64,000 bases of DNA, from NCBI GenBank assembly GCA_937969505.1, contig CALBWA010000005.1, positions 1-64,000 of the forward strand. The letters are read 5' to 3'. Below the pieces are notes generated by a model. That model did not search any database. It was not told where the DNA came from and saw only the letters and a program-made list of their open reading frames with translations. This DNA comes from an uncultured Erythrobacter sp. GTDB lineage: Bacteria; Pseudomonadota; Alphaproteobacteria; Sphingomonadales; Sphingomonadaceae. This document shows, in pieces, positions 1-64,000 of the stretch; the stretch's first letter is position 1; each line of letters begins with the position of its first letter. The position numbers and the translations under genes were made by a program.

Positions 1-1
1 C

Positions 2-271
2 AGTGCCATAATGCTGCCCGCTTATGTGATGCGCTTGTTCAATGACCTGCCGCTCGACAATAAGGATTTGCCAAAGCGACTGACCCTACCTGTGCTCATT
101 TCAATGGGAACCGAGGACATCGGGATGGATGTACCGAGCGCACACCGGCTGGATGCAGCACTATCCGATTCCACCTTGTCACTGTTTGACGGGGTTGGCC
201 ATTTCCCCTCCTATGAATCTGCTGAGAGGTACAATGACGAGCTCGCCAATTTTGTAAATCGGTGCAACTGA
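2..271 (+). CDS. Alpha/beta hydrolase, C-terminal part (5' end outside window)
   Basis: The reading frame is open from the first bases, so the start lies upstream of the window and only about 89 C-terminal residues are present. The segment PVLISMGTEDIGMDVPSA looks like the strand and loop carrying the catalytic Asp of alpha/beta hydrolases. GVGHFPSYESAERYNDELANF is the typical catalytic-His segment followed by the last helix. The nucleophile elbow (GxSxG) is not in the window, so the substrate cannot be inferred. The next gene is convergent, 67 bases away. Confidence 0.75.
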   Translation, partial: SAIMLPAYVMRLFNDLPLDNKDLPKRLTLPVLISMGTEDIGMDVPSAHRLDAALSDSTLSLFDGVGHFPSYESAERYNDELANFVNRCN

Positions 272-338
272 TCTGCACCAAACCGCACTTACCCCTTGGC
301 GAGGGTGCCAGTGATCATTGATCCGTAAGAATGCGTTT

Positions 339-2888
339 TCAGACGAGATGAATCTTTCGCCCCGCAGTCAGTTGATTGGCGGCGCCCACAATCGCATCCG
401 CATCGATCATGAAATGCTTGTACAGGTCGCCGATAGTTCCGGTCTGGCCGAAGTGTTCAACGCCAAGCGGTGCTACGGCATGCCCTCGTACACCGCCAAT
501 CCATGCAAGAGTGGCGGGATGCCCGTCCGTCACCGTGATCATCGTCGCATTGCGCGGAACAGTTTCGAGCAGCCGCTCTATCTGGCTGGTTGCACTTGCA
601 TGACCACGTGCCCTTGCGCGGCGGGCCGCGGTCCAGCCGGAATTTAGTCTGTCGGAACTGGTAACAGCCAACACCGCGATATCGCGGCGATCGTTGCCAA
701 TACGCCCGGCGGCCTCGATCACCTCGGGAGCGACACACCCTTGATAGGCAATCACGATTTCGGTGTTTGGGCTTGGCTCTCTCAGCCAGTAGGCACCATC
801 AATAACCCCCTGGCGAAATTCTTCGTTGTCCCGCGAATGGGCATGGACTTGTTCAATCTGGCGAGTGGTCAGGCGCAGATAGATTGACCCACCGGTTTCA
901 TCGCGCAGCCACGTTCGCTCATCCGGATCCCCATCGCCGCCGCGCTGCATGTAGTCGAACGACCAATCCATGATGATGGAAAGCTCATCGAGATAAGCCG
1001 GCTCGAAACTGACGATCCCGTCCTGGCTCATTCCGATCAATTGCGCACCGATGGATTGATGCGCGCCGCCTTCAGGGGCCAGGGTGACACCCGATGGTGT
1101 CCCGACGATCATGAAGCGGGCATCCTGATAGCATGCGTAGTTGAGCGCATCGAGACCGCGCGCCACGAACGGGTCATAGACCGTTCCAATTGGCAGCAAT
1201 CGTTCCCCGAACAGGGAATGGGAGAGTCCCGCCGCGCCTAGCAACAGGAACAGGTTCATTTCAGCAATGCCAAGCTCGATATGCTGTCCGTCCGGCGAGA
1301 ACTTCCATTTTTGAGCCGAAGGAATGCGTTGATCGCGAAAAGTGTCTGCGATCCCGATCCGGCTGAACAATCCCTGACGATTCACCCATGCGCCAAGATT
1401 GGTTGAAACCGTCACGTCGGGCGAAGTCGTGACAATCCGATCTGCAATCGGTGCTTTCGTTTTAGCGATGGCATCGAGGATTTTCCCGAACCCTGTCTGG
1501 GTAGACGCAAATCGGTCTTCCAGAAAGATCGGGCCTTCGCTGGCGATGGTTGCTGCCGAATGTCGCCGAGAGCCAGCCTTGAAGAATTCAGCGCTGTCCA
1601 TCGCTGCCTGCGTTTTTGCAGGGTCAATCTGCCCGGCCTGCTTGTCCCATTCCTTGCCTTCCGGAATGCCCATTCGCTTCTGGAACTCACGCATTTGCGC
1701 CTTGTTCATCAGGCCAGCGTGATTGTCCTTGTGCCCTGCCAGCGGCGTTCCCCAACCCTTGATCGTATAGGCCAAAAAGACGGTGGGCCTGTCATCATCC
1801 ACGGCGTCGAAGGCGTCGCACAACGTCTGGATGCACTGTCCACCCAGATTGTTCATCAGGTCGGTAAGCTCTTCATCCGAGTACGTGGCCAGCAGTGCGG
1901 TAACTTCACCCTGATCGCCGATATCGTCCATCAGCCGTTCTCGCCAGGCCTTGCCACCTTGAAACGTCAGGGCCGAATAATCCACGTTCGGGCAATTCTG
2001 TATCCATCGTTTCAGAACATCACCGCCCGGTTGATCAAAGGCGGCACGCTGCAGAACGCCATGGCGCAGCACGACAGTCCTCCAGCCAAACGCATCGAAT
2101 ATCGCTTCGATCTTTTCCCAAAGCCCTTCTCTAACGACGCCGTCCAGGCTTTGCCGGTTGTAGTCGATGATCCACCACGTGTTGCGCAGGTTGTGTTTCC
2201 AACCCTCTTGAAGGCACTCGTAGATATTCCCTTCGTCGAGCTCAGCGTCTCCGACCAAGGCAACCATTCTTCCTGTCTGATCCTCCTCAATCCAGGCGCG
2301 CTCGCTCAGGTAGTCCTGAATTATCGAAGCGAAGGCGGTGATAGCCACGCCAAGGCCAACGGAACCGGTCGAGAAATCGACATCATCGACATCCTTCGTT
2401 CGGCTTGGATAGGATTGCACCCCGCCAAACCCTCTGAAGTTCTTAAGCAGCTCGACGGGCACATTACCCATCAGGTATTGAATAGCGTGAAACACGGGCG
2501 ATGCATGAGGTTTCACCGCAACGCGATCCTGAGGTTTGAGCGCGTGAAAATAGAGTGCGGTCATGATCGACACCATCGACGCGCATGAAGCCTGATGCCC
2601 ACCGACCTTGACATCGCCCTCGTCCTTGTCGCGAAGGTGGTTTGCGTTGTGGACAATCCAGCATGCGAGCCACAAGAGCCGTTGTTCGATTGATTTCAGA
2701 TCTTCGCGGTTGCTCAATTGTCGTCCCATTCGTTTGTCGGCGGCCCACAATGGTATTCGACGGCCTCCTAGGGCCAAGACGATCCGCTGAAAGCGTAAAA
2801 AGTTCGATTGGTCAGTCCGCGTGGACATATTGTGCAGGCAATCGAGGCTCAAGCGTATGTCCTGCTCCAATTTTCGGCTTAGCCGCAT
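339..2888 (-). CDS. AceE-type (homodimeric) pyruvate dehydrogenase E1-like, thiamine diphosphate enzyme
   Basis: The 849-residue protein has the transketolase-like layout of single-chain 2-oxoacid dehydrogenase E1 (E. coli AceE is about 887 residues). A thiamine diphosphate motif, GDAELDEGN followed by a conserved Asn (NRQSLDG), lies near residue 211. Upstream is the KPHASPVFHAIQYLMG segment, and the middle domain carries the SVGLG and EGGAHQSIG blocks. Family members decarboxylate pyruvate or a related oxoacid and pass the acyl group to a lipoyl E2. No E2 or E3 gene is adjacent, and most alphaproteobacteria use a two-subunit E1, so this is probably an accessory enzyme with uncertain substrate. 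The start is uncertain: the Met at residue 21 (2828) is an alternative and neither has a strong ribosome binding site. Confidence 0.8.
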   Translation of the reverse strand: MRLSRKLEQDIRLSLDCLHNMSTRTDQSNFLRFQRIVLALGGRRIPLWAADKRMGRQLSNREDLKSIEQRLLWLACWIVHNANHLRDKDEGDVKVGGHQASCASMVSIMTALYFHALKPQDRVAVKPHASPVFHAIQYLMGNVPVELLKNFRGFGGVQSYPSRTKDVDDVDFSTGSVGLGVAITAFASIIQDYLSERAWIEEDQTGRMVALVGDAELDEGNIYECLQEGWKHNLRNTWWIIDYNRQSLDGVVREGLWEKIEAIFDAFGWRTVVLRHGVLQRAAFDQPGGDVLKRWIQNCPNVDYSALTFQGGKAWRERLMDDIGDQGEVTALLATYSDEELTDLMNNLGGQCIQTLCDAFDAVDDDRPTVFLAYTIKGWGTPLAGHKDNHAGLMNKAQMREFQKRMGIPEGKEWDKQAGQIDPAKTQAAMDSAEFFKAGSRRHSAATIASEGPIFLEDRFASTQTGFGKILDAIAKTKAPIADRIVTTSPDVTVSTNLGAWVNRQGLFSRIGIADTFRDQRIPSAQKWKFSPDGQHIELGIAEMNLFLLLGAAGLSHSLFGERLLPIGTVYDPFVARGLDALNYACYQDARFMIVGTPSGVTLAPEGGAHQSIGAQLIGMSQDGIVSFEPAYLDELSIIMDWSFDYMQRGGDGDPDERTWLRDETGGSIYLRLTTRQIEQVHAHSRDNEEFRQGVIDGAYWLREPSPNTEIVIAYQGCVAPEVIEAAGRIGNDRRDIAVLAVTSSDRLNSGWTAARRARARGHASATSQIERLLETVPRNATMITVTDGHPATLAWIGGVRGHAVAPLGVEHFGQTGTIGDLYKHFMIDADAIVGAANQLTAGRKIHLV

Positions 2889-3203
2889 AGCGGCAAATTT
2901 ATTTAGGCACTGAGGATGTTACTGCCTGTGGGTAGATTTGTCACGTGCGAGGCGCTTCGCTTGATCCACAAACGGTGGCGAATATTCTACTCACGTAGAT
3001 CCACACTATCTGCAGTTTCTGCGTCAAAGGAACTCTCTTTCTGATGTTTTTGATGCAAAATTAGCAGCAATTAGGCCTTTGCGGGCCTTTCGGGCAGGTC
3101 GCGATCTTATCTCGTGAAGCCAGACGCATGAGCTGTCAGTCCGGTGCCTCCTTTGCTGCCGTCTCAAGCTTGGTCAGACATTCCAGGCCTGACTTAGGCG
3201 GCG
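2889..3203. other. Intergenic stretch without a gene
   Basis: No convincing open frame is present. It lies downstream of the minus-strand gene ending at 3204 and upstream of the AceE-type gene, so it should hold the promoter of the latter, but no clear -35/-10 pair was recognised. A weak 5-bp inverted repeat (AGGCC at 3073-3077 with GGCCT at 3084-3088) and the 8-bp palindrome CAGGCCTG near 3183 are the only structures noted. Confidence 0.5.
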
Positions 3204-3926
3204 TCATTGCGTTGTGTCTTTGCAGTTGTTGCGCATCAAAACTTCGCTCACCAGAGGAGAGGCGGAGGGGTTCTTGATGATCATCGTTTGGGCCGCACCT
3301 CGCAAGACTGAGCAATCAAAATCTGCTCCTGCGCCAATCGCTGAGCTGATGGTCGATGCGAAGATGCTTGGCGGTAAAACAGAGGCTGCCTTCGCCGGAA
3401 AATCATTCTTCCAGCGGGCACCAGCGACGATTTTCGCAAAGCTTTCGCGCGCATCGGGCACGCTCAGGATCGCGGGTGACAGCTCGGCCAAGAGCTCCCG
3501 ATCCCGGCTGAGTGCCCAGAGGGCGGCCAGATGGCGACCAGCTTGTCTTTCATCGCCTGCATTGATTGCCAGTGCCAACATGGCCTGCTGACCATTCAAA
3601 TCGCGCCACCCGCCGCGCGCGGCCAATTGAAGCGAACCGGCAGCATCCAACCTTTGCCCCGAGGCCAATTGGGCACGGGCCAACATGACCAGATTTTCTG
3701 CCGGGATTGGGCGTTGCGAAACCAGTTGCCGTGACAGGCCTGTGGCGCGATCGAGATCGTCCGCCTGAATAGCAGCCTCCGCCAAATGGCTGTGAGCAAA
3801 TCCTGCGAACATGGACGGCACCCAAGGCGCGAGCGCGGGATCGTAACGGGCCTGTCGATCAAGCTGCGCGAGCACGGCGACTGCGCCCAAGCAGACCAGA
3901 AACAAGAACCAACTTAGCTTTCCCAT
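3204..3926 (-). CDS. Membrane-anchored hypothetical protein with TPR-like helical repeats
   Basis: The start was placed at the ATG at 3926, which overlaps the TGA of the upstream gene (TGATG), rather than at an upstream ATG inside that gene. The 240-residue product opens with MGKLSWFLFLVCLGAVAVLA, a single N-terminal membrane or signal-anchor segment. Ala/Leu-rich helical stretches follow (residues about 40-160, for example AENLVMLARAQLASGQRLDA) and resemble tetratricopeptide repeats. The C-terminal part has two Cys residues. Coupling to a Wzy/WaaL-type gene suggests a helper role in polysaccharide assembly. The function is not recognised. Confidence 0.7.
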   Translation of the reverse strand: MGKLSWFLFLVCLGAVAVLAQLDRQARYDPALAPWVPSMFAGFAHSHLAEAAIQADDLDRATGLSRQLVSQRPIPAENLVMLARAQLASGQRLDAAGSLQLAARGGWRDLNGQQAMLALAINAGDERQAGRHLAALWALSRDRELLAELSPAILSVPDARESFAKIVAGARWKNDFPAKAASVLPPSIFASTISSAIGAGADFDCSVLRGAAQTMIIKNPSASPLVSEVLMRNNCKDTTQ

Positions 3927-5239
3927 CAAGTCTCGCTCCGTTGGGAACCACCGCGCATCAGCAGCACAAGGGCGAATGCGGCAATGGCAAGACCCGCCTG
4001 TGACCGCAGCGGGTAGTCGACCAGTGACTGTAGCGCCAAAACCGCCAAAATCATTCCGCCTGACCATGCAACCCATGGTTGAGCAGCATTACGCGCGCGC
4101 CAACCAGCCGTCATGATGAGCACAATCCAGCACAGGATTAGCAAAGCTCCAGCCAGTCCGGCTTCTATCAGCAATTCCAGATAATCATTGTGAGCACGGC
4201 CCGCTCTTTTTGCAGAAAGATTCTCAAGAGATTCGTCGGCTTGGAAAACTTCGTCAAAAGTGCCCATGCCAGCGCCTGCCGGCCAATATTTTTGCGCTGA
4301 ATAGGTCGCGTCCTCCCAGATAAACTCACGTGCTTCATTGCCTGCATCGAAGCGGTCAATGCTGGTTTGCACCCGCGTTCCGTCTCCAGCGATGAGCAGG
4401 GCGCCAACAAGCGCCACTCCGATCAAGGCCGATACAATGGCGTGTTTCCCAAACTTAGCAGGGTTGGAGTGCAGGCGCGGTGAAACAATCCAGCGCCATA
4501 CTATACTGACCAAAGGCAGCAAACTGAGCGCCATGGCGCTGCGCGACTGGGTCAAGAGGATTGCAAGGCACAAAAGGATCCCGGTTACCCAGCGAACGAG
4601 TTGAGATTTCTTGCCTCGTATCGGGCTTGGCAGATGGAGCAGAAGGGTAAGGCAGATCACCAAAAAAACGCCTGCAGAATTGCGGTTCGCAAACGTGCCA
4701 AACAGAACCCCGGGCATGGGGTTTTCCGGATAAGGAATAAGGGCGGAACCATCTGTCAGAACTTGCGGGACGCCGAGCGCAAAATTGACCAGCCCCAGTG
4801 CCACGACAACCCAGCCAGCCGTTACTAATGTGCTCATCGAGTAGGTCCAGCCCAAAGCAAGGATCGCGAGCGGAACGATCAGGCCGATGAGAGCCACCAG
4901 TGTCCGTGCACGATCAAGCGAGAGCGGATGCCATTGTAGAGATCCCAGTGTGGCACGCGCATCAACCGCCAATTCTCGGCCAGGCAGTGTGGCCCACATC
5001 TCAACCGGGAGCGGGATGAGATGGAAGGCGGGCAGTAAGACAGTGGCAATGATCAGCAACCGGATCGCTGGTGGCGCTGTTTTCCAGAATTTGGCAACGG
5101 CTTTGCCATTGAAGGCGAGCACAACAAGTGCGGTTAGCTGAACTGCCAGATTTGCAAAGCCATAGGCCACGCCTCCGCCGCCGATCAGGATGGCGACGGC
5201 AAGGAGAATGAAAAAGCTGGAAGTTTTAGGGGCAGTCAT
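3926..5239 (-). CDS. O-antigen ligase / Wzy-type polymerase family membrane protein
   Basis: The 437-residue polytopic protein has roughly ten to twelve hydrophobic segments. Its large periplasmic loop near residue 345 carries AHNDYLELLIEAG, the conserved His-containing motif of the Wzy_C/WaaL family. Members polymerise lipid-linked repeat units or ligate glycans to an acceptor in the periplasm, and sequence alone does not separate the two. It is translationally coupled to the downstream TPR-like protein. A second member of the family is encoded at 20196-21536, so polymerase and ligase roles may be split between them. Confidence 0.85.
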   Translation of the reverse strand: MTAPKTSSFFILLAVAILIGGGGVAYGFANLAVQLTALVVLAFNGKAVAKFWKTAPPAIRLLIIATVLLPAFHLIPLPVEMWATLPGRELAVDARATLGSLQWHPLSLDRARTLVALIGLIVPLAILALGWTYSMSTLVTAGWVVVALGLVNFALGVPQVLTDGSALIPYPENPMPGVLFGTFANRNSAGVFLVICLTLLLHLPSPIRGKKSQLVRWVTGILLCLAILLTQSRSAMALSLLPLVSIVWRWIVSPRLHSNPAKFGKHAIVSALIGVALVGALLIAGDGTRVQTSIDRFDAGNEAREFIWEDATYSAQKYWPAGAGMGTFDEVFQADESLENLSAKRAGRAHNDYLELLIEAGLAGALLILCWIVLIMTAGWRARNAAQPWVAWSGGMILAVLALQSLVDYPLRSQAGLAIAAFALVLLMRGGSQRSET

Positions 5240-5283
5240 CGAACGGCCCGGATTGCGTGCATCAGGCAGCTTGCTGAGCGAGC

Positions 5284-5583
5284 TCAGTTTGCGCCATTCG
5301 ACTGATTGCCACCTATGACCGGCCTATCACCGCTTGAACCTCCCGACAGGGTCGCTGCGAAGATGGCCCACAGACCTACGCCACCCAAAAGGTAAAACCA
5401 GACTGGTGCGCCCCCTTCGTCATCGTCTTCATCTTCCATCGGGGAAAATGGAGTGTTGCCAAGCGCAGGAACATAGGAGGTTGAGGTCTCGCTGGCCCGC
5501 GTATTGGCAAGGGCAGGAATTGACGACATTGCTAAGGAAACAGCGGACAAAGCTGCCAAGATCGTGCCCAGATGTGCCATCAC
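5284..5583 (-). CDS. Small secreted or membrane hypothetical protein
   Basis: The 99-residue product has an N-terminal signal-like segment ending near ALANT, a short acidic run (EDEDDDE) near residue 52, one transmembrane segment (VWFYLLGGVGLWAIFAATL) and a Gly/Ser/Asn-rich tail. It precedes the Wzy/WaaL gene by 44 bases on the same strand, so it is likely the first gene of that operon and divergent from the kinase of the RiPP cluster. No family was recognised. The start may be the first or second Met. Confidence 0.6.
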   Translation of the reverse strand: MMAHLGTILAALSAVSLAMSSIPALANTRASETSTSYVPALGNTPFSPMEDEDDDEGGAPVWFYLLGGVGLWAIFAATLSGGSSGDRPVIGGNQSNGAN

Positions 5584-5793
5584 GCTGTTTGTCCTTTCCC
5601 ACTTCGAACCGGCAATCCGGCTAGGGTGCGAACACTCATATTAGCTTTCAGCAGTCTCGGCGGCAACCGGAATTAACGCATTGTCACTTGCACAGCGTTC
5701 CCTTTTGCAGTGAGCCAAAGGGCAGGTCGGGTTTGATATACGCAGCTGAGACGGTTTGTTTTCGGCAGGTTACCGGCTAGTGACTACAGCCAT

Positions 5794-6705
5794 ATGTTGG
5801 ATAAATCCTTGCTCATGTCAGCCCAACTAACGAACAGTTTTCCCGGCCCGGCAGAGGCCGGCGCTGCTGCATTGGCGACAATAAGAAAAGCAATGGATGT
5901 CCGGCATGCAGATGCTCAGACAGTCGGCCGTCCACTTGTCGGCGCAGTTCTGCTTGATGACGAGATGATGTCCATGACGGGTAGCGGTTTTGTGTTCCGT
6001 TGCCCTGGAGGCGCACGGTTCCGTTATGAGCTGGGCAAACAATTGATGGCTTTCATTCCTGATGGTGGTGCGGACGAAGCTCGCCTGTTTCAATGGGGCA
6101 GTGTTTTTGGCGCGGTCGCTTGGCTCAACGATTTACTGCCGCTTCATGCGAGCGCAGTCGCTGATAATGATCGGGTGATAGCCTTTACCGGGCAGTCAGG
6201 CGCCGGCAAGTCCACATTGGCAGCTGCGTTGGTTGATGATGGCATGAGGCACGTCTGCGACGACACCTTAATTCTCGCGCCAAGTTGTGAAGGGTTGCTT
6301 GCCATTCCAGATAACAAGCCGATTAAATTATGGGACGATGCTTTTGCGCTCGTTAATGCCAGGCGCGCAGAGGCAGTGGCGTCGGTGCCGGGCAAGCATT
6401 ACGCAAGTGTAGCTCAAATGTGTGCAGAACCACTGCCGTTGACCGATTTGATTTATCTCGAAGCAGGTGAGGGTGCGAGCCTTACGGCCATCACCGGCGG
6501 TGACAAACTGAACCAATTTCCGCAGGCGATGTATCGCAACTCGCTACACTTGGCGCGCGACGATCCGGATCACCACGCGCAACTGATGGTGATGGCAGCC
6601 TCAACTGTGCGGTCCTGGCGTCTCGTCCGGCCTATTGATCCGGTTTCTTTTGATGAAACCACAACTGAAATTGCGAACCTTTTACGATCGCATACGAAGG
6701 CCTGA
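5794..6705 (+). CDS. HprK-like serine kinase of a lasso-peptide-like cluster
   Basis: The 303-residue protein has the C-terminal fold of HPr kinase/phosphorylase: LPLHASAVADNDRVIAFTG leads into a P-loop, GQSGAGKST, near residue 133, followed by HVCDDTLIL. It lacks a recognisable HPr-kinase N-terminal domain. Close relatives in lasso clusters (ThcoK, PadeK) phosphorylate the C-terminal Ser of the precursor peptide. The adjacent candidate precursor ends in Ser, which fits that role. The gene opens the plus-strand cluster. Its start has only a weak ribosome binding site, and the Met at residue 8 is an alternative. The peptide substrate is inference. Confidence 0.85.
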   Translation: MLDKSLLMSAQLTNSFPGPAEAGAAALATIRKAMDVRHADAQTVGRPLVGAVLLDDEMMSMTGSGFVFRCPGGARFRYELGKQLMAFIPDGGADEARLFQWGSVFGAVAWLNDLLPLHASAVADNDRVIAFTGQSGAGKSTLAAALVDDGMRHVCDDTLILAPSCEGLLAIPDNKPIKLWDDAFALVNARRAEAVASVPGKHYASVAQMCAEPLPLTDLIYLEAGEGASLTAITGGDKLNQFPQAMYRNSLHLARDDPDHHAQLMVMAASTVRSWRLVRPIDPVSFDETTTEIANLLRSHTKA

Positions 6706-6818
6706 ACTTGGCGCAGATCAAGGATGAAACTCGGTGCCGACCATTGCTATCTTCACAGCAAATTCATAAAGGGAATGGCAGTATCGAGCCGTGTAAACCA
6801 TCTGTCGGAGCAAAGTCA

Positions 6819-6956
6819 GTGCCTGTTTCCAAATCAAGCAAGCCTCGCAAGACTTGGCGCGCGCCAGTGCTTGAACAGCTGACGATTGACCTTGATGCCA
6901 TTCGTCAGAAGCGAGCCGGCAATACTGATTTCCGTGGAAATGGGGCCGTAAGCTAG
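6819..6956 (+). CDS. Candidate RiPP (lasso-like) precursor peptide, 45 residues
   Basis: The GTG at 6819 was chosen because GGAG at 6807-6810 lies 8 bases upstream and gives a normal precursor length. A longer frame opens at a TTG at 6708 without such support. The leader contains KTWRAPVLEQL, matching the Y/W-x-x-P-x-L motif that PqqD-like proteins bind. The tail is KRAGNTDFRGNGAVS and ends in Ser, as in precursors served by HprK-like kinases. The only acidic residue in the tail is the Asp at 37. That is only five residues from the Ala of AG, so a standard 7-9 residue lasso ring would need a core starting at Arg29-Lys31, and there is no Thr at the usual leader -2 position. The precursor role follows from position and motif. 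Confidence 0.7.
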   Translation: MPVSKSSKPRKTWRAPVLEQLTIDLDAIRQKRAGNTDFRGNGAVS

Positions 6957-7023
6957 GTTCCGTCTAACTGTCGGCCACACCAGTGGCTCGAATGTGTATT
7001 TATAGTGCAGGGATCGACAACAC

Positions 7024-7290
7024 ATGCCCCGCCTGAAAAAAGAGCCGCAGTCTTTTCTTGCCAGTGAAGTTGATGGTGAACTGATATTGGTTCACGGTGA
7101 TACGGGTGGTTTTTTCGCTCTTAAAGATGTGGGATTTGAAATCTGGAAGTCATTCGAGGATGAGGCGGATTTGGAAGAAATCTGCGACAATCTTCAATTG
7201 AGCTATGATGTGCCCCGGCAAGAGTGTGAGGCATCTGTTGAAACTTTTGCCAACCAATTGGTGGGTGCCGGCTTTGCCCGTTGGTGCTGA
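7024..7290 (+). CDS. PqqD-family peptide recognition protein (lasso B1 / RRE)
   Basis: The 88-residue product has the PqqD winged-helix layout: an N-terminal beta hairpin (GELILVHGDTGGFFALKDVG), the helix FEIWKSFEDEADLEEICDNL and a C-terminal helix with EASVETFANQLVGAGF. In lasso systems this stand-alone recognition element binds the precursor leader and presents it to the B2 protease. It sits 67 bases after the candidate precursor and 40 bases before the B2 gene. Confidence 0.88.
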   Translation: MPRLKKEPQSFLASEVDGELILVHGDTGGFFALKDVGFEIWKSFEDEADLEEICDNLQLSYDVPRQECEASVETFANQLVGAGFARWC

Positions 7291-7330
7291 CGAACCAGTC
7301 TGCGGAGAATGCTCCGTCAATACCGGCAAT

Positions 7331-7789
7331 ATGGCTTTGCGCTGGCAGACCATTTGCGCCGTTGTGCTTATTCTCAAGGCCCAGTGCTTGATCCGGTTCG
7401 TTCCGATGGCTCGGTGGCGCGGCAGTCTTGGGAAGCTGGCAGAACCCTCAACCTCCGGCACCGGCGACCAGACCAGCCTGTGCGATCAGAGATTGGCCTC
7501 GGCCTGGTCACGCCGGGTTATGCGGGCGTCCTGTCGATTTCCGATTGAGCCCAAATGCCTCCCGCAAGCCATGGCCGTTCAATGGCTGCTTGCAAAGGCA
7601 CAATTGCCGTCGCGGCTGGTCATTGCAATGGAGCGGCAGGGAAGCACAGCAACGGCCGGGATTGACCAAGCACCGAGCGATGCATTTCACGCCTGGGTTG
7701 AATTGGGCGACCGGATGGTGATTGGTCTTTGTGAACGGCAGAACTATCGACCTGTCCTTGTCTTTTCGCAAGATGATGGTGACGGGTGA
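7331..7789 (+). CDS. Lasso peptide biosynthesis B2 protein (transglutaminase-like leader peptidase)
   Basis: The 152-residue product begins with a hydrophobic helix and RFVPMARWRGSLG, as B2 proteins do. It carries the Cys-His-Asp fold of the family: Cys in PKCLPQAMAVQWLL, His in FHAWVEL and Asp in LGDRMVIG. Family members remove the leader peptide. The ATG at 7331 was chosen because the open frame further upstream runs into the B1 gene and does not resemble the family, but its ribosome binding site is weak. The stop overlaps the cyclase start in a GTGA, so translation is probably coupled. Confidence 0.85.
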   Translation: MALRWQTICAVVLILKAQCLIRFVPMARWRGSLGKLAEPSTSGTGDQTSLCDQRLASAWSRRVMRASCRFPIEPKCLPQAMAVQWLLAKAQLPSRLVIAMERQGSTATAGIDQAPSDAFHAWVELGDRMVIGLCERQNYRPVLVFSQDDGDG

Positions 7790-9777
7790 CTAGGTTGATG
7801 CGCGCGGACCTGCTGATCGCGGGCTGCTTTGAACTTTCAGAAGTCGAGCAGGCATCTCCTGCGCAAATGGCGGCGCACGACCGAGTTGTCGGCACGCTTG
7901 CCCTGGGTAAGGCAGGGCCCATCCGACATGCTAGCTTGGGCGCCAGCTTTCTTGCAGCCCGGTGCGAGAAATCCGCATCTGGGTTGATCGTCAACGCAAC
8001 GACCTCTTCTCCAAAAATTGCCCGTTTCGTCCCGTCCAAGGGCTGCGACGGATCTTACACGCTCCTTGCTGGACAGCTGCAGGATCGCGAAGAATTGTGT
8101 CTTGCGCTGGGGGGCGACACTGGTGCGGATGATGCTGCGCTCTATGCGAAGGCGCATGCCCGCTATGGCGAAAATTGTGATCGCTGGATCAATGGTGATT
8201 ATGCTGTCGTGCAATGGTTTCCAGATGATCGGCGGGTCAGGCTGGCCCGCTCAGCAACCAGCACCCGGCCGCTTCATGTCTGGAGGCACGGCAGCCGTAT
8301 TGTGGTGGGTTCGATTCCTCGCGTACTGTTCGCAGCCGGTCTTGATCCCTGCCTCAATGAAAACCGACTGGGCGATGCCTTACTGCTCAATTATCGCAAC
8401 GGCGGGGCTAGCTGGTTCAAGGGGGCGGGCCGTGTTGCATGCGGCACTTCTCAATCGCACGATCCTTCGGGGGCTCGCACACATATCTTCTGGGCAGCCG
8501 ACAAAGTGCCTCATGTGCGCTTTTCAAACGATGATGACTATGTCGGGGCGGTGGATGAGGCATTTGCCAAGGCCACAGATAATGCTTTTGCTGGCATTGA
8601 GCGTCCCGGGATTGCCCTGTCCGGTGGTTTGGATTCGCAAGCGGTCGCAAGCTATGCCTGCACACAGCGGCCCGATTTTGGCGCGATCGCGACCTTCACA
8701 GCCGTTCCTCAGCCCGGTTGGAGCGCGCCACCAAAGCCTTACTCTTTTGGCGATGAAAGCGCGCATGTGCGCGCTCTGGCGAAGATGTATCCGCAACTGG
8801 ATCCGCACTTTCTGTCAGCTCAGGATCGCTCCTTCGCCGCGGATTTGGATGCGATGCACGTGCTGGGGTCCTGGCCGATGCGTAATGAGAGCAATATGCA
8901 CTGGATCCACGGCATATATAGCGCCGCGAACAATACGAATTGCGATGCGTTGGTCTTTGGCGCTGCGGGTAATACCGGCTTCAGTTATGACGGAGCCACC
9001 GGCTATTCGACCTGGCTCAGAACCGGGCAATGGGGACACCTGGTCCGGGAATTAAAGGCGGCACCTGACGATCGGCCGTTGAGGCGCAAAGCGGTCTCTC
9101 TAAGTGTGATGCCACTTTTGCCGCCAAAATTGCGTCGAACGATCGCCAAGATGCGCGGTAAATACAGCGACCCCATGCAAAGCTGGTGCGCGATCAATCC
9201 AGAATTCGCACGCCGTTCAGGTGCGCTGGACCGCGCTATTAGCAACGGGCATGACTGGGACTTGCACGATGGGGCCAACGCGCGAGCATGGCGAGCGAGC
9301 GTTCTTGCTGACACTTTATCAGAAGGGGCGGAAATTGATCTCGCGCTGCAGCTGCATCATGGAGTGCCGTCGCGCGATCCCACATTGTACAGGCCACTGC
9401 TCGAGCTGTGCATCGGAATCCCCGACGATCAATATCTACGCCTCGGCACAGATCGCTGGCTAGCCCGACGTTTGCTAAAAGATCGTGTTCCGGAGATTGT
9501 CCGGACCGAGCGGCGTTTTGGCCGACAGTCCCCCGATTGGGCTATGCGTTTTACCTCTGATCGCAATGCGATTATCGATGAACTATCAAGTATGACGTCA
9601 GACCCGACCATTTCCAAGGCTATCGACATTGAGCGAATGCTGATCACCATGCGCAGCTGGTCAGGTGAGGAAGACAGCGCCGGGGTCAATAAACTTGCAA
9701 TTCATGCAGGCGTGGGTCGGGCCGTATCTACGGGCCGGTTCGTCCGCTATGTGCAAAAGCGCAATGACCAGCAATAA
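7786..9777 (+). CDS. Asparagine-synthetase-like lasso cyclase (C protein)
   Basis: The 663-residue protein has an N-terminal glutaminase-like domain without the catalytic Cys at position 2. A synthetase domain follows, with the PP-loop GIALSGGLDSQAV near residue 280. Lasso cyclases adenylate an Asp or Glu side chain and form the isopeptide ring; loss of glutaminase activity is normal in this group. The GTG at 7786 sits in a GTGA overlap with the B2 stop, and an ATG at 7798 is an alternative. Ordinary asparagine synthetase is less likely because of the missing Cys and the B1/B2 neighbours. Confidence 0.87.
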   Translation: MTRLMRADLLIAGCFELSEVEQASPAQMAAHDRVVGTLALGKAGPIRHASLGASFLAARCEKSASGLIVNATTSSPKIARFVPSKGCDGSYTLLAGQLQDREELCLALGGDTGADDAALYAKAHARYGENCDRWINGDYAVVQWFPDDRRVRLARSATSTRPLHVWRHGSRIVVGSIPRVLFAAGLDPCLNENRLGDALLLNYRNGGASWFKGAGRVACGTSQSHDPSGARTHIFWAADKVPHVRFSNDDDYVGAVDEAFAKATDNAFAGIERPGIALSGGLDSQAVASYACTQRPDFGAIATFTAVPQPGWSAPPKPYSFGDESAHVRALAKMYPQLDPHFLSAQDRSFAADLDAMHVLGSWPMRNESNMHWIHGIYSAANNTNCDALVFGAAGNTGFSYDGATGYSTWLRTGQWGHLVRELKAAPDDRPLRRKAVSLSVMPLLPPKLRRTIAKMRGKYSDPMQSWCAINPEFARRSGALDRAISNGHDWDLHDGANARAWRASVLADTLSEGAEIDLALQLHHGVPSRDPTLYRPLLELCIGIPDDQYLRLGTDRWLARRLLKDRVPEIVRTERRFGRQSPDWAMRFTSDRNAIIDELSSMTSDPTISKAIDIERMLITMRSWSGEEDSAGVNKLAIHAGVGRAVSTGRFVRYVQKRNDQQ

Positions 9778-11449
9778 GCTTCAGGCCCACTACAACGCCC
9801 TCGGATTTCTGGCTCGCCATGCCGGTTATGCGCGCGTTGCAGGGCTTGCGGTTTTGACTTTTGCGTCCAGCCTGACCGAGGGCATCGGTCTGCTGATGCT
9901 GGTCCCGGTAACGCTTGTTCTTTCAGGGCAATCAGCGCCAGAAACGCTATCCTCATGGCTGCAACCGCTGGCACAACTGCCGCCATCTTTATTGCTTGGC
10001 ACGATCGTATTTCTGGTCGGGCTACGGGCTGTGATCGTCTATATCAGCAATGAAAAGCGGCGCACACTTGCCCTGTCATTGTCCCGGCGTCTGCGAACAC
10101 AAACGCATCAAGCGATTTTGCGAGCAAATTGGCGCTGGCTGAGCCAGCAGAACAGCGCAGACCATGCGGCTCTGATCATGGGTGAGACGGTCAGGGCCGG
10201 CAGTCTGGTCGACCATGCGCTCAGCCTGATTACGAGCACGATCAGCATAGCGGTGTTCCTTTTGGCGGGTGCTCTTCTGTCACCAACGTTGACGGCGATC
10301 ATGATCGTGGCAGGAATCGTGCTGGGCCTTCCGCTGCTGATCATACGTGCAAGCACTTCGGCCAACGCGCAGGCTTACTCCGACGTCTACGGCGAATTAC
10401 AGGGCCTCGTCTCGAACGGATTGTCGCATCTGCGCGGTGCAAGGATTGCCAATGCGACCCATGTTCTGGAGCGGGATTTTGCACGTTATTCTGCACTGTT
10501 GCAGCAACACGAGCAGCATTACTATCGCGCTACTTACCGTGCGCAGGCCATATTTCAGATTGCCGTGGCGGGTTGTCTTGCGGTGGCTGTTTATGCAGCG
10601 CTTTTCTGGGCAGAGGTGGCACTGGTTGTATTCGTGCCCCTGCTTGCCATCGCGATCCGATCAGCGGCCATGCTGCTGCGCGTACAGCAAGCGCTGCACC
10701 AATGGCGGTATGACGTGACCGCGCTCGATCAATTGCGCCAGCTGATTGACATGGCAAAGGCCAATGCAGAGCCTGCTGCGGATCGCGGTGAAGCGATTGA
10801 ATTCAAAAAAGAGCTTGTTTTAGATCATGTGACGTTTGCCTATCCGGGTCGCGACGGACCAGTTTTCACGGACCTGTCCTATCGTATCACCCACGGAGAA
10901 ATCGTCGCAGTGCACGGTGCATCTGGCGCCGGCAAGAGCACTTTGGCCGATCTTGTCTGTGGTCTGCTTGCACCCGACAAGGGCGGATTGGTGATCGATG
11001 AGCGCAGGCTTGATGCTGGCCAGATTATCCAATGGCGGTCGCAAACCGCATATGTCGAACAGGCCGGGTTTTTCTTCGAAGGTACCATTGGTGACAATGT
11101 GCGCTGGGGATTGGAAACTGCCAGCGATGACGATGTCAGAACCGCCTTGAAGGCTGCCTTGGCCCACTTCGTTTTTGAACTTCCTGAAGGCCTCGATAGT
11201 CAGATGGGGGAAGGGGGGCGCCAGTTTTCAGGTGGTGAAAAGCAACGCATCGCGCTTGCCAGAGCATTGCTGCACCAGCCCGATCTGTTGATTTTGGACG
11301 AGGTGACATCCGGCCTTGATGCCCAAAGCAAGGATGGCGTTCACCAATCACTAGAGGCACTCAAGGGGCAATACACGGTGCTATTGCTAAGCCATGATCC
11401 TGCCATGCTGGCCATTGCCGAGCGCACCATCGATCTGGACGCACTGTGA
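9764..11449 (+). CDS. ABC transporter, fused membrane and ATPase domains (peptide exporter, D protein)
   Basis: About six membrane segments fill residues 20-330. The ATPase domain has Walker A GASGAGKST near residue 386, signature FSGGEKQR near 487 and Walker B LLILDEVTSGLD. Half-transporters of this type export lasso peptides and give self-protection. The ATG at 9764 overlaps the cyclase end by 14 bases, and an ATG at 9749 in the same frame is equally possible. The stop overlaps the next GTG in a GTGA. No N-terminal C39 peptidase domain is seen, consistent with leader removal by B2. Confidence 0.88.
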   Translation: MTSNKLQAHYNALGFLARHAGYARVAGLAVLTFASSLTEGIGLLMLVPVTLVLSGQSAPETLSSWLQPLAQLPPSLLLGTIVFLVGLRAVIVYISNEKRRTLALSLSRRLRTQTHQAILRANWRWLSQQNSADHAALIMGETVRAGSLVDHALSLITSTISIAVFLLAGALLSPTLTAIMIVAGIVLGLPLLIIRASTSANAQAYSDVYGELQGLVSNGLSHLRGARIANATHVLERDFARYSALLQQHEQHYYRATYRAQAIFQIAVAGCLAVAVYAALFWAEVALVVFVPLLAIAIRSAAMLLRVQQALHQWRYDVTALDQLRQLIDMAKANAEPAADRGEAIEFKKELVLDHVTFAYPGRDGPVFTDLSYRITHGEIVAVHGASGAGKSTLADLVCGLLAPDKGGLVIDERRLDAGQIIQWRSQTAYVEQAGFFFEGTIGDNVRWGLETASDDDVRTALKAALAHFVFELPEGLDSQMGEGGRQFSGGEKQRIALARALLHQPDLLILDEVTSGLDAQSKDGVHQSLEALKGQYTVLLLSHDPAMLAIAERTIDLDAL

Positions 11450-12708
11450 AACTGCCCGGTCTTTCATCTTCCCCAAATACAGAGCGCACCGGACCGCGTG
11501 GTGCAGCGCAAATTGTATTGCTTGATATTTGCGCAAATCCCGACGCCGATCACAGCTTGGCCTTGCAGAATCTTGGCGAAGTCAGTGCCCGCCGCTTGGC
11601 AAACTATGCGGCCAGCACCCGAACCGCGTCTCTTGTAGCGCGAACTGTGCGCGCAGCATCGCTCGACGAACAATCGCCGCTGTTTCGGCCCTTTGCTAAC
11701 GAGATTGCGCCAACGGCATCAGCGCATGCGGTCGGGGCTTTGGGTCAAGGGCAGGCTGCTGCGCGCACTCTTGCGATATTGGCCGAGCACAGCTTGCATC
11801 CGATTGCCCTCAAGGGACTGTCGCTAGCATTCCGCGATTATCCCGATCCGGCACTGAGGCCCATTCGCGACATAGACCTTCTGCTGGAACCAGAGGGGAC
11901 CTTGGCTGCTGAACGTATTCTGCTTGATCATCCCGATTATAAGCAGCGGTTTGGCGTAGCGAAATATGGCTTGGACTACAGTCACCAATTGCCAGAGATC
12001 GAACATAAGCCGAGCGGTCTTGTGATCGAGCTGCATCACCGGATCAACGCCCGGGATTGGGTGCATGAGCCGGAACTTGTCATCAAGCTGCGTGACGGCG
12101 CACGGCCCTTGGACCTGCTGGGCCAACAGGTTCTTGTACCGGATGCAGAAAGCAATTTTCTGCACTTGATCGAACACGCAACGCTGCATCATCTGTTTGC
12201 AAATGGTCCGCTAATATTGTCTGATTTGCACTATCTAGCGCAAGGCGGTCTGCCGTGCTGGCAAGCTTTGAGGGACGAGGCTTCGCGCTTCGGACTTGGC
12301 AAAGGCCTTGCGCTATTGGCGCAAATCGCCAGCCAGCATGGCGCGCAATGGGTCCCTGAAGGCTGGATAAATGACAACGATATCAACCAAGAACTGGTCG
12401 ATAACGCCTGCCTAGCCATGTTCGAGCGTGGTTCGATCAGACAGAAGGTCGCCATGGCCAATCGGGTTGGCGAAGATGATGGACGCCCGGCGCCAGCCGG
12501 GGCGGCAATTGCGCGAGCTTTGCGGCCAAGCGCCAACCAATTGTCGCGATTGTCTGGGCATCATTCACAAAGCATCTGGCGCTGGCTTGGTTATCCGGCT
12601 TGGCTGATCGAGAAGGGCATGCGCTATCGCGCGCTTCGTTCCGATCCACGGATCGCAAAAGCTGCGGCAGACAGAAGAAAACTGCGCCAATGGCTGGTCG
12701 GCGAATAA
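11446..12708 (+). CDS. Nucleotidyltransferase-family protein (NTP_transf_5 type) of the RiPP cluster
   Basis: The 420-residue protein contains HPIALKGLSLAFRDYPDP followed by RPIRDIDLLLEP near residue 140, the characteristic pair of blocks of this family; the DID carries the metal-binding acids. In the pseudomycoidin lasso cluster a related protein (PsmN) acts with the kinase and adds a sugar to the phosphorylated C-terminal Ser. The same role here is inference. It begins at a GTG overlapping the transporter stop and ends in a TAATG overlap with the flippase gene. Confidence 0.82.
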   Translation: MKLPGLSSSPNTERTGPRGAAQIVLLDICANPDADHSLALQNLGEVSARRLANYAASTRTASLVARTVRAASLDEQSPLFRPFANEIAPTASAHAVGALGQGQAAARTLAILAEHSLHPIALKGLSLAFRDYPDPALRPIRDIDLLLEPEGTLAAERILLDHPDYKQRFGVAKYGLDYSHQLPEIEHKPSGLVIELHHRINARDWVHEPELVIKLRDGARPLDLLGQQVLVPDAESNFLHLIEHATLHHLFANGPLILSDLHYLAQGGLPCWQALRDEASRFGLGKGLALLAQIASQHGAQWVPEGWINDNDINQELVDNACLAMFERGSIRQKVAMANRVGEDDGRPAPAGAAIARALRPSANQLSRLSGHHSQSIWRWLGYPAWLIEKGMRYRALRSDPRIAKAAADRRKLRQWLVGE

Positions 12709-14165
12709 TGGCCTCGCTGCGTAAGTCTCTTGCTCTGTCCAATGTGGCAACTTTCGCCAATCTGTTCATTTCGCTGGGTTTGGTCATTGTCGTCTCGCGT
12801 TTGCTTGAACCGGCGGCAATCGGCGGCTTCCTGATCGCTTACGCGGTCATTATGTTGATCGACCCCATCCGGGAATTCGAGCTTAAATCTTTCGTGATTG
12901 TGGAACCTGACTTCGGGCTCGCTCAGATGCGTTCTGTGCGCATGGTTGCGCTCGGAACTGCAGCTCTGGGCGCGGGCCTTTGTCTTGCCGGTTCTGCCAT
13001 TCTTTACGCCAGCTACGACACCAATCTGCCGGGTCTGTGCCTCTTGATTTTGACTTTAACATTCATTGTCCGGCCAATGACCCAGCCAGCAGAAGCACTT
13101 CTGGCCCGCCAGCTACGATATGGGCCTCTTGCTATCGTGAAGATCACAGCAGCTGTAATTCGTGCCACAGTCACATTGGCCCTTATCTGGCAGGGGATGG
13201 GTGCGGAAGCGCTGGCTATCGGCGTGGTGGCAGAAGTGGTAAGCGAACTTCTTTGCCTCGCCTTTATCGATCGCCGCATGGCGTTTGCTCGGCCCGCCAA
13301 GCGCGGCCTTTCCCATGTGCTGCGTTTCTGCGTGCAATTGACTGGAGCCCAGCTTGCAACACGGCTTGCTGCGGCGCTTGAGCCGCTCATGATTGGCGCC
13401 GTGCAGGGTCTTGCGATGACCGCATTCTACAATCGCGGCAATCGCGTAGTCCGAACTTTCCGTTCTGGAGTTGAGCAAGCCACGTTGCCCATCGCCCTCC
13501 AACATTTTGCCTCGGCCAAAGGGGACAGGGATCAGATCAGAAGGGCCTATGTGCGGGCGATTGCTTTGCTCACTGGATTGTCATGGCCGGTGCTGGGTGT
13601 GTTTATTGTACTCGCCGATGCAGTAATTTTGGTGCTGTTTGGAGATCAGTGGGGGCAAGCAGTGCCATTGGGTCAGATTCTCGCATTGGGAGCGATTGTC
13701 TATGCCGCCTCGGCGCTCAGCCATCAGGTCCATGCTGCCCTCGGCGAAACAGCCTTACTCATGAAGCGCGATGCAGGCCTTGCTATGCTCAGGTTAGTTG
13801 TTCTTGTCGCGACAGTCTTCGTCAGCACTGTTGCTGTGGCCTGGGGACTGGTTGCAGTGATCGCAGTATCTCAAATTGTGCACCTGAAGTTCATGCACCG
13901 TTCGATTGGCTTGACTTTCAGAGAGACAGTCAGTGCCGTTTGGAAAAGCGCGGCGGTGGCTTTGGCCTGCGTTGGCGCAGTTACAGCGGTGCGCTATCTC
14001 GCCGGAGATGGGACGGGTGCGGTAATTCTCGTCATCTTCGCCGCTGCGGCGGCTGGCGTCACTTGGGGCGCTTGTATTGCCCTGTCTGGCCACCCTTTAA
14101 GCCAGGAGATCCGTCAGCTCACCGGGAGCTCAGCTCGCGCTCATACGCAGACAAGCGGCCTTTAG
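12708..14165 (+). CDS. Wzx-like polysaccharide/oligosaccharide flippase
   Basis: The 485-residue polytopic protein has about fourteen hydrophobic segments and the opening FANLFISLGLVIVVSRLLEP typical of the oligosaccharide flippase family (MVF/MATE superfamily). Members move lipid-linked repeat units across the inner membrane. The ATG at 12708 shares a base with the stop of the nucleotidyltransferase gene (TAATG), so it is coupled to the RiPP cluster rather than to the glycosyltransferase operon. Its stop overlaps the convergent methyltransferase-like gene by four bases. It is the only flippase gene seen in the window and so probably serves the surrounding polysaccharide. Confidence 0.85.
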   Translation: MASLRKSLALSNVATFANLFISLGLVIVVSRLLEPAAIGGFLIAYAVIMLIDPIREFELKSFVIVEPDFGLAQMRSVRMVALGTAALGAGLCLAGSAILYASYDTNLPGLCLLILTLTFIVRPMTQPAEALLARQLRYGPLAIVKITAAVIRATVTLALIWQGMGAEALAIGVVAEVVSELLCLAFIDRRMAFARPAKRGLSHVLRFCVQLTGAQLATRLAAALEPLMIGAVQGLAMTAFYNRGNRVVRTFRSGVEQATLPIALQHFASAKGDRDQIRRAYVRAIALLTGLSWPVLGVFIVLADAVILVLFGDQWGQAVPLGQILALGAIVYAASALSHQVHAALGETALLMKRDAGLAMLRLVVLVATVFVSTVAVAWGLVAVIAVSQIVHLKFMHRSIGLTFRETVSAVWKSAAVALACVGAVTAVRYLAGDGTGAVILVIFAAAAAGVTWGACIALSGHPLSQEIRQLTGSSARAHTQTSGL

Positions 14166-14827
14166 CGATAATCCTGTAAAGCTTCTTCGATATCATCAAG
14201 AGAAACATTGTTATCGGGCGTGATCAAGAAATGTGCAGCTCTGCCAATTCGCTCAGGTTTGCCAAGCAGCCCCTCGATGCTGTGATAATTTGATCGCCCA
14301 TCCATGAAGTAATCGTCAAAAAGCAGTTTGGCACTGGTGCTCATGTCTGCCTTTGCCATCACCTTGGCAGCCATCGCGCAGCGCAATGTGCAAGCGCGTC
14401 GGAAGCGTCCATCGACAAGGATCAAATCAGGCATTGTCGTCAAAAGGTCAAAGGGAGCCTCAACATAGCGTCGCCACCGCCGTATCCTGCGTGGTGAGGG
14501 TGAGCCAGGCAAAGGCACTCCCCATCCAGCGGTGAGGCCGATATAGGCATCAATCACACTGATATTGGAATGTGCAGGAAGAACCTTGCGCACTTCGTTT
14601 GCGAAAAACCGATCACATTCGACGCTCAGACCTGAGATATCTTTCGAGGCAACCAGTCTTGTTGACCCTCCGGACCCAAATTCCAGATAGGTCGAGGATT
14701 GCGCAAGCTCTTTGTCAAACCATGCTCTGGTCTCATCATCAAACCAAGGTTCGGGGGGAATGTCGAAGCCTTTTATTCGTTGAAGATAGAAGAATTTGGC
14801 AAGGTCTGTGATACGATCAATGTTCAC
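14162..14827 (-). CDS. SAM-dependent methyltransferase-like protein
   Basis: The product has a Rossmann-type first motif, YLEFGSGGSTR, and later PDLILVDGRFR, both typical of class I methyltransferase folds that modify sugars or lipid-linked glycans. The chosen start is the GTG at 14827, in a GTGA overlap with the upstream glycosyltransferase stop (221 residues). An ATG at 14884 would give 240 residues but overlaps that gene by 61 bases. No catalytic specificity can be read, and an atypical or non-methylating role is possible. Confidence 0.7.
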   Translation of the reverse strand: MNIDRITDLAKFFYLQRIKGFDIPPEPWFDDETRAWFDKELAQSSTYLEFGSGGSTRLVASKDISGLSVECDRFFANEVRKVLPAHSNISVIDAYIGLTAGWGVPLPGSPSPRRIRRWRRYVEAPFDLLTTMPDLILVDGRFRRACTLRCAMAAKVMAKADMSTSAKLLFDDYFMDGRSNYHSIEGLLGKPERIGRAAHFLITPDNNVSLDDIEEALQDYR

Positions 14828-15753
14828 AATCTGGACCGCCTTAACCGTGCGGAAAGCCGGCGAATGAAATTCGAGGTTTGCCATCGTCCACTACGCAAGA
14901 GCGCGTTTACGCCAGGACGTTGGAAGACCGCCTTTGCGGGCACTGTGCCGAAGCCGTGCTTCTTGCTGACCGAATAATTGTTAGCTGTGTGCCAGACCAT
15001 GCAGTTATCCAGCGGTTGCAGGTCGTCGTCGACCGGGATGATCATACGAGAAAAGAGGCCTTCAGGAAGTTTGTGGTAGGTAAGGCCCCATGCAGATTGC
15101 ACCCTGCATGAATGTCCGTTTGACTGGGGCATGGTGTCAGCAAGTTTCCTGTCCGACCAAGGCGAGGCGAGATATTCGCCTGCCAGGTCGCTGTCCATTA
15201 CAAATCCGGCCCAATAAGGAAACTTTGGTGCCACAAATCGCGTGCCTCCAAGTGTCACTATCTCGTTTTCAGTAACGGTTTGCGGGCCGAGATAGTCAGC
15301 CGCGATTGATCGACCGTCTGGAGCGTTTTCAATCCGTAGAAAGCCGGGGATGAGACCCTTTGATTTCGCAGATTCGACGTGCTTTCGAAAGTAAGCAAGG
15401 GCCTCAGCCGGTATCGCAATGTCATCCTCAATATACACAAACAACTCGCCATCACGAGCGGTCTTGATCCAGGAACGCAGATGACGCTTGTGCCACCATG
15501 TCAGATGCCAAGGGTGGGCCAGATCATTGACTATATCGATTGCAATCGAATGGCCTTTTGTACGCAAGGCATTCGAGACCCGTTTGAAATCCGGTTCATC
15601 CTGCAGGCCCGCGTCATTGGTTACTACTGTGATGGCAGCGTCAGCAACTGGCCAATCGATCATCACCTCAAGGCTGCGAGCGAGGAAGGGGATCCTTGCT
15701 GGCACGTAATGCGCAGCGATGGAAACTGTGACTCTATCCAGAGCCGGGGTCAT
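14824..15753 (-). CDS. Glycosyltransferase-like protein (GT-A fold)
   Basis: The 309-residue product begins with RVTVSIAAHYVPARIPFLARSL and has a metal-binding-like acidic block, ELFVYIEDDIAIP, near residue 107, as in GT-A glycosyltransferases. The His-rich stretch HPWHLTWWHKRHLRSW lies just before it. The ATG at 15753 is preceded by GAGAG about 9 bases upstream and was preferred over a GTG at 15780. The family could not be named. The donor is unknown, and the polysaccharide context supports a sugar-transfer role. Confidence 0.65.
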   Translation of the reverse strand: MTPALDRVTVSIAAHYVPARIPFLARSLEVMIDWPVADAAITVVTNDAGLQDEPDFKRVSNALRTKGHSIAIDIVNDLAHPWHLTWWHKRHLRSWIKTARDGELFVYIEDDIAIPAEALAYFRKHVESAKSKGLIPGFLRIENAPDGRSIAADYLGPQTVTENEIVTLGGTRFVAPKFPYWAGFVMDSDLAGEYLASPWSDRKLADTMPQSNGHSCRVQSAWGLTYHKLPEGLFSRMIIPVDDDLQPLDNCMVWHTANNYSVSKKHGFGTVPAKAVFQRPGVNALLRSGRWQTSNFIRRLSARLRRSRL

Positions 15754-15856
15754 GGTCTTGAACTCTCGCGAAACACACACCTGAGTTAGGTCGGTTCAAT
15801 TGCGCAAGGCAAGTTAAATACTATTGAAGCTGCAGATGCTCTTGCAGGCGCGCGCC

Positions 15857-15890
15857 GTGGGTCCGCGAAGTTATTTGGTCGCAGACCCAC
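15857..15890. terminator. Inverted repeat, possible terminator
   Basis: GTGGGTC (15857-15863) pairs with GACCCAC (15884-15890). After one mismatch, GCGA (15865-15868) pairs with TCGC (15879-15882), leaving a short A/T-rich loop. It lies just past the end of the beta-helix gene and before the minus-strand glycosyltransferase gene. There is no T-run on either side, so a factor-independent terminator is not proven. Confidence 0.4.
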
Positions 15891-15910
15891 CTACGCGATA
15901 AGCTAAAAAG

Positions 15911-17983
15911 TTACCGAACGGCACCGGCAGGGGCCGTTGTGCCACGCACATTCCCGCCTTTGTCGAACCCTAAAACCGACTGTTTGGGACTGGTCAGTAG
16001 CCCTCCAGCTGGAGCAAAATTGCCGCCGGCTGCATCAATGAAATTGTCCGCTTTAGTGCCTGAAATCGTTGTTCGCTTCGCTCCTTGCGGGTTGGTGGCC
16101 GCACCGAACAAATGGTTATCGGTAACCTCTAGATCTGAATTGGGCGTGCCGGTCCATTCGATGCCGCGCATCGCATTATTGGCGAGCATGCAATGCTCGT
16201 CTGCGGTGAGGCCTTGAGAAGGTCGGATCAATTGAATTTGATTCGCCAAAGTGTTGTGGGCCACAACCACGTGGCTGCTAGGCTTGGACCATTGGCTGAA
16301 CTGCGACAAAAAATCAGGATTGAGCGCCTCATCTGATTCAGCGGCATTGTTAATGATGAGCAAGTCCTCCATCCCGTCATAGCCGAGGGTTATGGCAGGC
16401 AAAGCATTGCCATAGAACGTATTGCCAAACATGATGCTGTTGGTAGACGATTGCAGGTTGATGGCCCAGATGTCGCCATGGATGTCGAATACGGTGTGAA
16501 GGTCAACTGAGGAAGTTTTCGCATCAATTGCTGAAAATCCTGCTCCGAGCCCGGCTGCATTGGCATGCGACAATGCGCTGGCGCGACGGCTGTCATCGAT
16601 CAAAACCGCTGCCCAACCTGCGTTCGCGTTGATCCAGTCGACAACATTCTGAACGGAATAGTGCGTGTCGGCTTGATAATCGGCAACTTGATTGCCGATC
16701 GTGAATGTCTGATCAGGCAATCCATCTGTTCTCAGCTTCAGCACCCGATTGTTCGCGTCGCTTGACCCGGAAAGCTCAATGGTCGCTGCAGACGCTGCGC
16801 CAGTGTATTGCACACTCAAGGCAGGCAGGGGGGTGCGCCAGTCCACATTATGGGACGAGGTCACGATGTTGCCTACCATGCAGCGTGCATAGGACATCAC
16901 GTCATAGGCCAAATTGTTAAAGAAACAGCCGCGGACCAGCGAAGCGTTAAGGCATGGGTTCTGTATCAACTCGACGGTGCATTCGAGAAAATAGGGATTG
17001 TCTCGGGCAATATAGGGCGTTGGCTTCTGCCCCTTAAGCCACAGTGCACCACGACCTCGCGTATCAGTAAAATTTACCCCTTCGAACACATGCTGCCGGT
17101 TGGCCGGGTTTTCGTGATAGATGTTCCCAATGTTAGCAAAGTCGACGGTTATGTTTCCGCCGCGCAGCCACATCCCGTCGTAACGCCACCGCATTGAAGT
17201 TGAATCGCCTGGAATGTAGGCCGCTTTGGCAATCGTGACCTGGGCTGTGGCTTCCACCGTCGCATAGCCGTCGCCTTGGTAGGCACCATTGATTGGATCG
17301 ATCGTGTAAGTACCTGATTCGGTAATGGTGATCAGAGGATTTTGCGCCGCAAGATTACGGCAGATATTGCCTGCATCCCTCAGGCTTTGATAGCGCTGAT
17401 TGGTGATCTTGGGCTGGGATGGCGCGACTTCGATAAATAGATCATGCGGTGTCCATCCTCCAGCCCCATCATCATAGCGCTGCGGGAAGAAGCTGTATGG
17501 CCCTATCACACGGTTTTGCAGGCTGGGGTTGTCCGGAATTGCCTCAAAAAAAACTTCGAGTTCGCCATTGATGCCTGTGTGTTCAAGCTCAATCCACCAA
17601 CCAAGATAGGATCGCGCGGTACCGTTGACGTCTGTGAACCTGTAAAGGGTTGGCTCGGTGATGGCTTGGACGTTCCCTTCACAATGCACGTCAACTCTTT
17701 CCAGACCTAGTCGGGTGAAGAGCGTCCCACCATCGTTGGCCCCCGCAAGAACGCCAATGATCAACTTGTCAGTAAAATGCTGATTGGGCGGTACCATTAG
17801 TTGTACCGCCGGCTTAGCCATTGTTCGCACTGGGTCAATTGGAGTGCTGGCGAAGCCAGATCCCGCTGTTCCATCCCATACTGATGCCGGTTGGATAACC
17901 GGAATAGATACTTCGGTGCTGCCGCGGTGCGGCGCCCCATAACGATGGTGATGCGGCGTCACGCCGTAACCAAACCCGGGCAT
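15911..17983 (-). CDS. Phage/GTA-type spike protein with right-handed beta-helix
   Basis: The 690-residue protein starts MPGFGYGVTPHHHRYG, a start style common in phage structural proteins, and has no signal peptide. The middle and C-terminal parts (about residues 230-660) are rich in short repeating strands with NN, GN and SxN turns, as in parallel beta-helix tailspikes and pectate-lyase folds. Its ATG shares a base with the stop of the spike-base gene (TAATG), so the two are coupled. In Rhodobacter capsulatus the spike-base homologue (rcc01079) and its neighbour form gene-transfer-agent head spikes that bind capsule. A polysaccharide lyase is the alternative, but the lack of a Sec signal argues against a secreted enzyme. 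Confidence 0.7.
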   Translation of the reverse strand: MPGFGYGVTPHHHRYGAPHRGSTEVSIPVIQPASVWDGTAGSGFASTPIDPVRTMAKPAVQLMVPPNQHFTDKLIIGVLAGANDGGTLFTRLGLERVDVHCEGNVQAITEPTLYRFTDVNGTARSYLGWWIELEHTGINGELEVFFEAIPDNPSLQNRVIGPYSFFPQRYDDGAGGWTPHDLFIEVAPSQPKITNQRYQSLRDAGNICRNLAAQNPLITITESGTYTIDPINGAYQGDGYATVEATAQVTIAKAAYIPGDSTSMRWRYDGMWLRGGNITVDFANIGNIYHENPANRQHVFEGVNFTDTRGRGALWLKGQKPTPYIARDNPYFLECTVELIQNPCLNASLVRGCFFNNLAYDVMSYARCMVGNIVTSSHNVDWRTPLPALSVQYTGAASAATIELSGSSDANNRVLKLRTDGLPDQTFTIGNQVADYQADTHYSVQNVVDWINANAGWAAVLIDDSRRASALSHANAAGLGAGFSAIDAKTSSVDLHTVFDIHGDIWAINLQSSTNSIMFGNTFYGNALPAITLGYDGMEDLLIINNAAESDEALNPDFLSQFSQWSKPSSHVVVAHNTLANQIQLIRPSQGLTADEHCMLANNAMRGIEWTGTPNSDLEVTDNHLFGAATNPQGAKRTTISGTKADNFIDAAGGNFAPAGGLLTSPKQSVLGFDKGGNVRGTTAPAGAVR

Positions 17984-18252
17984 TAGGCTAGGCCGATCAG
18001 GTCAGTGGCCGTAGTGCCATTGGCTCTTACAGCGCTGGCGCGGATGTCGAGGATGTAGCCCGAGGGAACATTGCGAAACACCACATCGGTATCAGCTCGT
18101 GAAGCGCGTACTACTACATCGCCGCCGGTGCCGATGTATAACGCCTTGGTGACCTTGGCGAGTTCTCCATTATCGTCCGGGATAATGTTGAAGCAGTCCT
18201 GTGCAGGGGCAATAGGACTGTCTGATGTTGTGCTGAAGGAATCGGTTGGCAT
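17983..18252 (-). CDS. Spike base protein, RCAP_Rcc01079 family (GTA head spike type)
   Basis: The 89-residue product has the family pattern: DCFNIIPDDNGELAKVTKAL, then YIGTGGDVVVRA, VVFRNVPSGYILDIRASAV and a terminal GTTATDLIGL. This small protein anchors head spikes in the Rhodobacter gene transfer agent and occurs in alphaproteobacterial phages. No capsid, portal or tail genes are nearby. It has its own good ribosome binding site (GGAG 8 bases upstream) and a 112-base gap after the GT2 gene, so it may be expressed apart from the sugar genes. Confidence 0.8.
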   Translation of the reverse strand: MPTDSFSTTSDSPIAPAQDCFNIIPDDNGELAKVTKALYIGTGGDVVVRASRADTDVVFRNVPSGYILDIRASAVRANGTTATDLIGLA

Positions 18253-18261
18253 GACTTTTCT

Positions 18262-18277
18262 CCGTTTGTGGAAACGG
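18262..18277 (-). promoter_or_regulatory. Small hairpin overlapping the spike-base ribosome binding site
   Basis: On the minus strand CCGTTT and AAACGG form a perfect 6-bp stem around a CCAC loop. The last two G of the stem are the first two bases of the GGAG ribosome binding site at 18260-18263. Folding could partly mask translation of the spike pair. The stem is short, so the effect may be small. Confidence 0.35.
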
Positions 18278-18364
18278 AAGATCAGCTAACAGTCATACAC
18301 CGTGTAGGAAAATTGAAAATCAATCTTGTGCCAAATAGGTTGTATCGGGAATAATGCGCAATGA

Positions 18365-19315
18365 TCAGGGCGAGTATCCGCCCCACCATCGCCAAGGCCT
18401 GACTGCGATTGGTCGAAAACCTTGGCTCATGCGCTTGTATTTGGCCTGTTCCAGTCCTTTGAACGCGCCGCCCAACCAGCGAACTAAAGCGGACAACCAC
18501 AGCATGATAAGGCAAAGTCGGGCATGGATTGCGCCCATGTGAGAGCGGAAATACAAGGCATTCCCACGCATTTGATAAAGCAGGCGTTGTGATCCAAAAT
18601 AATCGCCGCTTCCAACATCGTGGTAGATCACCGCATTGCTGACCATGGCGGTCTCAATGCCGCAATCCTTCGCTCTGCGGCAAAGATCAATGTCTTCTGC
18701 ATAGAGAAAATAGCGTTCATCAAATCCACCCAAATCGGCCCACGCTTCGCGCCGGATCATCATGCAACCTCCGCTGACACAGTCTACACGATGAGGTCGC
18801 CCGGTTGGTTGACCATGTTCTAGATTGGGCGGGCGAGCAGCGCCCCCGATCATTCCGCGCGCGAGCGAACGCAAGCCGGGAAATTTCATCTGACCAAATA
18901 CGGCCTGGCCATCCTGACTAGTCACTGTCACCCCGCCAAGAACACCGAACTCAGGCCAATCTTTCGCAACTGCGACCATATTCGCAAGCGAACCGGAGCG
19001 GGCCTCGGTGTCGGGATTGAGCAGCATGAGAAGCTGGCCCTGCGCATGCCCGGCGCAATAATTGTTGGCTTTGGCGAAACCAATGTTCCCTCGGCTTGGG
19101 AGGACCTGGACCCAGTCAAATTCTCGATTGATCAGGGCCTCGGAGCAGTCAGTTCCATTGTTGACGAACAGAACTTCATAGCTGCAATCGCCAACTGCAT
19201 CGGCAATTGATGACAGACAAGCAGGCAGATAGTTTGCCGAATTGTAGCCCACAATAATAATACTGAGATCATATTGTGGCGCAGCTTGCCCCTGGCTCTT
19301 TTCCAGCCCGCTCAA
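18365..19315 (-). CDS. Family 2 glycosyltransferase (rhamnosyltransferase-like)
   Basis: The 316-residue protein has the GT2 nucleotide-sugar fold: LSIIIVGYNSANYLPACLSS at residue 17, a LNPDTEAR metal-binding block near residue 98, the acceptor segment GGCMMIRREAWADLGGFDERYF and the EDIDLCRRAKDCG motif. A hydrophobic C-terminal helix suggests membrane association. It would add a sugar to the lipid-linked repeat unit in the cytoplasm. The start overlaps the end of the DUF6492 gene by four bases, the last coupling in the polycistron. Confidence 0.88.
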   Translation of the reverse strand: MSGLEKSQGQAAPQYDLSIIIVGYNSANYLPACLSSIADAVGDCSYEVLFVNNGTDCSEALINREFDWVQVLPSRGNIGFAKANNYCAGHAQGQLLMLLNPDTEARSGSLANMVAVAKDWPEFGVLGGVTVTSQDGQAVFGQMKFPGLRSLARGMIGGAARPPNLEHGQPTGRPHRVDCVSGGCMMIRREAWADLGGFDERYFLYAEDIDLCRRAKDCGIETAMVSNAVIYHDVGSGDYFGSQRLLYQMRGNALYFRSHMGAIHARLCLIMLWLSALVRWLGGAFKGLEQAKYKRMSQGFRPIAVRPWRWWGGYSP

Positions 19316-20196
19316 AGTCTCGGTTTCGCTAGCTGAGCTGATCGCGCTCGCACACGTTCAAGCAATTGCGCTCGCACAGGTTCGGCGAGCTTGAGGTTGG
19401 ATTGAATCAGAACAGAACGATGGTCCGCGCGCAGATCGCCCACAAAACGATCTCGTTCGCTTGCGATCTCCAGTTCATATCCCCAGCAAACATGACAATC
19501 GCCTGTCTTGCGATGCACGATCGAACTGCGCTGATCACCGGGCGCCTGATCGCAGAATACGCCGTAATGCAAATACTCGGAAAATCGCCAATGCCTGGCC
19601 AAAGTCTCCGTCCAGCTCTGATTATTGACCTGCTCCAGGCGCTCAATCATCGCGCGAGCAACTGGCGCAGACCAAATTGTGGCGGGGCCGATATAGTCCT
19701 GTCCTTGATAGCCGCTGATTGGCAGGCCAAGATCAATTTGCGCCAAGCGATGCCACTTGGTGTGGCGCTCGCTTTGCCCGCCGCCTGGTGAATGTCGCAG
19801 AACAACCTTATCCCCATCAAATACGTCGTCATAAGCAATCGGTTGAAGCAGGCAAACATCGCTGTCTAGGTGGACAGCAGCATCTTCTTCCATTTGAGCA
19901 ACAAAGGCAATTTTTGCCATTTGCTGATAAATCCACCCGCGGATCAGTCTGGTTCGTCCATCCCACCAAACGCGCTTGCCAATGACGCTGATCTCGCGCA
20001 GCGCTGGCAACAGTTGCGTAACATTGACGATGGTCCGGTGTGGGCTCGTGAAATCGAGAAAAACGGGTTCGTCGGCATCATCCACCAAGACATAGTGGTC
20101 CGTCTCAGGCATGAAGTTATCGATGCTATCGCACAGGTCCATAAAGGCAGCCATGTCGCCTCGGAACGTTTTGGTGACCAGAGCAAAACGATTCAT
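19312..20196 (-). CDS. DUF6492 family, glycosyltransferase-like protein
   Basis: The ATG at 20196 shares a base with the TGA of the upstream gene, giving 294 residues that begin MNRFALVTKTFRGDMAAFMD. The block AAVHLDSDVCLLQPI near residue 105 has a DxD typical of GT-A glycosyltransferases, and SGYQGQDYIGPATIWS follows. The family is annotated only by its domain, so sugar transfer is inferred from the DxD and from the operon context. Confidence 0.75.
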   Translation of the reverse strand: MNRFALVTKTFRGDMAAFMDLCDSIDNFMPETDHYVLVDDADEPVFLDFTSPHRTIVNVTQLLPALREISVIGKRVWWDGRTRLIRGWIYQQMAKIAFVAQMEEDAAVHLDSDVCLLQPIAYDDVFDGDKVVLRHSPGGGQSERHTKWHRLAQIDLGLPISGYQGQDYIGPATIWSAPVARAMIERLEQVNNQSWTETLARHWRFSEYLHYGVFCDQAPGDQRSSIVHRKTGDCHVCWGYELEIASERDRFVGDLRADHRSVLIQSNLKLAEPVRAQLLERVRARSAQLAKPRL

Positions 20197-21536
20197 CAGT
20201 CGGCCCCGGCCCGGGTCGGATTGGCGATCTTCGAGTAAGCTTGTTGTGGAGGCAACAATACAGCAAATTTTGGAGTACCGATGCTGATGGCAGCTCCGCA
20301 TAGCATGTAAGCCCATGCTGCAAGGCCGCCCCAGAAAGCCACACTAAACCCACTGAAAGTGAGGCATACCAGACAGATCGACAGGCCAATCGAAACGTTT
20401 CTCGCCTGGCTGGTTTGCCCTCTGGACCCCCAAAGCAAATAGAGGGCTGCCCCCAGAAAAACGGCGAGGCAACCAATCCCTGCAATCATGCCATAGCGCA
20501 TTGCCCAAAGAAGAAAGTGGGCATCGATTGAAGATGTAATCATAAAAGGGGGGCGGAACCAGTCGCGCAAACCGATACCAAATACCGGATTGGCTAAAGC
20601 CTCGGCCCCGGCATATTCCCAAATTAGCAATCGCCAGTATCCAGAAGCAGGATCAAGGGTGAAACGATAAATTGCAAACGTAAATGGGCCGCTGTCTGAC
20701 ACGACCGATATTGTAACAAAAGCCGTGGTCGCGGCGATAACGGACAGGATGATTATTGGGCCCCTCGAGGCCCGTTGAAACCACAGTATCGTGATCAGGG
20801 CGAGCCCCAGAAGAAAGGTTAGAATAGCGGTGCTGCTGACGGTAAAAATCATGCTGCACGCAGCAAATACGCCCAATATTCTCCATACCATCTTGCGCGC
20901 CGCGAAGATGGCGAGAGGCAGCAATGATGCCAGAAACACTCCTCCTAAAATCGGATGAGGGAAAGGACCTGCAGCGCGGTACAGCCCGAGCCTGGTTTGC
21001 TGATGGATTGCAGGTGGGGGGTTACCGAAGGCTTGTGCCAGGGCAGGCCGCAGCAAGTGCCGCTGGAGCACAGATTCGAGCATCAGCAAGACAGCCAAAC
21101 CGGCAGCCAGAGGCAGAATGGCCCGAACATAGGTTTTGAGATCGCTCGTGTTCCTGATCGAAACCCGGCCAGCAAAATAGGCCAGCCCAAAGTCGATTGC
21201 ATTGGCCAGACCAAATTCCAGGGCTTTGCCGATGGGCTCGTGGACCGAGATCGAAATGGTGAGCCAAACGGACACGAGAACAGCCAACGCATCGACTGGA
21301 TGACCTCTAAGCCGTCCGGAAAAGAAGTTTTGCAATAGCCACGGGATGGATACGAGCAGGCAAAGCCGATAGGGAAACAACGCCGCGCCGGCCAGATTAA
21401 TCGCCAGTTCCTGCGGTAACACGGCAGCATAGGTTACGATGATCGCGGGCCAGAGATGAACCGGAATACTGGTTTTACGGACCTTTGATATCGATGCAGA
21501 AGGCTCTGTGCTGTTCGGATTAGCCAAAGTCGCCAT
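20196..21536 (-). CDS. Second O-antigen ligase / Wzy-like polymerase membrane protein
   Basis: The 446-residue polytopic protein starts at an ATG sharing a base with the upstream stop (TAATG); longer frames run into the GT2 gene. The large loop contains FGIGLRDWFRPP and a conserved His in SSIDAHFLLWAMRYG, the pattern of the WaaL/Wzy family. It lies inside the export and transferase polycistron, which makes repeat-unit polymerisation the more natural role, while the copy at 3926-5239 could be a ligase or a second polymerase. Confidence 0.82.
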   Translation of the reverse strand: MATLANPNSTEPSASISKVRKTSIPVHLWPAIIVTYAAVLPQELAINLAGAALFPYRLCLLVSIPWLLQNFFSGRLRGHPVDALAVLVSVWLTISISVHEPIGKALEFGLANAIDFGLAYFAGRVSIRNTSDLKTYVRAILPLAAGLAVLLMLESVLQRHLLRPALAQAFGNPPPAIHQQTRLGLYRAAGPFPHPILGGVFLASLLPLAIFAARKMVWRILGVFAACSMIFTVSSTAILTFLLGLALITILWFQRASRGPIIILSVIAATTAFVTISVVSDSGPFTFAIYRFTLDPASGYWRLLIWEYAGAEALANPVFGIGLRDWFRPPFMITSSIDAHFLLWAMRYGMIAGIGCLAVFLGAALYLLWGSRGQTSQARNVSIGLSICLVCLTFSGFSVAFWGGLAAWAYMLCGAAISIGTPKFAVLLPPQQAYSKIANPTRAGAD

Positions 21537-22486
21537 TATTCGACCTCTGACACCTGCTTCGTAGCAATATTTGTCCTCGAAGAGGTATCGCGGAGCCACG
21601 GCTTGCGACCGCGCAACAAGTTGAGACGAAACAATCCCAAGGCTGCCAGCTTGACACCGATGTAAACAACCAGATCCCACCAACTTTGCGGCTTGTTTAA
21701 GGCAGCAAGCAAATCAGACCGGCGATTGATACTCCCGCTTTCATCGGTCGGAAAGTTGCGGTCAACTTCGTACTTGCCCATGCGACGGCGCGCTTCGATC
21801 GCAATCAATTCTTTCAAACCGCGTGGCGGGGACATCGTCACCCAGATGGCATGCTGCCCCTTCGGCTCATGCGCGATGTTGCAACGTTCATGACGCGCAA
21901 AACGAGTGCGGACGTACAGATCATCGCCAATGACGTCCGGTAGTGGAAAGACCCGCTTTGCTCCGTCACCCGAGACACCATAAACCCCGCCACCGATCAG
22001 GCCGTCCATTGCATAGGGAAGCGACGACCATATGCGATAATAGGACCGTACCCAGCGGCTGCATCCTTGAAAGTTGATGCGCAATCTTGGCGAGGCGACA
22101 AGGCAAGATCCGTCTCGTAATTTACTGGCTATGCTGCTGAGCGAAAGGAAATCGCATTCGACATCGGCATCCATAATTAATGTGGGGAAACGAGTGGCGA
22201 TCGCATGCGCATTGTTGATCGCGGCACTCTTAGAAGGTGTCTTCAGGTCAATGACGGTCGCAGAAGGTGCTGCTTTTCTTGCCAATCCAACGGTTTCGTC
22301 GTTGCAACCGTTCGCAGCGACAATGATCTCGGGTGTCATACCCAAAGGAGCCGTATCGATAATGCCGCGCAAACATCGCTCAATCACCTGCGCCTCGTTA
22401 TGCGCAGGGATAATCAGTGTGAAGTCGGCCGCCACCTCCGCGTCTGCCACGGCCGCGGTGCGAGATGCTGCACCCAGCGTCATCAA
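21536..22486 (-). CDS. Family 2 glycosyltransferase
   Basis: The 316-residue protein has FTLIIPAHNEAQVIERCLRG near residue 22, a metal-binding-like LIMDADVECD near 104, and an ARRRMGKYEVDR segment in the place of the (Q/R)xxRW region of processive GT2 enzymes. Hydrophobic stretches near the C-terminus (VVYIGVKLAALGLF) suggest membrane attachment. It overlaps the autokinase gene upstream by four bases (ATGA) and the Wzy-like gene downstream by one, so it is part of the same polycistron. Confidence 0.87.
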   Translation of the reverse strand: MMTLGAASRTAAVADAEVAADFTLIIPAHNEAQVIERCLRGIIDTAPLGMTPEIIVAANGCNDETVGLARKAAPSATVIDLKTPSKSAAINNAHAIATRFPTLIMDADVECDFLSLSSIASKLRDGSCLVASPRLRINFQGCSRWVRSYYRIWSSLPYAMDGLIGGGVYGVSGDGAKRVFPLPDVIGDDLYVRTRFARHERCNIAHEPKGQHAIWVTMSPPRGLKELIAIEARRRMGKYEVDRNFPTDESGSINRRSDLLAALNKPQSWWDLVVYIGVKLAALGLFRLNLLRGRKPWLRDTSSRTNIATKQVSEVE

Positions 22487-24726
22487 CCATCCTTGGAGTA
22501 GGAATAATATTGATACTCGTAGCCATAGGACTGCCCCGCTTCCTGCGGACGATACTTTGTCAGGACGAGCCCGGGAATCGATGCGCCAGCAGCCCGAAGT
22601 CGCCGCAGCGCGGCTTTGGCCTGTCCGAAATGCACCCGATTGGCCTCAACTATGAAGATGGTTGCATCGACGTGACGTGACAACATCGGAGCATCGGCGA
22701 TACCCACTACCGGTGAAGAATCGAAAATGATCCGATCATATTTGTCGCGGTGCTGGACGATAAAATTGCGCACAAGGGCTGATGCCATCAGCTCGACCGG
22801 ATCAGGCGGTATCGTTCCAAGCGGCAGGATATCGAGCCCATTGGATTTCTCGCGCATCACCACATTGTCAAAGTCGATCTTTCCTTGGAGCACTTCGACC
22901 AGTCCTTGCTGCGACCGATCCATACCAAGCGCGCTCGCCATCGCCGGCCGACGCAAATCAGCATCGACCAGCAAGGTCCTGTGTCCCAGCCGCGCGTATT
23001 TCTCCGCCAAGGCTATGGCCGAGGTTGTTTTGCCTTCAGAGGCCTGGCTGCTGGTGAATTGGAGCACTTTCGTATCGCCAGGAAGAACATGATCTATGGC
23101 GATGGCGATTGATGCATAGGCCTCGTCCAAAGCATTGCCACCGGCAGACGCATGCTCGCCCATCTCATCCTCGGCCACATAAGGGGTATGACCCAGCAGA
23201 GGCACGCCAAACTTGTCTTCTGCATCTGAAAGCGAGCGTAAACGGTCATCGAACACTTCGCGCATCACCGCGAGAGTAAGTGCAAGACCGGAGCCCAGAA
23301 CGAGTGCTATAAGCAAGTTGCGCGTGAGGTTGGGTGATACTGGTGAGCCAGGTTTGAGCGCTGGATCAAGAAGAGTGATTGAACCGGTCTGCACATTTTC
23401 AGCCGCGGCGATTTGATTGTAGCGGTCAAGCAGGGTCGCTAGCTGAACCCTGATCGCGCTCGCCTCTCGGTCGAGCAAACCGTAACGCACCCGGCGGTCC
23501 TGTTCATCCAGAGTATCGCGGGATACCTTGCCCACTTCGGCTGATAACGCCTGCTCCTGACGGCGCGCAACTTGGTACTGGCTACGAATACCCGCCTTGA
23601 TGTCGGACCCGGTCCGGGTGATCTGGCGGTTTAATTCTGCAAGGCGTGCATCTTTTTCGGCGACTAAGGGATAAGTGTCATCATACCTCTGTTTCAGGTC
23701 CGCCAGCTCTGCTGAAAGGATTGAACGTTGGCCAATCAGATCGCGCAAAACCTCATTGTTTTGCACCTCGGGGATCTGGGCGGCAGGCGTGTTCGCGACC
23801 GCCAGCCATTTCTGCTCTGCTGCGATACGATTCGCTCGCGCCTCGGTGTAACTAGAATTAATCTGAGCCAGGTTGAGCGCAGTGATTGTGGGCCCCCCTT
23901 CACCACCATAGCTGTTGTCTGCATTGACGGAGGTGGGGCCGACGATACCATTGCGCTTGGCATAGGCATTGGCTTCCAGCTCCGCATCCTGCAGCCTCTG
24001 CCGCGTTTCGGAAATCTGTTCATCGAGATATTCCAGAGCATAAGCATTGTTCTCAAGCGTGCGTCGATTGTCATCTGCGACAAAAGTCTTGGCATACTGG
24101 TTGGCTACCGATGCCGCGATTGCAGGTTCGTTGCTGGTGAACCTGATTTTTAGGATGCGGCTATCGAATGGAATCTCAGCGCCGACACCAGCTTGCGCCT
24201 TCATAATCGCCAGATCGCGCTTTTGCGCTTCCCACTGCGGGTCATCGATCCCTGGTGGCCGACTGTCATCGATATCCTTGCCCAAGAAAGCAGCGTTTTC
24301 CTGCAGTTTCATGGCATCGACGACCAGTTCGGCCATTTTGCGGCTTTCAATCACTTCACCCAGCGTTTGGAGGTAGGATGTTACTTGCCCACTGGTGATC
24401 GCTGGCGCGAGGTCCTGTCCTTCGACAATGTAGTTGCCTTGCGGTTCGACCCGGACAGAAGAACGCGCCTCGAATATGGGTGTGGCTAGCAGGGTTAGCA
24501 CCAAAGCTGCGAGCAGTGCCACAACAATGGTCGCGATCAAAATATAACGTTGGCGAAAGGCAAAGCCGCGCAAGGTTGGCAGATCGAACATACCTGGCAG
24601 GCCATAATTGCCAGGCTGCCCAGCAGCGTGTGAGGGAGTTGTGCCGGCGGCTGTCCGGGACAGCCAATCGCTTTGATCGTCAAAGGAGGCTTGATTTGAT
24701 CGTGTTTGATCCATGTCGCTTACCAT
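22483..24726 (-). CDS. Wzc/GumC-type polysaccharide co-polymerase with tyrosine autokinase domain
   Basis: The ATG at 24726 overlaps the stop of the export-lipoprotein gene (TGATG) and gives 747 residues. Two membrane helices flank a long periplasmic Wzz/GNVR region rich in coiled coil (about residues 50-460). The cytoplasmic BY-kinase domain has Walker A SSQASEGKTTSAIAL near 560, Walker A' LLVDADLRRP and Walker B IIFDSSPV. The C-terminus carries a Tyr cluster (YGYEYQYYSYS) that is normally autophosphorylated. The protein sets chain length and works with the outer-membrane export channel. Confidence 0.92.
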   Translation of the reverse strand: MVSDMDQTRSNQASFDDQSDWLSRTAAGTTPSHAAGQPGNYGLPGMFDLPTLRGFAFRQRYILIATIVVALLAALVLTLLATPIFEARSSVRVEPQGNYIVEGQDLAPAITSGQVTSYLQTLGEVIESRKMAELVVDAMKLQENAAFLGKDIDDSRPPGIDDPQWEAQKRDLAIMKAQAGVGAEIPFDSRILKIRFTSNEPAIAASVANQYAKTFVADDNRRTLENNAYALEYLDEQISETRQRLQDAELEANAYAKRNGIVGPTSVNADNSYGGEGGPTITALNLAQINSSYTEARANRIAAEQKWLAVANTPAAQIPEVQNNEVLRDLIGQRSILSAELADLKQRYDDTYPLVAEKDARLAELNRQITRTGSDIKAGIRSQYQVARRQEQALSAEVGKVSRDTLDEQDRRVRYGLLDREASAIRVQLATLLDRYNQIAAAENVQTGSITLLDPALKPGSPVSPNLTRNLLIALVLGSGLALTLAVMREVFDDRLRSLSDAEDKFGVPLLGHTPYVAEDEMGEHASAGGNALDEAYASIAIAIDHVLPGDTKVLQFTSSQASEGKTTSAIALAEKYARLGHRTLLVDADLRRPAMASALGMDRSQQGLVEVLQGKIDFDNVVMREKSNGLDILPLGTIPPDPVELMASALVRNFIVQHRDKYDRIIFDSSPVVGIADAPMLSRHVDATIFIVEANRVHFGQAKAALRRLRAAGASIPGLVLTKYRPQEAGQSYGYEYQYYSYSKDG

Positions 24727-25463
24727 CAGAACCGAGTAAACAGGGCAAAGACGGGGATGGCCTGGATCGCATCTTGCCAAGCCTGACTGAGGCCGGAAAT
24801 CCCCACCACCACGCGGTCACCGGGCTCCAGGACGGGATCGATCATCGTGCCCTGACGGACTGCCTGATAATCAAATTTGGCAACCGACACCTCGGCCTCC
24901 GCTGTTCGAAAGATCACCACTTCGCGAAGCTTGGCGACGCGGCTGGGGCCCTTGGCCAGGGCGAGGGCTGACGATAGTTTTGCTCCAGGGGCGAACGGGT
25001 AAACCCCCGGTTCCGCCACGCCGCCTTCAACCGTAACGAGATGAGAGTTGAATTCGGCGACATTGACGCTGACGTCTGGATTGCGGAGGCCTGCTGCGTA
25101 AAGTCGCTCAGCAATTTCTGCCGCGAGCTGATCATTCGTCCGTCCTGAAGCGCTCAGCGTTCCGGCCAACGGTAAGGCAATCGTGCCATCTGGACCAATT
25201 GCAATGTTCTGCACCGACAGGTCGGGTTCGCGAAACACATTTACCGACACCACATCCCCGCCGCGCAGGACATAAACACCCTGAAGCGCGGGTGCGTAGC
25301 CAGACTGGCCCAGAGCTGCCTCTGGAGCCGCAACAACTGGGCCGATCACCGGCTCCGGCGTGGAGGCGCAAGCGGACACAAGGCAAAGCATTAACAGGCT
25401 CGCTGAGGTTTTGATGCTGGGGCTGATAACGCTTTTGGGCAAGGTTCGCTCTGCTCCGTCCAA
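24726..25463 (-). CDS. Wza-type polysaccharide export outer-membrane lipoprotein
   Basis: The 245-residue product has a lipoprotein signal ending LVSACAS. A Poly_export domain follows (YVLRGGDVVSVNVFREPDLS and PDGTIALPLAGTL) and then an SLBB domain (VTVEGGVAEPGVYPFAPGA). Family members form the outer-membrane channel for capsule or exopolysaccharide. The listed start is a TTG at 25463 without a clear ribosome binding site; a TTG about 7 codons downstream would still leave the whole lipoprotein signal. This is the first gene of the minus-strand polycistron. Confidence 0.88.
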   Translation of the reverse strand: MDGAERTLPKSVISPSIKTSASLLMLCLVSACASTPEPVIGPVVAAPEAALGQSGYAPALQGVYVLRGGDVVSVNVFREPDLSVQNIAIGPDGTIALPLAGTLSASGRTNDQLAAEIAERLYAAGLRNPDVSVNVAEFNSHLVTVEGGVAEPGVYPFAPGAKLSSALALAKGPSRVAKLREVVIFRTAEAEVSVAKFDYQAVRQGTMIDPVLEPGDRVVVGISGLSQAWQDAIQAIPVFALFTRF

Positions 25464-25723
25464 AAAGAGCTACAAAGCTAGCTGCCGCCTATGGGTCATG
25501 CAATCAGTGCAGAGACGTTTGATCGGTTAAAAGCCCATAACTCCACAGATGAGTGGAGTTGTGATCGTCCTTTTCCCGATGGCGGACACGAAATGGTCAT
25601 GAAAGGCACACAATCGTGCGCTCGGCAACTGATGCGGGCGGGCAATTGACACAAACACTCACACAAGCGAATCAATTGAACTGCTTGATGTGATGGTGTG
25701 AAATTTTCGCTGAGAAGGGGGCA
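25464..25723. promoter_or_regulatory. Divergent intergenic region of the export operon, with a perfect inverted repeat
   Basis: AACTCCAC (25539-25546) and GTGGAGTT (25553-25560) form a perfect 8-bp inverted repeat with a 6-base spacer, suitable as an operator between the divergent wza-like and membrane-protein genes. A TTGACA at 25646-25651 could be a -35 element for the plus-strand gene, but the matching -10 (GAATCA at 17 bases) is poor. No other gene is seen here. Confidence 0.4.
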
Positions 25724-26326
25724 ATGTTGTTTAACGAGCCATCCGTGTTGAGTATTGTTGCGGCCACGTATTATATCGTGGTTGCGGCGGCTTGCGTGCT
25801 GGCCGGCCAAAAACCTACATGGTTGACTGGCAATGCTGTCTGGAAGATCGCTGTAATCTTTTTTCTTCTGCTGGCTGCAATGCGATTTGCGGGTGCAGAG
25901 GACTGGCTTCGCGACACTTTGCGCCATATCCTCGGCGGAGTCGGTTCAGGCGGGCAAGATCGGCTGAGCGACTTTCGCCGCGTTTTTCAGCTTCCGATGA
26001 CGTTCGCAATTGCTCTGCTCATTGTGACTGTAGCGGTTTGGCGGACGATAGTGCTGCGAAGAGGGTGGGCAAGTTATCACGACAGGCTGCGCAACTTCAC
26101 CTGGCTGGCGATGGTGGTGATGGGTGGCTTGGTTCTGCTGAGGATAGCATCGTTGCATGTTACCGATGCCTTGCTTTTTGGCGGTTTTTTTGGGCCTGTT
26201 CGCTTGAACTGGATCATTGATTTGGGCGCGAGCACTACGGTGCTGATCTGTTCTGTGCTAGCAGCACGATTGGCTGCAAGAAGCGACCGTGATCGAAACA
26301 TCTCAGTCAGCAATTATTGGCGATGA
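25724..26326 (+). CDS. Hypothetical five-helix inner membrane protein
   Basis: The 200-residue product has five likely membrane segments, near residues 8-28, 40-60, 91-112, 125-147 and 160-185, and no recognised domain. A strong purine-rich ribosome binding site (AGAAGGGGG) precedes the ATG. It is divergent from the polysaccharide export operon and its end overlaps the convergent wecB gene by 20 bases. The position suggests a surface-polysaccharide link, but no function can be assigned. Confidence 0.7.
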   Translation: MLFNEPSVLSIVAATYYIVVAAACVLAGQKPTWLTGNAVWKIAVIFFLLLAAMRFAGAEDWLRDTLRHILGGVGSGGQDRLSDFRRVFQLPMTFAIALLIVTVAVWRTIVLRRGWASYHDRLRNFTWLAMVVMGGLVLLRIASLHVTDALLFGGFFGPVRLNWIIDLGASTTVLICSVLAARLAARSDRDRNISVSNYWR

Positions 26327-27440
26327 TGCGGGCAATGCGCAGTGCTGCTTTACCATCTCCATAGGGGTTATGGGCATTGGCCATCGCGGCATAGGCCGCT
26401 GGATCATCAAGCAATTGCGACGCTGCGTCCACGATGCGAGCGCTATCTGCGCCAACGAGCATCGCTGTGCCAGCTTCAATCCCCTCTGGGCGCTCGGTCG
26501 TGTCACGCATGACCAGAACCGGTTTGCCAAGGTGGGGCGCCTCTTCCTGCAGTCCGCCACTATCAGTCAGGATCAGGCTGGCGGCCTCCAGCAAGGCGAC
26601 AAAATCAGCGCGTCCCATGGGCTCAATCAAATGGACATTCGCGCAATCAGCCAGCGCCTCGCGCATGGGCTGACATACGTGTGGATTGGGGTGGAGCGGA
26701 TATATGATGGCGACATCGCCGCGCCCTGCCAATTGTCGCAGAGCATCCGCAATCTGGGTCATGCCTAGACCAAAATTCTCCCGCCTATGCGCAGTGACAG
26801 CGATAATGCGGTAATCATTTGTCTTGTCGCGCACCGCGGAAAATCGGGATGCGAGTTCAGGATGATCTAACAGTTTCTGCTGCGCAGCTTGAAGGGCATC
26901 AATAGCTGTGTTTCCAGTCACATGCACGCGATCAGCTGCAATGTTCTCGTCCAGTAAAGCTTGTGCGGCACGTTGTGTAGGGGCAAAATGCATGTCTGCG
27001 ATCACTGCTGATAACCTGCGATTTCCCTCTTCCGGCCAAGGCGCATAAATGTCACCACTGCGTAGACCTGCTTCGATATGCGCCACCGGGATTTGTCTGA
27101 AATAGCAAGCCTGCGCGACCATTGTGCTCGTCAGCGTGTCGCCGTGAATAACGACGCGATCAGGCGTTTCGGTGTCGATCACAGCGCTGAAACCAGTCAG
27201 GATGCGTGCTGCCAGATGCTCAAGGCTTTGACTCTCTTGCATCAGATCAAGATCGACATCGGGGATAAGGTCTTCGTCAGCCAGAATCTGGTCAAGCAGG
27301 CCACGATGTTGAGCAGTGACAGCGATACGGACATCAAGCGTGCCGAATGCCTTGAGCGCCTTGATTACCGGGATCATCTTGATGGCCTCGGGCCGAGTGC
27401 CAAAGCACAGCAGGACCTTTGCCCGAGCACGTTGCATCAA
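26307..27440 (-). CDS. wecB: UDP-N-acetylglucosamine 2-epimerase (non-hydrolysing)
   Basis: The 377-residue protein begins VLLCFGTRPEAIKMIPVIKAL, the signature start of WecB/MnaA enzymes. HIEAGLRSGD, VTAHRRENFG and LTDSGGLQEEAP are the substrate-binding and catalytic blocks of the family. It interconverts UDP-GlcNAc and UDP-ManNAc in the cytoplasm. It overlaps the GT4 gene upstream by four bases. The usual partner WecC was not found; the nearby dehydrogenase is of the AlgD type. Confidence 0.92.
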   Translation of the reverse strand: MMQRARAKVLLCFGTRPEAIKMIPVIKALKAFGTLDVRIAVTAQHRGLLDQILADEDLIPDVDLDLMQESQSLEHLAARILTGFSAVIDTETPDRVVIHGDTLTSTMVAQACYFRQIPVAHIEAGLRSGDIYAPWPEEGNRRLSAVIADMHFAPTQRAAQALLDENIAADRVHVTGNTAIDALQAAQQKLLDHPELASRFSAVRDKTNDYRIIAVTAHRRENFGLGMTQIADALRQLAGRGDVAIIYPLHPNPHVCQPMREALADCANVHLIEPMGRADFVALLEAASLILTDSGGLQEEAPHLGKPVLVMRDTTERPEGIEAGTAMLVGADSARIVDAASQLLDDPAAYAAMANAHNPYGDGKAALRIARIIANNC

Positions 27441-28690
27441 TCGTTCAACGCCTGATTGTAAGCTTCAAGCAGGGGTTCGATCTGATGCGACCAACCCAGC
27501 TGAGTTGTTACCCGTTCGAAGCCGGCCAGGCCCATAGTTGCCCGCGTCTCCGGATCATCAATCAATTGCACGATCTTGGCGGCGAGATCGACCGGGTCGT
27601 TAGGCTTTGCATACAGTGATGAGTCGCCAGCTGAAAATCGCCCTTCAGTCACCTCGAACTGTACCATCGGCTTGGAAAAAGCCATATATTCCATGACCTT
27701 GTTCATGGTAGATTTGTCGTTCATTGGATTGACCCGGTCCGGGTTGACCCCCAGATCCATGGTTGAAAGCACGCCGAACAAGACTTCGTCAGGCGCGCGA
27801 CCGGTAAATGTAATATAATCGCTCAGCGACCGCTCCCGGACACGGTCTTGCAGCATTCCGAGCGAGGGGCCACCTCCGACCAGAACGAACTGAATATCGT
27901 GGCGTTGGTGATTTTCCACGATATGGCCGACAGCATCAATCAGCAGATCGATACCTTCTTGTGCGCCCATCACCCCGACATAGCCGACCATATGTTCCCG
28001 CCCATTTTTCCATTCAGGTTCGGCCGGGACCGGCTTTAACCGGCTGAGGTCAGGGCCAGACCGGACCACATGCACCCGGTTGGCATCCATGCCTCCGCGC
28101 TGGATCGCGATATCCCGATAGCTCTCGTTAGTGGCAATCGAGACATGGGCAGTGCGAAAGGTGAGCAATTCCAACCATACCATCAACGACCAGAAGAAAC
28201 CTCGCTTGCCAAATTTCGCTTCGTACAATTCCGGATTGATATCGTGGTGGTCAAATATGAATTTCGCGCCGAGCATCTGGAACGGCAAAGCCACCAGAAA
28301 GATGAGATCAGGCGGGTTGCAGCCATGGATCACATCGAATTTTTTCTTGCGGTAAATGCGCCACGCCAGCCGCATCTCCCACCACAAAGCTGCTCCGTAT
28401 TCCGCCACAAAGCCGAGCGCGCCACTGGCCTCCAGCGGCAGGGGATGGCGATGGATATCAATTCCTTCGATCTGCTCGAAGCGCGCTTCATACCCTTTGC
28501 CTGTGGGACAGATGATCGACACATCCGCACCAGCGGCACGCAGCGTGCGCGCTTCCTGCCAGACCCGACGATCGAATGGCAGCGGCAAGTTTTCGACGAT
28601 CATCAACACATGCCTTCCTGCAAGTGGCTGGTCGTCAATCGTGCTGGCGATATCCTTTTGCTCGGGGCTGGGATCCATGACGTCGGTCAA
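27437..28690 (-). CDS. Family 4 glycosyltransferase (WbuB-like)
   Basis: The 417-residue GT-B enzyme opens with GRHVLMIVENLPLPFDRRVWQEA. The C-terminal domain has HMVGYVGVMGAQEGIDLLIDA, then FVLVGGGPSLGMLQ, and the conserved acidic region PMNDKSTMNKVMEYMAFSKP in place of the usual EGxPxxxxEAMA. Such enzymes transfer HexNAc or related sugars to the lipid carrier intermediate. It is coupled by four-base overlaps to the dehydrogenase upstream and WecB downstream. Confidence 0.88.
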   Translation of the reverse strand: MTDVMDPSPEQKDIASTIDDQPLAGRHVLMIVENLPLPFDRRVWQEARTLRAAGADVSIICPTGKGYEARFEQIEGIDIHRHPLPLEASGALGFVAEYGAALWWEMRLAWRIYRKKKFDVIHGCNPPDLIFLVALPFQMLGAKFIFDHHDINPELYEAKFGKRGFFWSLMVWLELLTFRTAHVSIATNESYRDIAIQRGGMDANRVHVVRSGPDLSRLKPVPAEPEWKNGREHMVGYVGVMGAQEGIDLLIDAVGHIVENHQRHDIQFVLVGGGPSLGMLQDRVRERSLSDYITFTGRAPDEVLFGVLSTMDLGVNPDRVNPMNDKSTMNKVMEYMAFSKPMVQFEVTEGRFSAGDSSLYAKPNDPVDLAAKIVQLIDDPETRATMGLAGFERVTTQLGWSHQIEPLLEAYNQALND

Positions 28691-29952
28691 TCCATCACAC
28701 TCAGATCGAAGAAGTTTCCGGGATCTATCGTCAGATCATCAATCAGGCGATTGGTAGCGATGATCCTGTCGTAATCATTGCTTTGCGCAGCAGATTTGCT
28801 GACCAGCAGATCATCCATTGCCGGCAACACGGCCCGGGCATATCCCAAATTCTGGCCAATCAAGTTTTCAGGCCGGATTTGCGGGTCATAGACATCAACA
28901 TCAAAACCCGCATCCAGCATCCGACGAACCAGATCGACCGCCGGGCTTTCGCGCAGATCATCGGTTTCCGGCTTGAACGCCAAACCGACGACGAGAACCC
29001 GCGCACCAGGTTTCAATCCCGCGCTGGCAAGTTGGAACTGGTGATGCTTATGCGCTTCATTGCTGCGGATAAGAGCGTCGAGCATATGCGTCTGCGTTCC
29101 GATATCGGACGACAAATGCTGCAAGGCGCGCACATCCTTGGGCAGGCATGACCCGCCAAATGCGCCCCCCGGCCGCAAATAATGGGGCGAAATGTTGAGC
29201 GTGGTATCGGAAAGGAATATCTCGCTGACGGTGGCAGACGACAAGCCCAGTTGCTGACAGATACGGCCGATTTCATTGGCGAAGGACACTTTGGCCGCAT
29301 GCCAGCTGTTGTCGACAAACTTGGTCATTTCAGCTTCGCCAAATTGTGTGGCAAAGCGCGGCGCATCGATACCCTCATAAAGCGTGTTCATAGCCGCACT
29401 GGCTTGTCCATCCCGCGTACCGGTAACAATGCGGGGCGGATTGAAATAATCGGCAATAGCGCAGGCTTCGCGCAGAAATTCAGGATTGTACACCAGTTCG
29501 ATAAGGTCCTGCGCCTGTTCGCCCAGTTCCGCCTCGAGCAAGGGCGCGATGATCTTCTCGCAACTGCCTGGCCTCATGGTCGAACGGTAGACGAGCGTGA
29601 GTGGATCGCACCGGTCGGCGGGAAAGCCGCTTGCAATCGCACGCGTCACATCGATAATATGGCGCATGTCATGCGCGCCATCGCTGTTGCTGGGCGTGCC
29701 GACGCACACCATGGCCATGTCTGCATTACGCAGCGCTACTTTCACATCGTCAGATGCGCTCAACAACCCATTTTCAGCCCCTGTGGCAATCAGTGCCTCC
29801 AACCCGGGTTCGTGCACCGGCGAGCGACCATCATTCAGCGCATCAATTTTGGCCTGATTGATGTCGACGCCCACCACGTGATGCCCCTGACTGACGAGGC
29901 ACCCTGCCGCAGTGCAGCCAACATAACCGAGGCCAAAAATGGCGATTTTCAC
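28687..29952 (-). CDS. GDP-mannose 6-dehydrogenase (AlgD-like nucleotide-sugar dehydrogenase)
   Basis: The GTG at 29952 was chosen because GAGGAG lies 6 bases upstream and the product then begins VKIAIFGLGYVGC, exactly where AlgD starts; an upstream ATG adds 18 unlikely residues. The 421-residue protein has the NAD-binding fold, a VGVDIN acid and the catalytic-Cys block FGGSCLPKDVRAL preceded by NISPHYLRPGGA, closer to AlgD than to Ugd or WecC. It would make GDP-mannuronate for the polysaccharide. It is first in the operon with the GT4 and wecB genes. Confidence 0.85.
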   Translation of the reverse strand: MKIAIFGLGYVGCTAAGCLVSQGHHVVGVDINQAKIDALNDGRSPVHEPGLEALIATGAENGLLSASDDVKVALRNADMAMVCVGTPSNSDGAHDMRHIIDVTRAIASGFPADRCDPLTLVYRSTMRPGSCEKIIAPLLEAELGEQAQDLIELVYNPEFLREACAIADYFNPPRIVTGTRDGQASAAMNTLYEGIDAPRFATQFGEAEMTKFVDNSWHAAKVSFANEIGRICQQLGLSSATVSEIFLSDTTLNISPHYLRPGGAFGGSCLPKDVRALQHLSSDIGTQTHMLDALIRSNEAHKHHQFQLASAGLKPGARVLVVGLAFKPETDDLRESPAVDLVRRMLDAGFDVDVYDPQIRPENLIGQNLGYARAVLPAMDDLLVSKSAAQSNDYDRIIATNRLIDDLTIDPGNFFDLSVMD

Positions 29953-30164
29953 GTCTCGCTCCTCATCCGGCTCGCTGGCACTTGCCAAACAGCTAGCCTT
30001 ATTCACATTTTACGCAATTGCGAGCCTTGGCCGGAATGACAATGCTGTAACCCGTGCAAAAAGGCAGACGTTCGTGATTCCGCTGCTCTGCTGAACATTT
30101 CAGCCGGGGTTGCCAGCAATGCTGCCTACCGCCATGCAGATGTCCAAGTTTGGGAGAGTAAATA

Positions 30165-31253
30165 GTGACGCAAGCAACTGGTCCCCTGACTGGACTGAGA
30201 GTGGTCGAATTTGTCGGCATTGGCCCTGGCCCGCATGCCACTATGTTGCTGGCCGACCTTGGGGCACAAGTCGTGCGCATTGAACGCCATGGGGCCAATA
30301 CTCTCAACCCGGTGGTCGAACGGGCGCGGCACCGGGTCGCGGTGGACATTCGCAGCGATGAAGGGCGCGAATTCTGCATCAAAGCAATCAGCAAGGCTGA
30401 TGTGGTGATTGAAGGCTTCCGTCCCGGTGTGATGGAACGGCTTGGCCTTGGCCCTGATGTTTTGTGCAACGAGAACCCGCGCCTGATCTATGCTCGGATG
30501 ACCGGTTGGGGACAGGACGGGCCACTGGCCAAGGCTGCTGGGCACGATATCAATTACATTGCCATCACCGGTGCGCTGGATGCTGTGGGCAAGACCGGGC
30601 AAACAGCAACGCCGCCGCAGAACTTGGTCGGCGATTTTGGCGGCGGGTCCATGTATTGCGCAGTCGGCATTTTGGCCGCGCTGTTTGAACGCGAACGCAG
30701 CGGCAAGGGTCAGGTGGTGGATGCTGCCATCGTCGATGGTGCGACCAGCCTGATGAGCTTTTTCTTCGGAGCGCGTCACTTGCCGCATTTGTCGACCGAT
30801 CGCGGCAAAGGCATCCTTGGCGGTGCTGCGCATTTCTATCGCTGTTACGAATGCGCGGACGGGCGAGAAATCTCTGTTGGAGCGATCGAGCCCCAATTCT
30901 ATGCCGAATTGCTGGAAAAGGCCGGCGCGCCTGCGGAATTGTCACAAGGACAACAGGATCCGGGCAATTTCGAGGATTACACGCAGAAGTTTGCCGAGTT
31001 GTTCAAGACCAAGACAGCAGACGAATGGTGCGCCATATTGGAAGGCTCCGACGCCTGCTTCGCCCCGGTTCTGCCAGTGGATGAAGCCCGCCACCATCCC
31101 CATCTGAAGGCTCGCGGATCGTACGAGGAACGTGACGGCGTTTGGCACACAGCCCCAGCACCACGTTTTAGCCGGACCCCTGGCAGCATTCGTGAAAGCG
31201 ACATGGACGGCAGCGATGTTGTCTACCAATGGTTGGCTGGCGGGACACAATAA
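30165..31253 (+). CDS. Alpha-methylacyl-CoA racemase / CoA-transferase family III protein
   Basis: The 362-residue product begins GLRVVEFVGIGPGPHATMLLADLGA, the hallmark of the CaiB/AMACR fold. GHDINYIAITGAL and GDFGGGSMY supply the His and Asp that act as acid and base in racemases of this family. It probably epimerises 2-methylacyl-CoA during branched-chain or sterol side-chain breakdown. The GTG start has GGGAG about 8 bases upstream. The MaoC-type dehydratase gene follows after 13 bases, so the two likely form an acyl-CoA operon. Confidence 0.88.
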   Translation: MTQATGPLTGLRVVEFVGIGPGPHATMLLADLGAQVVRIERHGANTLNPVVERARHRVAVDIRSDEGREFCIKAISKADVVIEGFRPGVMERLGLGPDVLCNENPRLIYARMTGWGQDGPLAKAAGHDINYIAITGALDAVGKTGQTATPPQNLVGDFGGGSMYCAVGILAALFERERSGKGQVVDAAIVDGATSLMSFFFGARHLPHLSTDRGKGILGGAAHFYRCYECADGREISVGAIEPQFYAELLEKAGAPAELSQGQQDPGNFEDYTQKFAELFKTKTADEWCAILEGSDACFAPVLPVDEARHHPHLKARGSYEERDGVWHTAPAPRFSRTPGSIRESDMDGSDVVYQWLAGGTQ

Positions 31254-31266
31254 GGGAGCGACCCTC

Positions 31267-31719
31267 ATGGCGGGAAAATTCTTTGACGAATGGGCCATCG
31301 GCGATGTGATCGAGCACGAGATTCGCAGGACCGTGACCGAAACCGATAATCTGCTGTTCTCGACAATGACTCACAATCCGCAGCCGCTGCATATCGATGC
31401 AGAGGCTGCCAAGGTCAGCGGCTTTGGACAGATTTTGGTCAACTCGACCTTCACCTTTTCGCTTCTGGTTGGCTTGTCTGTGGGAGACACGACGCTGGGA
31501 ACGCTGGTGGCCAATCTGGGCTTTGATAAGGTCAAGACGCCGAATCCGGTTTTCATTGGCGATACCTTGCGTGCACGCAGTAAAGTCAAAGCGCTGCGCG
31601 ACAGTGGCTCGCGGCCAGAGGCGGGCATCGTGACTTTCACACACGAAATGCTGAACCAGCGCGACGAAGTTGTTTGTGTGTGCGAGCGTTCCGCCTTGCT
31701 CAACCGCACGCCAGCCTGA
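31267..31719 (+). CDS. MaoC-family dehydratase (hot-dog fold)
   Basis: The 150-residue product has the R-hydratase layout: KFFDEWAIGDVIEHEIRRTVTETD, then PQPLHIDAEAAK and a VNSTFTFSLLVGLS helix. The expected catalytic Asp/His pair is represented by LLFSTMTHNPQPLHID. Members hydrate enoyl-CoA or related thioesters. GGGAG lies upstream of the ATG at 31267. Its pairing with the racemase-like gene fits a fatty or branched acyl-CoA pathway. Confidence 0.87.
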   Translation: MAGKFFDEWAIGDVIEHEIRRTVTETDNLLFSTMTHNPQPLHIDAEAAKVSGFGQILVNSTFTFSLLVGLSVGDTTLGTLVANLGFDKVKTPNPVFIGDTLRARSKVKALRDSGSRPEAGIVTFTHEMLNQRDEVVCVCERSALLNRTPA

Positions 31720-31802
31720 CCCCTCCTGTCAGACCTTGGCTTGACCCTGCCGCGTTTTGTGGAGCACAAAAGGCACAACGATAAATGGGAGAGGGACGGG
31801 AT

Positions 31803-33746
31803 ATGCGGCTTCAAACGGCGCGATCATGCGTGTCTGCGGTTGTTGCTGTGGCTCTGGCGACGACGTTGGCAGCATGCAATCAGCCAGTGTCGGACAACCA
31901 GAGCGGCGACGGCGAAGATACGATCGAGCTCGCCGAATTTCCCGACCGGCCCTATTGGGGCGATACCCATCTCCACACAGACAATTCGGTCGATGCCTTT
32001 GGCTTCGGGGTTCGCCTCGGGCCCGAAGCCGCCTTGCGATTTGCCCGTGGAGAAGAAGTGACTGCGACCACCGGGGGTAAGGCGCAGCTTGCGCGCCCTC
32101 TCGATTTTTTGGTCATCGCGGACCATTCCGATGGTCTGGGCGCTACACGTCGACTGTATGATGCGCCGCGGCTGGGCATCGTTGCCATGGGTGATGACAC
32201 GCTGCTGCGCTGGTATGACATGATGCATGAAAGTCCCGAGCAGTCGCAGTTGGCGATTGCTGAACTGATTACGGCGGCAGGCGAGGGCAACCTGCCAGAG
32301 GCTCTGGCCGATCCGGAGCGCCAGGCTGATGCGACTAAGGACATCTGGGGGACTCATCTAACCACGCTGGATCAGTTCAACGAGCCTGGAGTCTTCACTG
32401 CATTTGCCGGGTTCGAATACACATTGATGCCTGATGGAAACAATCTGCATCGGGTGGTGATGTTTCGTGACGGCAGCGACCGGACCTTGCAAGTGTTGCC
32501 CTATCCCGGACTGACCACATCGCCCGAGGGATTGTGGGATTACATGGCGGATTACGCGCAGAAAACCGGTGGACAGGCGCTCGCCATTCCGCACAATTCC
32601 AACCTTTCGAACGGGCTGATGTTTGAAACGACCATGCCTGATGGCAGCCCCATGACTGCCGACTATGCGCGCAAGCGCGCAGGGGCCGAGCCCGTGGTGG
32701 AAGTGACCCAGATCAAGGGCGACAGCGAAACACATAGCTTCCTGTCTCCCAATGACGAATTTGCAGGCTTTGGCGATATGGGGTGGGAGCTTGGCAATTT
32801 GCCACTCAGCCGCAAGACGACCGATGATATGTTGGCCGGAAATTATATCCGCGAGGCCTTGAAGCGCGGGATTTCGCTGGAGCAACGGCTGGGGGTCAAC
32901 CCCTACGCCTTCGGCATGATCGGCTCGACCGACAGCCACACGTCGCTGGCGACCGGGGATGAAGATAATTTCTGGGGCAAGCATACCGGCAATGAACAGG
33001 CCAATCAGCAGCGCGCTCTGCAACCCCAGAATCTGGGCACGCGGGTGGGCCGGTTCGGATGGCATTATCTGGCCGGCGGGTACGCTGCGGCTTGGGCCAG
33101 AAGCAACACTCGGGCCGAGATTTTCGATGCTTTCAAACGTCGCGAAGTCTATGCCACAACCGGTCCGCGGATGACGGTCCGCATGTTTGGCGGGTTTGAT
33201 TTTTCCGAGGCTGACTGGGACGAGGATTGGGTCCGCGCCGGCTATGGTCGGGGTGTCCCGATGGGCGGCACGCTGGAGGATCGCGGCGCTGTTCCGACCT
33301 TCATGATTTCAGCGCGTAAGGACCCTGATGGGGCCAATCTCGACCGTGTTCAGATGATAAAGGGCTGGGTTGACGACAGCGGAAACGCTCAAGAGACGAT
33401 CTACGAGATTGCTTGGGCAGATAGTGATAATCGAAAGCTGGCAGGTGGTAAATTGCCGCCAATTGGCGACACTGTTGACCGGGCAAAGGCAACTTACACC
33501 AACAGCATCGGCGCAGCTGAATTGCGAACGGTCTGGAGCGATCCGGACTATCGTGAAGGGCAAAACGCATTCTACTATCTGCGTGTTATGGAGATACCGA
33601 CACCGCGCTGGCCGCTGTTCGATGCGGTTCGCTTTGGGATAACATTGTCGGATGATGCAATGCAGGATGCCGTCGCTCAGGAGAGGGCCTACACTTCCCC
33701 GATCTGGCTGCGCGCTGCACCTCCCGCGATTATGGAGAAGCCGTGA
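31803..33746 (+). CDS. DUF3604 domain lipoprotein
   Basis: The 647-residue protein starts at the ATG at 31803 behind a GGGACGGG purine run. It has a lipoprotein signal ending LAACNQ. The DUF3604 domain carries PHP-like metal-binding blocks: YWGDTHLHTDNS near residue 55, VIADHSDGLG near 105 and MIGSTDSHTSL near 378. The biochemical function of the family is not established; a metal-dependent hydrolase is inferred from the His/Asp pattern. The stop overlaps the next start (GTGA), joining it to a PPIase and a HupE/UreJ protein. Confidence 0.85.
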   Translation: MRLQTARSCVSAVVAVALATTLAACNQPVSDNQSGDGEDTIELAEFPDRPYWGDTHLHTDNSVDAFGFGVRLGPEAALRFARGEEVTATTGGKAQLARPLDFLVIADHSDGLGATRRLYDAPRLGIVAMGDDTLLRWYDMMHESPEQSQLAIAELITAAGEGNLPEALADPERQADATKDIWGTHLTTLDQFNEPGVFTAFAGFEYTLMPDGNNLHRVVMFRDGSDRTLQVLPYPGLTTSPEGLWDYMADYAQKTGGQALAIPHNSNLSNGLMFETTMPDGSPMTADYARKRAGAEPVVEVTQIKGDSETHSFLSPNDEFAGFGDMGWELGNLPLSRKTTDDMLAGNYIREALKRGISLEQRLGVNPYAFGMIGSTDSHTSLATGDEDNFWGKHTGNEQANQQRALQPQNLGTRVGRFGWHYLAGGYAAAWARSNTRAEIFDAFKRREVYATTGPRMTVRMFGGFDFSEADWDEDWVRAGYGRGVPMGGTLEDRGAVPTFMISARKDPDGANLDRVQMIKGWVDDSGNAQETIYEIAWADSDNRKLAGGKLPPIGDTVDRAKATYTNSIGAAELRTVWSDPDYREGQNAFYYLRVMEIPTPRWPLFDAVRFGITLSDDAMQDAVAQERAYTSPIWLRAAPPAIMEKP

Positions 33747-34564
33747 GTTTGCCGGATTGGGCACGCAGGCTGGCGCGCGAACCGCTGGTCCATTTCCTGA
33801 TTGGCGGCGCGGCGCTGTTCGGCTGGTTTGTCTGGCAGGGCGGTGAGGCTGACCCGGCAGGCCGGTCTATCACGATGAATCGGGATGAAGTGGCTGGAAT
33901 TGCAGCGGGTTTTGCCCAGCAGACGGGCCGGGCACCCACCGATCAGGAGCTGGATAGGCTGATTGACGCTGCGGTTCGCGAAGAGGTGCTGTATCGCGAA
34001 GCTTTGCGCCTGGGTCTGGATCAGGATGATGCGGTGGTACGCCGCCGCCTCGCCCAGAAAATGGATTTGATTGCCGGGGCTAGCGCGCAGCTGGCCATCC
34101 CGAGCGAGACTGATTTACAGGGTTGGCTGGAGGCGCATCCGGCGCGGTTTTCTGAGCAGGCAGCCTATACATTTGACCAGATTTTTTTCGCTGAGAGATC
34201 ACCGGCAGACCTGGCACTTCAATCGCAAGACCTCGCAGCAAAACTCGAGACCTCGGCCAAAAACAGAGACATTCCCGCGCGCGTTTCAGCGATGACTGAA
34301 AGAGAATTATCGGCCCGTTTCGGCCAACAATTTTTGGCCGAGCTCGAACACCTCGCGGTGAGCGAGGAATGGCAAGGGCCGATCCCATCAGGCCTGGGCT
34401 GGCATCTGGTGAAATTGACAAAGGTCTCGCCCGGAAAGTTGCCCGCGCTTAACGACGTTCGGCAACAGGTCGAAGACGATTGGCGTTTGAACACTTCTGC
34501 CGAGCGAAAGGCGCAGGCCTATCAGACGCTGCGTGATGCCTATTCGATCGAGATCGATCGGTGA
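33743..34564 (+). CDS. Membrane-anchored parvulin-type peptidyl-prolyl isomerase
   Basis: The 273-residue product has an N-terminal membrane helix (VHFLIGGAALFGWFVWQG), a SurA/PrsA-like helical region (DQELDRLIDAAVREEVLYREALRLGLDQ) and a C-terminal domain (AYTFDQIFF to GWHLVKLTKV) that looks like a divergent parvulin fold. It would act in the periplasm as a folding helper. GTGA overlaps on both sides place it between the DUF3604 lipoprotein and the HupE/UreJ gene, which suggests it helps fold or insert those partners. Confidence 0.8.
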   Translation: MSLPDWARRLAREPLVHFLIGGAALFGWFVWQGGEADPAGRSITMNRDEVAGIAAGFAQQTGRAPTDQELDRLIDAAVREEVLYREALRLGLDQDDAVVRRRLAQKMDLIAGASAQLAIPSETDLQGWLEAHPARFSEQAAYTFDQIFFAERSPADLALQSQDLAAKLETSAKNRDIPARVSAMTERELSARFGQQFLAELEHLAVSEEWQGPIPSGLGWHLVKLTKVSPGKLPALNDVRQQVEDDWRLNTSAERKAQAYQTLRDAYSIEIDR

Positions 34565-35583
34565 GGCTGCAGCGGGGCAGGCTCCACGGATTTCTGGGCA
34601 TTCTTTGGATCGCGGTCAGCGGCTTGCTCGCCGTGTTTGCTGTCACTCCGGCCCATGCCGACGAAATACGCCCGATCGTGATCGAACTGACGCAGCAGCG
34701 TGACGACTTATGGCAAATGCACTGGAAGCAACCGGTTGCAGGGCGCAATTTTCTTGCGATTGAGCCGGTTCCTCCGGCAAATTGCACAACCACTGCCCAG
34801 CCGGTGATCCGGCAAGGTAGCGCTGCCTTTCTGGGGTCGGTGATGCTGCAATGCGTTGGACCGCTGGGCGGGCAAACCGTCAGGGTCCCGCAGTTGGCGC
34901 AACTGCCGGGCAAGAGCGATGCCCTGCTGCGTGTCGAACCCTCGGACGGGCCTGTCCAAAGCGTGCGCCTGACCGCAAGCCAGCCCGAGGCGACAATATT
35001 GCAGCAGCCTGGGACATGGCAGGTCTTTCAAACCTACCTAATTATCGGGGCCGAACATATCATCATGGGCTGGGACCATCTTTTGTTCGTCATCGCGCTG
35101 GTTCTGCTTGTTCAGCGCGGATGGCCGGTTGTGGCGGCAGCAACGGCATTCACAGCGGCTCATTCGATTACTCTGGCGGCAAGCGTGCTCGGTTTTGCAG
35201 GGGTGAACCAAGCAGCGGTCGAGGCCTTGATTGCAATGTCGATTGTGTTTCTGGCGCTAGAATTGCTGCGCGATGGGCAGGCAACCTTGACCCGCCGCTG
35301 GCCGGCAATCATTGCTTTCGGATTTGGTCTGCTGCACGGATTTGGTTTTGCCGGGGCGCTGGCCGAAATCGGTTTGCCGCAAGGCGAAGTGCCCGCGGCA
35401 CTACTGGCCTTCAATCTTGGAGTTGAGGCAGGCCAAATTGCCGTGATTGTCTGCGTGTTGGCAGCACGCTCGCTTGTCCGACGTTACCTTCCGATGATTG
35501 AGCCACAGATCATCCGGGCCAGTGCCTATGGGATTGGCATCATTGCGAGCTATTGGCTGATTGATCGGATACTAGGGTGGTAA
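34561..35583 (+). CDS. HupE/UreJ family membrane protein with extracytoplasmic N-terminal domain
   Basis: The 340-residue protein has a signal-like segment ending near AHADE, a periplasmic domain to about residue 155, and then HupE/UreJ-type membrane helices with HIIMGWDHLLFVIALVLL, AFTAAHSITLAAS and FGFGLLHGFGFAGALAE, whose His residues are typical of the family's metal site. Relatives are proposed nickel or cobalt permeases; no hydrogenase or urease genes are present here. The 3' end overlaps the convergent efflux gene by 44 bases. Confidence 0.83.
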   Translation: MRLQRGRLHGFLGILWIAVSGLLAVFAVTPAHADEIRPIVIELTQQRDDLWQMHWKQPVAGRNFLAIEPVPPANCTTTAQPVIRQGSAAFLGSVMLQCVGPLGGQTVRVPQLAQLPGKSDALLRVEPSDGPVQSVRLTASQPEATILQQPGTWQVFQTYLIIGAEHIIMGWDHLLFVIALVLLVQRGWPVVAAATAFTAAHSITLAASVLGFAGVNQAAVEALIAMSIVFLALELLRDGQATLTRRWPAIIAFGFGLLHGFGFAGALAEIGLPQGEVPAALLAFNLGVEAGQIAVIVCVLAARSLVRRYLPMIEPQIIRASAYGIGIIASYWLIDRILGW

Positions 35584-37000
35584 AACTGTCACCACCTAAG
35601 GCTTGCCACAAGATTACCCGTGCACGGCTTGCTCGGCCCAAGGCGGCGGCTGCATTCTCGCCACTGGTGTCGGCTGCGCGCTGCGCATCCAGAACCGTCA
35701 GAAAATCTGCCAGGCCAGCGCGATAGCGAGTGTTGGCCAGCGCTGCTGCACGATCCAATTCCTCTGCCTGCTGCACGCTTGCCGAGACTTCTGCATCAGC
35801 CGCTGCCACCAGGGCATAGGCGGATTCTGCATCGCCCAAGGCCGTGAAGACGGCGCCGCGATATTGTGCAAAGGAGGCGCGCTTTTCAGCGGCGCTTGCA
35901 TCAATATCGGCCTGAATGCGACCAAAGTCGACCAGTGGAGCCAGCAGGCCCGCCGTTCCGGAATAGACCACTGCGTCATCGTCGAACAATCCGCCCAGAT
36001 CGAAGGACAACAGGCCCAGTGCGCCCGATAGCGAGAGCTGCGGAAACCGGCGCCGCGCAGCGGCTGCCAGATCGGCATCGCGGGCAGCCAGATTGGCCGC
36101 AGCTGCGACCACGTCGGGCCGGTTCGCCAGAAGCAAGGATGGCAAGCTTGGCACAGCATCGGGCAGATCAGTGCGGGTGTAACTCTGGTCAAGCAGCGCA
36201 ACGACATTTGCCGCCGGCTGGCCAGTCAGAGTGACAAGCCGACCCATGAGGCTGGCACGGGCATTGGCAAGGGCGGCGATCCGCGCTCGCGACTGGCTGG
36301 CCGATGCTTCGGCCCTGACCCGGTCAAATCCGGGCGAAAGGCCCGCCTCTTCGCGCGTGCGCGACAATTGCGCCAATTGCTGTGCCGCAGCCAGATCACG
36401 CTCCAGCGCTTCTTCGCGCCGGTCGAGCGTGCGCCAGTCGATCACGCTGCTGGCTATCTCCGCGATCAGTGCAATTCGGACGGCCTCGGCAGATGCGGTT
36501 GCAGCATCAATTCGGGCCAGCGCAGCGCGTTCCTGGGCCTTCAGCACGCCGAACAGATCGGCATTCCAGCTGGCGGTTACATTCGCGCCATAGCTGGTCT
36601 GGGATGGATCTATGAAACCTTGTCCGCCTTCGCTGAACTGGCTCGGGTTGATCCGTGAGGTATTGACCGAGGCATCTGAGCGGATTTCCGGCAGACGTGC
36701 TGCGCCTGCGCGGTCGGCGCCAGCGCGGGCAGCTTCGACCCGGGCAAGCGCTTCGGCAAGGCTGGGACCATCGGCAATGGCTGCGGCACTGAGATCAGCG
36801 AAGGCCGGATCCTGAACCGGCAAAAGAGTTTCAAGATCACCACTGGCCCCGGCATCAGGCGCATAATAGAAATTGCCCGGCAATACGGGTGGCGATGTGG
36901 CGATGTCAGGCGCTGGACCGGCGACGCAACCGGTCAATAGTCCGGCAAGCAGCATGGCGGCAAACAGACCAAGCCCGCGCTTTCGACCCGCCCGCATCAT
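35540..37000 (-). CDS. TolC/NodT-family outer-membrane efflux lipoprotein
   Basis: The 486-residue protein has a lipoprotein signal (LLAGLLTGCVAGP). It has two repeats of the TolC-type helical barrel with the usual Ala-rich coiled-coil stretches, for example LAEALARVEAARAGADRAGA and the second-half block RNADLAAAARRRFPQLSLSGALG-like region near residue 310. It forms the outer-membrane duct for the HlyD adaptor and ABC pump encoded just upstream. It overlaps the adaptor gene by four bases. Confidence 0.87.
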   Translation of the reverse strand: MMRAGRKRGLGLFAAMLLAGLLTGCVAGPAPDIATSPPVLPGNFYYAPDAGASGDLETLLPVQDPAFADLSAAAIADGPSLAEALARVEAARAGADRAGAARLPEIRSDASVNTSRINPSQFSEGGQGFIDPSQTSYGANVTASWNADLFGVLKAQERAALARIDAATASAEAVRIALIAEIASSVIDWRTLDRREEALERDLAAAQQLAQLSRTREEAGLSPGFDRVRAEASASQSRARIAALANARASLMGRLVTLTGQPAANVVALLDQSYTRTDLPDAVPSLPSLLLANRPDVVAAAANLAARDADLAAAARRRFPQLSLSGALGLLSFDLGGLFDDDAVVYSGTAGLLAPLVDFGRIQADIDASAAEKRASFAQYRGAVFTALGDAESAYALVAAADAEVSASVQQAEELDRAAALANTRYRAGLADFLTVLDAQRAADTSGENAAAALGRASRARVILWQALGGDSFTTLVSDQSANSSQ

Positions 37001-38028
37001 TGCGCTCCGTCGCCTGCGTCTTCGTCTGCGACAGTTTCCGCACTGTTTGGCTCGGAAGCACCTTTTGCCGGGATGAAGGCATCGACCTGCTGCCCAACGG
37101 AAAATCGCGCGCGCGCATCTTGGGGCAAAGCATAGATCAGTTGCAGCACCCGAACATCTACGCGCTCTGCGGCAGAATTGGTCAGCGAGCGCTTGGGTAC
37201 GACCAGTGGCTCAGTCCTTACATAGCGGGCAGCAACCTGGCTGGCCGCATCGCCTCTTGGGCTGACATAGGCGGTCGCGCCTTGGTTGACGCGGGCAATT
37301 TCATTCTCGTCGATATCAATCCGGACGTGCAAGGGCCGCGTTTCGCCCATTTCGATGAAGTTGCCGCTTCCGCCCTGCGTCGAGACGAATTCACCGGGGT
37401 GAATATTGACTGCAAGGATTTCACCGCTGATTGGCGCGCGCACAGTCAGTCGGCCCAATTCGGTGCGAGCACTGGATGCAGCGGCCTGTGCTGCCGACAA
37501 GCGTGCCTGAGCGACCTGCAATTGCGATTGGGCAGCAGCGGCATCGCCCTCGGCACGGATCACTTCGGCCTGGCTTACAGCGGCTGGGTCATCCAGTCCG
37601 GCGTACAGGGCAAGCTGACGACGTGCTGTATCGCGCTGGGTTTGTGCGCTGGTGATGGAGGCGCGGGCTTCAGCAATATTGGCATTGGCTTCGCGCAGCC
37701 GGGCCTGCACGGCGCGATCATCCACGGTGAACAGGGGCTCGCCTTGAGACACAAACTGGCCGGGCGCAACCCGGACCGAAGTGACCAGCCCAGACAACGC
37801 ACTACCGACAGATATCAGTTCGCTTGAGGGTTCGACAATTCCCGCGCCTGCAACGCGCGCTTTATTGGCCAGGGCTCCTTGTGCGCTGGGTGGCTGTTGC
37901 TCTGGATCGGCCGTTGTTCTGTCTGGTTGACTGGAGGCAATGAAATAGATCGCCAAAAGCAGACCAAGCCCGGCCAGGATCGGCAGGATCGTGCGCGGAA
38001 AGCTGAGATTAGAGGGAAGCAAAGCCAT
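36997..38028 (-). CDS. HlyD/DevB-type periplasmic adaptor of an ABC efflux pump
   Basis: The ATG at 38028 gives 343 residues beginning MALLPSNLSFPRTILPIL; a TTG at 38067 touching the ATPase stop is possible. After one membrane helix come the lipoyl half-motif (GIVEPSSELISVGSALSGLV), a helical hairpin (LREANANIAEARASITSAQ and AQSQLQVAQARLSAAQAA), the second lipoyl half and a beta barrel. It bridges the inner-membrane permease and the TolC-type protein. Confidence 0.87.
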   Translation of the reverse strand: MALLPSNLSFPRTILPILAGLGLLLAIYFIASSQPDRTTADPEQQPPSAQGALANKARVAGAGIVEPSSELISVGSALSGLVTSVRVAPGQFVSQGEPLFTVDDRAVQARLREANANIAEARASITSAQTQRDTARRQLALYAGLDDPAAVSQAEVIRAEGDAAAAQSQLQVAQARLSAAQAAASSARTELGRLTVRAPISGEILAVNIHPGEFVSTQGGSGNFIEMGETRPLHVRIDIDENEIARVNQGATAYVSPRGDAASQVAARYVRTEPLVVPKRSLTNSAAERVDVRVLQLIYALPQDARARFSVGQQVDAFIPAKGASEPNSAETVADEDAGDGAQ

Positions 38029-38063
38029 GATGTGTCTCTGTCGGATGGGGAAGGGGGATGTGA

Positions 38064-38816
38064 TCAATGGTCATCAGGCATGTCCGGGCCATCATGAGTG
38101 ACTTTGCCATCCTCAAGCACAAGGATGCGGTCGGCCATGTCGAAAATGCGGTTGTCATGAGTGACGATAATGCAGGCGCGGTCTTCTGCGACGGCCACTT
38201 CGCGCAGCAGGTCCATAACGCGCCGGCCAGATGCAGCATCGAGTGCTGCGGTCGGCTCGTCGCATACGACCAGCCTTGGTTCGTGAACGAGAGCCCGAGC
38301 TATGGCGACGCGCTGTTGCTGCCCGCCGGACAGTTGATTGGGCAATTTGTCTGCCTGGTCAGCAATATTGAGCGCCTCCAGCAGGACTTTGGCTTTCTCG
38401 CGCGCCTCGGGCACATCCATACCCTGCGCGATCAGGGGAACAGCAGCATTGGCTGCTGCGTCGATCGAGGGAATCAGATTGTACTGCTGGAAAATGAAAC
38501 CGATGTTGTTGAGCCTGAATTTCACCAGATCGCTATCCGACAGATTATAGATGTCGGTGCCAAACACGCGGACCTCGCCCTCGGTCGGCCACAAGATGCC
38601 GCACATGATTGAAATCAGTGTGGTCTTGCCCGAACCGCTTTCGCCGACCACATAAGTCATCTCGCCGGAGTGAATGTCGGTGTCGATCCCATGCAGCACG
38701 CGAATGGTGGATTGGCCTGCTTGAAAATCGCGAATAATGCCGCGCGCGCATATTGCAGCTTCAGGTGAGCATCCGCCGATTTCACTGGTGTCGATGATAT
38801 TGGGTTTGCTGGTCAT
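38064..38816 (-). CDS. ABC transporter ATPase (DevA/MacB/LolD type)
   Basis: The 250-residue ATPase has Walker A VVGESGSGKTTLISI near residue 55, Q-loop FIFQQYNLIPS, signature LSGGQQQRVAIARAL near 160, Walker B LVVCDEPTAALD and switch His in IIVTHD. The short form with this signature belongs to pumps that pair with FtsX-like permeases. It lies 4 bases after the permease gene and before the adaptor gene. Confidence 0.92.
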   Translation of the reverse strand: MTSKPNIIDTSEIGGCSPEAAICARGIIRDFQAGQSTIRVLHGIDTDIHSGEMTYVVGESGSGKTTLISIMCGILWPTEGEVRVFGTDIYNLSDSDLVKFRLNNIGFIFQQYNLIPSIDAAANAAVPLIAQGMDVPEAREKAKVLLEALNIADQADKLPNQLSGGQQQRVAIARALVHEPRLVVCDEPTAALDAASGRRVMDLLREVAVAEDRACIIVTHDNRIFDMADRILVLEDGKVTHDGPDMPDDH

Positions 38817-38820
38817 GATA

Positions 38821-39957
38821 CTATCTGAACACGGCAGCGGGTTCGGTGCTCAGTACACTGCGCAACGCGATGAACCCGGTGATTGCAAGAATGATGATGA
38901 CTGCGATCAGACTTATCAGCGGAATCTGCCACGGGATATAAAATCCCTTGAAGAAGGGATTGGCCCCAAAACTGTAGATGAAGACAGCTGTTCCAAGCAC
39001 TCCCAGAGAGTACCCGATTGCGCCCACCATGGCGGCTTGTGCTGCAACCATCCTCACAATCTTGGAATTAGTCACCCCGATCGCCTTCAACGCGCCAAAT
39101 TGCTTGATGTTGTCGCGAATAAACAGGCTGAAGGTCAGTCCAACGATGGCTACACCAACAACAAAGCCAAGCACCACCGTGATCCCGAAATTGGTCGGAA
39201 TACCGGTGTTCTGAACGATGAAGTCGACGCCGGCTTGAGCAAATTCATCACGCGTTTCAGCCTTGAGGCCGGTCTGATCTTCGATCCGGGAGGCAATCTC
39301 TGCGGGCGAGCTGCCATCTTCAGCGCCAGCCAGAACAAAGGTCAGCCGATTGCGCGTTCCGGGCACGTAATTGAGCGCCTGGCTGTATTTGGTATAAAGC
39401 ACCACCTGACTGGTGAAGCTGGGAATCGCATCTGCAATGCCGCGGATCACAGCGCGCTGATCGTTCAGTTCAAGGCGTTCACCGATAGGATCTGCACCTG
39501 CTTCAAACAGATTGGTCACGCCGCCATCGTCGATGATGACCGAGCCAGGCTGCGACAGGACCGATTTGCTCCCTTCGAGCATGGTCTCGGGCATGCCGAT
39601 CAGTGTTGCATCATCCACCCCGATGATACCGACACCTTCCAGATCGCCCGAGCGCGTGCGAACGGATGCGACAGCGCGCAAATGCGGCACGGCCCATTTC
39701 ACGCCGGGTACAGACCTCACTTCGTCAAGCGCTGTGGATGGCATCGCAAAGGTCACGTCGGTGGTCCTGCTGACGGGGTCCATCACCCAGATCTCAGCCT
39801 CGGGAGCATTATAAACACCGCTCGCTCCGCGCTCGACCAGATTAACAAAGATCGTCAGCTGCTGGGTTATCAGCAGGGTCGAAAAGGCAATTCCGAACAG
39901 CAAACCATAGAATTTCTGCTTGTCGCCGGTGAGCATCCGGATGGCGATCCAAAGCAT
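38821..39957 (-). CDS. FtsX-like ABC transporter permease (DevC type)
   Basis: The 378-residue protein has one N-terminal helix (FYGLLFGIAFSTLLITQQL), a large periplasmic domain with GVKWAVPHLRAVASV and LVGMPETMLEG-like stretches, and three C-terminal helices near residues 255-370 forming the FtsX/MacB core. The first gene of the efflux operon, it is transcribed divergently from the TetR regulator, whose candidate operator lies between them. Substrate unknown; DevBCA-type pumps often export glycolipids or drugs. Confidence 0.88.
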   Translation of the reverse strand: MLWIAIRMLTGDKQKFYGLLFGIAFSTLLITQQLTIFVNLVERGASGVYNAPEAEIWVMDPVSRTTDVTFAMPSTALDEVRSVPGVKWAVPHLRAVASVRTRSGDLEGVGIIGVDDATLIGMPETMLEGSKSVLSQPGSVIIDDGGVTNLFEAGADPIGERLELNDQRAVIRGIADAIPSFTSQVVLYTKYSQALNYVPGTRNRLTFVLAGAEDGSSPAEIASRIEDQTGLKAETRDEFAQAGVDFIVQNTGIPTNFGITVVLGFVVGVAIVGLTFSLFIRDNIKQFGALKAIGVTNSKIVRMVAAQAAMVGAIGYSLGVLGTAVFIYSFGANPFFKGFYIPWQIPLISLIAVIIILAITGFIALRSVLSTEPAAVFR

Positions 39958-40040
39958 CTGTCGGGCACCTTTTCGCAGGCCGGGGGTTAAGGGGTTGCGT
40001 CGGGGGAACGCAGCGCCAATAATGAACGTGGTCGTTTAAT

Positions 40041-40056
40041 TGAACGGAGCGGTTCA
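40041..40056. promoter_or_regulatory. Inverted repeat, candidate TetR operator
   Basis: TGAAC (40041-40045) and GTTCA (40052-40056) flank GGAGCG, forming TGAACGGAGCGGTTCA between the divergent efflux operon and the TetR gene. AcrR/TetR-family regulators often bind such half-sites. A further TGAAC at 40023 repeats the half-site. The repeat also contains the ribosome binding site (GGAG) of the TetR gene, so bound repressor could limit its own expression. Confidence 0.45.
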
Positions 40057-40058
40057 TT

Positions 40059-40754
40059 TTGTCAAGCGAGGATCACTTGTCGAGTTCATCCACGGGCCAT
40101 TCTCCCGCGCAATCCGGCAAAGGTGAGCGGGGTCAGTCTCGCGGTCGTCCTGTCGATACTGCTAAGCGACAAGCCATTGTTAAAGCAGCGGTTAAATCAT
40201 TCTTCGATGTCGGCTATGCGGCCAGCACTATCGAACAGATCGCCGCTGATGCTGGCGTTTCGAAGGTTACTATCTACAACCAATTCGGCGACAAGCGCGC
40301 GCTGTTTGTGGCTGCTGTAGAGCAGGAATGTTCGCGCATGAGCGGCCTGTTTGCCATCGATTCGCAGGCTGGTGGGTCGTTTCGCGACAAAATGACAGTC
40401 ATCGGCGAGGCAATGGTGGCGTTTCTGGCGCGGCCTGAGATGGTCCAGTTCGAGCGCAGAATTGCAGCGGAAACCGAGCACGAGCCTGAACTTGGTATGG
40501 CCTTTCTCACTGCCGGACCATGGGCAATGAAACGCCAGTTCGCTGCGTTTCTTGAGAGCGCTTCCGGCAGAGGTGAGCTGTCGATCGCTGATCCGATGCT
40601 GGCAGCGGAACAGTTCGTCTCCTTGTGCAAGGGAATGGGCGATCTGGAACGCCGTTTCAGTGCAGTGCCGGATGAAGCTGATAACGCTGCGCGTATTTGC
40701 GGCGCAGTGGAAGTGTTTTTGACCGCCTACGCCGCTGATCGAACCGATATTTAA
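40059..40754 (+). CDS. TetR/AcrR family transcriptional regulator
   Basis: The 231-residue protein has a TetR HTH at residues about 33-80: RQAIVKAAVKSFFDVGYAAS, TIEQIAADAGVSKVTIYNQF and GDKRALFVAAVE. The C-terminal ligand domain is of the AefR-like type (MVQFERRIAAETEHEPELG). The TTG start at 40059 has GGAG about 9 bases upstream. It is divergent from the four-gene efflux operon, which it probably represses until an effector binds. Confidence 0.88.
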   Translation: MSSEDHLSSSSTGHSPAQSGKGERGQSRGRPVDTAKRQAIVKAAVKSFFDVGYAASTIEQIAADAGVSKVTIYNQFGDKRALFVAAVEQECSRMSGLFAIDSQAGGSFRDKMTVIGEAMVAFLARPEMVQFERRIAAETEHEPELGMAFLTAGPWAMKRQFAAFLESASGRGELSIADPMLAAEQFVSLCKGMGDLERRFSAVPDEADNAARICGAVEVFLTAYAADRTDI

Positions 40755-40875
40755 GCCATAGAACCACAAATGCGATTGCGGTGATCATGATTCCTGTGCT
40801 TGCCAGCACCCGCATTATCTTGCGATTCATCCCTGCACGCCTACATTGTTGATGTAGCAAAGGACCATTACCCCG

Positions 40876-42855
40876 ATGAGTGACCAAAACGATCCGCGCG
40901 ATCCCAACCAGCAAGGCCCCAATCCTGAGGGACCCAATCCCTGGGTGAAAAGCCTGATGATATGGGGCGGCGTGTTTCTTGCGCTGTTGCTTGTGGCCAC
41001 CATGTTCGGCGGTTCAAGCCAGCCAACCGGAACGCAGATCGCTTACTCCGATTTCCGCGACAAGGTGGCCGAAGGCTCGGTCAAGGACGTCCAGATCGGT
41101 CCGGAACTGATCACTGGCACCATGAAGAATGGCGATACGCCCTTCAGCACCGTTCCAGTGCCAAACGATACCGAATTGCCCAAACTTCTGGAGGAGAACA
41201 ACGTCCAGTTCTCTGGCGTTGAAGCTGAACGGATGAGCATGCTGATGGTCATTCTGATCCAGGCATTGCCGTTCATCCTGATCTTGGGCATTGCATTTTT
41301 CGCGTTGCGCCAGGTGCAAAAGGGCGGCGGTGGCGGGGCCATGGGCTTTGGCAAGTCCAAGGCCAAGATGCTGACCGAGCGACAGGGCAAGGTGACGTTT
41401 GAAGACGTTGCCGGCATTGACGAGGCGCGCGAAGAGCTGGAAGAAATTGTAGAATTTCTGAAAGACCCCTCACGCTTTTCCAAGCTTGGCGGCCAGATTC
41501 CCAAGGGCGCATTGCTGGTCGGTTCACCGGGTACCGGTAAGACCCTGCTGGCTCGCGCAATCGCCGGTGAGGCAGGCGTTCCTTTCTTCACCATTTCAGG
41601 CTCTGACTTTGTCGAGATGTTCGTGGGTGTAGGTGCAAGCCGCGTGCGCGACATGTTCGAACAGGCGAAAAAAAACGCACCGTGCATTCTGTTCATCGAC
41701 GAAATTGACGCTGTTGGCCGTTCGCGCGGGCATGGGCTGGGCAATTCCAATGATGAACGCGAACAAACGCTCAACCAATTGCTGGTTGAGATGGACGGGT
41801 TCGAGGCTAACGAAGGCATCATTATCATCGCGGCAACCAATCGCCCCGACGTGCTTGATCCGGCGCTTCTGCGTCCTGGTCGCTTCGACCGTCAGGTGGT
41901 TGTTCCTGTTCCCGATATTGATGGTCGGGAAAAAATTCTGGCGGTTCACATGAAGAAGGTGCCGCTGGCCCCCGATGTGAACCCTCGTGTGATTGCTCGC
42001 GGCACGCCCGGCTTTTCAGGCGCTGACCTTGCCAATCTGGTGAACGAGGCAGCCCTGCTGGCGGCGCGCCGTAACAAGCGTCTCGTTGCGATGCAGGAGT
42101 TTGAAGACGCCAAGGACAAGGTCATGATGGGCGCAGAGCGCCGCAGCATGGTCATGACCGAGGATGAGAAGAAAATGACTGCTTATCATGAAGCCGGTCA
42201 TGCGATCGTCAGCGTTCATGAAAAGGCGTCCGACCCGATCCACAAGGCGACGATCATCCCGCGCGGCCGCGCATTGGGTATGGTGATGCGCCTGCCTGAA
42301 CGCGACAGCTATTCCTACCATCGCGACAAGATGCATGCGAACTTGTCGGTTAGCATGGGTGGCCGTGTGGCTGAAGAAATCATCTTTGGGCACGATAAAG
42401 TGTCTTCGGGTGCTTCGTCAGATATTCAATACGCCACCGACCTTGCTCGCAATATGGTGACCAAGTGGGGCATGTCGGAAAAGCTTGGTCCGCTCCAGTA
42501 CGAAGAAAGCCAGGAAGGCTATCTCGGCATGGGTCAGACCGCGCGCACTATGGCAGGGGCAGAGACTAACAAGCTGATTGATGCAGAGATTAAGGGTCTG
42601 GTTGAAGGGGCGCATAAACGCGCAACGCAATTGCTGAAAAAGCATGAAGACCAACTGCACCTGCTTGCTCAGGCGATGCTCGAATATGAGACGCTGACGG
42701 GCGACGAAATCACGCAGCTGCTTGAAACCGGTAAGATGGATCGGCCTGACAAACCGGTGGGCCCGGTCACTGTTCAGCCGACCCACGGTTCTGCCATCCC
42801 GAAGGCGGGCAAGAAATTTGGCGGACAAGGCGGAGCCTCACCGGCGGGAGCCTGA
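40876..42855 (+). CDS. ftsH: ATP-dependent zinc metalloprotease FtsH
   Basis: The 659-residue protein has two N-terminal membrane helices (about residues 24-42 and 117-136) flanking a periplasmic domain. The AAA+ module has Walker A GSPGTGKT near residue 215, Walker [17 protein letters not shown] and the SRH block. The zinc protease motif HEAGH lies near residue 438. It degrades misassembled membrane proteins and short-lived regulators as a hexamer. AAAGGACC precedes the ATG. The usual tilS neighbour is absent; a TetR gene precedes it instead. Confidence 0.96.
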
Positions 42856-42887
42856 CCACACACAGGCCCAGCGAAAATTTGAATGGA

Positions 42888-42913
42888 GGGCGTCGGGAGC
42901 AATTCCGGCGCCC
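42888..42913. terminator. Hairpin downstream of ftsH
   Basis: GGGCG-T-CGG pairs with CCG-G-CGCCC around a GAGCAATT loop, giving a 9-pair stem with one T-G wobble, 33 bases past the ftsH stop. No T-run follows, so it may be a weak or factor-assisted terminator. A second 6-bp hairpin, AGCATC-TTGT-GATGCT, lies at 42935-42950. Confidence 0.4.
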
Positions 42914-43012
42914 ATTGCTTGTGCTCGGCCGCGAAGCATCTTGTGATGCTGGAGCGACAGATAATCTTGAATAACGAGGCACCACTGCCTCAGTCAAAGC
43001 GCCAGCTTTCTG

Positions 43013-44170
43013 TCAAAATGTCCCTAGGACGATCATGATCCACAAGAACAGGGACGCCACGCAAAACACAATCATGGAGAGAAGAGCCAGTGTCCGCACA
43101 AGTGCTGGAAACCGTCGCAGCTCATAGGTGCCGCGCAATTGCTTGTAGATATGGATCGGCGGGATGCCGAGCGACATCAAAACCAACACTGCTGTTGGCG
43201 CACCGATCAGCGCAAGCGCAGAGACTGTGATGAAAAGCAGTGACATGAATGCAATCGAGTATGTCACGAAAATGGCGTGGTCATAAGCTTTGAACCGGCG
43301 TCGCCAGAAAAACATGATCCAGACGAAGGGTATCGATAACGGAATCAGCAACCAGCTGAATTTGTAGGCATTCGTTTGTAATTTGTAGAGCATCAGGCTG
43401 GGGTTATCGCGCCATTTCCCGACCAGATTTGTCTCCAGCCATTCGAAACCTTCTCCTTCGAAGGTAATTCGGCCAGGCGAGGTGTCTTCGCTTTCCTCCA
43501 AGTCGCCGACACCGGCTGCATTTGCCTGCGTTTCGCCGCCTGCGAATGTCTTTGCACCTTGCAGAAACGCTTCTGCACGGCTGATATCATCCAATTCAGC
43601 CCGGATGGCCGAAGCGCGTTCGCTTCCGTCGGACAACTCTGCCAATTCTGCTTGCAACCGATCCTTGTCTTCTGATGTTTGGATTTTCGCTTGAGCAAGT
43701 TGTTCGGCCGTGACGCTTGCCGGGTTGAGATTGGTCGGGGTGGTCAGCCCTGCGGCCTGAAAGACAGCAAACATCAGGAACACGCTGAACAGGAACATCG
43801 CCATAGGTGAGACGAATTTTGCACGCTCACCATCAATGTAGCGACGGGTAAGCTTGCCTGGTTTCAGCGCCAAAAGAGGTAGCGTACGCCACAGCTTCCC
43901 ATCCAGATGCAGTACGCCATGCATCAGATCGTGGCCGATGGCAGCGATGCTTCTGTGCAGGCCCACTTTCTGCCCGCAATTCTGGCAGAATTGACCTTGT
44001 GGCATTGCCCCGCAATTGCGGCATTCGACATCTGAACCGCCATTACTAAGGTCGTGCACCATGCGCTTTGATGGAACCCCCGCGCCAGGCATGCCGCCTT
44101 CGCGTTCAACCGCATTCCCGGTCAGCGCGCCCTCGATGGCACCACCCAACCCGTCGCCGATGTCACCCAT
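43013..44170 (-). CDS. DUF3667 domain membrane protein with N-terminal zinc ribbon
   Basis: The 385-residue protein has a Cys-rich ribbon, VECRNCGAMPQGQFCQNCGQK, near residue 50. A DUF3667 core follows (HDLMHGVLHLDGKLWRTLPLLALKPGKLTRRYI-type region) with about five membrane helices, and a charged coiled-coil loop rich in Glu and Gln (residues 145-210). The family is widespread in sphingomonads and bacteroidetes without a known function. It is convergent with ftsH and likely a single-gene unit. Confidence 0.82.
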   Translation of the reverse strand: MGDIGDGLGGAIEGALTGNAVEREGGMPGAGVPSKRMVHDLSNGGSDVECRNCGAMPQGQFCQNCGQKVGLHRSIAAIGHDLMHGVLHLDGKLWRTLPLLALKPGKLTRRYIDGERAKFVSPMAMFLFSVFLMFAVFQAAGLTTPTNLNPASVTAEQLAQAKIQTSEDKDRLQAELAELSDGSERASAIRAELDDISRAEAFLQGAKTFAGGETQANAAGVGDLEESEDTSPGRITFEGEGFEWLETNLVGKWRDNPSLMLYKLQTNAYKFSWLLIPLSIPFVWIMFFWRRRFKAYDHAIFVTYSIAFMSLLFITVSALALIGAPTAVLVLMSLGIPPIHIYKQLRGTYELRRFPALVRTLALLSMIVFCVASLFLWIMIVLGTF

Positions 44171-44296
44171 TACAATCCCACCAATGCCTGCTCCCGCAAG
44201 CCAGCTTTAAGCTCATCCGTTCGCTGCAAAGCATAACCATCTGTGTTGCGTGTGGGAAGGATGCTGTCACATGGCCCGCCCATCACACTAATGCTT

Positions 44297-45028
44297 TCAG
44301 ATTTTTGCCAGTTTGCGCTCGATTGCGGTCCACAACCTGGCGAAAGCAAGTGCTGCTGGCGAGCGCGACGCGATCGCGCCAACCGGTTTTTGTTGAACAG
44401 CGCATTGCTCAACCGCGCTGGCAGCCGGAATGGCTGGCCATTTGGGGTTGGCAGCGCGTGTTTCACGATGCAGCGTTCGGCGCATATCCATCATCGAGAG
44501 CACTGGCAGGATAGGCGGGTGCTTCTTGCCCGAACCTTTGACGATCTCGACCACCTGCTCAAAGGCCCTTGCCGACAGTGGCGACGGAGGCAAGGGGACG
44601 ATGATAAGGTCCGCAGCACGAACGACTTGTTCGGTCACTTCGTTAAGAACCGGTGGGCAATCAAAGATGACCCGGTCATAGTCCTTCGACAACTGTTTGG
44701 TGATCTTGGCCAGGCGCTTGGGCTTGCCGATCTGGGCCAGTTCGCGGTCGAGCAGGCGAAGACTTTCATCGGCCGGCAGCAAGTGCAGATTGTCATACTG
44801 GCTTTTGCGGATCAGCTTGGCCGGATTGCGCATCAGTCTGAGAATGTCGCTCGCTTGCTCTTTCTTCTTGGGCTCCACATCTAATAGGAAACCCGATCCA
44901 TTGGCTGCATCGAGATCCCAGAGCAGCGTCTGACGGCGCGAAATGGTCGCCGCGCACCATGCAAGGTTGGCAGCAATCGTGGTCTTTCCCACGCCGCCCT
45001 TGATGGAATATATCGCGATAGAAGCCAT
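44297..45028 (-). CDS. ParA-family ATPase
   Basis: The 243-residue protein starts MASIAIYSIKGGVGKTTIAANLAW, the deviant Walker A of ParA/MinD ATPases, with LLWDLDAANGSGFLL as the A' block and DRVIFDCPPVLNEVTEQVV as Walker B. No ParB-type gene adjoins, so it is more likely an orphan positioning ATPase than the chromosome-segregation ParA. It is followed by a 126-base gap before the DUF3667 gene on the same strand. Confidence 0.85.
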   Translation of the reverse strand: MASIAIYSIKGGVGKTTIAANLAWCAATISRRQTLLWDLDAANGSGFLLDVEPKKKEQASDILRLMRNPAKLIRKSQYDNLHLLPADESLRLLDRELAQIGKPKRLAKITKQLSKDYDRVIFDCPPVLNEVTEQVVRAADLIIVPLPPSPLSARAFEQVVEIVKGSGKKHPPILPVLSMMDMRRTLHRETRAANPKWPAIPAASAVEQCAVQQKPVGAIASRSPAALAFARLWTAIERKLAKI

Positions 45029-45140
45029 GGAATGTACTGTCTTGCCTTTGAAAACCGACGCCGAAGACTGGTTGGTTGGCGATACAGGCTCCAGCCACGG
45101 AGTCGAATCCAGTCAGCCCATTGTCACATAACGCAACAAA

Positions 45141-45170
45141 AAAGCCGCCCGGAGGGACGGCTCTTTTTAA
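45141..45170 (-). terminator. Rho-independent terminator of rpoZ (possibly bidirectional)
   Basis: On the minus strand AGCCG and CGGCT (45158-45162 with 45143-45147) plus the inner G/C pairs form a GC stem followed by six T. On the plus strand the same stem is followed by TTTTT at 45164-45168. It lies 50 bases after the rpoZ stop and upstream of the ParA gene. Confidence 0.85.
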
Positions 45171-45219
45171 AATGACCTGATCATGAGGTGTTTCAAAACC
45201 GCCTCAAGGCCGTTTTGTA

Positions 45220-45564
45220 TCAGCCTTCGTAATCGGCACCGATTGATGTCGAACGTGTAGGAGCTGAAGCAGTAATCCGCAGGGCCTCTGCTGATTGCGA
45301 CAGTGAGCCGATTTCATCAGCTTCGTCTTCATCGTCTGGCAGGATTTTCTGCAGACCTGTCACGACACTCTCGTGCAGTTCCTTGGGCTTGATCGTCTGC
45401 TCGGCAATTTCACGCAGGGCGACGACAGGGTTCTTGTCCCGGTCACGCTCCAAAGTGAGCTCAGATCCGCCCGAAATCTCCCGCGCACGCTGTGCAGCAA
45501 GCAGGACGAGATCGAAACGATTGGAAACCTTGTCGACGCAATCTTCGACTGTAACGCGCGCCAT
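45220..45564 (-). CDS. rpoZ: DNA-directed RNA polymerase omega subunit
   Basis: The 114-residue protein begins [20 protein letters not shown], then [15 protein letters not shown] and [14 protein letters not shown], the conserved core of omega. Omega helps assemble the polymerase through the beta-prime subunit. The acidic, Ser-rich C-terminal tail is of the alphaproteobacterial type. GGAG lies 7 bases before the ATG, and a TTGACT promoter lies upstream. Confidence 0.95.
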
Positions 45565-45605
45565 AGGGGCACTCCATGTGAAACTTGTGTGTAGGAAAGG
45601 CGTTG

Positions 45606-45634
45606 CACCTAAGGATGGGGACCTGTTGAGTCAA
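45606..45634 (-). promoter_or_regulatory. Promoter of rpoZ
   Basis: On the minus strand TTGACT (45634-45629), a 17-base spacer and TAGGTG (45611-45606) form a sigma-70-type promoter about 40 bases before the rpoZ start. The same -35 and spacing occur before rpmJ and rpmH in this window. Confidence 0.55.
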
Positions 45635-45680
45635 GGAAATGCTCCTTGCTGGCGCCTCTGGGAATGGGAAAATTGTGACT

Positions 45681-46880
45681 ATGGCACGTGCTGAACTTGA
45701 AGATCCTGCCTCGTACAAGGGTAACAGCGATGCATACCGTCACGCGGTTTCCTTTGAAGTCGATGCGCAGGATCACCGATTCGTGTTCTATCCCGATGGA
45801 TGCGAGCGGCTGGAGCGACTGATCGAACACATCGACAGCGCGCAAGAGTGCATGCAGATGTTCTACTTCATGTTTCAAGATGATGATGCAGGCCAGAGAG
45901 TGCTGGACGCTCTGGTCGCGGCGGCCCAGCGAGGTGTTGAAGTCGAATTGATGGTTGATGATTTTGGCACTGACGCGCCGGCAAGTTTCTTCGATCCGCT
46001 ACTGGAAGCCGGTGGGCGGTTCGAGTTGTTTTCGCCGCGGTTGAGTGTCCGCTATCTTATCCGCAACCATCAAAAAATGGCGATTGCTGACCGCGAACGA
46101 GTGATGGCGGGAGGCTTCAATATTTCAGATCATTATTTTGCGGATCCGCCGAACAACGGCTGGTGTGATCTAGGGGTCTATATCGAAGGGCCTGTAACGG
46201 AAAAGTTTTGCGCTTGGTTCGACCGGCTCAAGGAATGGATCGAGGACAAATCTTCCGATTTCCGGTTAATCCGGCACATGGTGCGCGATTGGGATGGGGG
46301 CGATGGCCCTGTCCGCCTGCTTGTCGGCGGACCTGGCAAATCGGTCGGCAAATGGTCTGTTTGCACCAAGTATGACATGGCGCAGGCCAATCGGCTGGAC
46401 ATGGTAATGGCCTATTTTTCGCCGCCGCGCAGCTTTCGTCAGGTAATGAACCGCTTGGCAGAAAGGGGCACAGCGCGCGTTATCATGGCTGGCAAATCGG
46501 ACAATGCCACAACGATCGCCGCAGCGCGCAGCTTGTACCGCCGAATGCTTAGATCCGGCGTGAAAGTGTACGAGTTTCAGCCGTGCAAGCTGCACATGAA
46601 GCTGATGATTATCGGCGATGTAGTGTATTTCGGTAGCGCAAATTTCGATCACCGCTCCATTCGTCTCAATCTTGAATTGATGGTGCGCGTTGAAGATGCA
46701 GGGCTTGCGGATCGGCTCCGCAAGATGATTGACCACATGGAAGAAGCCTCAGAACCAATTACAAAGGACTGGTTGGATACCCATGCCACCTGGTACAATC
46801 GGCTGCGATGGAAGATTGGCAAATTTATCGTGTCGGGCGTCGATTACACCGTCACGCGCAGGCTTAACCTGAAAGTCTGA
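45681..46880 (+). CDS. Phospholipase-D family cardiolipin synthase-like protein
   Basis: The 399-residue protein has two HKD blocks. The first, NHQKMAIADRERVMAGGFN near residue 128, fits HxKxxxxD. The second, LHMKLMIIGDVVYFGSANFD near residue 305, has Gly where the eighth-position Asp is usual and an Asp one place later. Family members join phosphatidyl groups to make cardiolipin at the inner membrane. The ATG at 45681 was chosen as the first Met with normal family spacing. Divergent from rpoZ. Confidence 0.85.
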   Translation: MARAELEDPASYKGNSDAYRHAVSFEVDAQDHRFVFYPDGCERLERLIEHIDSAQECMQMFYFMFQDDDAGQRVLDALVAAAQRGVEVELMVDDFGTDAPASFFDPLLEAGGRFELFSPRLSVRYLIRNHQKMAIADRERVMAGGFNISDHYFADPPNNGWCDLGVYIEGPVTEKFCAWFDRLKEWIEDKSSDFRLIRHMVRDWDGGDGPVRLLVGGPGKSVGKWSVCTKYDMAQANRLDMVMAYFSPPRSFRQVMNRLAERGTARVIMAGKSDNATTIAAARSLYRRMLRSGVKVYEFQPCKLHMKLMIIGDVVYFGSANFDHRSIRLNLELMVRVEDAGLADRLRKMIDHMEEASEPITKDWLDTHATWYNRLRWKIGKFIVSGVDYTVTRRLNLKV

Positions 46881-46905
46881 GCGGACAGCGGGATGGTCCG
46901 GGAAC

Positions 46906-48414
46906 TCACTCGTAACCGTATTCAGAGTAATCTTTCATATTGGGCGAGGTAAATTTGGTAATTTCCGCTTGGAAATGCAGCGGGACATTGCCGGTTGAGC
47001 CATGACGTTGCTTGGCCACGATCAGCGTCGCCTTGTTGCGCAGCTCGAGATAACGTTCTTCCCAGATGCGGTATTTTTCCTGAGCATCGGCAGCGCTGGT
47101 TTCGGTCGGGACATCCGGGCGCGTAGCCTCGTGATAATAATCCGCGCGGAAAATGAACCAGACCATGTCGGCATCCTGCTCAATCGAGCCGGACTCGCGT
47201 AGATCGGAAAGCATAGGTCGCTTGTCCTCGCGCTGCTCAACCGCACGGCTGAGTTGTGAAAGCGCGATCACCGGTACACTCAGTTCCTTCGCCAGTGTCT
47301 TCAATCCCCGGCTGATCTCTGAAATTTCATTCACGCGATTGTCGTTGGCTCGCCCCGACCCTTGCAGCAATTGCAGATAATCGACCACGATCAGGCCAAT
47401 GTCATGACGTCGCTTGAGCCGGCGTGCGCGGGTCCGCAGACCTGCAATTGTCAGCGCAGGCGTGTCGTCAATATAAAGTGGCAGTTCAGCAAGCCGCTGG
47501 CTGGCAAAAGACAGTTTCTGGAATTCTTCCCGACTGAGCTTACCCATGCGCAGGCTTTCGGACGAAATTTCAGCCTGCTCAGCCAAAATACGCGTTGCCA
47601 GCTGGTCAGCGCTCATTTCCAGACTGAAGAAGGCAACCGGCGAGCCATAATTGAACTCTCCCCCATCGCGCTGCCAATTGAGATGTTCCTCGGCACAGTT
47701 AAACGCGATGTTCGTGGCCAGTGAGGTTTTGCCCATGCCCGGGCGACCGGCAAGAATGACGAGGTCTGAATTGTGCAGGCCAGCTGTCTTTTGGTCGATC
47801 GAATCAAGACCGGTCGTCTTGCCTGACAAACCACCGCCCGAATTCATTGCTGCCTCGGCCATCTTGATTGCCGTCATCGCGGCATCCTTGAAGCCCGTGG
47901 CTTCGCTTCCCGTGGTCGCCCCTTCGGCGACGCGGAACAGATCGGCCTCGGCCAGCGCAATCTTTTCCATTGGAGCAACATCTTCAGACGTATCCAGAGC
48001 GCCGTCGACCAGTCCACGGCCAACGCTGACCAGCTCGCGCAGCAGAGCCAGATCATAAATCTGTTCCGCCAGCTCGCCAGTCGCGAGCAAGCCCTGACCA
48101 TCTGCTGTCAGTTGGGCGAGATAGGTTGTTCCGCCCAGCTGCTTGAGCGCCTCATCACTTTCGAAATAGGGTTTGAGCGTCACCGGACTGGCGGTTGCAT
48201 TGCGGTCCACCAAGGTGAGGATCCGCTCGAAAATACGTTCGTGCAGCGGCTCAAAGAAATGTTCAGAGCGCAACGGCGTCCGCAATTCCTCCAGCACACG
48301 GTTGTCGATCAGGACCGCACCCAGAAAGGCAGCTTCGGCCTCGATATTGGAAGGCAGGGCACGCACCGGAGTGGCAGCATCATCGCTGCGGACGAGAAGA
48401 TCGCTTTCGGACAT
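46906..48414 (-). CDS. dnaB: Replicative DNA helicase DnaB
   Basis: The 502-residue protein has the N-terminal primase-binding domain (LPSNIEAEAAFLGAVLIDNR) and the RecA-like helicase core with Walker A AGRPGMGKTSLATNIAF near residue 222. Further blocks are LEMSADQLATRIL, VVDYLQLLQGSGR and ALSQLSRAVEQREDKRPMLSDLRESG-type motif 4. It unwinds DNA at the replication fork as a hexamer. Divergent from the UPF0262 gene. Confidence 0.95.
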   Translation of the reverse strand: MSESDLLVRSDDAATPVRALPSNIEAEAAFLGAVLIDNRVLEELRTPLRSEHFFEPLHERIFERILTLVDRNATASPVTLKPYFESDEALKQLGGTTYLAQLTADGQGLLATGELAEQIYDLALLRELVSVGRGLVDGALDTSEDVAPMEKIALAEADLFRVAEGATTGSEATGFKDAAMTAIKMAEAAMNSGGGLSGKTTGLDSIDQKTAGLHNSDLVILAGRPGMGKTSLATNIAFNCAEEHLNWQRDGGEFNYGSPVAFFSLEMSADQLATRILAEQAEISSESLRMGKLSREEFQKLSFASQRLAELPLYIDDTPALTIAGLRTRARRLKRRHDIGLIVVDYLQLLQGSGRANDNRVNEISEISRGLKTLAKELSVPVIALSQLSRAVEQREDKRPMLSDLRESGSIEQDADMVWFIFRADYYHEATRPDVPTETSAADAQEKYRIWEERYLELRNKATLIVAKQRHGSTGNVPLHFQAEITKFTSPNMKDYSEYGYE

Positions 48415-48553
48415 GGTCGCTTATTGCGCTCCCATGCCCCCTCAGTGCAAGGGTTTTGCATGGCATAATGGTCGCACATGGCTGTGGATAGCGGGGATGG
48501 ATTACCGAAAGGCTTGAACCTGCCACCCAATCTCTGCGAGAGCGCAAAACTGG

Positions 48554-49060
48554 ATGTCAGACTCGCCCCCCTCTTCGCGGCCCGATTACCGCATCGCAAA
48601 CATCGAGCTGGATGAAGAAACCATCCTGTGGCGTAATGCCGATGTCGAGCAAGAGCGGCGCGTGGCGATCTTCGATCTGATCGACGAAAATACGTTCAAA
48701 CCCGTGCGTAGCGCTGAGCGCGGGGCGCATGGCCCCTACCATCTGACTTTGGCTGTGATAGACGGCAGACTCAGCCTGACTATCAGCGATGCGAGCAGCA
48801 ATCTGCTTGAGACATTGTTGATTGGCCTGGCGCGGTTTCGCCGACCGATTCGCGAATATTTCGCGATTTGCGACAGCTACTACCAGGCCATTCGTAAAGC
48901 GACCCCCAGCGAGATTGAAACCATCGATATGGCTCGGCGGGGAATTCACGATCACGCAGCCGAATTGCTGCTGGAACGGCTCGAGGGCAAGATTGAGACC
49001 GATTTCGCGACCGCGCGGCGCTTGTTCACACTGATCTGCGTGTTGCATATCAAGGGATGA
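48554..49060 (+). CDS. UPF0262 family protein
   Basis: The 168-residue product shows the family blocks RIANIELDEETILWRNADVEQER, AVFDL-like strand RRVAIFDLIDENTF, FRRPIREYFAICDSYYQAI and the C-terminal GRRLFTLICVLHIKG-type region. It is an alphaproteobacterial protein of unknown function. The GH25-like gene follows 16 bases later, suggesting a small operon. Confidence 0.88.
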   Translation: MSDSPPSSRPDYRIANIELDEETILWRNADVEQERRVAIFDLIDENTFKPVRSAERGAHGPYHLTLAVIDGRLSLTISDASSNLLETLLIGLARFRRPIREYFAICDSYYQAIRKATPSEIETIDMARRGIHDHAAELLLERLEGKIETDFATARRLFTLICVLHIKG

Positions 49061-49076
49061 CACAGGCAAAGTACTA

Positions 49077-49784
49077 ATGGCTCGTAAGCGCAAATCGAAC
49101 AGCCGCCGGTGGTGGCTCTATGCCATTGCGGCCATGGTGCTGGCAGGGCTTGCTGGTGCCATCTGGTACTGGTGGGACATTCAGCGCTGGGTTCCTGACG
49201 AAAACACTTATCCAGATCAGGGCGTCTCCGTGTCGCACAACAGCGGACTTGTTGGGTTTGAGACAGTCCGGGCGCTAGGAGGGAAGTTTGCCTATGTCGA
49301 GGCCAGCGCCGGGGCGACCAGCATCGACCCGCAATTTGTGCGCAATTTGGCCGCAGCCCGCGCCGCCGGGCTTAAGGTGGGTGCGGTCCACCGGTTCGAT
49401 CCATGTGCGACCGCCGATCGGCAGTCTGCCAATTTCGTAACTATGGTGTCACGCGATAAGGCTTTGCTGCCTACCGCCATCGCGTTGCAGAAGTTTCCTG
49501 ATTCGTGTCCAGACAAGGTCAGCAAGGCTGCTATGGAAAGCGAATTGATGACCTTGATCAATCAGATCGAGATGCATGTCGGTAAACCGGTGATCCTGAA
49601 GGTTTCCAAACCATTCGAAGAACAGTTCGGAGTGTCGACGCTGATCGAACGTGACCTCTGGCTTTCGCGCGACCGTTTCGTACCACGTTATACAGGTCGG
49701 CCATGGCTGCTATGGAGCGCAAATCGCGCGCTTGATAGCGAGGCCGCTGAGCAACCGCTGGAATGGGTTGTGGTGCAGCCATGA
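49077..49784 (+). CDS. GH25-fold protein with degenerate active site, membrane-anchored
   Basis: The 235-residue product has an N-terminal basic stretch and one membrane helix (residues 13-33). A GH25 lysozyme-like barrel follows, with DQGVSVSHNSG near residue 47, KFAYVEASAGA near 70 and VGAVHRFDPC near 101. In active GH25 enzymes the first block reads GxDxSxxQG and the catalytic pair is DxE. Here the first Asp is Ser51 and the pair reads Ala136-Leu-Gln138, so no muramidase acids remain. A structural, binding or regulatory role on peptidoglycan is more likely than hydrolysis. Confidence 0.78.
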   Translation: MARKRKSNSRRWWLYAIAAMVLAGLAGAIWYWWDIQRWVPDENTYPDQGVSVSHNSGLVGFETVRALGGKFAYVEASAGATSIDPQFVRNLAAARAAGLKVGAVHRFDPCATADRQSANFVTMVSRDKALLPTAIALQKFPDSCPDKVSKAAMESELMTLINQIEMHVGKPVILKVSKPFEEQFGVSTLIERDLWLSRDRFVPRYTGRPWLLWSANRALDSEAAEQPLEWVVVQP

Positions 49785-49796
49785 GAAAGGCCAACA

Positions 49797-50210
49797 ATGG
49801 ACAATGATCTGATCGCTGCTGCCCGCAAAGCTGCGCAGCAAAGCTATTCACCCTATTCCAAATACCCGGTCGGTGCAGCCTTGCGCTTTGCCGATGGCAG
49901 CATCGTGACCGGGACAAATATAGAAAATGCAAGCTATGGCTTGGCCCTTTGTGCTGAAACTGTCGCGGTATCAAAAGCGATGGCCGACGGCGTCCGTGGC
50001 GGGTTGGAGGCAGTCGCAGTAACCGGGCCAACCGATCGCGGCGATGGCGCCCCGATCACTCCGTGCGGCAGATGCCGTCAGGTTCTGAACGAACTTGCTG
50101 CATTGGGCGGGACCGATCCGCTGATTTTCTGTGTTGGCAATGATGATGTTCGCGAAGTCCGACTGTCGCAATTGTTACCGCATGCCTTTGGCCCCGCGCA
50201 TCTAGATTGA
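49797..50210 (+). CDS. cdd: Cytidine deaminase
   Basis: The 137-residue enzyme has SYSPYSKYPVGAALRFADGS, then the catalytic ENASYGLALCAETVAVSKAM block with Cys and Glu, and the second zinc pair in PCGRCRQVLNEL. It deaminates cytidine and deoxycytidine for pyrimidine salvage. The gene lies 12 bases after the GH25-like gene and is likely co-transcribed. Confidence 0.94.
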   Translation: MDNDLIAAARKAAQQSYSPYSKYPVGAALRFADGSIVTGTNIENASYGLALCAETVAVSKAMADGVRGGLEAVAVTGPTDRGDGAPITPCGRCRQVLNELAALGGTDPLIFCVGNDDVREVRLSQLLPHAFGPAHLD

Positions 50211-50223
50211 TGCAAACAGCGCT

Positions 50224-51357
50224 CTAAGCTTCTTCCAACCATTCCAGCAGGGCAGCAAGACAGTCCCGCGCCAGCAACTTGCAGCGTTCGGGCGACCAAC
50301 CCTGTTCCGGCTCAGGCGCAGAAGCCAGGTCCTTGTAGGGCATCTCCAACGTCATCGCGGTACAACCGAACCGTTCTGCCATCTGGTTGGTGCTGATGGC
50401 CAGGTTTGCGCGGCCAGCAGGCGTCTTGGGATAGCCCAATTCGGTTTGAAAATCTGGCGTGCGCCGGTCAAGAATGCGCTCGTAGCGGTAGAAGGTCTCA
50501 CCCAGCTCGTCGCTCCATGACGGGATGCCTTCAAAGCCTGCCAGAAAGACCGCAGGGATCGCTTCGTCCCCATGAACATCCATCGCGAAGTCCACTCCGG
50601 TCTCATCCATCTTGTTCCGGATAGCGAGCACTTCAGGGGATTTTTCAGCCGAGGGTTCGTGCCACTCGCGGTTGAGGTTCGTGCCGACCGCATTGGTCCG
50701 CAAATGCCCTCGACGTGATCCGTCCGGGTTGCAGTTGGGCACAATGTGAAACGTGCATTGCTGACGCAGCGCGCGCGCGACCGGGTCGCTGGTGTCGGTG
50801 AGGCACTCCAGTGCCCCCTCCATCCACCATTCCGCCTGCGTTTCGCCAGGGTGCTGGCGCGCATACAGCCAGACTTGTCTGGGGCCATCGCCCAGCGTCA
50901 GGTAATCAATTGTCTGACCATCCAGCGTGGTGCCAAGCCGTTCAACATCGACCCCCTCGCTTGCAGCTGCCTCCGCCACAAGATCGTGATGTCGCTCCAT
51001 TGAATAGGGGGCAAAGTAGGCAAAATAGGCTATTCCGGAGGCAGGGGTATAACGGACCGTGAGCGTGCCTGCGTCCTCATCCTTGTCGAATGTGCTGGCG
51101 GCGCGGATCCAGTATTCCCGGTCTTCCGAAACGCAAGAATCATAATTGGGCCAGCCGCCTGGATAGGCACTGGCATTCAGGCCGGTTAGCTTAAGTGTCA
51201 GTTCCTCGCCAGGTTCTGCGGTCACGCGGAAATGATACCATTGCGCAAACTCGGCCATGCGGTCCTTGGGGATCGCAAGTCGCGCAGTGGTTCCGTCAAT
51301 GCCAAGGACTTCGATATTGCCGCTGTCAAAGCCCGCATCGATTGCAATTGTTGTCAC
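50224..51357 (-). CDS. M14-family zinc carboxypeptidase (cytosolic AGBL-like subfamily)
   Basis: The 377-residue protein has an N-terminal beta domain and an M14 catalytic domain with [17 protein letters not shown] (His and Glu zinc ligands, near residue 168) and the third ligand in [25 protein letters not shown] precedes it. The N-terminal domain plus this spacing resembles the cytosolic carboxypeptidases that trim acidic or peptide tails. It is coupled to the DUF4136 gene by a four-base overlap. Confidence 0.85.
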
Positions 51358-51974
51358 TCGCCCACCTTCACTTCTACGGTTTCGCCATCATTGCCGGGAA
51401 ATTCACGAAACAATGCGCTGGCGATTGCATCTGCATTGACGGCTGGCACTTCGAAGGGCGAGCCGCGCTCAACCTCCAGGGCCGCGCGTCCTTCCCAGAT
51501 CGACTGATTGGTCTGTGCTTCGCGGATGACGACAGATAACTGCGTTCCAGAACGCTCCTTTGGTCGGCCGCCGCCCAAATTGATGCCAATGCCGACACCG
51601 ACGCCTGAGCCATAGGAACCGGTTGATCCACCCACACCGACACTCACTGGTCCGCTGTTCCCTGTATTGGCTCCGACAACAAATTGCTCAACTCCGACCT
51701 GAGCGATGTGGTCCGCTTCATCTCGCGATGTTTCGCGGTATCCAAGTGCCACAAGCTCGCCCAGAACTTCGGTTTTGTAGACCCCGATAGCCAAAGCGGT
51801 ATTTTCATCGCCGGGTGCTGTCTCGACAAAAACAGTGCCAGTGCCCACGCTGGCAAGTGCGGATGCGTCATGAAAACGGGTGACTTCGACTGGCCCTGCC
51901 GACGGAGTGCTGGCGCAAGCAGCCAACATAGCCGCGCCAAGGGCGCATCCGATAAATCTGTTAGCGTGTTTCAT
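51354..51974 (-). CDS. DUF4136 lipoprotein
   Basis: The 206-residue product has a lipoprotein signal ending MLAACAS. The DUF4136 fold follows, with [37 protein letters not shown] and a Gly/Val/Ser-rich strand ([13 protein letters not shown]) before [21 protein letters not shown]-type end blocks. The family is made of periplasm-facing lipoproteins of unknown function. It overlaps the M14 peptidase gene downstream by four bases. Confidence 0.85.
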
Positions 51975-52111
51975 AGCGGTTTCCTTTTGCCGAGCTTTCT
52001 ACAACTGACAACGCACAAACATCCAGTTCTGCACCATACTAGCCAAAATTGCTGTTGATCAGCCGAGATTTGCGTATCGTATTCAATCGAAAGTTTGCTA
52101 GCCCACAGTTC

Positions 52112-53119
52112 ATGAACGAAAAGCAAAAACCTGCCGTGCTGGTAACGGGCGGTGCCGGATATATCGGTAGCCATGCCGTGTTGGCATTGAAGGATCGCGG
52201 CTGGCAAGTTGCAGTCATTGACAATCTGACGACTGGCTTTCGCTTTGCGGTACCCAATGATGTTGCCTTCTACGAAGGCGATATAGCTGATGGCGACTTG
52301 CTTGCCCGGATTTTCGCCGACAAAAAAATTGGCGCTATCATGCACTTTGCTGGCTCGATTATTGTGCCTGAGTCCGTTGAGAACCCGCTCAAATATTATC
52401 ACAACAACACTGTCAAAAGCCGCGCGTTGATTGATGCAGCCGTTGCTGGAGCGATACCGCATTTCATTTTTTCATCGACCGCTGCCACCTATGGGATTCC
52501 GGCATGTTCTCCAGTGAGCGAAGATTTGCCCCGACAGCCGATCAATCCTTATGGCTGGTCCAAGCTGATGACGGAACAAATGTTGGCGGATGTTTGCGCT
52601 GCGCATGATCTCAATTTCTGCGCACTGCGCTATTTCAACGTGGCCGGGGCTGATCCCCAGGCTCGCAGCGGTCAATCCACCGCAGGGGCAACCCATCTGA
52701 TCAAGGTTGCGGTAGAGGCGGCCTTGGGCAAGCGTGATCATGTCAGCGTCTTTGGTGATGATTACGATACGCCAGATGGAACTGGAGTGCGCGATTACAT
52801 TCATGTCAGCGATCTCGCGGCAGCTCATGTTCTTGCGCTCGAAGCGTTGATCGAGCAGCCGGACCGTTCGATGACGATGAATTGCGGTTATGGGCAGGGC
52901 TTTTCTGTCTTGCAGGTACTCGACGCAGTCGACCGCGTTACCAATCAAAAGCTTGATCGCCGTCAGGAAGCCCGGCGTGCGGGCGACCCTGATTCGCTGG
53001 TGTCCGACCCAACGCGTATTCGAGCCACTCTGCCATGGGCCCCAAAGCATGCTGATCTTGATACCATTATCCAGCACGCGTTGAATTGGGAGCGTAAACT
53101 ATCGGAAATCCGCGGTTGA
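52112..53119 (+). CDS. galE: UDP-glucose 4-epimerase
   Basis: The ATG at 52112 gives 335 residues beginning VLVTGGAGYIGSHAVLAL. SSTAATYGIPACSP supplies the Ser, and NPYGWSKLMTE the YxxxK catalytic pair. FNVAGADPQARSGQ and VRDYIHVSDLA complete the extended SDR pattern. It interconverts UDP-glucose and UDP-galactose, likely feeding polysaccharide synthesis. The frame is open further upstream, but those residues do not fit. Confidence 0.94.
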   Translation: MNEKQKPAVLVTGGAGYIGSHAVLALKDRGWQVAVIDNLTTGFRFAVPNDVAFYEGDIADGDLLARIFADKKIGAIMHFAGSIIVPESVENPLKYYHNNTVKSRALIDAAVAGAIPHFIFSSTAATYGIPACSPVSEDLPRQPINPYGWSKLMTEQMLADVCAAHDLNFCALRYFNVAGADPQARSGQSTAGATHLIKVAVEAALGKRDHVSVFGDDYDTPDGTGVRDYIHVSDLAAAHVLALEALIEQPDRSMTMNCGYGQGFSVLQVLDAVDRVTNQKLDRRQEARRAGDPDSLVSDPTRIRATLPWAPKHADLDTIIQHALNWERKLSEIRG

Positions 53120-53169
53120 AACGTGCCATGCCGGCGCACATATAGCTAACGTCGAGCGCACCACAGGCC

Positions 53170-53198
53170 TTGACTTGGCGTCTGCCGTGCCCTAGCTG
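53170..53198 (+). promoter_or_regulatory. Promoter of rpmJ
   Basis: TTGACT (53170-53175), a 17-base spacer and TAGCTG (53193-53198) match the promoter form seen before rpoZ and rpmH here. It is followed by a terminator-like hairpin before the rpmJ start. Confidence 0.55.
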
Positions 53199-53213
53199 CG
53201 CGCCTTGAATTTG

Positions 53214-53247
53214 CGGCATCGGGGTTGCCTCGGTGCCGATATTTTTT
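53214..53247 (+). promoter_or_regulatory. Attenuator-like hairpin with T-run in the rpmJ leader
   Basis: CGGCATCG (53214-53221) pairs with CGGTGCCG (53231-53238), 8 pairs with one T-G wobble, around a 9-base loop. Six T follow at 53242-53247. The AGGA ribosome binding site and the rpmJ ATG follow within 14 bases. Termination here would block rpmJ expression. Confidence 0.5.
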
Positions 53248-53260
53248 GCAGGAAAAAACC

Positions 53261-53386
53261 ATGAAGATCCGCAACAGCCTTAAGTCGCTGAAAAACCGCC
53301 ATCGCGATTGCCGTGTGATCCGTCGCCGCGGTCGCACCTATGTCATTAACAAGACCAACCGTCGTTTCAAGGCTCGTCAGGGCTAA
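53261..53386 (+). CDS. rpmJ: 50S ribosomal protein L36
   Basis: The 41-residue product reads [20 protein letters not shown], then [20 protein letters not shown] and a final Gly. It is the zinc-free type common in alphaproteobacteria: only one Cys (residue 17) remains of the usual ligand set. AGGA lies 7 bases before the ATG. It has its own promoter, leader hairpin and strong terminator, so it is monocistronic. Confidence 0.95.
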
Positions 53387-53431
53387 TTGCGGCAGTGGCT
53401 GGTTGCCTTGACGGCGACCGTGCAAAGTGAT

Positions 53432-53470
53432 CGGCCCGCCTCCAGACAGGAGAGCGGGCCGTTGCTGTTT
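53432..53470 (+). terminator. Terminator of rpmJ
   Basis: CGGCCCGC (53432-53439) pairs with GCGGGCCG (53454-53461). An inner CTCC/GGAG extends the stem to 12 pairs with one bulged A and an AGACA loop. A T-rich tail (TTGCTGTTT) follows. It lies 45 bases past the rpmJ stop. Confidence 0.85.
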
Positions 53471-53532
53471 GAAGGCAGGCGTCAGTCAGTCCGGAAGTCG
53501 GATGGCCAAAGCAAAAACATGAGGAACCCACC

Positions 53533-54150
53533 ATGAACGCACCGCAAGCGGTAGTTTTCGATGTGGGCCGCGTAATGTTCCAGTGGCAATTGCGTGCATT
53601 GTTCGAAAAGCTGATTGAGGATGAAGGCGAACTCGACTGGTTCCTCGAAAATGTCGTGACCGAGCAATGGCATTTTCAGCATGATCGCGGCGTGATGCTG
53701 GCTGATATGCTGCCAGCGCGCATACAAGAATTTCCTGATCAGGCGCTACGCATTGCAGCCTATGCAGCGCGCTTCAATGAAACGGTCCCCGGCCCGGTTG
53801 AAGGGACTCTTGAATTGGTGCGCGAACTGCACGAGGCGGGCATTCCCCTTTATTGCCTGACCAATTTCGGCGGCGAATTGTTCGCTGCTTTTCGCAAGAC
53901 ACAGCCTGTGTTCGATTGCTTTGATGACATCATTGTGTCGGGCGAGGAGCGCATCGCGAAACCTGATGCTCAAATCTATCGGATTGTCGAGAGCCGCAGC
54001 GGGATTAGCGGCGAAGCATTGTTCTTTACCGATGACAACGTTGAAAATATTGCAGCAGCTCGCGCACTGGGCTGGAATGCTGAGCTCTTTACGGGTGCGC
54101 CAGCGCTGCGAACGCAGTTGGTTGAGTTCGGTTTCTTGCAGAAACAATAA
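53533..54150 (+). CDS. HAD-family phosphatase (YihX-like)
   Basis: The 205-residue protein opens with AVVFDVGRVMFQWQLRALF. The nucleophile Asp is followed by Val-Gly rather than x-Asp, as in YihX-type sugar phosphatases (FDLGNV). YCLTNFGGELFAAF is motif II, SGEERIAKPDAQIYRIV motif III and FTDDNVENIAAARALGWNA motif IV. It probably removes phosphate from a small sugar phosphate in the cytoplasm. The substrate is not readable. Confidence 0.85.
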   Translation: MNAPQAVVFDVGRVMFQWQLRALFEKLIEDEGELDWFLENVVTEQWHFQHDRGVMLADMLPARIQEFPDQALRIAAYAARFNETVPGPVEGTLELVRELHEAGIPLYCLTNFGGELFAAFRKTQPVFDCFDDIIVSGEERIAKPDAQIYRIVESRSGISGEALFFTDDNVENIAAARALGWNAELFTGAPALRTQLVEFGFLQKQ

Positions 54151-54186
54151 CCCCCGGCACCATAAACTTGGGGGCGGCACCGGGGG
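54151..54186. terminator. GC-rich inverted repeat after the HAD gene
   Basis: CCCCCGG (54151-54157) immediately follows the stop codon and pairs perfectly with CCGGGGG (54180-54186). It could end transcription of the HAD gene or of the convergent CC_3452 gene, but no long T-run follows. Confidence 0.45.
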
Positions 54187-54257
54187 TAGTTTGCCATCAC
54201 GCGCGATCGAGGACAGTCGGCACGGACGGGCAGAATTTCAGACAAGCAATTGACTGA

Positions 54258-54599
54258 TTACTTGCCATTGCACTTTGCGAGGCGATCCTCGGCCAGTGCT
54301 TCTCCCTTTGAGGTGAAGCTCGAGACTTCGCCGAATTTACGAGCAAGCCCACGACAGATGCGCAAGGGGCGGGATGTGCCCTTGGCTGCGTGACAGGTTG
54401 TGCCTTGGCATTTCCAGGCGACGCCGGATGCGACCAATCGGTCGTCTTTGGCCGGGGCTACCAATTCGGCAGTGTAATACGCACCCGAATTGGCCAAAGC
54501 CGGGGCTGGATTGATCGCAAAACCAAAGGTGAAGCTGGTATAGATCAGCGCGAGTGCAAAGACACCTGCGCGGTTAGATGCGGGAGAGGAGAGGTTCAT
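54258..54599 (-). CDS. CC_3452 family secreted protein
   Basis: The 113-residue product starts at the ATG at 54599, behind AAAGGA, and has a signal peptide ending near PALANS. The mature part shows the family pattern: YYTAELVAPAKDDRLVASG, VAWKCQGTTCHAAKGTSRPL and CRGLARKFGEV, ending LAKCNG, with four Cys likely in disulfides. It is typical of Caulobacter and sphingomonads and of unknown function. Divergent from the HxlR regulator, which may control it. Confidence 0.87.
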   Translation of the reverse strand: MNLSSPASNRAGVFALALIYTSFTFGFAINPAPALANSGAYYTAELVAPAKDDRLVASGVAWKCQGTTCHAAKGTSRPLRICRGLARKFGEVSSFTSKGEALAEDRLAKCNGK

Positions 54600-54633
54600 A
54601 GCGTTGTCCTTTTTCGAGCAACTGGCTACCATA

Positions 54634-54705
54634 GGTTGCAATTCAAGACCAGTTGCAATTAGCGACTTACATAGTTAGGTTGCGAGTTGCAACTAAAAAT
54701 TGCAT
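54634..54705. promoter_or_regulatory. Repeated GTTGCAA boxes, candidate HxlR operator array
   Basis: GGTTGCAATT (54634-54643), AGTTGCAATT (54651-54660), the perfect palindrome AGTTGCAACT (54685-54694) and AATTGCAT (54698-54705) lie between the divergent CC_3452 and HxlR genes. The first, second and third boxes are 17 and 34 bases apart, a regular phase. A GGTTGCAG follows at 54739. Confidence 0.5.
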
Positions 54706-54759
54706 AAATTTGGCAAGTTTTGAAAAGCGCGCTATTTAGGTTGCAGGGAAAGGACTGAA

Positions 54760-55314
54760 ATGGGCGATATACGCGAACCGCTGCGCGAGTTGATCGAATG
54801 CGGCCTTCCGCAAGCACTGGAAGTTATGGGAGAGCGATGGTCGTTCATGATCTTGCGCGCCAGTTTCAATGGCTTGCACCATTTCGAGGAATTTTTGAGC
54901 GAACTGGGCATTGCCCGCAACATCTTGTCGAACCGGCTGGCTAAGCTGGTCGAACACGGAATTTTGAAGCGCGAACCTTGTCCCGATGACCGCCGCAAGA
55001 TTGAATATCGTCTTACCGATAAAGGCTTCGACCTGCTGCCGGCAATGCTCGCATTGAGACAATGGGGACAGAAATACGGCGCCGAGTTCCAAGAAAACCC
55101 CGTTCTGGTCGACGACCTAGATCGCTTGCCAATCGGTCCGGTTTCGATCCTGGCGCATGATGGACGTCTGCTGGCGCATGAGGATTTGCGTCTTGTTGAC
55201 CGCGCCGACATCGGCAAGCGGTCTGACGGTAGCAAGGCCACAGCAAGAAAGGTTCTCAATCGCGGAGATGTGGTCGAGCTTGACGAAATCCGCAAAGCGG
55301 CAGGCAGTGGCTAG
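54760..55314 (+). CDS. HxlR-family transcriptional regulator
   Basis: The 184-residue protein has the HxlR winged helix: ALEVMGERWSFMILRASFNG, then HHFEEFLSELGIARNILSNRL and KLVEHGILKREPCPDDRRKIEYRLTDKG-type wing. A C-terminal extension (residues 110-184) is longer than in minimal HxlR proteins and has no recognised domain. It probably binds the GTTGCAA boxes upstream and controls its own and the divergent gene. Confidence 0.88.
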   Translation: MGDIREPLRELIECGLPQALEVMGERWSFMILRASFNGLHHFEEFLSELGIARNILSNRLAKLVEHGILKREPCPDDRRKIEYRLTDKGFDLLPAMLALRQWGQKYGAEFQENPVLVDDLDRLPIGPVSILAHDGRLLAHEDLRLVDRADIGKRSDGSKATARKVLNRGDVVELDEIRKAAGSG

Positions 55315-55323
55315 TTAGCGAAG

Positions 55324-56115
55324 TTACCTTGGTTGCGGTGTGCGTGTATAATCGATCCTGATCCGCACCCATGATCCAATTTGAGAACGTCCCCCGACAC
55401 GAGCTGGCCTTACCCTGAACTGCCAGGCTGCAGCCAGCACCGCGCGCCCGATCTGCGAGCCTTGCGGAACCTCGCCAAGCAAATTGCAATCTTCCACACG
55501 AAAATCCGGCACGGTCCTGCATTCGATCAGTGCCGACCCTGGTCCGCTTGCTGTCGAAAGATAACCGGCCAATTCTTGGTCGGTTGGCTCACGAAACCAG
55601 CGTGCGGCGTAAAGCGGTTCACCATTGCTGGCCGTACCTACGCGGCGGCTATCGCGTGGTCCTGAGCTGCCGCCACCGGGCGGTCCATAATTGCGCGGCG
55701 GAGAGGCTGCCCGGGGCGGCGCTGGCTGGACAGGCTGGGGGGCTGCTGCCAGATCGGGCAATGGTACTGGAACTGGAACTATTATTGTCGGAGTGACAAG
55801 ATCGGGTATGGGTTCGATAGCTGGCTCGACAGACTCTGGCAGCGGTTGGATAGGCGGCACTGCATTTACCGGTTCGGTTTCGGTTGGTGCTGGGTCGGGC
55901 TCATCAGCAGGCGTGTCCTCAGCAAAGTCCTGCGCGCTGAAGGTCACAAGCGCATCACCATCATTATCATCCGAACCGATCCCATACCCGATTGAAATCA
56001 ACAGCAATAGCAAGAGTGCTTCGATCGCCAGTGCAATTGATAGACCGACAATGCGGCGCTTGAACGGGCGATTGGCGCCCTGGACAAGAAAGCCGCCCGG
56101 CTCAGCATCAATCAC
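55324..56115 (-). CDS. TonB-like membrane-anchored protein of unknown role
   Basis: The 263-residue protein has one N-terminal membrane helix (VGLSIALAIEALLLLLLISIG), an acidic and Pro-rich linker (residues 60-145, with PIQPLPESVEPAIEPIPDL), and a C-terminal domain holding GRAVLAAAWQFRVRPARVGG, which resembles the TonB C-terminal fold. No ExbB/ExbD genes adjoin. A periplasm-spanning energy or anchoring role is inferred from the architecture only. Confidence 0.7.
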   Translation of the reverse strand: MIDAEPGGFLVQGANRPFKRRIVGLSIALAIEALLLLLLISIGYGIGSDDNDGDALVTFSAQDFAEDTPADEPDPAPTETEPVNAVPPIQPLPESVEPAIEPIPDLVTPTIIVPVPVPLPDLAAAPQPVQPAPPRAASPPRNYGPPGGGSSGPRDSRRVGTASNGEPLYAARWFREPTDQELAGYLSTASGPGSALIECRTVPDFRVEDCNLLGEVPQGSQIGRAVLAAAWQFRVRPARVGGRSQIGSWVRIRIDYTRTPQPR

Positions 56116-56236
56116 GGCGTCATGGGTGTGCGCTATGGCGTATTACTCTTGGCATAGAGGGTTGGCGGCCGAATCAACTGCCAACCAGAGCGATAACACA
56201 CAACCACCTTGCCGCGAGGTGAATTTGTGGATTCCC

Positions 56237-57745
56237 CTACGCCCGCGGTGCCTGCCGGCGATAGCTCAGCGCTTCGGCGATATGCACCCTTGCAACCTGT
56301 TGCCTGCCGGCAAGATCTGCGATTGTTCGCGCCACTCGCAGCATCCTAGTATAGGAGCGTGCAGATAGCCGCATAGCGTCAGCGGCTTGTAGCAACAGGG
56401 CCCGGCCAGCATCATCAGGTGTTGCAAATCGCTCTAGGGCATCCCCGTCTAGTTCTGCATTGCTGCGCGCCCCGGTTTCTTTGTGACGAGATATCTGCCG
56501 TTGGCGGGCAACGGTCACTCTGGCGGCAACCTCGCTGGAGCCTTCGGCAGCAGGTGGCAGGCCTAGGTCTGCAGCACTGACGGGATCGACCTCCACGTGC
56601 AGATCGATTCTGTCGAGCATTGGACCAGATACCTTGCTTTGATAATCGGCGGCGCAGCGCGGTGCGCGCGAGCAGGCCAGGGCCGGATCACCCAGATGAC
56701 CGCAGCGACAAGGGTTCATCGCTGCGATCAGCTGGACCCGGGCCGGGAATGTGACATGCGCATTGGCCCGGGCGATATCGATTGATCCGGTTTCCAAAGG
56801 CTGGCGAAGCGAATCGAGGACCGGGCGCTGGAATTCAGGAAGTTCATCCAGAAACAGCACTCCAAGATGTGCCAGGCTTACCTCTCCGGGACGCACCTTC
56901 AGGCCACCCCCGGTAAGCGCTGCCATGCTTGCAGAATGATGAGGCGCACGAAACGGCCTGGCCCTGCTGATCTTTCCCCCTTCCAATAAGCCAGCCACTG
57001 ATTGGACCATGGACACTTCCAGGGCCTCTGCCGCAGTCAGTTCAGGCAGGATGCCGGGAAGACAAGATGCCAGTAGACTCTTGCCCGCACCCGGCGGCCC
57101 ATTCAGCAGCAGATTGTGCCCGCCAGCGGCGGCAATTTCGAGTGCGCGTTTGGCTACTTCCTGCCCCTTTACCTGCTTAAGGTCCGCCATTGGCACAGGA
57201 GTTTCGATATCTCCACGTGCAGGCTCAGGCAGTATTTGCGTGCCTTTCAGGTGGTTCAGCAGACTGACAAGATCAGGCGCAGCAAGCACAGGCACGCCGC
57301 TGGCCCAGCGCGCTTCTGAACCCTGGAGCGCTGGGCAGATCAGGCCGACTTCCTGTTCGCTGGCATGCAATGCGGCCAGCAAAACACCCGGAGATGCTGC
57401 TATCCTGCCATCGAGCGACAATTCGCCAACTGCCAGCCATTCGCCCAATTGCTCAGCATCGCAAACGCCCATTGCCCCCAGCAGTGCCAGCGCGATCGGA
57501 AGGTCGAAATGAGAGCCCTCCTTGGGCAAGTCAGCAGGTGAAAGATTGATCGTGATGCGCTTGGGCGGCAAGGCAAGTCCCATCGAGGACAGTGCAGACT
57601 GAACGCGTTCACGGCTTTCGCCCACCGCCTTGTCAGGCAGGCCGACGATGGCAAAGCGCGGCAAGCCGGATGCCAATTGGCATTGCACTTCGACCGCGCG
57701 CGCCTCGAGCCCTAGATAGGCGACCGTTTTGACCAAGGCGACCAC
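56237..57745 (-). CDS. YifB/ComM-family Mg-chelatase-like AAA ATPase
   Basis: The 502-residue protein has the N-terminal ChlI-like domain (VQCQLASGLPRFAIVGLPDKAV), the AAA core with Walker A LLNGPPGAGKSLLASCLPGI near residue 214, LFLDELPEFQRPVLDSLRQP as Walker B, and a C-terminal domain with SARSYTRMLRVARTIADL. ComM drives branch migration of incoming DNA during natural transformation in other genera. The same role here is likely but unproven. Confidence 0.88.
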   Translation of the reverse strand: MVALVKTVAYLGLEARAVEVQCQLASGLPRFAIVGLPDKAVGESRERVQSALSSMGLALPPKRITINLSPADLPKEGSHFDLPIALALLGAMGVCDAEQLGEWLAVGELSLDGRIAASPGVLLAALHASEQEVGLICPALQGSEARWASGVPVLAAPDLVSLLNHLKGTQILPEPARGDIETPVPMADLKQVKGQEVAKRALEIAAAGGHNLLLNGPPGAGKSLLASCLPGILPELTAAEALEVSMVQSVAGLLEGGKISRARPFRAPHHSASMAALTGGGLKVRPGEVSLAHLGVLFLDELPEFQRPVLDSLRQPLETGSIDIARANAHVTFPARVQLIAAMNPCRCGHLGDPALACSRAPRCAADYQSKVSGPMLDRIDLHVEVDPVSAADLGLPPAAEGSSEVAARVTVARQRQISRHKETGARSNAELDGDALERFATPDDAGRALLLQAADAMRLSARSYTRMLRVARTIADLAGRQQVARVHIAEALSYRRQAPRA

Positions 57746-57947
57746 GCAAATTCCCCATTATCCAGCCGGATCGGGTAGCCTCATCATGTTGGCCAAGAGC
57801 GGGCAAATTAAAGGATTTTAACCTGCGCAATAGTTGATGAACTCGCATCGGCGCAGAAAGGTTGAACGGGTTAGCCGGTGGCTTTCACGAAGCTTGCACA
57901 GCCGGCTCGGAATGAGCCAATTGCGTGCCGCAAAATGTGGTTGCCGC

Positions 57948-57976
57948 TTGACTCAAGGTACCCCTTGTCCTAACCG
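57948..57976 (+). promoter_or_regulatory. Promoter of rpmH
   Basis: TTGACT (57948-57953), a 17-base spacer and TAACCG (57971-57976) give a promoter of the same shape as those of rpmJ and rpoZ. It precedes the rpmH leader hairpin. Confidence 0.55.
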
Positions 57977-57991
57977 CGCGCCCAATGAGGC

Positions 57992-58018
57992 GGTCGCCTG
58001 TTCCGGGCGGCCCTTTTT
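57992..58018 (+). promoter_or_regulatory. Attenuator-like hairpin with T-run in the rpmH leader
   Basis: GGTCGCC (57992-57998) pairs with GGCGGCC (58006-58012), 7 pairs with one T-G wobble, and CTTTTTATT follows at once. It lies between the promoter and the rpmH start, where termination would lower the whole rpmH-rnpA-yidD unit. Confidence 0.5.
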
Positions 58019-58076
58019 ATTGGTGCGTTTGTGCCCTAGTGCGCCTGCTGCATCACTTTTGATTTTTGAGGACGAT

Positions 58077-58211
58077 ATGAAGCGGACATTCCAGCCCAGC
58101 AATCTCGTGCGTGCCCGTCGCCACGGGTTCTTCGCGCGTAAGAAAACCGTCGGTGGTCGCAAGGTTTTGCGCGCTCGCCGTCGCCGTGGCCGCAAGAACC
58201 TTTGTGCTTAA
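58077..58211 (+). CDS. rpmH: 50S ribosomal protein L34
   Basis: The 44-residue product [20 protein letters not shown] continues with the conserved RRRRGRK end of L34. GAGGA lies 6 bases upstream of the ATG at 58077. The gene is first in the usual rpmH-rnpA-yidD-yidC-yihA order. Its end is close to or overlaps the rnpA start. Confidence 0.96.
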
Positions 58212-58240
58212 GTACAAACGGTAACACTCAGAAGATCGCG

Positions 58241-58627
58241 GTGCTGACGCGCCGCGCCGATTTTCTTGCTGCGAACCGGGGCCTGCGCATTGCACGCCCC
58301 GGTTTCGTGCTTTTGGCCAAGCCCAATGGCGGGCAGGGCAAGCGTTACGGGATCACGATCACCAAAAAGGTTGGCAATGCCGTGGTGCGCAATCGGATGA
58401 AACGCCGTTTCCGCGAATTGCTTCGAGCGCATCTACCCGAGCTCGGCCTACCTGATCACGATCATATCCTGATCGGGCGCGATGGCGGAGTTGAACGGGC
58501 ATTCGATCATCTTAATGTGGATTTGGCCGAAGCGCTCGGTCGTGCTGCGGCAGGCAAGGGTGACAGACCGCGCAGAAACAACTTCCGAGGCGCGGGCAAA
58601 AAACGTCATGCAGGGGCGGGGCAATGA
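58241..58627 (+). CDS. rnpA: Ribonuclease P protein component
   Basis: The protein contains [20 protein letters not shown] at the N-terminus and the RNA-binding signature [13 protein letters not shown] near residue 65. It helps RNase P RNA mature tRNA 5' ends. The GTG at 58241 (128 residues) puts the start just before the conserved LTRRADF block; a TTG at 58202, overlapping rpmH, gives 141 residues and is the alternative. The C-terminal tail is Arg/Gly-rich. The stop overlaps the yidD start. Confidence 0.9.
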
Positions 58628-58833
58628 AGCAGATTATGATCGCGATCGCCCGCCTGTGGCAGGTTGGACCCAGCCGCATTTTGCCGCCCACGTGTCGGTT
58701 TTCACCATCATGCTCTCAATTCGCCATCGAAGCGCTGGGGAAATACGGTGCGATCAAGGGTGGATGGATGGCTCTAAAGCGGATATTGCGCTGCCATCCA
58801 TGGGGTGGGCATGGATATGACCCTGTGCCCTAG
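58624..58833 (+). CDS. yidD: Membrane protein insertion efficiency factor YidD
   Basis: The 69-residue product has the family pattern: [20 protein letters not shown], then [18 protein letters not shown] and [14 protein letters not shown]. It assists YidC-mediated insertion of membrane proteins. The ATG overlaps the rnpA stop (ATGA). Confidence 0.95.
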
Positions 58834-58894
58834 CTTCATGCGGTGTAGCATCTATATAACACAGTACCTATAATCAGACGCACAGGATTTTATC

Positions 58895-60679
58895 TTGGAC
58901 AATCAGCGTAATCTTCTTCTTGCCGTCGTGCTTTGCGGTCTGCTCATCCTGGGATGGGATGCAGGCGTCAAATATTTCTATCCGCAGGCAGACCAAGCGC
59001 AATCGGCACCGCAAACAGCCTCCACCGGTGCTGATGCTCAGGGTGCTGCAACAGGTGATGTTGGCTCACCTCCGGGAGGCAGTAGCCAGCTCGGTGCTGA
59101 AGCTTCAGGGCCGGTGGATCTCGCCCAAGCGCTGGCCTCACCTGAGCGCATCCGAATTGATGCACCACGGGTTGAAGGGTCGATCAATCTGATCGGCGCG
59201 AGGGTCGACGATATCGAACTCAAGGATCACCGCGAAACCATCGATGATGATAGCGGGCCCGTGCAATTGTTTGCTCCGCTGGGCACACCTGGTCAGTACT
59301 TCGCCCAGTTTGGCTGGATTGGCACCGGCGTATCTCTGCCCACGGCTCAGACCATTTGGGAGGCAGATGCCGAAGTCCTGACTGAGAATCAGCCCGTCAC
59401 GCTGACCTATAACAATGGTGAAGGACAAACCTTCGCAATCCGATTCTCGATCGATGAGAATTACATGGTCACCGCAGAACAATCGGTTACAAACAATGGC
59501 GCCGGTCCTGTGGTGGTACAGCCGTATGGTTTGATCAACCGCAACACCATCAATGCCAGCCCAAGCACGTTTAACGCGCATTCAGGACCGATTGGCTCTT
59601 TCGGCGACTCGGTTGATTACAGCCTCGATTACGAAGACCTGGCAGAGAGTGGGACATACACCTCTGATAATGGCCGGGTTCACTGGACTGGTTTCAGCGA
59701 TATTTACTGGCTTTCAGCCCTGATCCCACAGGACAATTCCGAGGCAACATCGACTTTTCGCGCGCTCGGCAATGATGTCTTTCGTACCGACATGATATAC
59801 GCACCTGAGACCGTACCAGCAGGTGCGACAGCGACCCATTCCGCGCTGCTGTTCGCCGGCGCCAAGGAAACGGTGGTGCTGGATCAATATCGTGACAGCC
59901 TGGGTATCGACAAGTTCGGCAAAGCAATCGATTGGGGCTGGTTTGAATGGTTCGTCAAACCGATGGTCTGGCTGCTGCGCACCTTGTACGAATTTGCCGG
60001 CAACTTCGGTGTTGCCATCATCCTGCTGACAATCATTATTCGCGGCGCGCTGTTCCCGATCGCCCAAAAGCAATTCGCCAGCATGGCTGGGATGAAAGCG
60101 GTTCAGCCTAAAATGAAGGCGATCCAAGAGCGATATAAGGACGACAAGCAGAAGCAGCAGCAAGAGATCATGGCTCTCTATAAGAAAGAGGGGGTTAATC
60201 CGCTGGCCGGTTGTTTACCGCTCCTGGTCCAGATTCCGATCTTCTTTGCGCTCTACAAGGCTCTGATCCTGGCGATCGAGATGCGTCACAAGCCCTTCGT
60301 CTTGTGGATTGAAGATTTGTCAGCGCCCGACCCTGCCAAAATTCTCAATCTGTTTGGCCTTCTACCGTTCGAACCGGCCGGCTTCTTGGGGATTGGCGTG
60401 CTGGCAATCCTGCTCGGCGTCACCATGTGGCTGACGTTCAAACTAAACCCGTCCGCAATGGATCCGATGCAGCAGCAAATCTTCAACTTCATGCCATGGG
60501 TGCTGATGTTTGTGATGGCACCGTTTGCTGCAGGCCTTCTGCTTTACTGGGTAACCTCCAACGTTTTGACGCTGGCGCAGCAAAGCTACCTCTATTCCAA
60601 ACATCCTCAGTTGCGCGCTGCAGCTGAAAAGGAAAAGGCGGAAAAGGAACTGGCCAAGAAACGCGAAGAAAGTTCTTGA
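58895..60679 (+). CDS. yidC: Membrane protein insertase YidC
   Basis: The 594-residue protein has an N-terminal anchor helix, a periplasmic beta-sandwich domain (about residues 60-345) and five core helices. YEFAGNFGVAIILLTIIIRG and the hairpin with MKAIQERYKDDKQKQQQEIM near residue 405 are typical, and GCLPLLVQIPIFFALYKAL follows. The start is a TTG with AGGA 7 bases upstream. A TATAAT at 58869-58874 may give an internal promoter, but no good -35 accompanies it. Confidence 0.95.
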   Translation: MDNQRNLLLAVVLCGLLILGWDAGVKYFYPQADQAQSAPQTASTGADAQGAATGDVGSPPGGSSQLGAEASGPVDLAQALASPERIRIDAPRVEGSINLIGARVDDIELKDHRETIDDDSGPVQLFAPLGTPGQYFAQFGWIGTGVSLPTAQTIWEADAEVLTENQPVTLTYNNGEGQTFAIRFSIDENYMVTAEQSVTNNGAGPVVVQPYGLINRNTINASPSTFNAHSGPIGSFGDSVDYSLDYEDLAESGTYTSDNGRVHWTGFSDIYWLSALIPQDNSEATSTFRALGNDVFRTDMIYAPETVPAGATATHSALLFAGAKETVVLDQYRDSLGIDKFGKAIDWGWFEWFVKPMVWLLRTLYEFAGNFGVAIILLTIIIRGALFPIAQKQFASMAGMKAVQPKMKAIQERYKDDKQKQQQEIMALYKKEGVNPLAGCLPLLVQIPIFFALYKALILAIEMRHKPFVLWIEDLSAPDPAKILNLFGLLPFEPAGFLGIGVLAILLGVTMWLTFKLNPSAMDPMQQQIFNFMPWVLMFVMAPFAAGLLLYWVTSNVLTLAQQSYLYSKHPQLRAAAEKEKAEKELAKKREESS

Positions 60680-61356
60680 GCGTGGATCAGCCCGAACCCT
60701 TAGACGAAGTTATTCAGGCCTATTCGGAAAAAGCGGCTGCCAAGCTTCTGTCGGGACGTGTCGACTTTTTGCTGTCAGCCCCGCAGCTGAAATTCTTGCC
60801 CGATCCAACGGTGCCTGAGATCGCATTTTGTGGTCGCAGCAATGTGGGTAAGAGCTCGCTTTTAAATGCACTCACCGGACGACGCTCTATTGCTCGGGCT
60901 TCAGTCACGCCGGGGCGAACGCAGGAACTCAACATCTTTGAAGTGGGAGAACCTACGGCATTCCGTTTGGTTGACATGCCCGGGTACGGTTTTGCCAAAG
61001 CACCGCCAAAAGTGGTCGACAATTGGAAAAAGCTGGTGCGCACCTATCTCAGGGGACGGGTCGTTCTTAACCGCACGTTATTGCTGGTCGATAGCCGCCA
61101 TGGTCTGAAAGATGTCGACCGTGAAATGATGACAATGCTGGACGAAGCGGCTGTGAGCTACCGAGTGGTCTTGACCAAAGCTGACAAGATCAAGGCCAGC
61201 TCGCTCGATGCTACGGCGCAGAAAGTTGCTGATGAAATCCGCAAACATGTCGCCGCCTACCCGCAGTTGCATATCACCAGCAGCGAAAAGAGTATGGGTA
61301 TTGCCGCCTTGCGCGCTGCGGTGGTTTCAGATGCCGGTATAAAGCTGGAGCGCTGA
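60676..61356 (+). CDS. yihA: Ribosome biogenesis GTPase YihA/EngB
   Basis: The 226-residue GTPase has G1 GRSNVGKSSLLNALTG near residue 53, G2/G3 with VTPGRTQELN and LVDMPGYGFAKAP, and G4 LTKADK. It acts in late assembly of the large ribosomal subunit. The TTG at 60676 overlaps the yidC stop; a GTG at 60682 is an alternative start. It completes the rpmH-yidC block. Confidence 0.93.
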   Translation: MSVDQPEPLDEVIQAYSEKAAAKLLSGRVDFLLSAPQLKFLPDPTVPEIAFCGRSNVGKSSLLNALTGRRSIARASVTPGRTQELNIFEVGEPTAFRLVDMPGYGFAKAPPKVVDNWKKLVRTYLRGRVVLNRTLLLVDSRHGLKDVDREMMTMLDEAAVSYRVVLTKADKIKASSLDATAQKVADEIRKHVAAYPQLHITSSEKSMGIAALRAAVVSDAGIKLER

Positions 61357-61402
61357 CTGGGACGTTTTCACCGACTGCAATGCTCGCGCGACGGCATGCG
61401 CG

Positions 61403-61825
61403 TCAGGTCTCGAACAAGCTCGTATCGTCAGCAAAAGCCTTGAATTCCAGCGCATTTCCCGCTGGATCACGCAGAAACATCGTGGCTTGTTCCCCAGGCT
61501 TTCCTTTGAAACGGACTGTGGGTTCAATAATGAATTTTGTGCCGAATTCTTGCAAACGCTCAGCCAGCGAGGACCAGTCATTCATGGCCAACACCAATCC
61601 GAAGTGAGGGATGGGTACCCCATGACCGTCGACATGGTTATTGGCGCGATCCCCGGTCTCTTCAGGAGCCATGTGAGCGACAATCTGGTGCCCAAAGAAA
61701 TCGAAATCGATCCAGTAAGGCGAACTGCGTCCTTCATTGCACCCAAGCACCGTTCCATAGAATTCGCGCGCTGTCGCCAGATCGTCGACTGGAAAGGCAA
61801 GGTGAAAGGGGCGCAGGGTCATCAA
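61403..61825 (-). CDS. VOC-family (glyoxalase-like) protein
   Basis: The 140-residue protein has the paired beta-alpha-beta-beta-beta modules: [20 protein letters not shown] and [20 protein letters not shown]. The likely metal ligands are His in the first strand, His of PIPHFGL and Glu in NALEFKAF. It closely resembles uncharacterised VOC proteins of proteobacteria. The substrate cannot be assigned. Convergent with yihA. Confidence 0.88.
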
Positions 61826-61939
61826 TCTTATTCCTCATCGAAAAAAGGCGGTAACCATCGTAACCCGTTCAGCCTCGACAGCGAAACAATGAATAACTAG
61901 GGCTCGTTAACTCACCAGCATATTGGACTGCGCCAGATT

Positions 61940-62602
61940 ATGAAATTGATCATTGGAAACAAGAACTATTCTAGCTGGTCGCTGCGTGGCTGGTTGGCGG
62001 CCAAGCAGTCTGGGTTGCATTTTGAGGAATTAATTGCGCCGCTTTTCGGCGAGGAGTGGGATCAACGGCGTAACAAGGACACACTGCAGCCGTCCTGGGG
62101 TAAGGTTCCCATCTTGTGGGATGGTGATAACGTTATCTGGGATAGCCTCGCCATCATGGAATATTTCGCTGATCGGGTTGGGCGCGACCGGTTTTGGCCG
62201 AAGGACGAGGCAGCGCGAGGAATGGCGAGAGCCATGGTTGCCGAGATGCACAGCAGTTATCCAGCTTTGCGCAGCGAATGCCCAATGAATATTCGCAGGC
62301 GCTTCGATGGGGCGCAATTCTCACAGGATTGCAAGGATGATATCGTCCGTGTTTTGGGGCTCTGGGCAGAAGCTAGAGCCCGCTTCGGCCAAGGTGGCCC
62401 CTTCCTGTTCGGCACCTTCGGCGCAGCAGATATTTTTTACGCCCCTGTGGTCAGCCGTTTTATCAGCTATCAGGTCAAGGTCCCAGGTTTCGCAGCGACC
62501 TACATGGAAGCCATCTGGGAACATGAATGGATGCAGCAATGGATCGCTGCGTCCGAAGATGAGGAATGGGTCATTGAGCAATACGAAGCCATGCCCGGCT
62601 GA
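61940..62602 (+). CDS. Glutathione S-transferase family protein
   Basis: The 220-residue protein opens with LIIGNKNYSSWSLRGWLAAK, the N-terminal thioredoxin-like strand with an active-site Ser pair. KVPILWDGDNVIWDSLAIMEY is the conserved glutathione-binding Pro/Asp/Ser region, and the helical C-terminal domain holds FLFGTFGAADIFYAPVVSRF. It probably conjugates or reduces with glutathione in the cytoplasm. The nuclease gene follows 19 bases later. Confidence 0.9.
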   Translation: MKLIIGNKNYSSWSLRGWLAAKQSGLHFEELIAPLFGEEWDQRRNKDTLQPSWGKVPILWDGDNVIWDSLAIMEYFADRVGRDRFWPKDEAARGMARAMVAEMHSSYPALRSECPMNIRRRFDGAQFSQDCKDDIVRVLGLWAEARARFGQGGPFLFGTFGAADIFYAPVVSRFISYQVKVPGFAATYMEAIWEHEWMQQWIAASEDEEWVIEQYEAMPG

Positions 62603-62621
62603 TCAGCTTGCCGCAGCGCCT

Positions 62622-63533
62622 ATGGCAGCCAAGGGCAGCAAATCAGCCTTTCTGGCGGTTGCAGCAGCGCTAGCTGCCTTATGTGTAGCAATGGCACCTT
62701 CGCCGGTCAGGGCCTGGGGTTTTTATGCGCATGGGATTACGGGCGAAATTGCTATGGCCAATGTTTCGGTCAGCACTCGCCGCAAAATTAACCGGTTGAT
62801 GGCCAACGATGCGCAATTGGGGACGCCTGAATGCCGCATTCGCAACATTCGCGAGGCTTCGACCTGGGCCGATTGTGTCCGACGAACCCGGTGGCGCTGG
62901 GGCCATACTGCGCCTTGGCACTATCGCACGACACCCATTTGCGAGGCCTATGACCCATGGGCCAATTGCAGCGGCGGAAATTGTGTCACCGGCCAGATCG
63001 TTCGCAATCATCGCCTGCTTGCTGATGAAAGCCTGCCCGCGCCAATCCGCTTGCAGGCTCTAGCCTTCATGGTTCACTTTGCTGGCGACATTCATATGCC
63101 CCTGCATTCTGGCGATAAGGGGGATCGCGGTGGTAATGACCGCGAGGCCGCTTATGGCATTGTGCCAGGTCGCAACCTCCACTCAATCTGGGATGGGCCG
63201 CTTGCTGAACGCGCAGCCACCACGGGAAAGCGGCCCATTGTCAGGCCCTACAGTGCGGCTGAACGCGTTGATCTTGGCGGAGGTGATGCAACCGATTGGG
63301 GGCGTGAGAGCTGGCAAATAGCGCGAGATTTTGTCTATCCCAACGCATTTGACGAGGCGGCTTGCGAGAATGATTTACCGGACAGTACGGCGCTCACACA
63401 GGAAGATATCGTGGCAGCAGTTCCCGTCGCGCGGCGGCGGATGCAGCAAGCGGGCATCCGTATCGCTGAGTTGCTGGAAAGTGCTTTTGCACCCGGCCCC
63501 TTGGCTGACAATAACGAAAGGATGCGGCGATGA
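62622..63533 (+). CDS. S1/P1 zinc-dependent nuclease
   Basis: The 303-residue product has a signal peptide cleaved before the Trp of WGFYAHGITGEIA; this N-terminal Trp is a zinc ligand in the family. Further ligands appear in ASTWADCVR, APWHYRT, MVHFAGDIHMPLHSG and GRNLHSIWDG. It degrades single-stranded nucleic acid in the periplasm or outside the cell. The stop overlaps the dapE start (ATGA). Confidence 0.9.
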   Translation: MAAKGSKSAFLAVAAALAALCVAMAPSPVRAWGFYAHGITGEIAMANVSVSTRRKINRLMANDAQLGTPECRIRNIREASTWADCVRRTRWRWGHTAPWHYRTTPICEAYDPWANCSGGNCVTGQIVRNHRLLADESLPAPIRLQALAFMVHFAGDIHMPLHSGDKGDRGGNDREAAYGIVPGRNLHSIWDGPLAERAATTGKRPIVRPYSAAERVDLGGGDATDWGRESWQIARDFVYPNAFDEAACENDLPDSTALTQEDIVAAVPVARRRMQQAGIRIAELLESAFAPGPLADNNERMRR

Positions 63534-64000
63534 ACGCTTCGCTCGGATTCGCCAAACAGCTGATCGCTGCTGAAAGCGTAACTCCAGCGACAGGATCAGT
63601 TTTCGACACGATGGAGGCGATGCTGGCGCCCCAGGGCTTTGTGGTTCATCGGTTTATCCGCGGTGACGGAGAAGCTGGCACAGATGAGGCGCCGGTTGAA
63701 AATCTGTTCGCCATTCGCCCGGGCCCTGTCGGCAGTAAGCATCTGGCCTTTGCTGGTCATTTGGACGTGGTACCTCCGGGCAACGACTGGACCAGTGACC
63801 CCTTCCTCCCAGAGGAGCGTGGCGAGCTATTGTATGGCCGCGGTGCTGTGGACATGAAGGGGGCAATTGCCTCCATGGTGGCAGCGGTTGCCGATATCCC
63901 GGCTGATGCAGGCACTCTCAGCTTCATCATTACAGGCGATGAAGAAGGACCAGCGCTACACGGGACTCGCGCGTTGATTGATTACATGAACGGTGAAGGC
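63530..64000 (+). CDS. dapE: Succinyl-diaminopimelate desuccinylase, N-terminal part (runs off window)
   Basis: The first 157 residues are present. FAGHLDVVPPG carries the first zinc His and Asp, GRGAVDMKGAIASMV the bridging Asp, and IITGDEEGPALHGT the catalytic Glu of the M20 family. It makes LL-diaminopimelate for lysine and peptidoglycan. It overlaps the nuclease gene by four bases; the C-terminal part is outside the window. Confidence 0.92.
   Translation, partial: MNASLGFAKQLIAAESVTPATGSVFDTMEAMLAPQGFVVHRFIRGDGEAGTDEAPVENLFAIRPGPVGSKHLAFAGHLDVVPPGNDWTSDPFLPEERGELLYGRGAVDMKGAIASMVAAVADIPADAGTLSFIITGDEEGPALHGTRALIDYMNGEG

Follow-up and report, generated by a model that had tools for sequence, protein, structure and literature searches.

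The window, as we call the whole 64,000-nucleotide stretch analysed here, carries at 5794-14165, in this order, genes for an HprK-like kinase, 45-residue precursor, PqqD-type protein (B1), leader peptidase (B2), cyclase, ABC exporter, NTP_transf_5 nucleotidyltransferase (NTase) and flippase, all on the forward strand and embedded within a Wzy/Wza/Wzc polysaccharide locus. An earlier note had proposed this order from kinase to NTase, and every gene was present as it stated. Its claim that GTGA, GTGA and TAATG overlaps join the genes from B2 through the flippase was likewise confirmed when we read the sequence directly: GTGA links B2 to the cyclase at 7786-7789 and the ABC gene to the NTase at 11446-11449, TAATG links the NTase to the flippase at 12706-12710, and the cyclase and ABC genes overlap at 9764-9777. 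Scans of the window for consensus promoters and terminators gave no signal above shuffles, Rfam at gathering scores matched no structured RNA in it, and neither a DNA pattern search nor a search for nSTAND3 across the window's own genome yielded a lead.

We scanned the proteins against Pfam and NCBIfam, judging each score against the cut-off of the model. The putative peptide Ser kinase (5794-6705) matched HprK_rel_A (TIGR04352) below threshold, yet its His, P-loop (GxSGxGKST) and Asp-Asp residues, namely H118, G136, G138, K139, S140, D156 and D157, were invariant among 11 members. The label of an HPr-rel-A system was rejected (TIGR04352, 55.2 bits against a cut-off of 200; TIGR04353, 17.3 against 35). 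B1 (7024-7290) scored 58.4 with PF05402 (cut-off 23.4), which provides the discrete RRE of a lasso cluster. The transglutaminase-like leader peptidase of such a cluster was also found, as B2 (7331-7789, start codon uncertain) scored 63.9 with PF13471 (cut-off 26) and 58.6 with NF033537 (cut-off 33), and its Cys76 and His120 were invariant in ten members. The putative asparagine-synthetase-like macrolactam cyclase (7786-9777) matched PF00733 at 60.7 (cut-off 21) but reached only 109.7 with the NCBI lasso model NF033535, far beneath the cut-off of 525; its SGGxDS motif was invariant in 11 members. The ABC exporter (9764-11449) scored 102.6 with ABC_tran, PF00005 (cut-off 25), and the Wzx-type flippase (12708-14165) 134.2 with Polysacc_synt_3, PF13440 (cut-off 23). 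The NTase-fold tailoring enzyme (11446-12708), PsmN-like by context, scored 114.6 with PF14907 (cut-off 31.2). Its residues K123, G124, R138, D142, D144, H197 and D260 were invariant among 17 members, and its structure model (pLDDT 88) matched MenT1, with weaker matches to TM1012 and FKRP.

The reading frame of the precursor stays open from 6669 onwards and contains a TTG-started ORF at 6708-6956. Because of the precursor length in relatives, we tentatively chose the GTG at 6819 as the start, which would give a 45-residue peptide (6819-6956) with its leader at 6819-6905 and a predicted core, QKRAGNTDFRGNGAVS, at 6906-6953. No family model matched it in Pfam, NCBIfam or a further profile scan. 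Its layout is nonetheless that of a lasso precursor, with W(-17)xxPxL and I(-2) in the leader, Asp8 in the core and a C-terminal Ser; thus both the [Y/W]xxP leader motif and an acidic residue at core positions 7-9 are present. Lasso cores usually begin with a small residue, mostly Gly, a feature that is usual rather than strictly defining; the window core begins with Gln. Ten relatives encode at the corresponding position a precursor with W..P.L, I/V(-2) and a terminal Ser. Counting by eye over these and the window precursor, we found the terminal Ser and I/V(-2) in all 11, Asp at core position 8 in ten, and at core position 1 Gln in five, Gly in three, Asn in two and Leu in one. The tail of the window core, FRGNGAVS, has few bulky residues able to hold a thread. 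Taken together, these data support the earlier identification of a lasso-type RiPP cluster bearing a kinase and an NTase.

Around the cassette, the flippase, Wzy-type protein, Wzz/Wzc and Wza expected of a Wzx/Wzy polysaccharide locus are all present. A divergent Wzy_C ligase/polymerase on the reverse strand (Wzy1, 3926-5239; PF04932, 64.5 bits) is the conserved neighbour of the cassette. Family scans placed a second Wzy_C protein (33.4 bits, cut-off 31.7), a GT2, a Wzz/Wzc-type kinase and Wza on the reverse strand at 20196-25463, within the same locus, and the flanks up to 30006 hold further glycosyltransferases, an epimerase and a UDP-sugar dehydrogenase. Between the two parts, also on the reverse strand, lie a homologue of the gene-transfer-agent head spike base Rcc01079 (17983-18252; PDB 6tb9, E 5e-7; phrog_12296, E 3e-18) and, beside it, a conserved spike fibre-like protein (15911-17983), whose beta-rich model (pLDDT 74) weakly resembled phage baseplate and tailspike structures, with no match reaching E 0.001.

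Is this association of peptide and glycan genes peculiar to the window? We surveyed 114 genomes of the same genus, whose counts are not phylogenetically independent, and retained 62 strong Wzy1 loci, setting aside a 181-bit match (G363) and all weaker ones. A lasso B2 and/or NTase gene lay within 30 kb of Wzy1 in 52 of these 62 homologous loci, with a median B2-Wzy1 distance of about 1.1 kb. The window-type cassette itself is patchy, occurring in 7 of the 114 genomes. All ten genus-mates fetched that lack the window-type cyclase carry another cassette between Wzy1 and the spike gene, complete with kinase, PqqD, B2, cyclase, ABC and NTase genes and a lasso-type precursor. In the cyclase tree, the 18 rows from the Wzy1 slot need three changes, at least two of them forced; the slot has therefore been filled by non-orthologous cassettes. 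The window-type cassette does not appear to be a recent plasmid import, as a plasmid search (E 1e-30) gave three distant matches of 26-28% identity.

The NTase gene marks the cassettes tied to glycan genes. With a few fragmentary, weak Wzy matches left out of the marker list, at least 56 of 61 B2 genes with an NTase nearby lay by Wzy/Wza genes, in contrast to at least 3 of 24 without one; about 4 of 85 would be expected by chance, assuming 3 Mb genomes. Of the 85 matches for each of NTase and B2 that the genus yielded, 24 (NTase) and 26 (B2) had none of the listed Wzy or Wza genes within 30 kb. Even outside the Wzy1 slot, among the matches listed, at least 9 of 14 NTase-bearing B2 genes were near glycan genes as opposed to none of 21 without NTase, these controls being the 24 NTase-less B2 genes minus three near glycan genes, all three near a strong Wzy1. 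Local chance does not account for the tie between the cassette and the polysaccharide locus. The comparison of relatives that the earlier note had asked for came out in favour of this tie, though with exceptions: the majority of the other lasso clusters fetched from the family lie at different places, and the nearest relatives outside the polysaccharide locus, G290 (cyclase identity 41%) and G228 (37%), showed no polysaccharide genes in the flanking sequence that was fetched. The chemistry therefore does not need that locus. Conversely, G380 and G386 retain only the ABC gene of the cassette and no cassette gene was found in the G374 glycan locus, according to phmmer with one or few queries per gene, which a diverged gene could escape; the glycan locus therefore survives without the cassette.

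The gene downstream of the NTase was a glycan gene in all nine embedded window-type clusters, including the window and G311, whose cluster has no B2 inside. It was the flippase in four (the window, G396, G311 and G356). In the other five it was of dTDP-rhamnose type: RmlD by Pfam in G354 and G344 and by phmmer in G227 and G047, and RmlA-like by motif in G316. Hence the coupling of flippase and RiPP genes, which the earlier note had stressed, is real in the window, where the TAATG overlap stands, but the flippase as an obligatory partner was rejected.

On balance, we favour the view that this lasso-type RiPP cassette serves the surface polysaccharide specifically. B1 would bind the W(-17)xxPxL leader, and the kinase, judging from published relatives, would phosphorylate the C-terminal Ser. 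The NTP_transf_5 enzyme might then place a sugar, or a sugar-phosphate or nucleotide, onto the Ser phosphate, in the way that PsmN is reported to act in the pseudomycoidin pathway. The leader would be cut off by B2 behind I(-2)R(-1) and the cyclase may join residue 1, here Gln, to Asp8; the ABC protein would export the product to the compartment of glycan assembly, where the peptide could end on or with the glycan, attached covalently or functionally, perhaps through the Ser-phosphate-sugar. The best reading of the product is a pseudomycoidin-like phosphoglycosylated lasso-type peptide; it is probably small, phosphorylated and sugar-tagged. For the core QKRAGNTDFRGNGAVS we calculated [M+H]+ values of 1677.842 in linear form, 1659.831 once the ring is closed, 1739.797 when one phosphate is added and 1901.850 when phosphate and hexose are both present. 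The regularity with which relatives retain such genes in one position makes it probable that the peptide acts on the polysaccharide or together with it; it may decorate, regulate or travel with the glycan. A bolder version, which we regard as unlikely, has the Ser-phosphate-sugar joined to the polysaccharide or its lipid-linked repeat unit, building the peptide into the capsule as a peptide-studded glycan. With no bulky plugs in the tail, the sugar itself could also serve as a stopper and keep the thread from slipping out of the ring. If this is true, phosphoglycosylated lasso peptides with such NTases are parts of the glycan and not free antimicrobials, and this would apply to Bacilli too.

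Polysaccharide loci might instead be recombination hot spots that merely collect cargo, here an independent antimicrobial or signal peptide of lasso type. We hold this possible but rather doubtful. The patchiness of the window type, the remnants in G380 and G386 and the empty G374 locus fit such a history, and differing cassettes in one slot could also be hot-spot turnover; yet mere cargo would sit uneasily with the occupancy of the Wzy1 loci, with cassettes that overlap or abut flippase or RmlD genes, and with NTase-bearing clusters lying near glycan genes even outside the slot. It is also doubtful, a shade more so, that the product is no lasso at all. An AS-like enzyme acting on Gln1 might perform C-terminal amidation, nitrile formation or another lactam closure, activities known for such enzymes (PMC13060819), or the product might remain a linear phosphopeptide, as the LPPs of Bacilli do. 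In favour of this are the Gln1 of the window subclade, the low NF033535 score and related Gln8 precursors elsewhere, 16 of 28 of which lack a ring acid at core 7-9. However, Gly1...Asp8 is retained in G344, G311 and G227 of the same clade, Asp8 is nearly constant, and the Ile(-2) leader matches a partly characterised kinase-bearing lasso cluster described in PMC10368454.

The spike genes raise another alternative, which we consider improbable: they may mark a receptor locus, and the peptide, without being built into the glycan, would regulate or protect it in its role as receptor for phages or gene-transfer particles. A head-spike base homologue occurs in 60 of the 114 genomes, and 50 of the 62 Wzy1 loci have one within 30 kb; in Rhodobacter capsulatus, according to PMC10218006, capsule genes lie next to those for the spikes, and capsule and spikes interact. 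Nevertheless, the G374 locus, where phmmer found no lasso cassette, has the spike base gene too, and PF13547 (GTA_TIM) was found in none of the 114 genomes, and a standard GTA is therefore not demonstrated. Given a genus-wide, slot-specific tie marked by the NTase, the role of phosphorylated and glycosylated lasso peptides becomes a question that simple gene deletion and glycan analysis can address in any cultured genus-mate.

Among known systems, the pseudomycoidin cluster (psm, Bacillus pseudomycoides) is one of the closest. According to the reviews PMC9266682 and PMC8498205, its lasso genes stand beside a kinase and an NTase, and its C-terminal Ser is the site of phosphate and sugar; the Ser phosphorylation and hexose addition proposed here follow the pseudomycoidin and paeninodin chemistry described there. 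The window shares the HprK-like kinase with His-Lys-Asp-Asp, the NTase gene and the C-terminal Ser, but is alphaproteobacterial, has I(-2), W at -17 and Gln1, and occupies a fixed polysaccharide-locus slot with a glycan gene directly downstream. The Bsf cluster of Bradymonas sediminis, according to PMC10368454, also has a kinase and an NTase, YxxPxL at -17 to -12, Ile(-2) and Asp8, and its authors remarked on Ile/Val(-2) in Sphingomonadales; it differs in Gly1, a kinase site at Ser3, a C-terminal Asp and bordering FG-GAP and ribosomal protein genes. Within the genus, the G401-type cassette likewise lies between Wzy1 and the spike genes, in the slot used by the window cassette, with kinase, PqqD, B2, cyclase, ABC and NTP_transf_5 genes, but has Y(-17), T(-2) and Gly1-Asp8 without a C-terminal Ser, a PRMT-like methyltransferase in 4 of 10 read, and a cyclase distant in the tree.

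The paeninodin-like lasso and LPP (linear polyphosphorylated peptide) clusters of Bacilli likewise combine kinase, NTP transferase, RRE and MsbA-like exporter, and are often found together with capsular polysaccharide loci (Popov et al. 2026, PMC13381572). By the features tested, the window cluster belongs to neither. Paeninodins have W at -15 and Thr(-2), going by PMC13381572 and PMC10368454, as opposed to Trp(-17) and Ile(-2) here, and B1 scored 49.9 with NF033536 against a cut-off of 80. LPPs have a signal-peptidase-like enzyme and no cyclase (PMC13381572), whereas the window has B2 and a cyclase, and scans of the cassette genes (Pfam, NCBIfam) revealed no peptidase besides B2, so no LppS-type enzyme was identified. 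Paeninodins and LPPs were termed Bacillota-restricted, with roles stated as unknown (PMC13381572), and our literature searches found no report of lasso genes co-located with capsule loci in Alphaproteobacteria. The present clusters differ from those of Bacilli in phylum and in keeping one slot across a genus, where it holds non-orthologous cassettes. The same association of cassette and polysaccharide genes in a second phylum argues for a shared function.

The cassette lies on the forward strand of the window and runs from an HprK-like kinase (5794-6705, +) through the precursor gene (likely 6819-6956, +), a PqqD-like B1 (7024-7290, +), B2 (ending at 7789, +), a cyclase (7786-9777, +), an ABC exporter (9764-11449, +) and an NTP_transf_5 nucleotidyltransferase (11446-12708, +) to a flippase (12708-14165, +). 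This order and the GTGA, GTGA and TAATG overlaps described in the earlier note were all found, and the cyclase and exporter genes overlap as well, by 14 bases. Divergently upstream lies a Wzy_C gene (3926-5239, -), called Wzy1 here together with its homologues; a small ORF adjoining it (5284-5583, -) matched none of the family models scanned and is kept in several relatives. On the opposite strand downstream follow a second Wzy_C, glycosyltransferases, a Wzz/Wzc-type kinase, Wza, an epimerase and a UDP-sugar dehydrogenase. The polysaccharide locus also holds, within 15911-18252, a homologue of the gene-transfer agent head spike base Rcc01079 (17983-18252, -) beside a spike-fibre-like protein of 690 aa. 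The spike base gene is present in 60 of the 114 genus genomes, and PF13547 (GTA_TIM) in 0/114. The source assembly comprises 2.57 Mb in 43 contigs and is about 90% complete; the two relatives that bear names are Erythrobacter MAGs.

A search with the cyclase at E 1e-20 gave homologues in 58 of the 298 genomes of the family; within the genus, 15 of 114 genomes had one. Seven of these 15 carry the window-type cyclase (the window and six others at 38-61% identity), the rest being 26-32% identical, and in another genus 2 of 11 are of this type. All nine of these clusters adjoin the same Wzy1 and spike genes. The proposed linkage of RiPP and polysaccharide genes holds for nine of nine window-type clusters, but no polysaccharide gene was detected in the fetched flanks of the nearest relatives outside this slot, G290 (41%) and G228 (37%). 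The coupling of a flippase to the RiPP genes, likewise proposed earlier, is present in the window through TAATG, but the next same-strand gene is a flippase in only four of the nine embedded clusters (window, G396, G311, G356). It is RmlD in G354 and G344 (by Pfam) and in G227 and G047 (by phmmer), and in G316 it has a motif that we take to be RmlA-like; therefore, the flippase represents one version of a wider pattern. In the G311 cluster (L099) no B2 gene was detected, and the sole PF13471 match of that genome lies about 545 kb away.

Strong Wzy1 matches numbered 62, in 61 of the 114 genus genomes. Within 30 kb of them we found B2 at 49, an NTP_transf_5 gene at 50, either at 52, and the spike base gene at 50. 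Seven of the ten loci with neither were fetched (G367, G375 and G361 lay outside this reading). In the fetched stretches of G380 and G386 a cassette-type ABC gene alone remains, which seems to be what is left of a lasso cassette since lost; this lone exporter adjoins Wzy1 (L133, L134; L137, L138). G369 has a PqqD gene only, no cassette gene was found in the stretches fetched around Wzy1 of G374, G317 and G324, and in G384 the contig stops beside Wzy1.

The slot between Wzy1 and the spike genes is also occupied by other cassettes. Ten genus-mates devoid of the window-type cyclase were fetched for having Wzy1 and the spike gene on one contig, and in all ten a kinase, precursor, PqqD, B2, cyclase, ABC exporter and nucleotidyltransferase of another type lie between the two. 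In nine, the precursor carries Y(-17), T(-2), Gly1 and Asp8; G379 has instead two precursors of a third type. These two (L127/L128) lie close to one another, and both have T(-2)-like leaders. The G401 cassette, which exemplifies the second type, has precursor (NF033521) and B2 matches above cut-off, an NTP_transf_5 match of 89 bits and an NF033535 match of 252 bits, under its cut-off; its PRMT-like methyltransferase occurs in four of the ten. The cyclase tree has 46 rows, 18 of them from the slot (G180 is absent); in it, the nine window-type slot rows (support 97/94) and eight G401-type rows (100/100) stand far apart, with clusters sited elsewhere in between. The 18 slot rows require three label changes, at least two of them forced by supported branches. 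Therefore, lasso cassettes have entered the slot on more than one occasion; they are not orthologous but share the kinase, RRE, exporter and nucleotidyltransferase. In our view, nothing argues more strongly than this repeated filling for selection of such a function by the glycan locus.

The nucleotidyltransferase marks this association. At least 56 of the 61 genus B2 matches that have an NTP_transf_5 gene no more than 20 kb away are near Wzy or Wza, versus at least 3 of the 24 lacking one; outside the Wzy1 slot, among the matches listed, the figures are at least 9/14 versus 0/21, and chance would give about 4/85. The corresponding p values, 2.4e-12 and 2.8e-5, are both overstated because the rows are related genomes. 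A strict rule is weakened by the 24/85 nucleotidyltransferase and 26/85 B2 matches that, among those listed, lie far from every Wzy/Wza, some on short contigs. Outside the slot, Wza and Wzc stand beside nucleotidyltransferase-bearing B2 clusters in G260 and G306. This second, different polysaccharide locus (L145, L146; Wza, Wzc, distant Wzy) has, in a span of some 15 kb, genes for PqqD, a kinase, B2, a cyclase-like protein and NTP_transf_5.

The window precursor matched no family model scanned, and a precursor occurs at the corresponding place in ten relatives. With the conserved Trp set as -17, following the YxxPxL count of the Bradymonas Bsf cluster (PMC10368454), by-eye counts gave Ile/Val at -2 and a C-terminal Ser in 11/11 and Asp at core position 8 in 10/11 (at 9 in G047). 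Core residue 1 is Gln in the window, G396, G354, G356 and G316, Gly in G344, G311 and G227, Asn in G290 and G228, and Leu in G047. Judged from its predicted core, QKRAGNTD-FRGNGAVS, the window peptide is lasso-type in layout, but its first residue is unusual and its tail short and plug-poor. Among other lasso-like clusters of the family (L043, L046, L049, L053-L092), 38 precursors were typed from 37 of 43 loci; 37/38 end in Ser and 28/38 have Gln at W+23, in most of these core position 8 after I/V(-2)A(-1)G1. Sixteen of the 28 have no ring acid (Asp/Glu) at core 7-9, in a family that bears a cyclase.

The kinase retains the His, P-loop Lys and Asp-Asp described as essential in lasso kinases in a review (PMC9266682), the cyclase retains SGGxDS, and Cys and His are kept in all ten members having B2. 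In the NTP_transf_5 protein K, G, R, DxD, H and D are invariant across 17 sequences, and its predicted structure (pLDDT 88) matches nucleotidyltransferase folds, with MenT1 at E 9e-4 and weaker matches to TM1012 (0.05) and FKRP (0.1). FKRP is a nucleotide-dependent alditol-phosphate transferase acting on glycans. For pseudomycoidin, reviews (PMC9266682, PMC8498205) report that PsmK phosphorylates the C-terminal Ser and that one or two hexoses on this residue require PsmN; the data also allow nucleotidylation followed by a host glycosyltransferase. Past phosphorylation, the mechanism of our cassette is one that we infer.

The principle of co-location is already known in Bacilli, where lasso and LPP clusters are embedded in capsular polysaccharide loci; that study (PMC13381572) gives their role as unknown and describes paeninodins and LPPs as restricted to Bacillota. 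Our literature search, with subscription papers mostly outside its coverage, returned no report of a lasso/polysaccharide-locus association in Alphaproteobacteria. In the available text of an Erythrobacter pan-genome study (PMC9723273), lasso clusters predicted in the genus and exopolysaccharide genes are named separately and not joined, and a term search of a Sphingomonas exopolysaccharide study (PMC11340318) gave no match to PqqD, lasso, asparagine synth, HPr, nucleotidyltransferase or peptide. As far as these searches show, what is new is the alphaproteobacterial system itself, its fixed slot by the spike genes, the repeated occupation of that slot and the nucleotidyltransferase rule.
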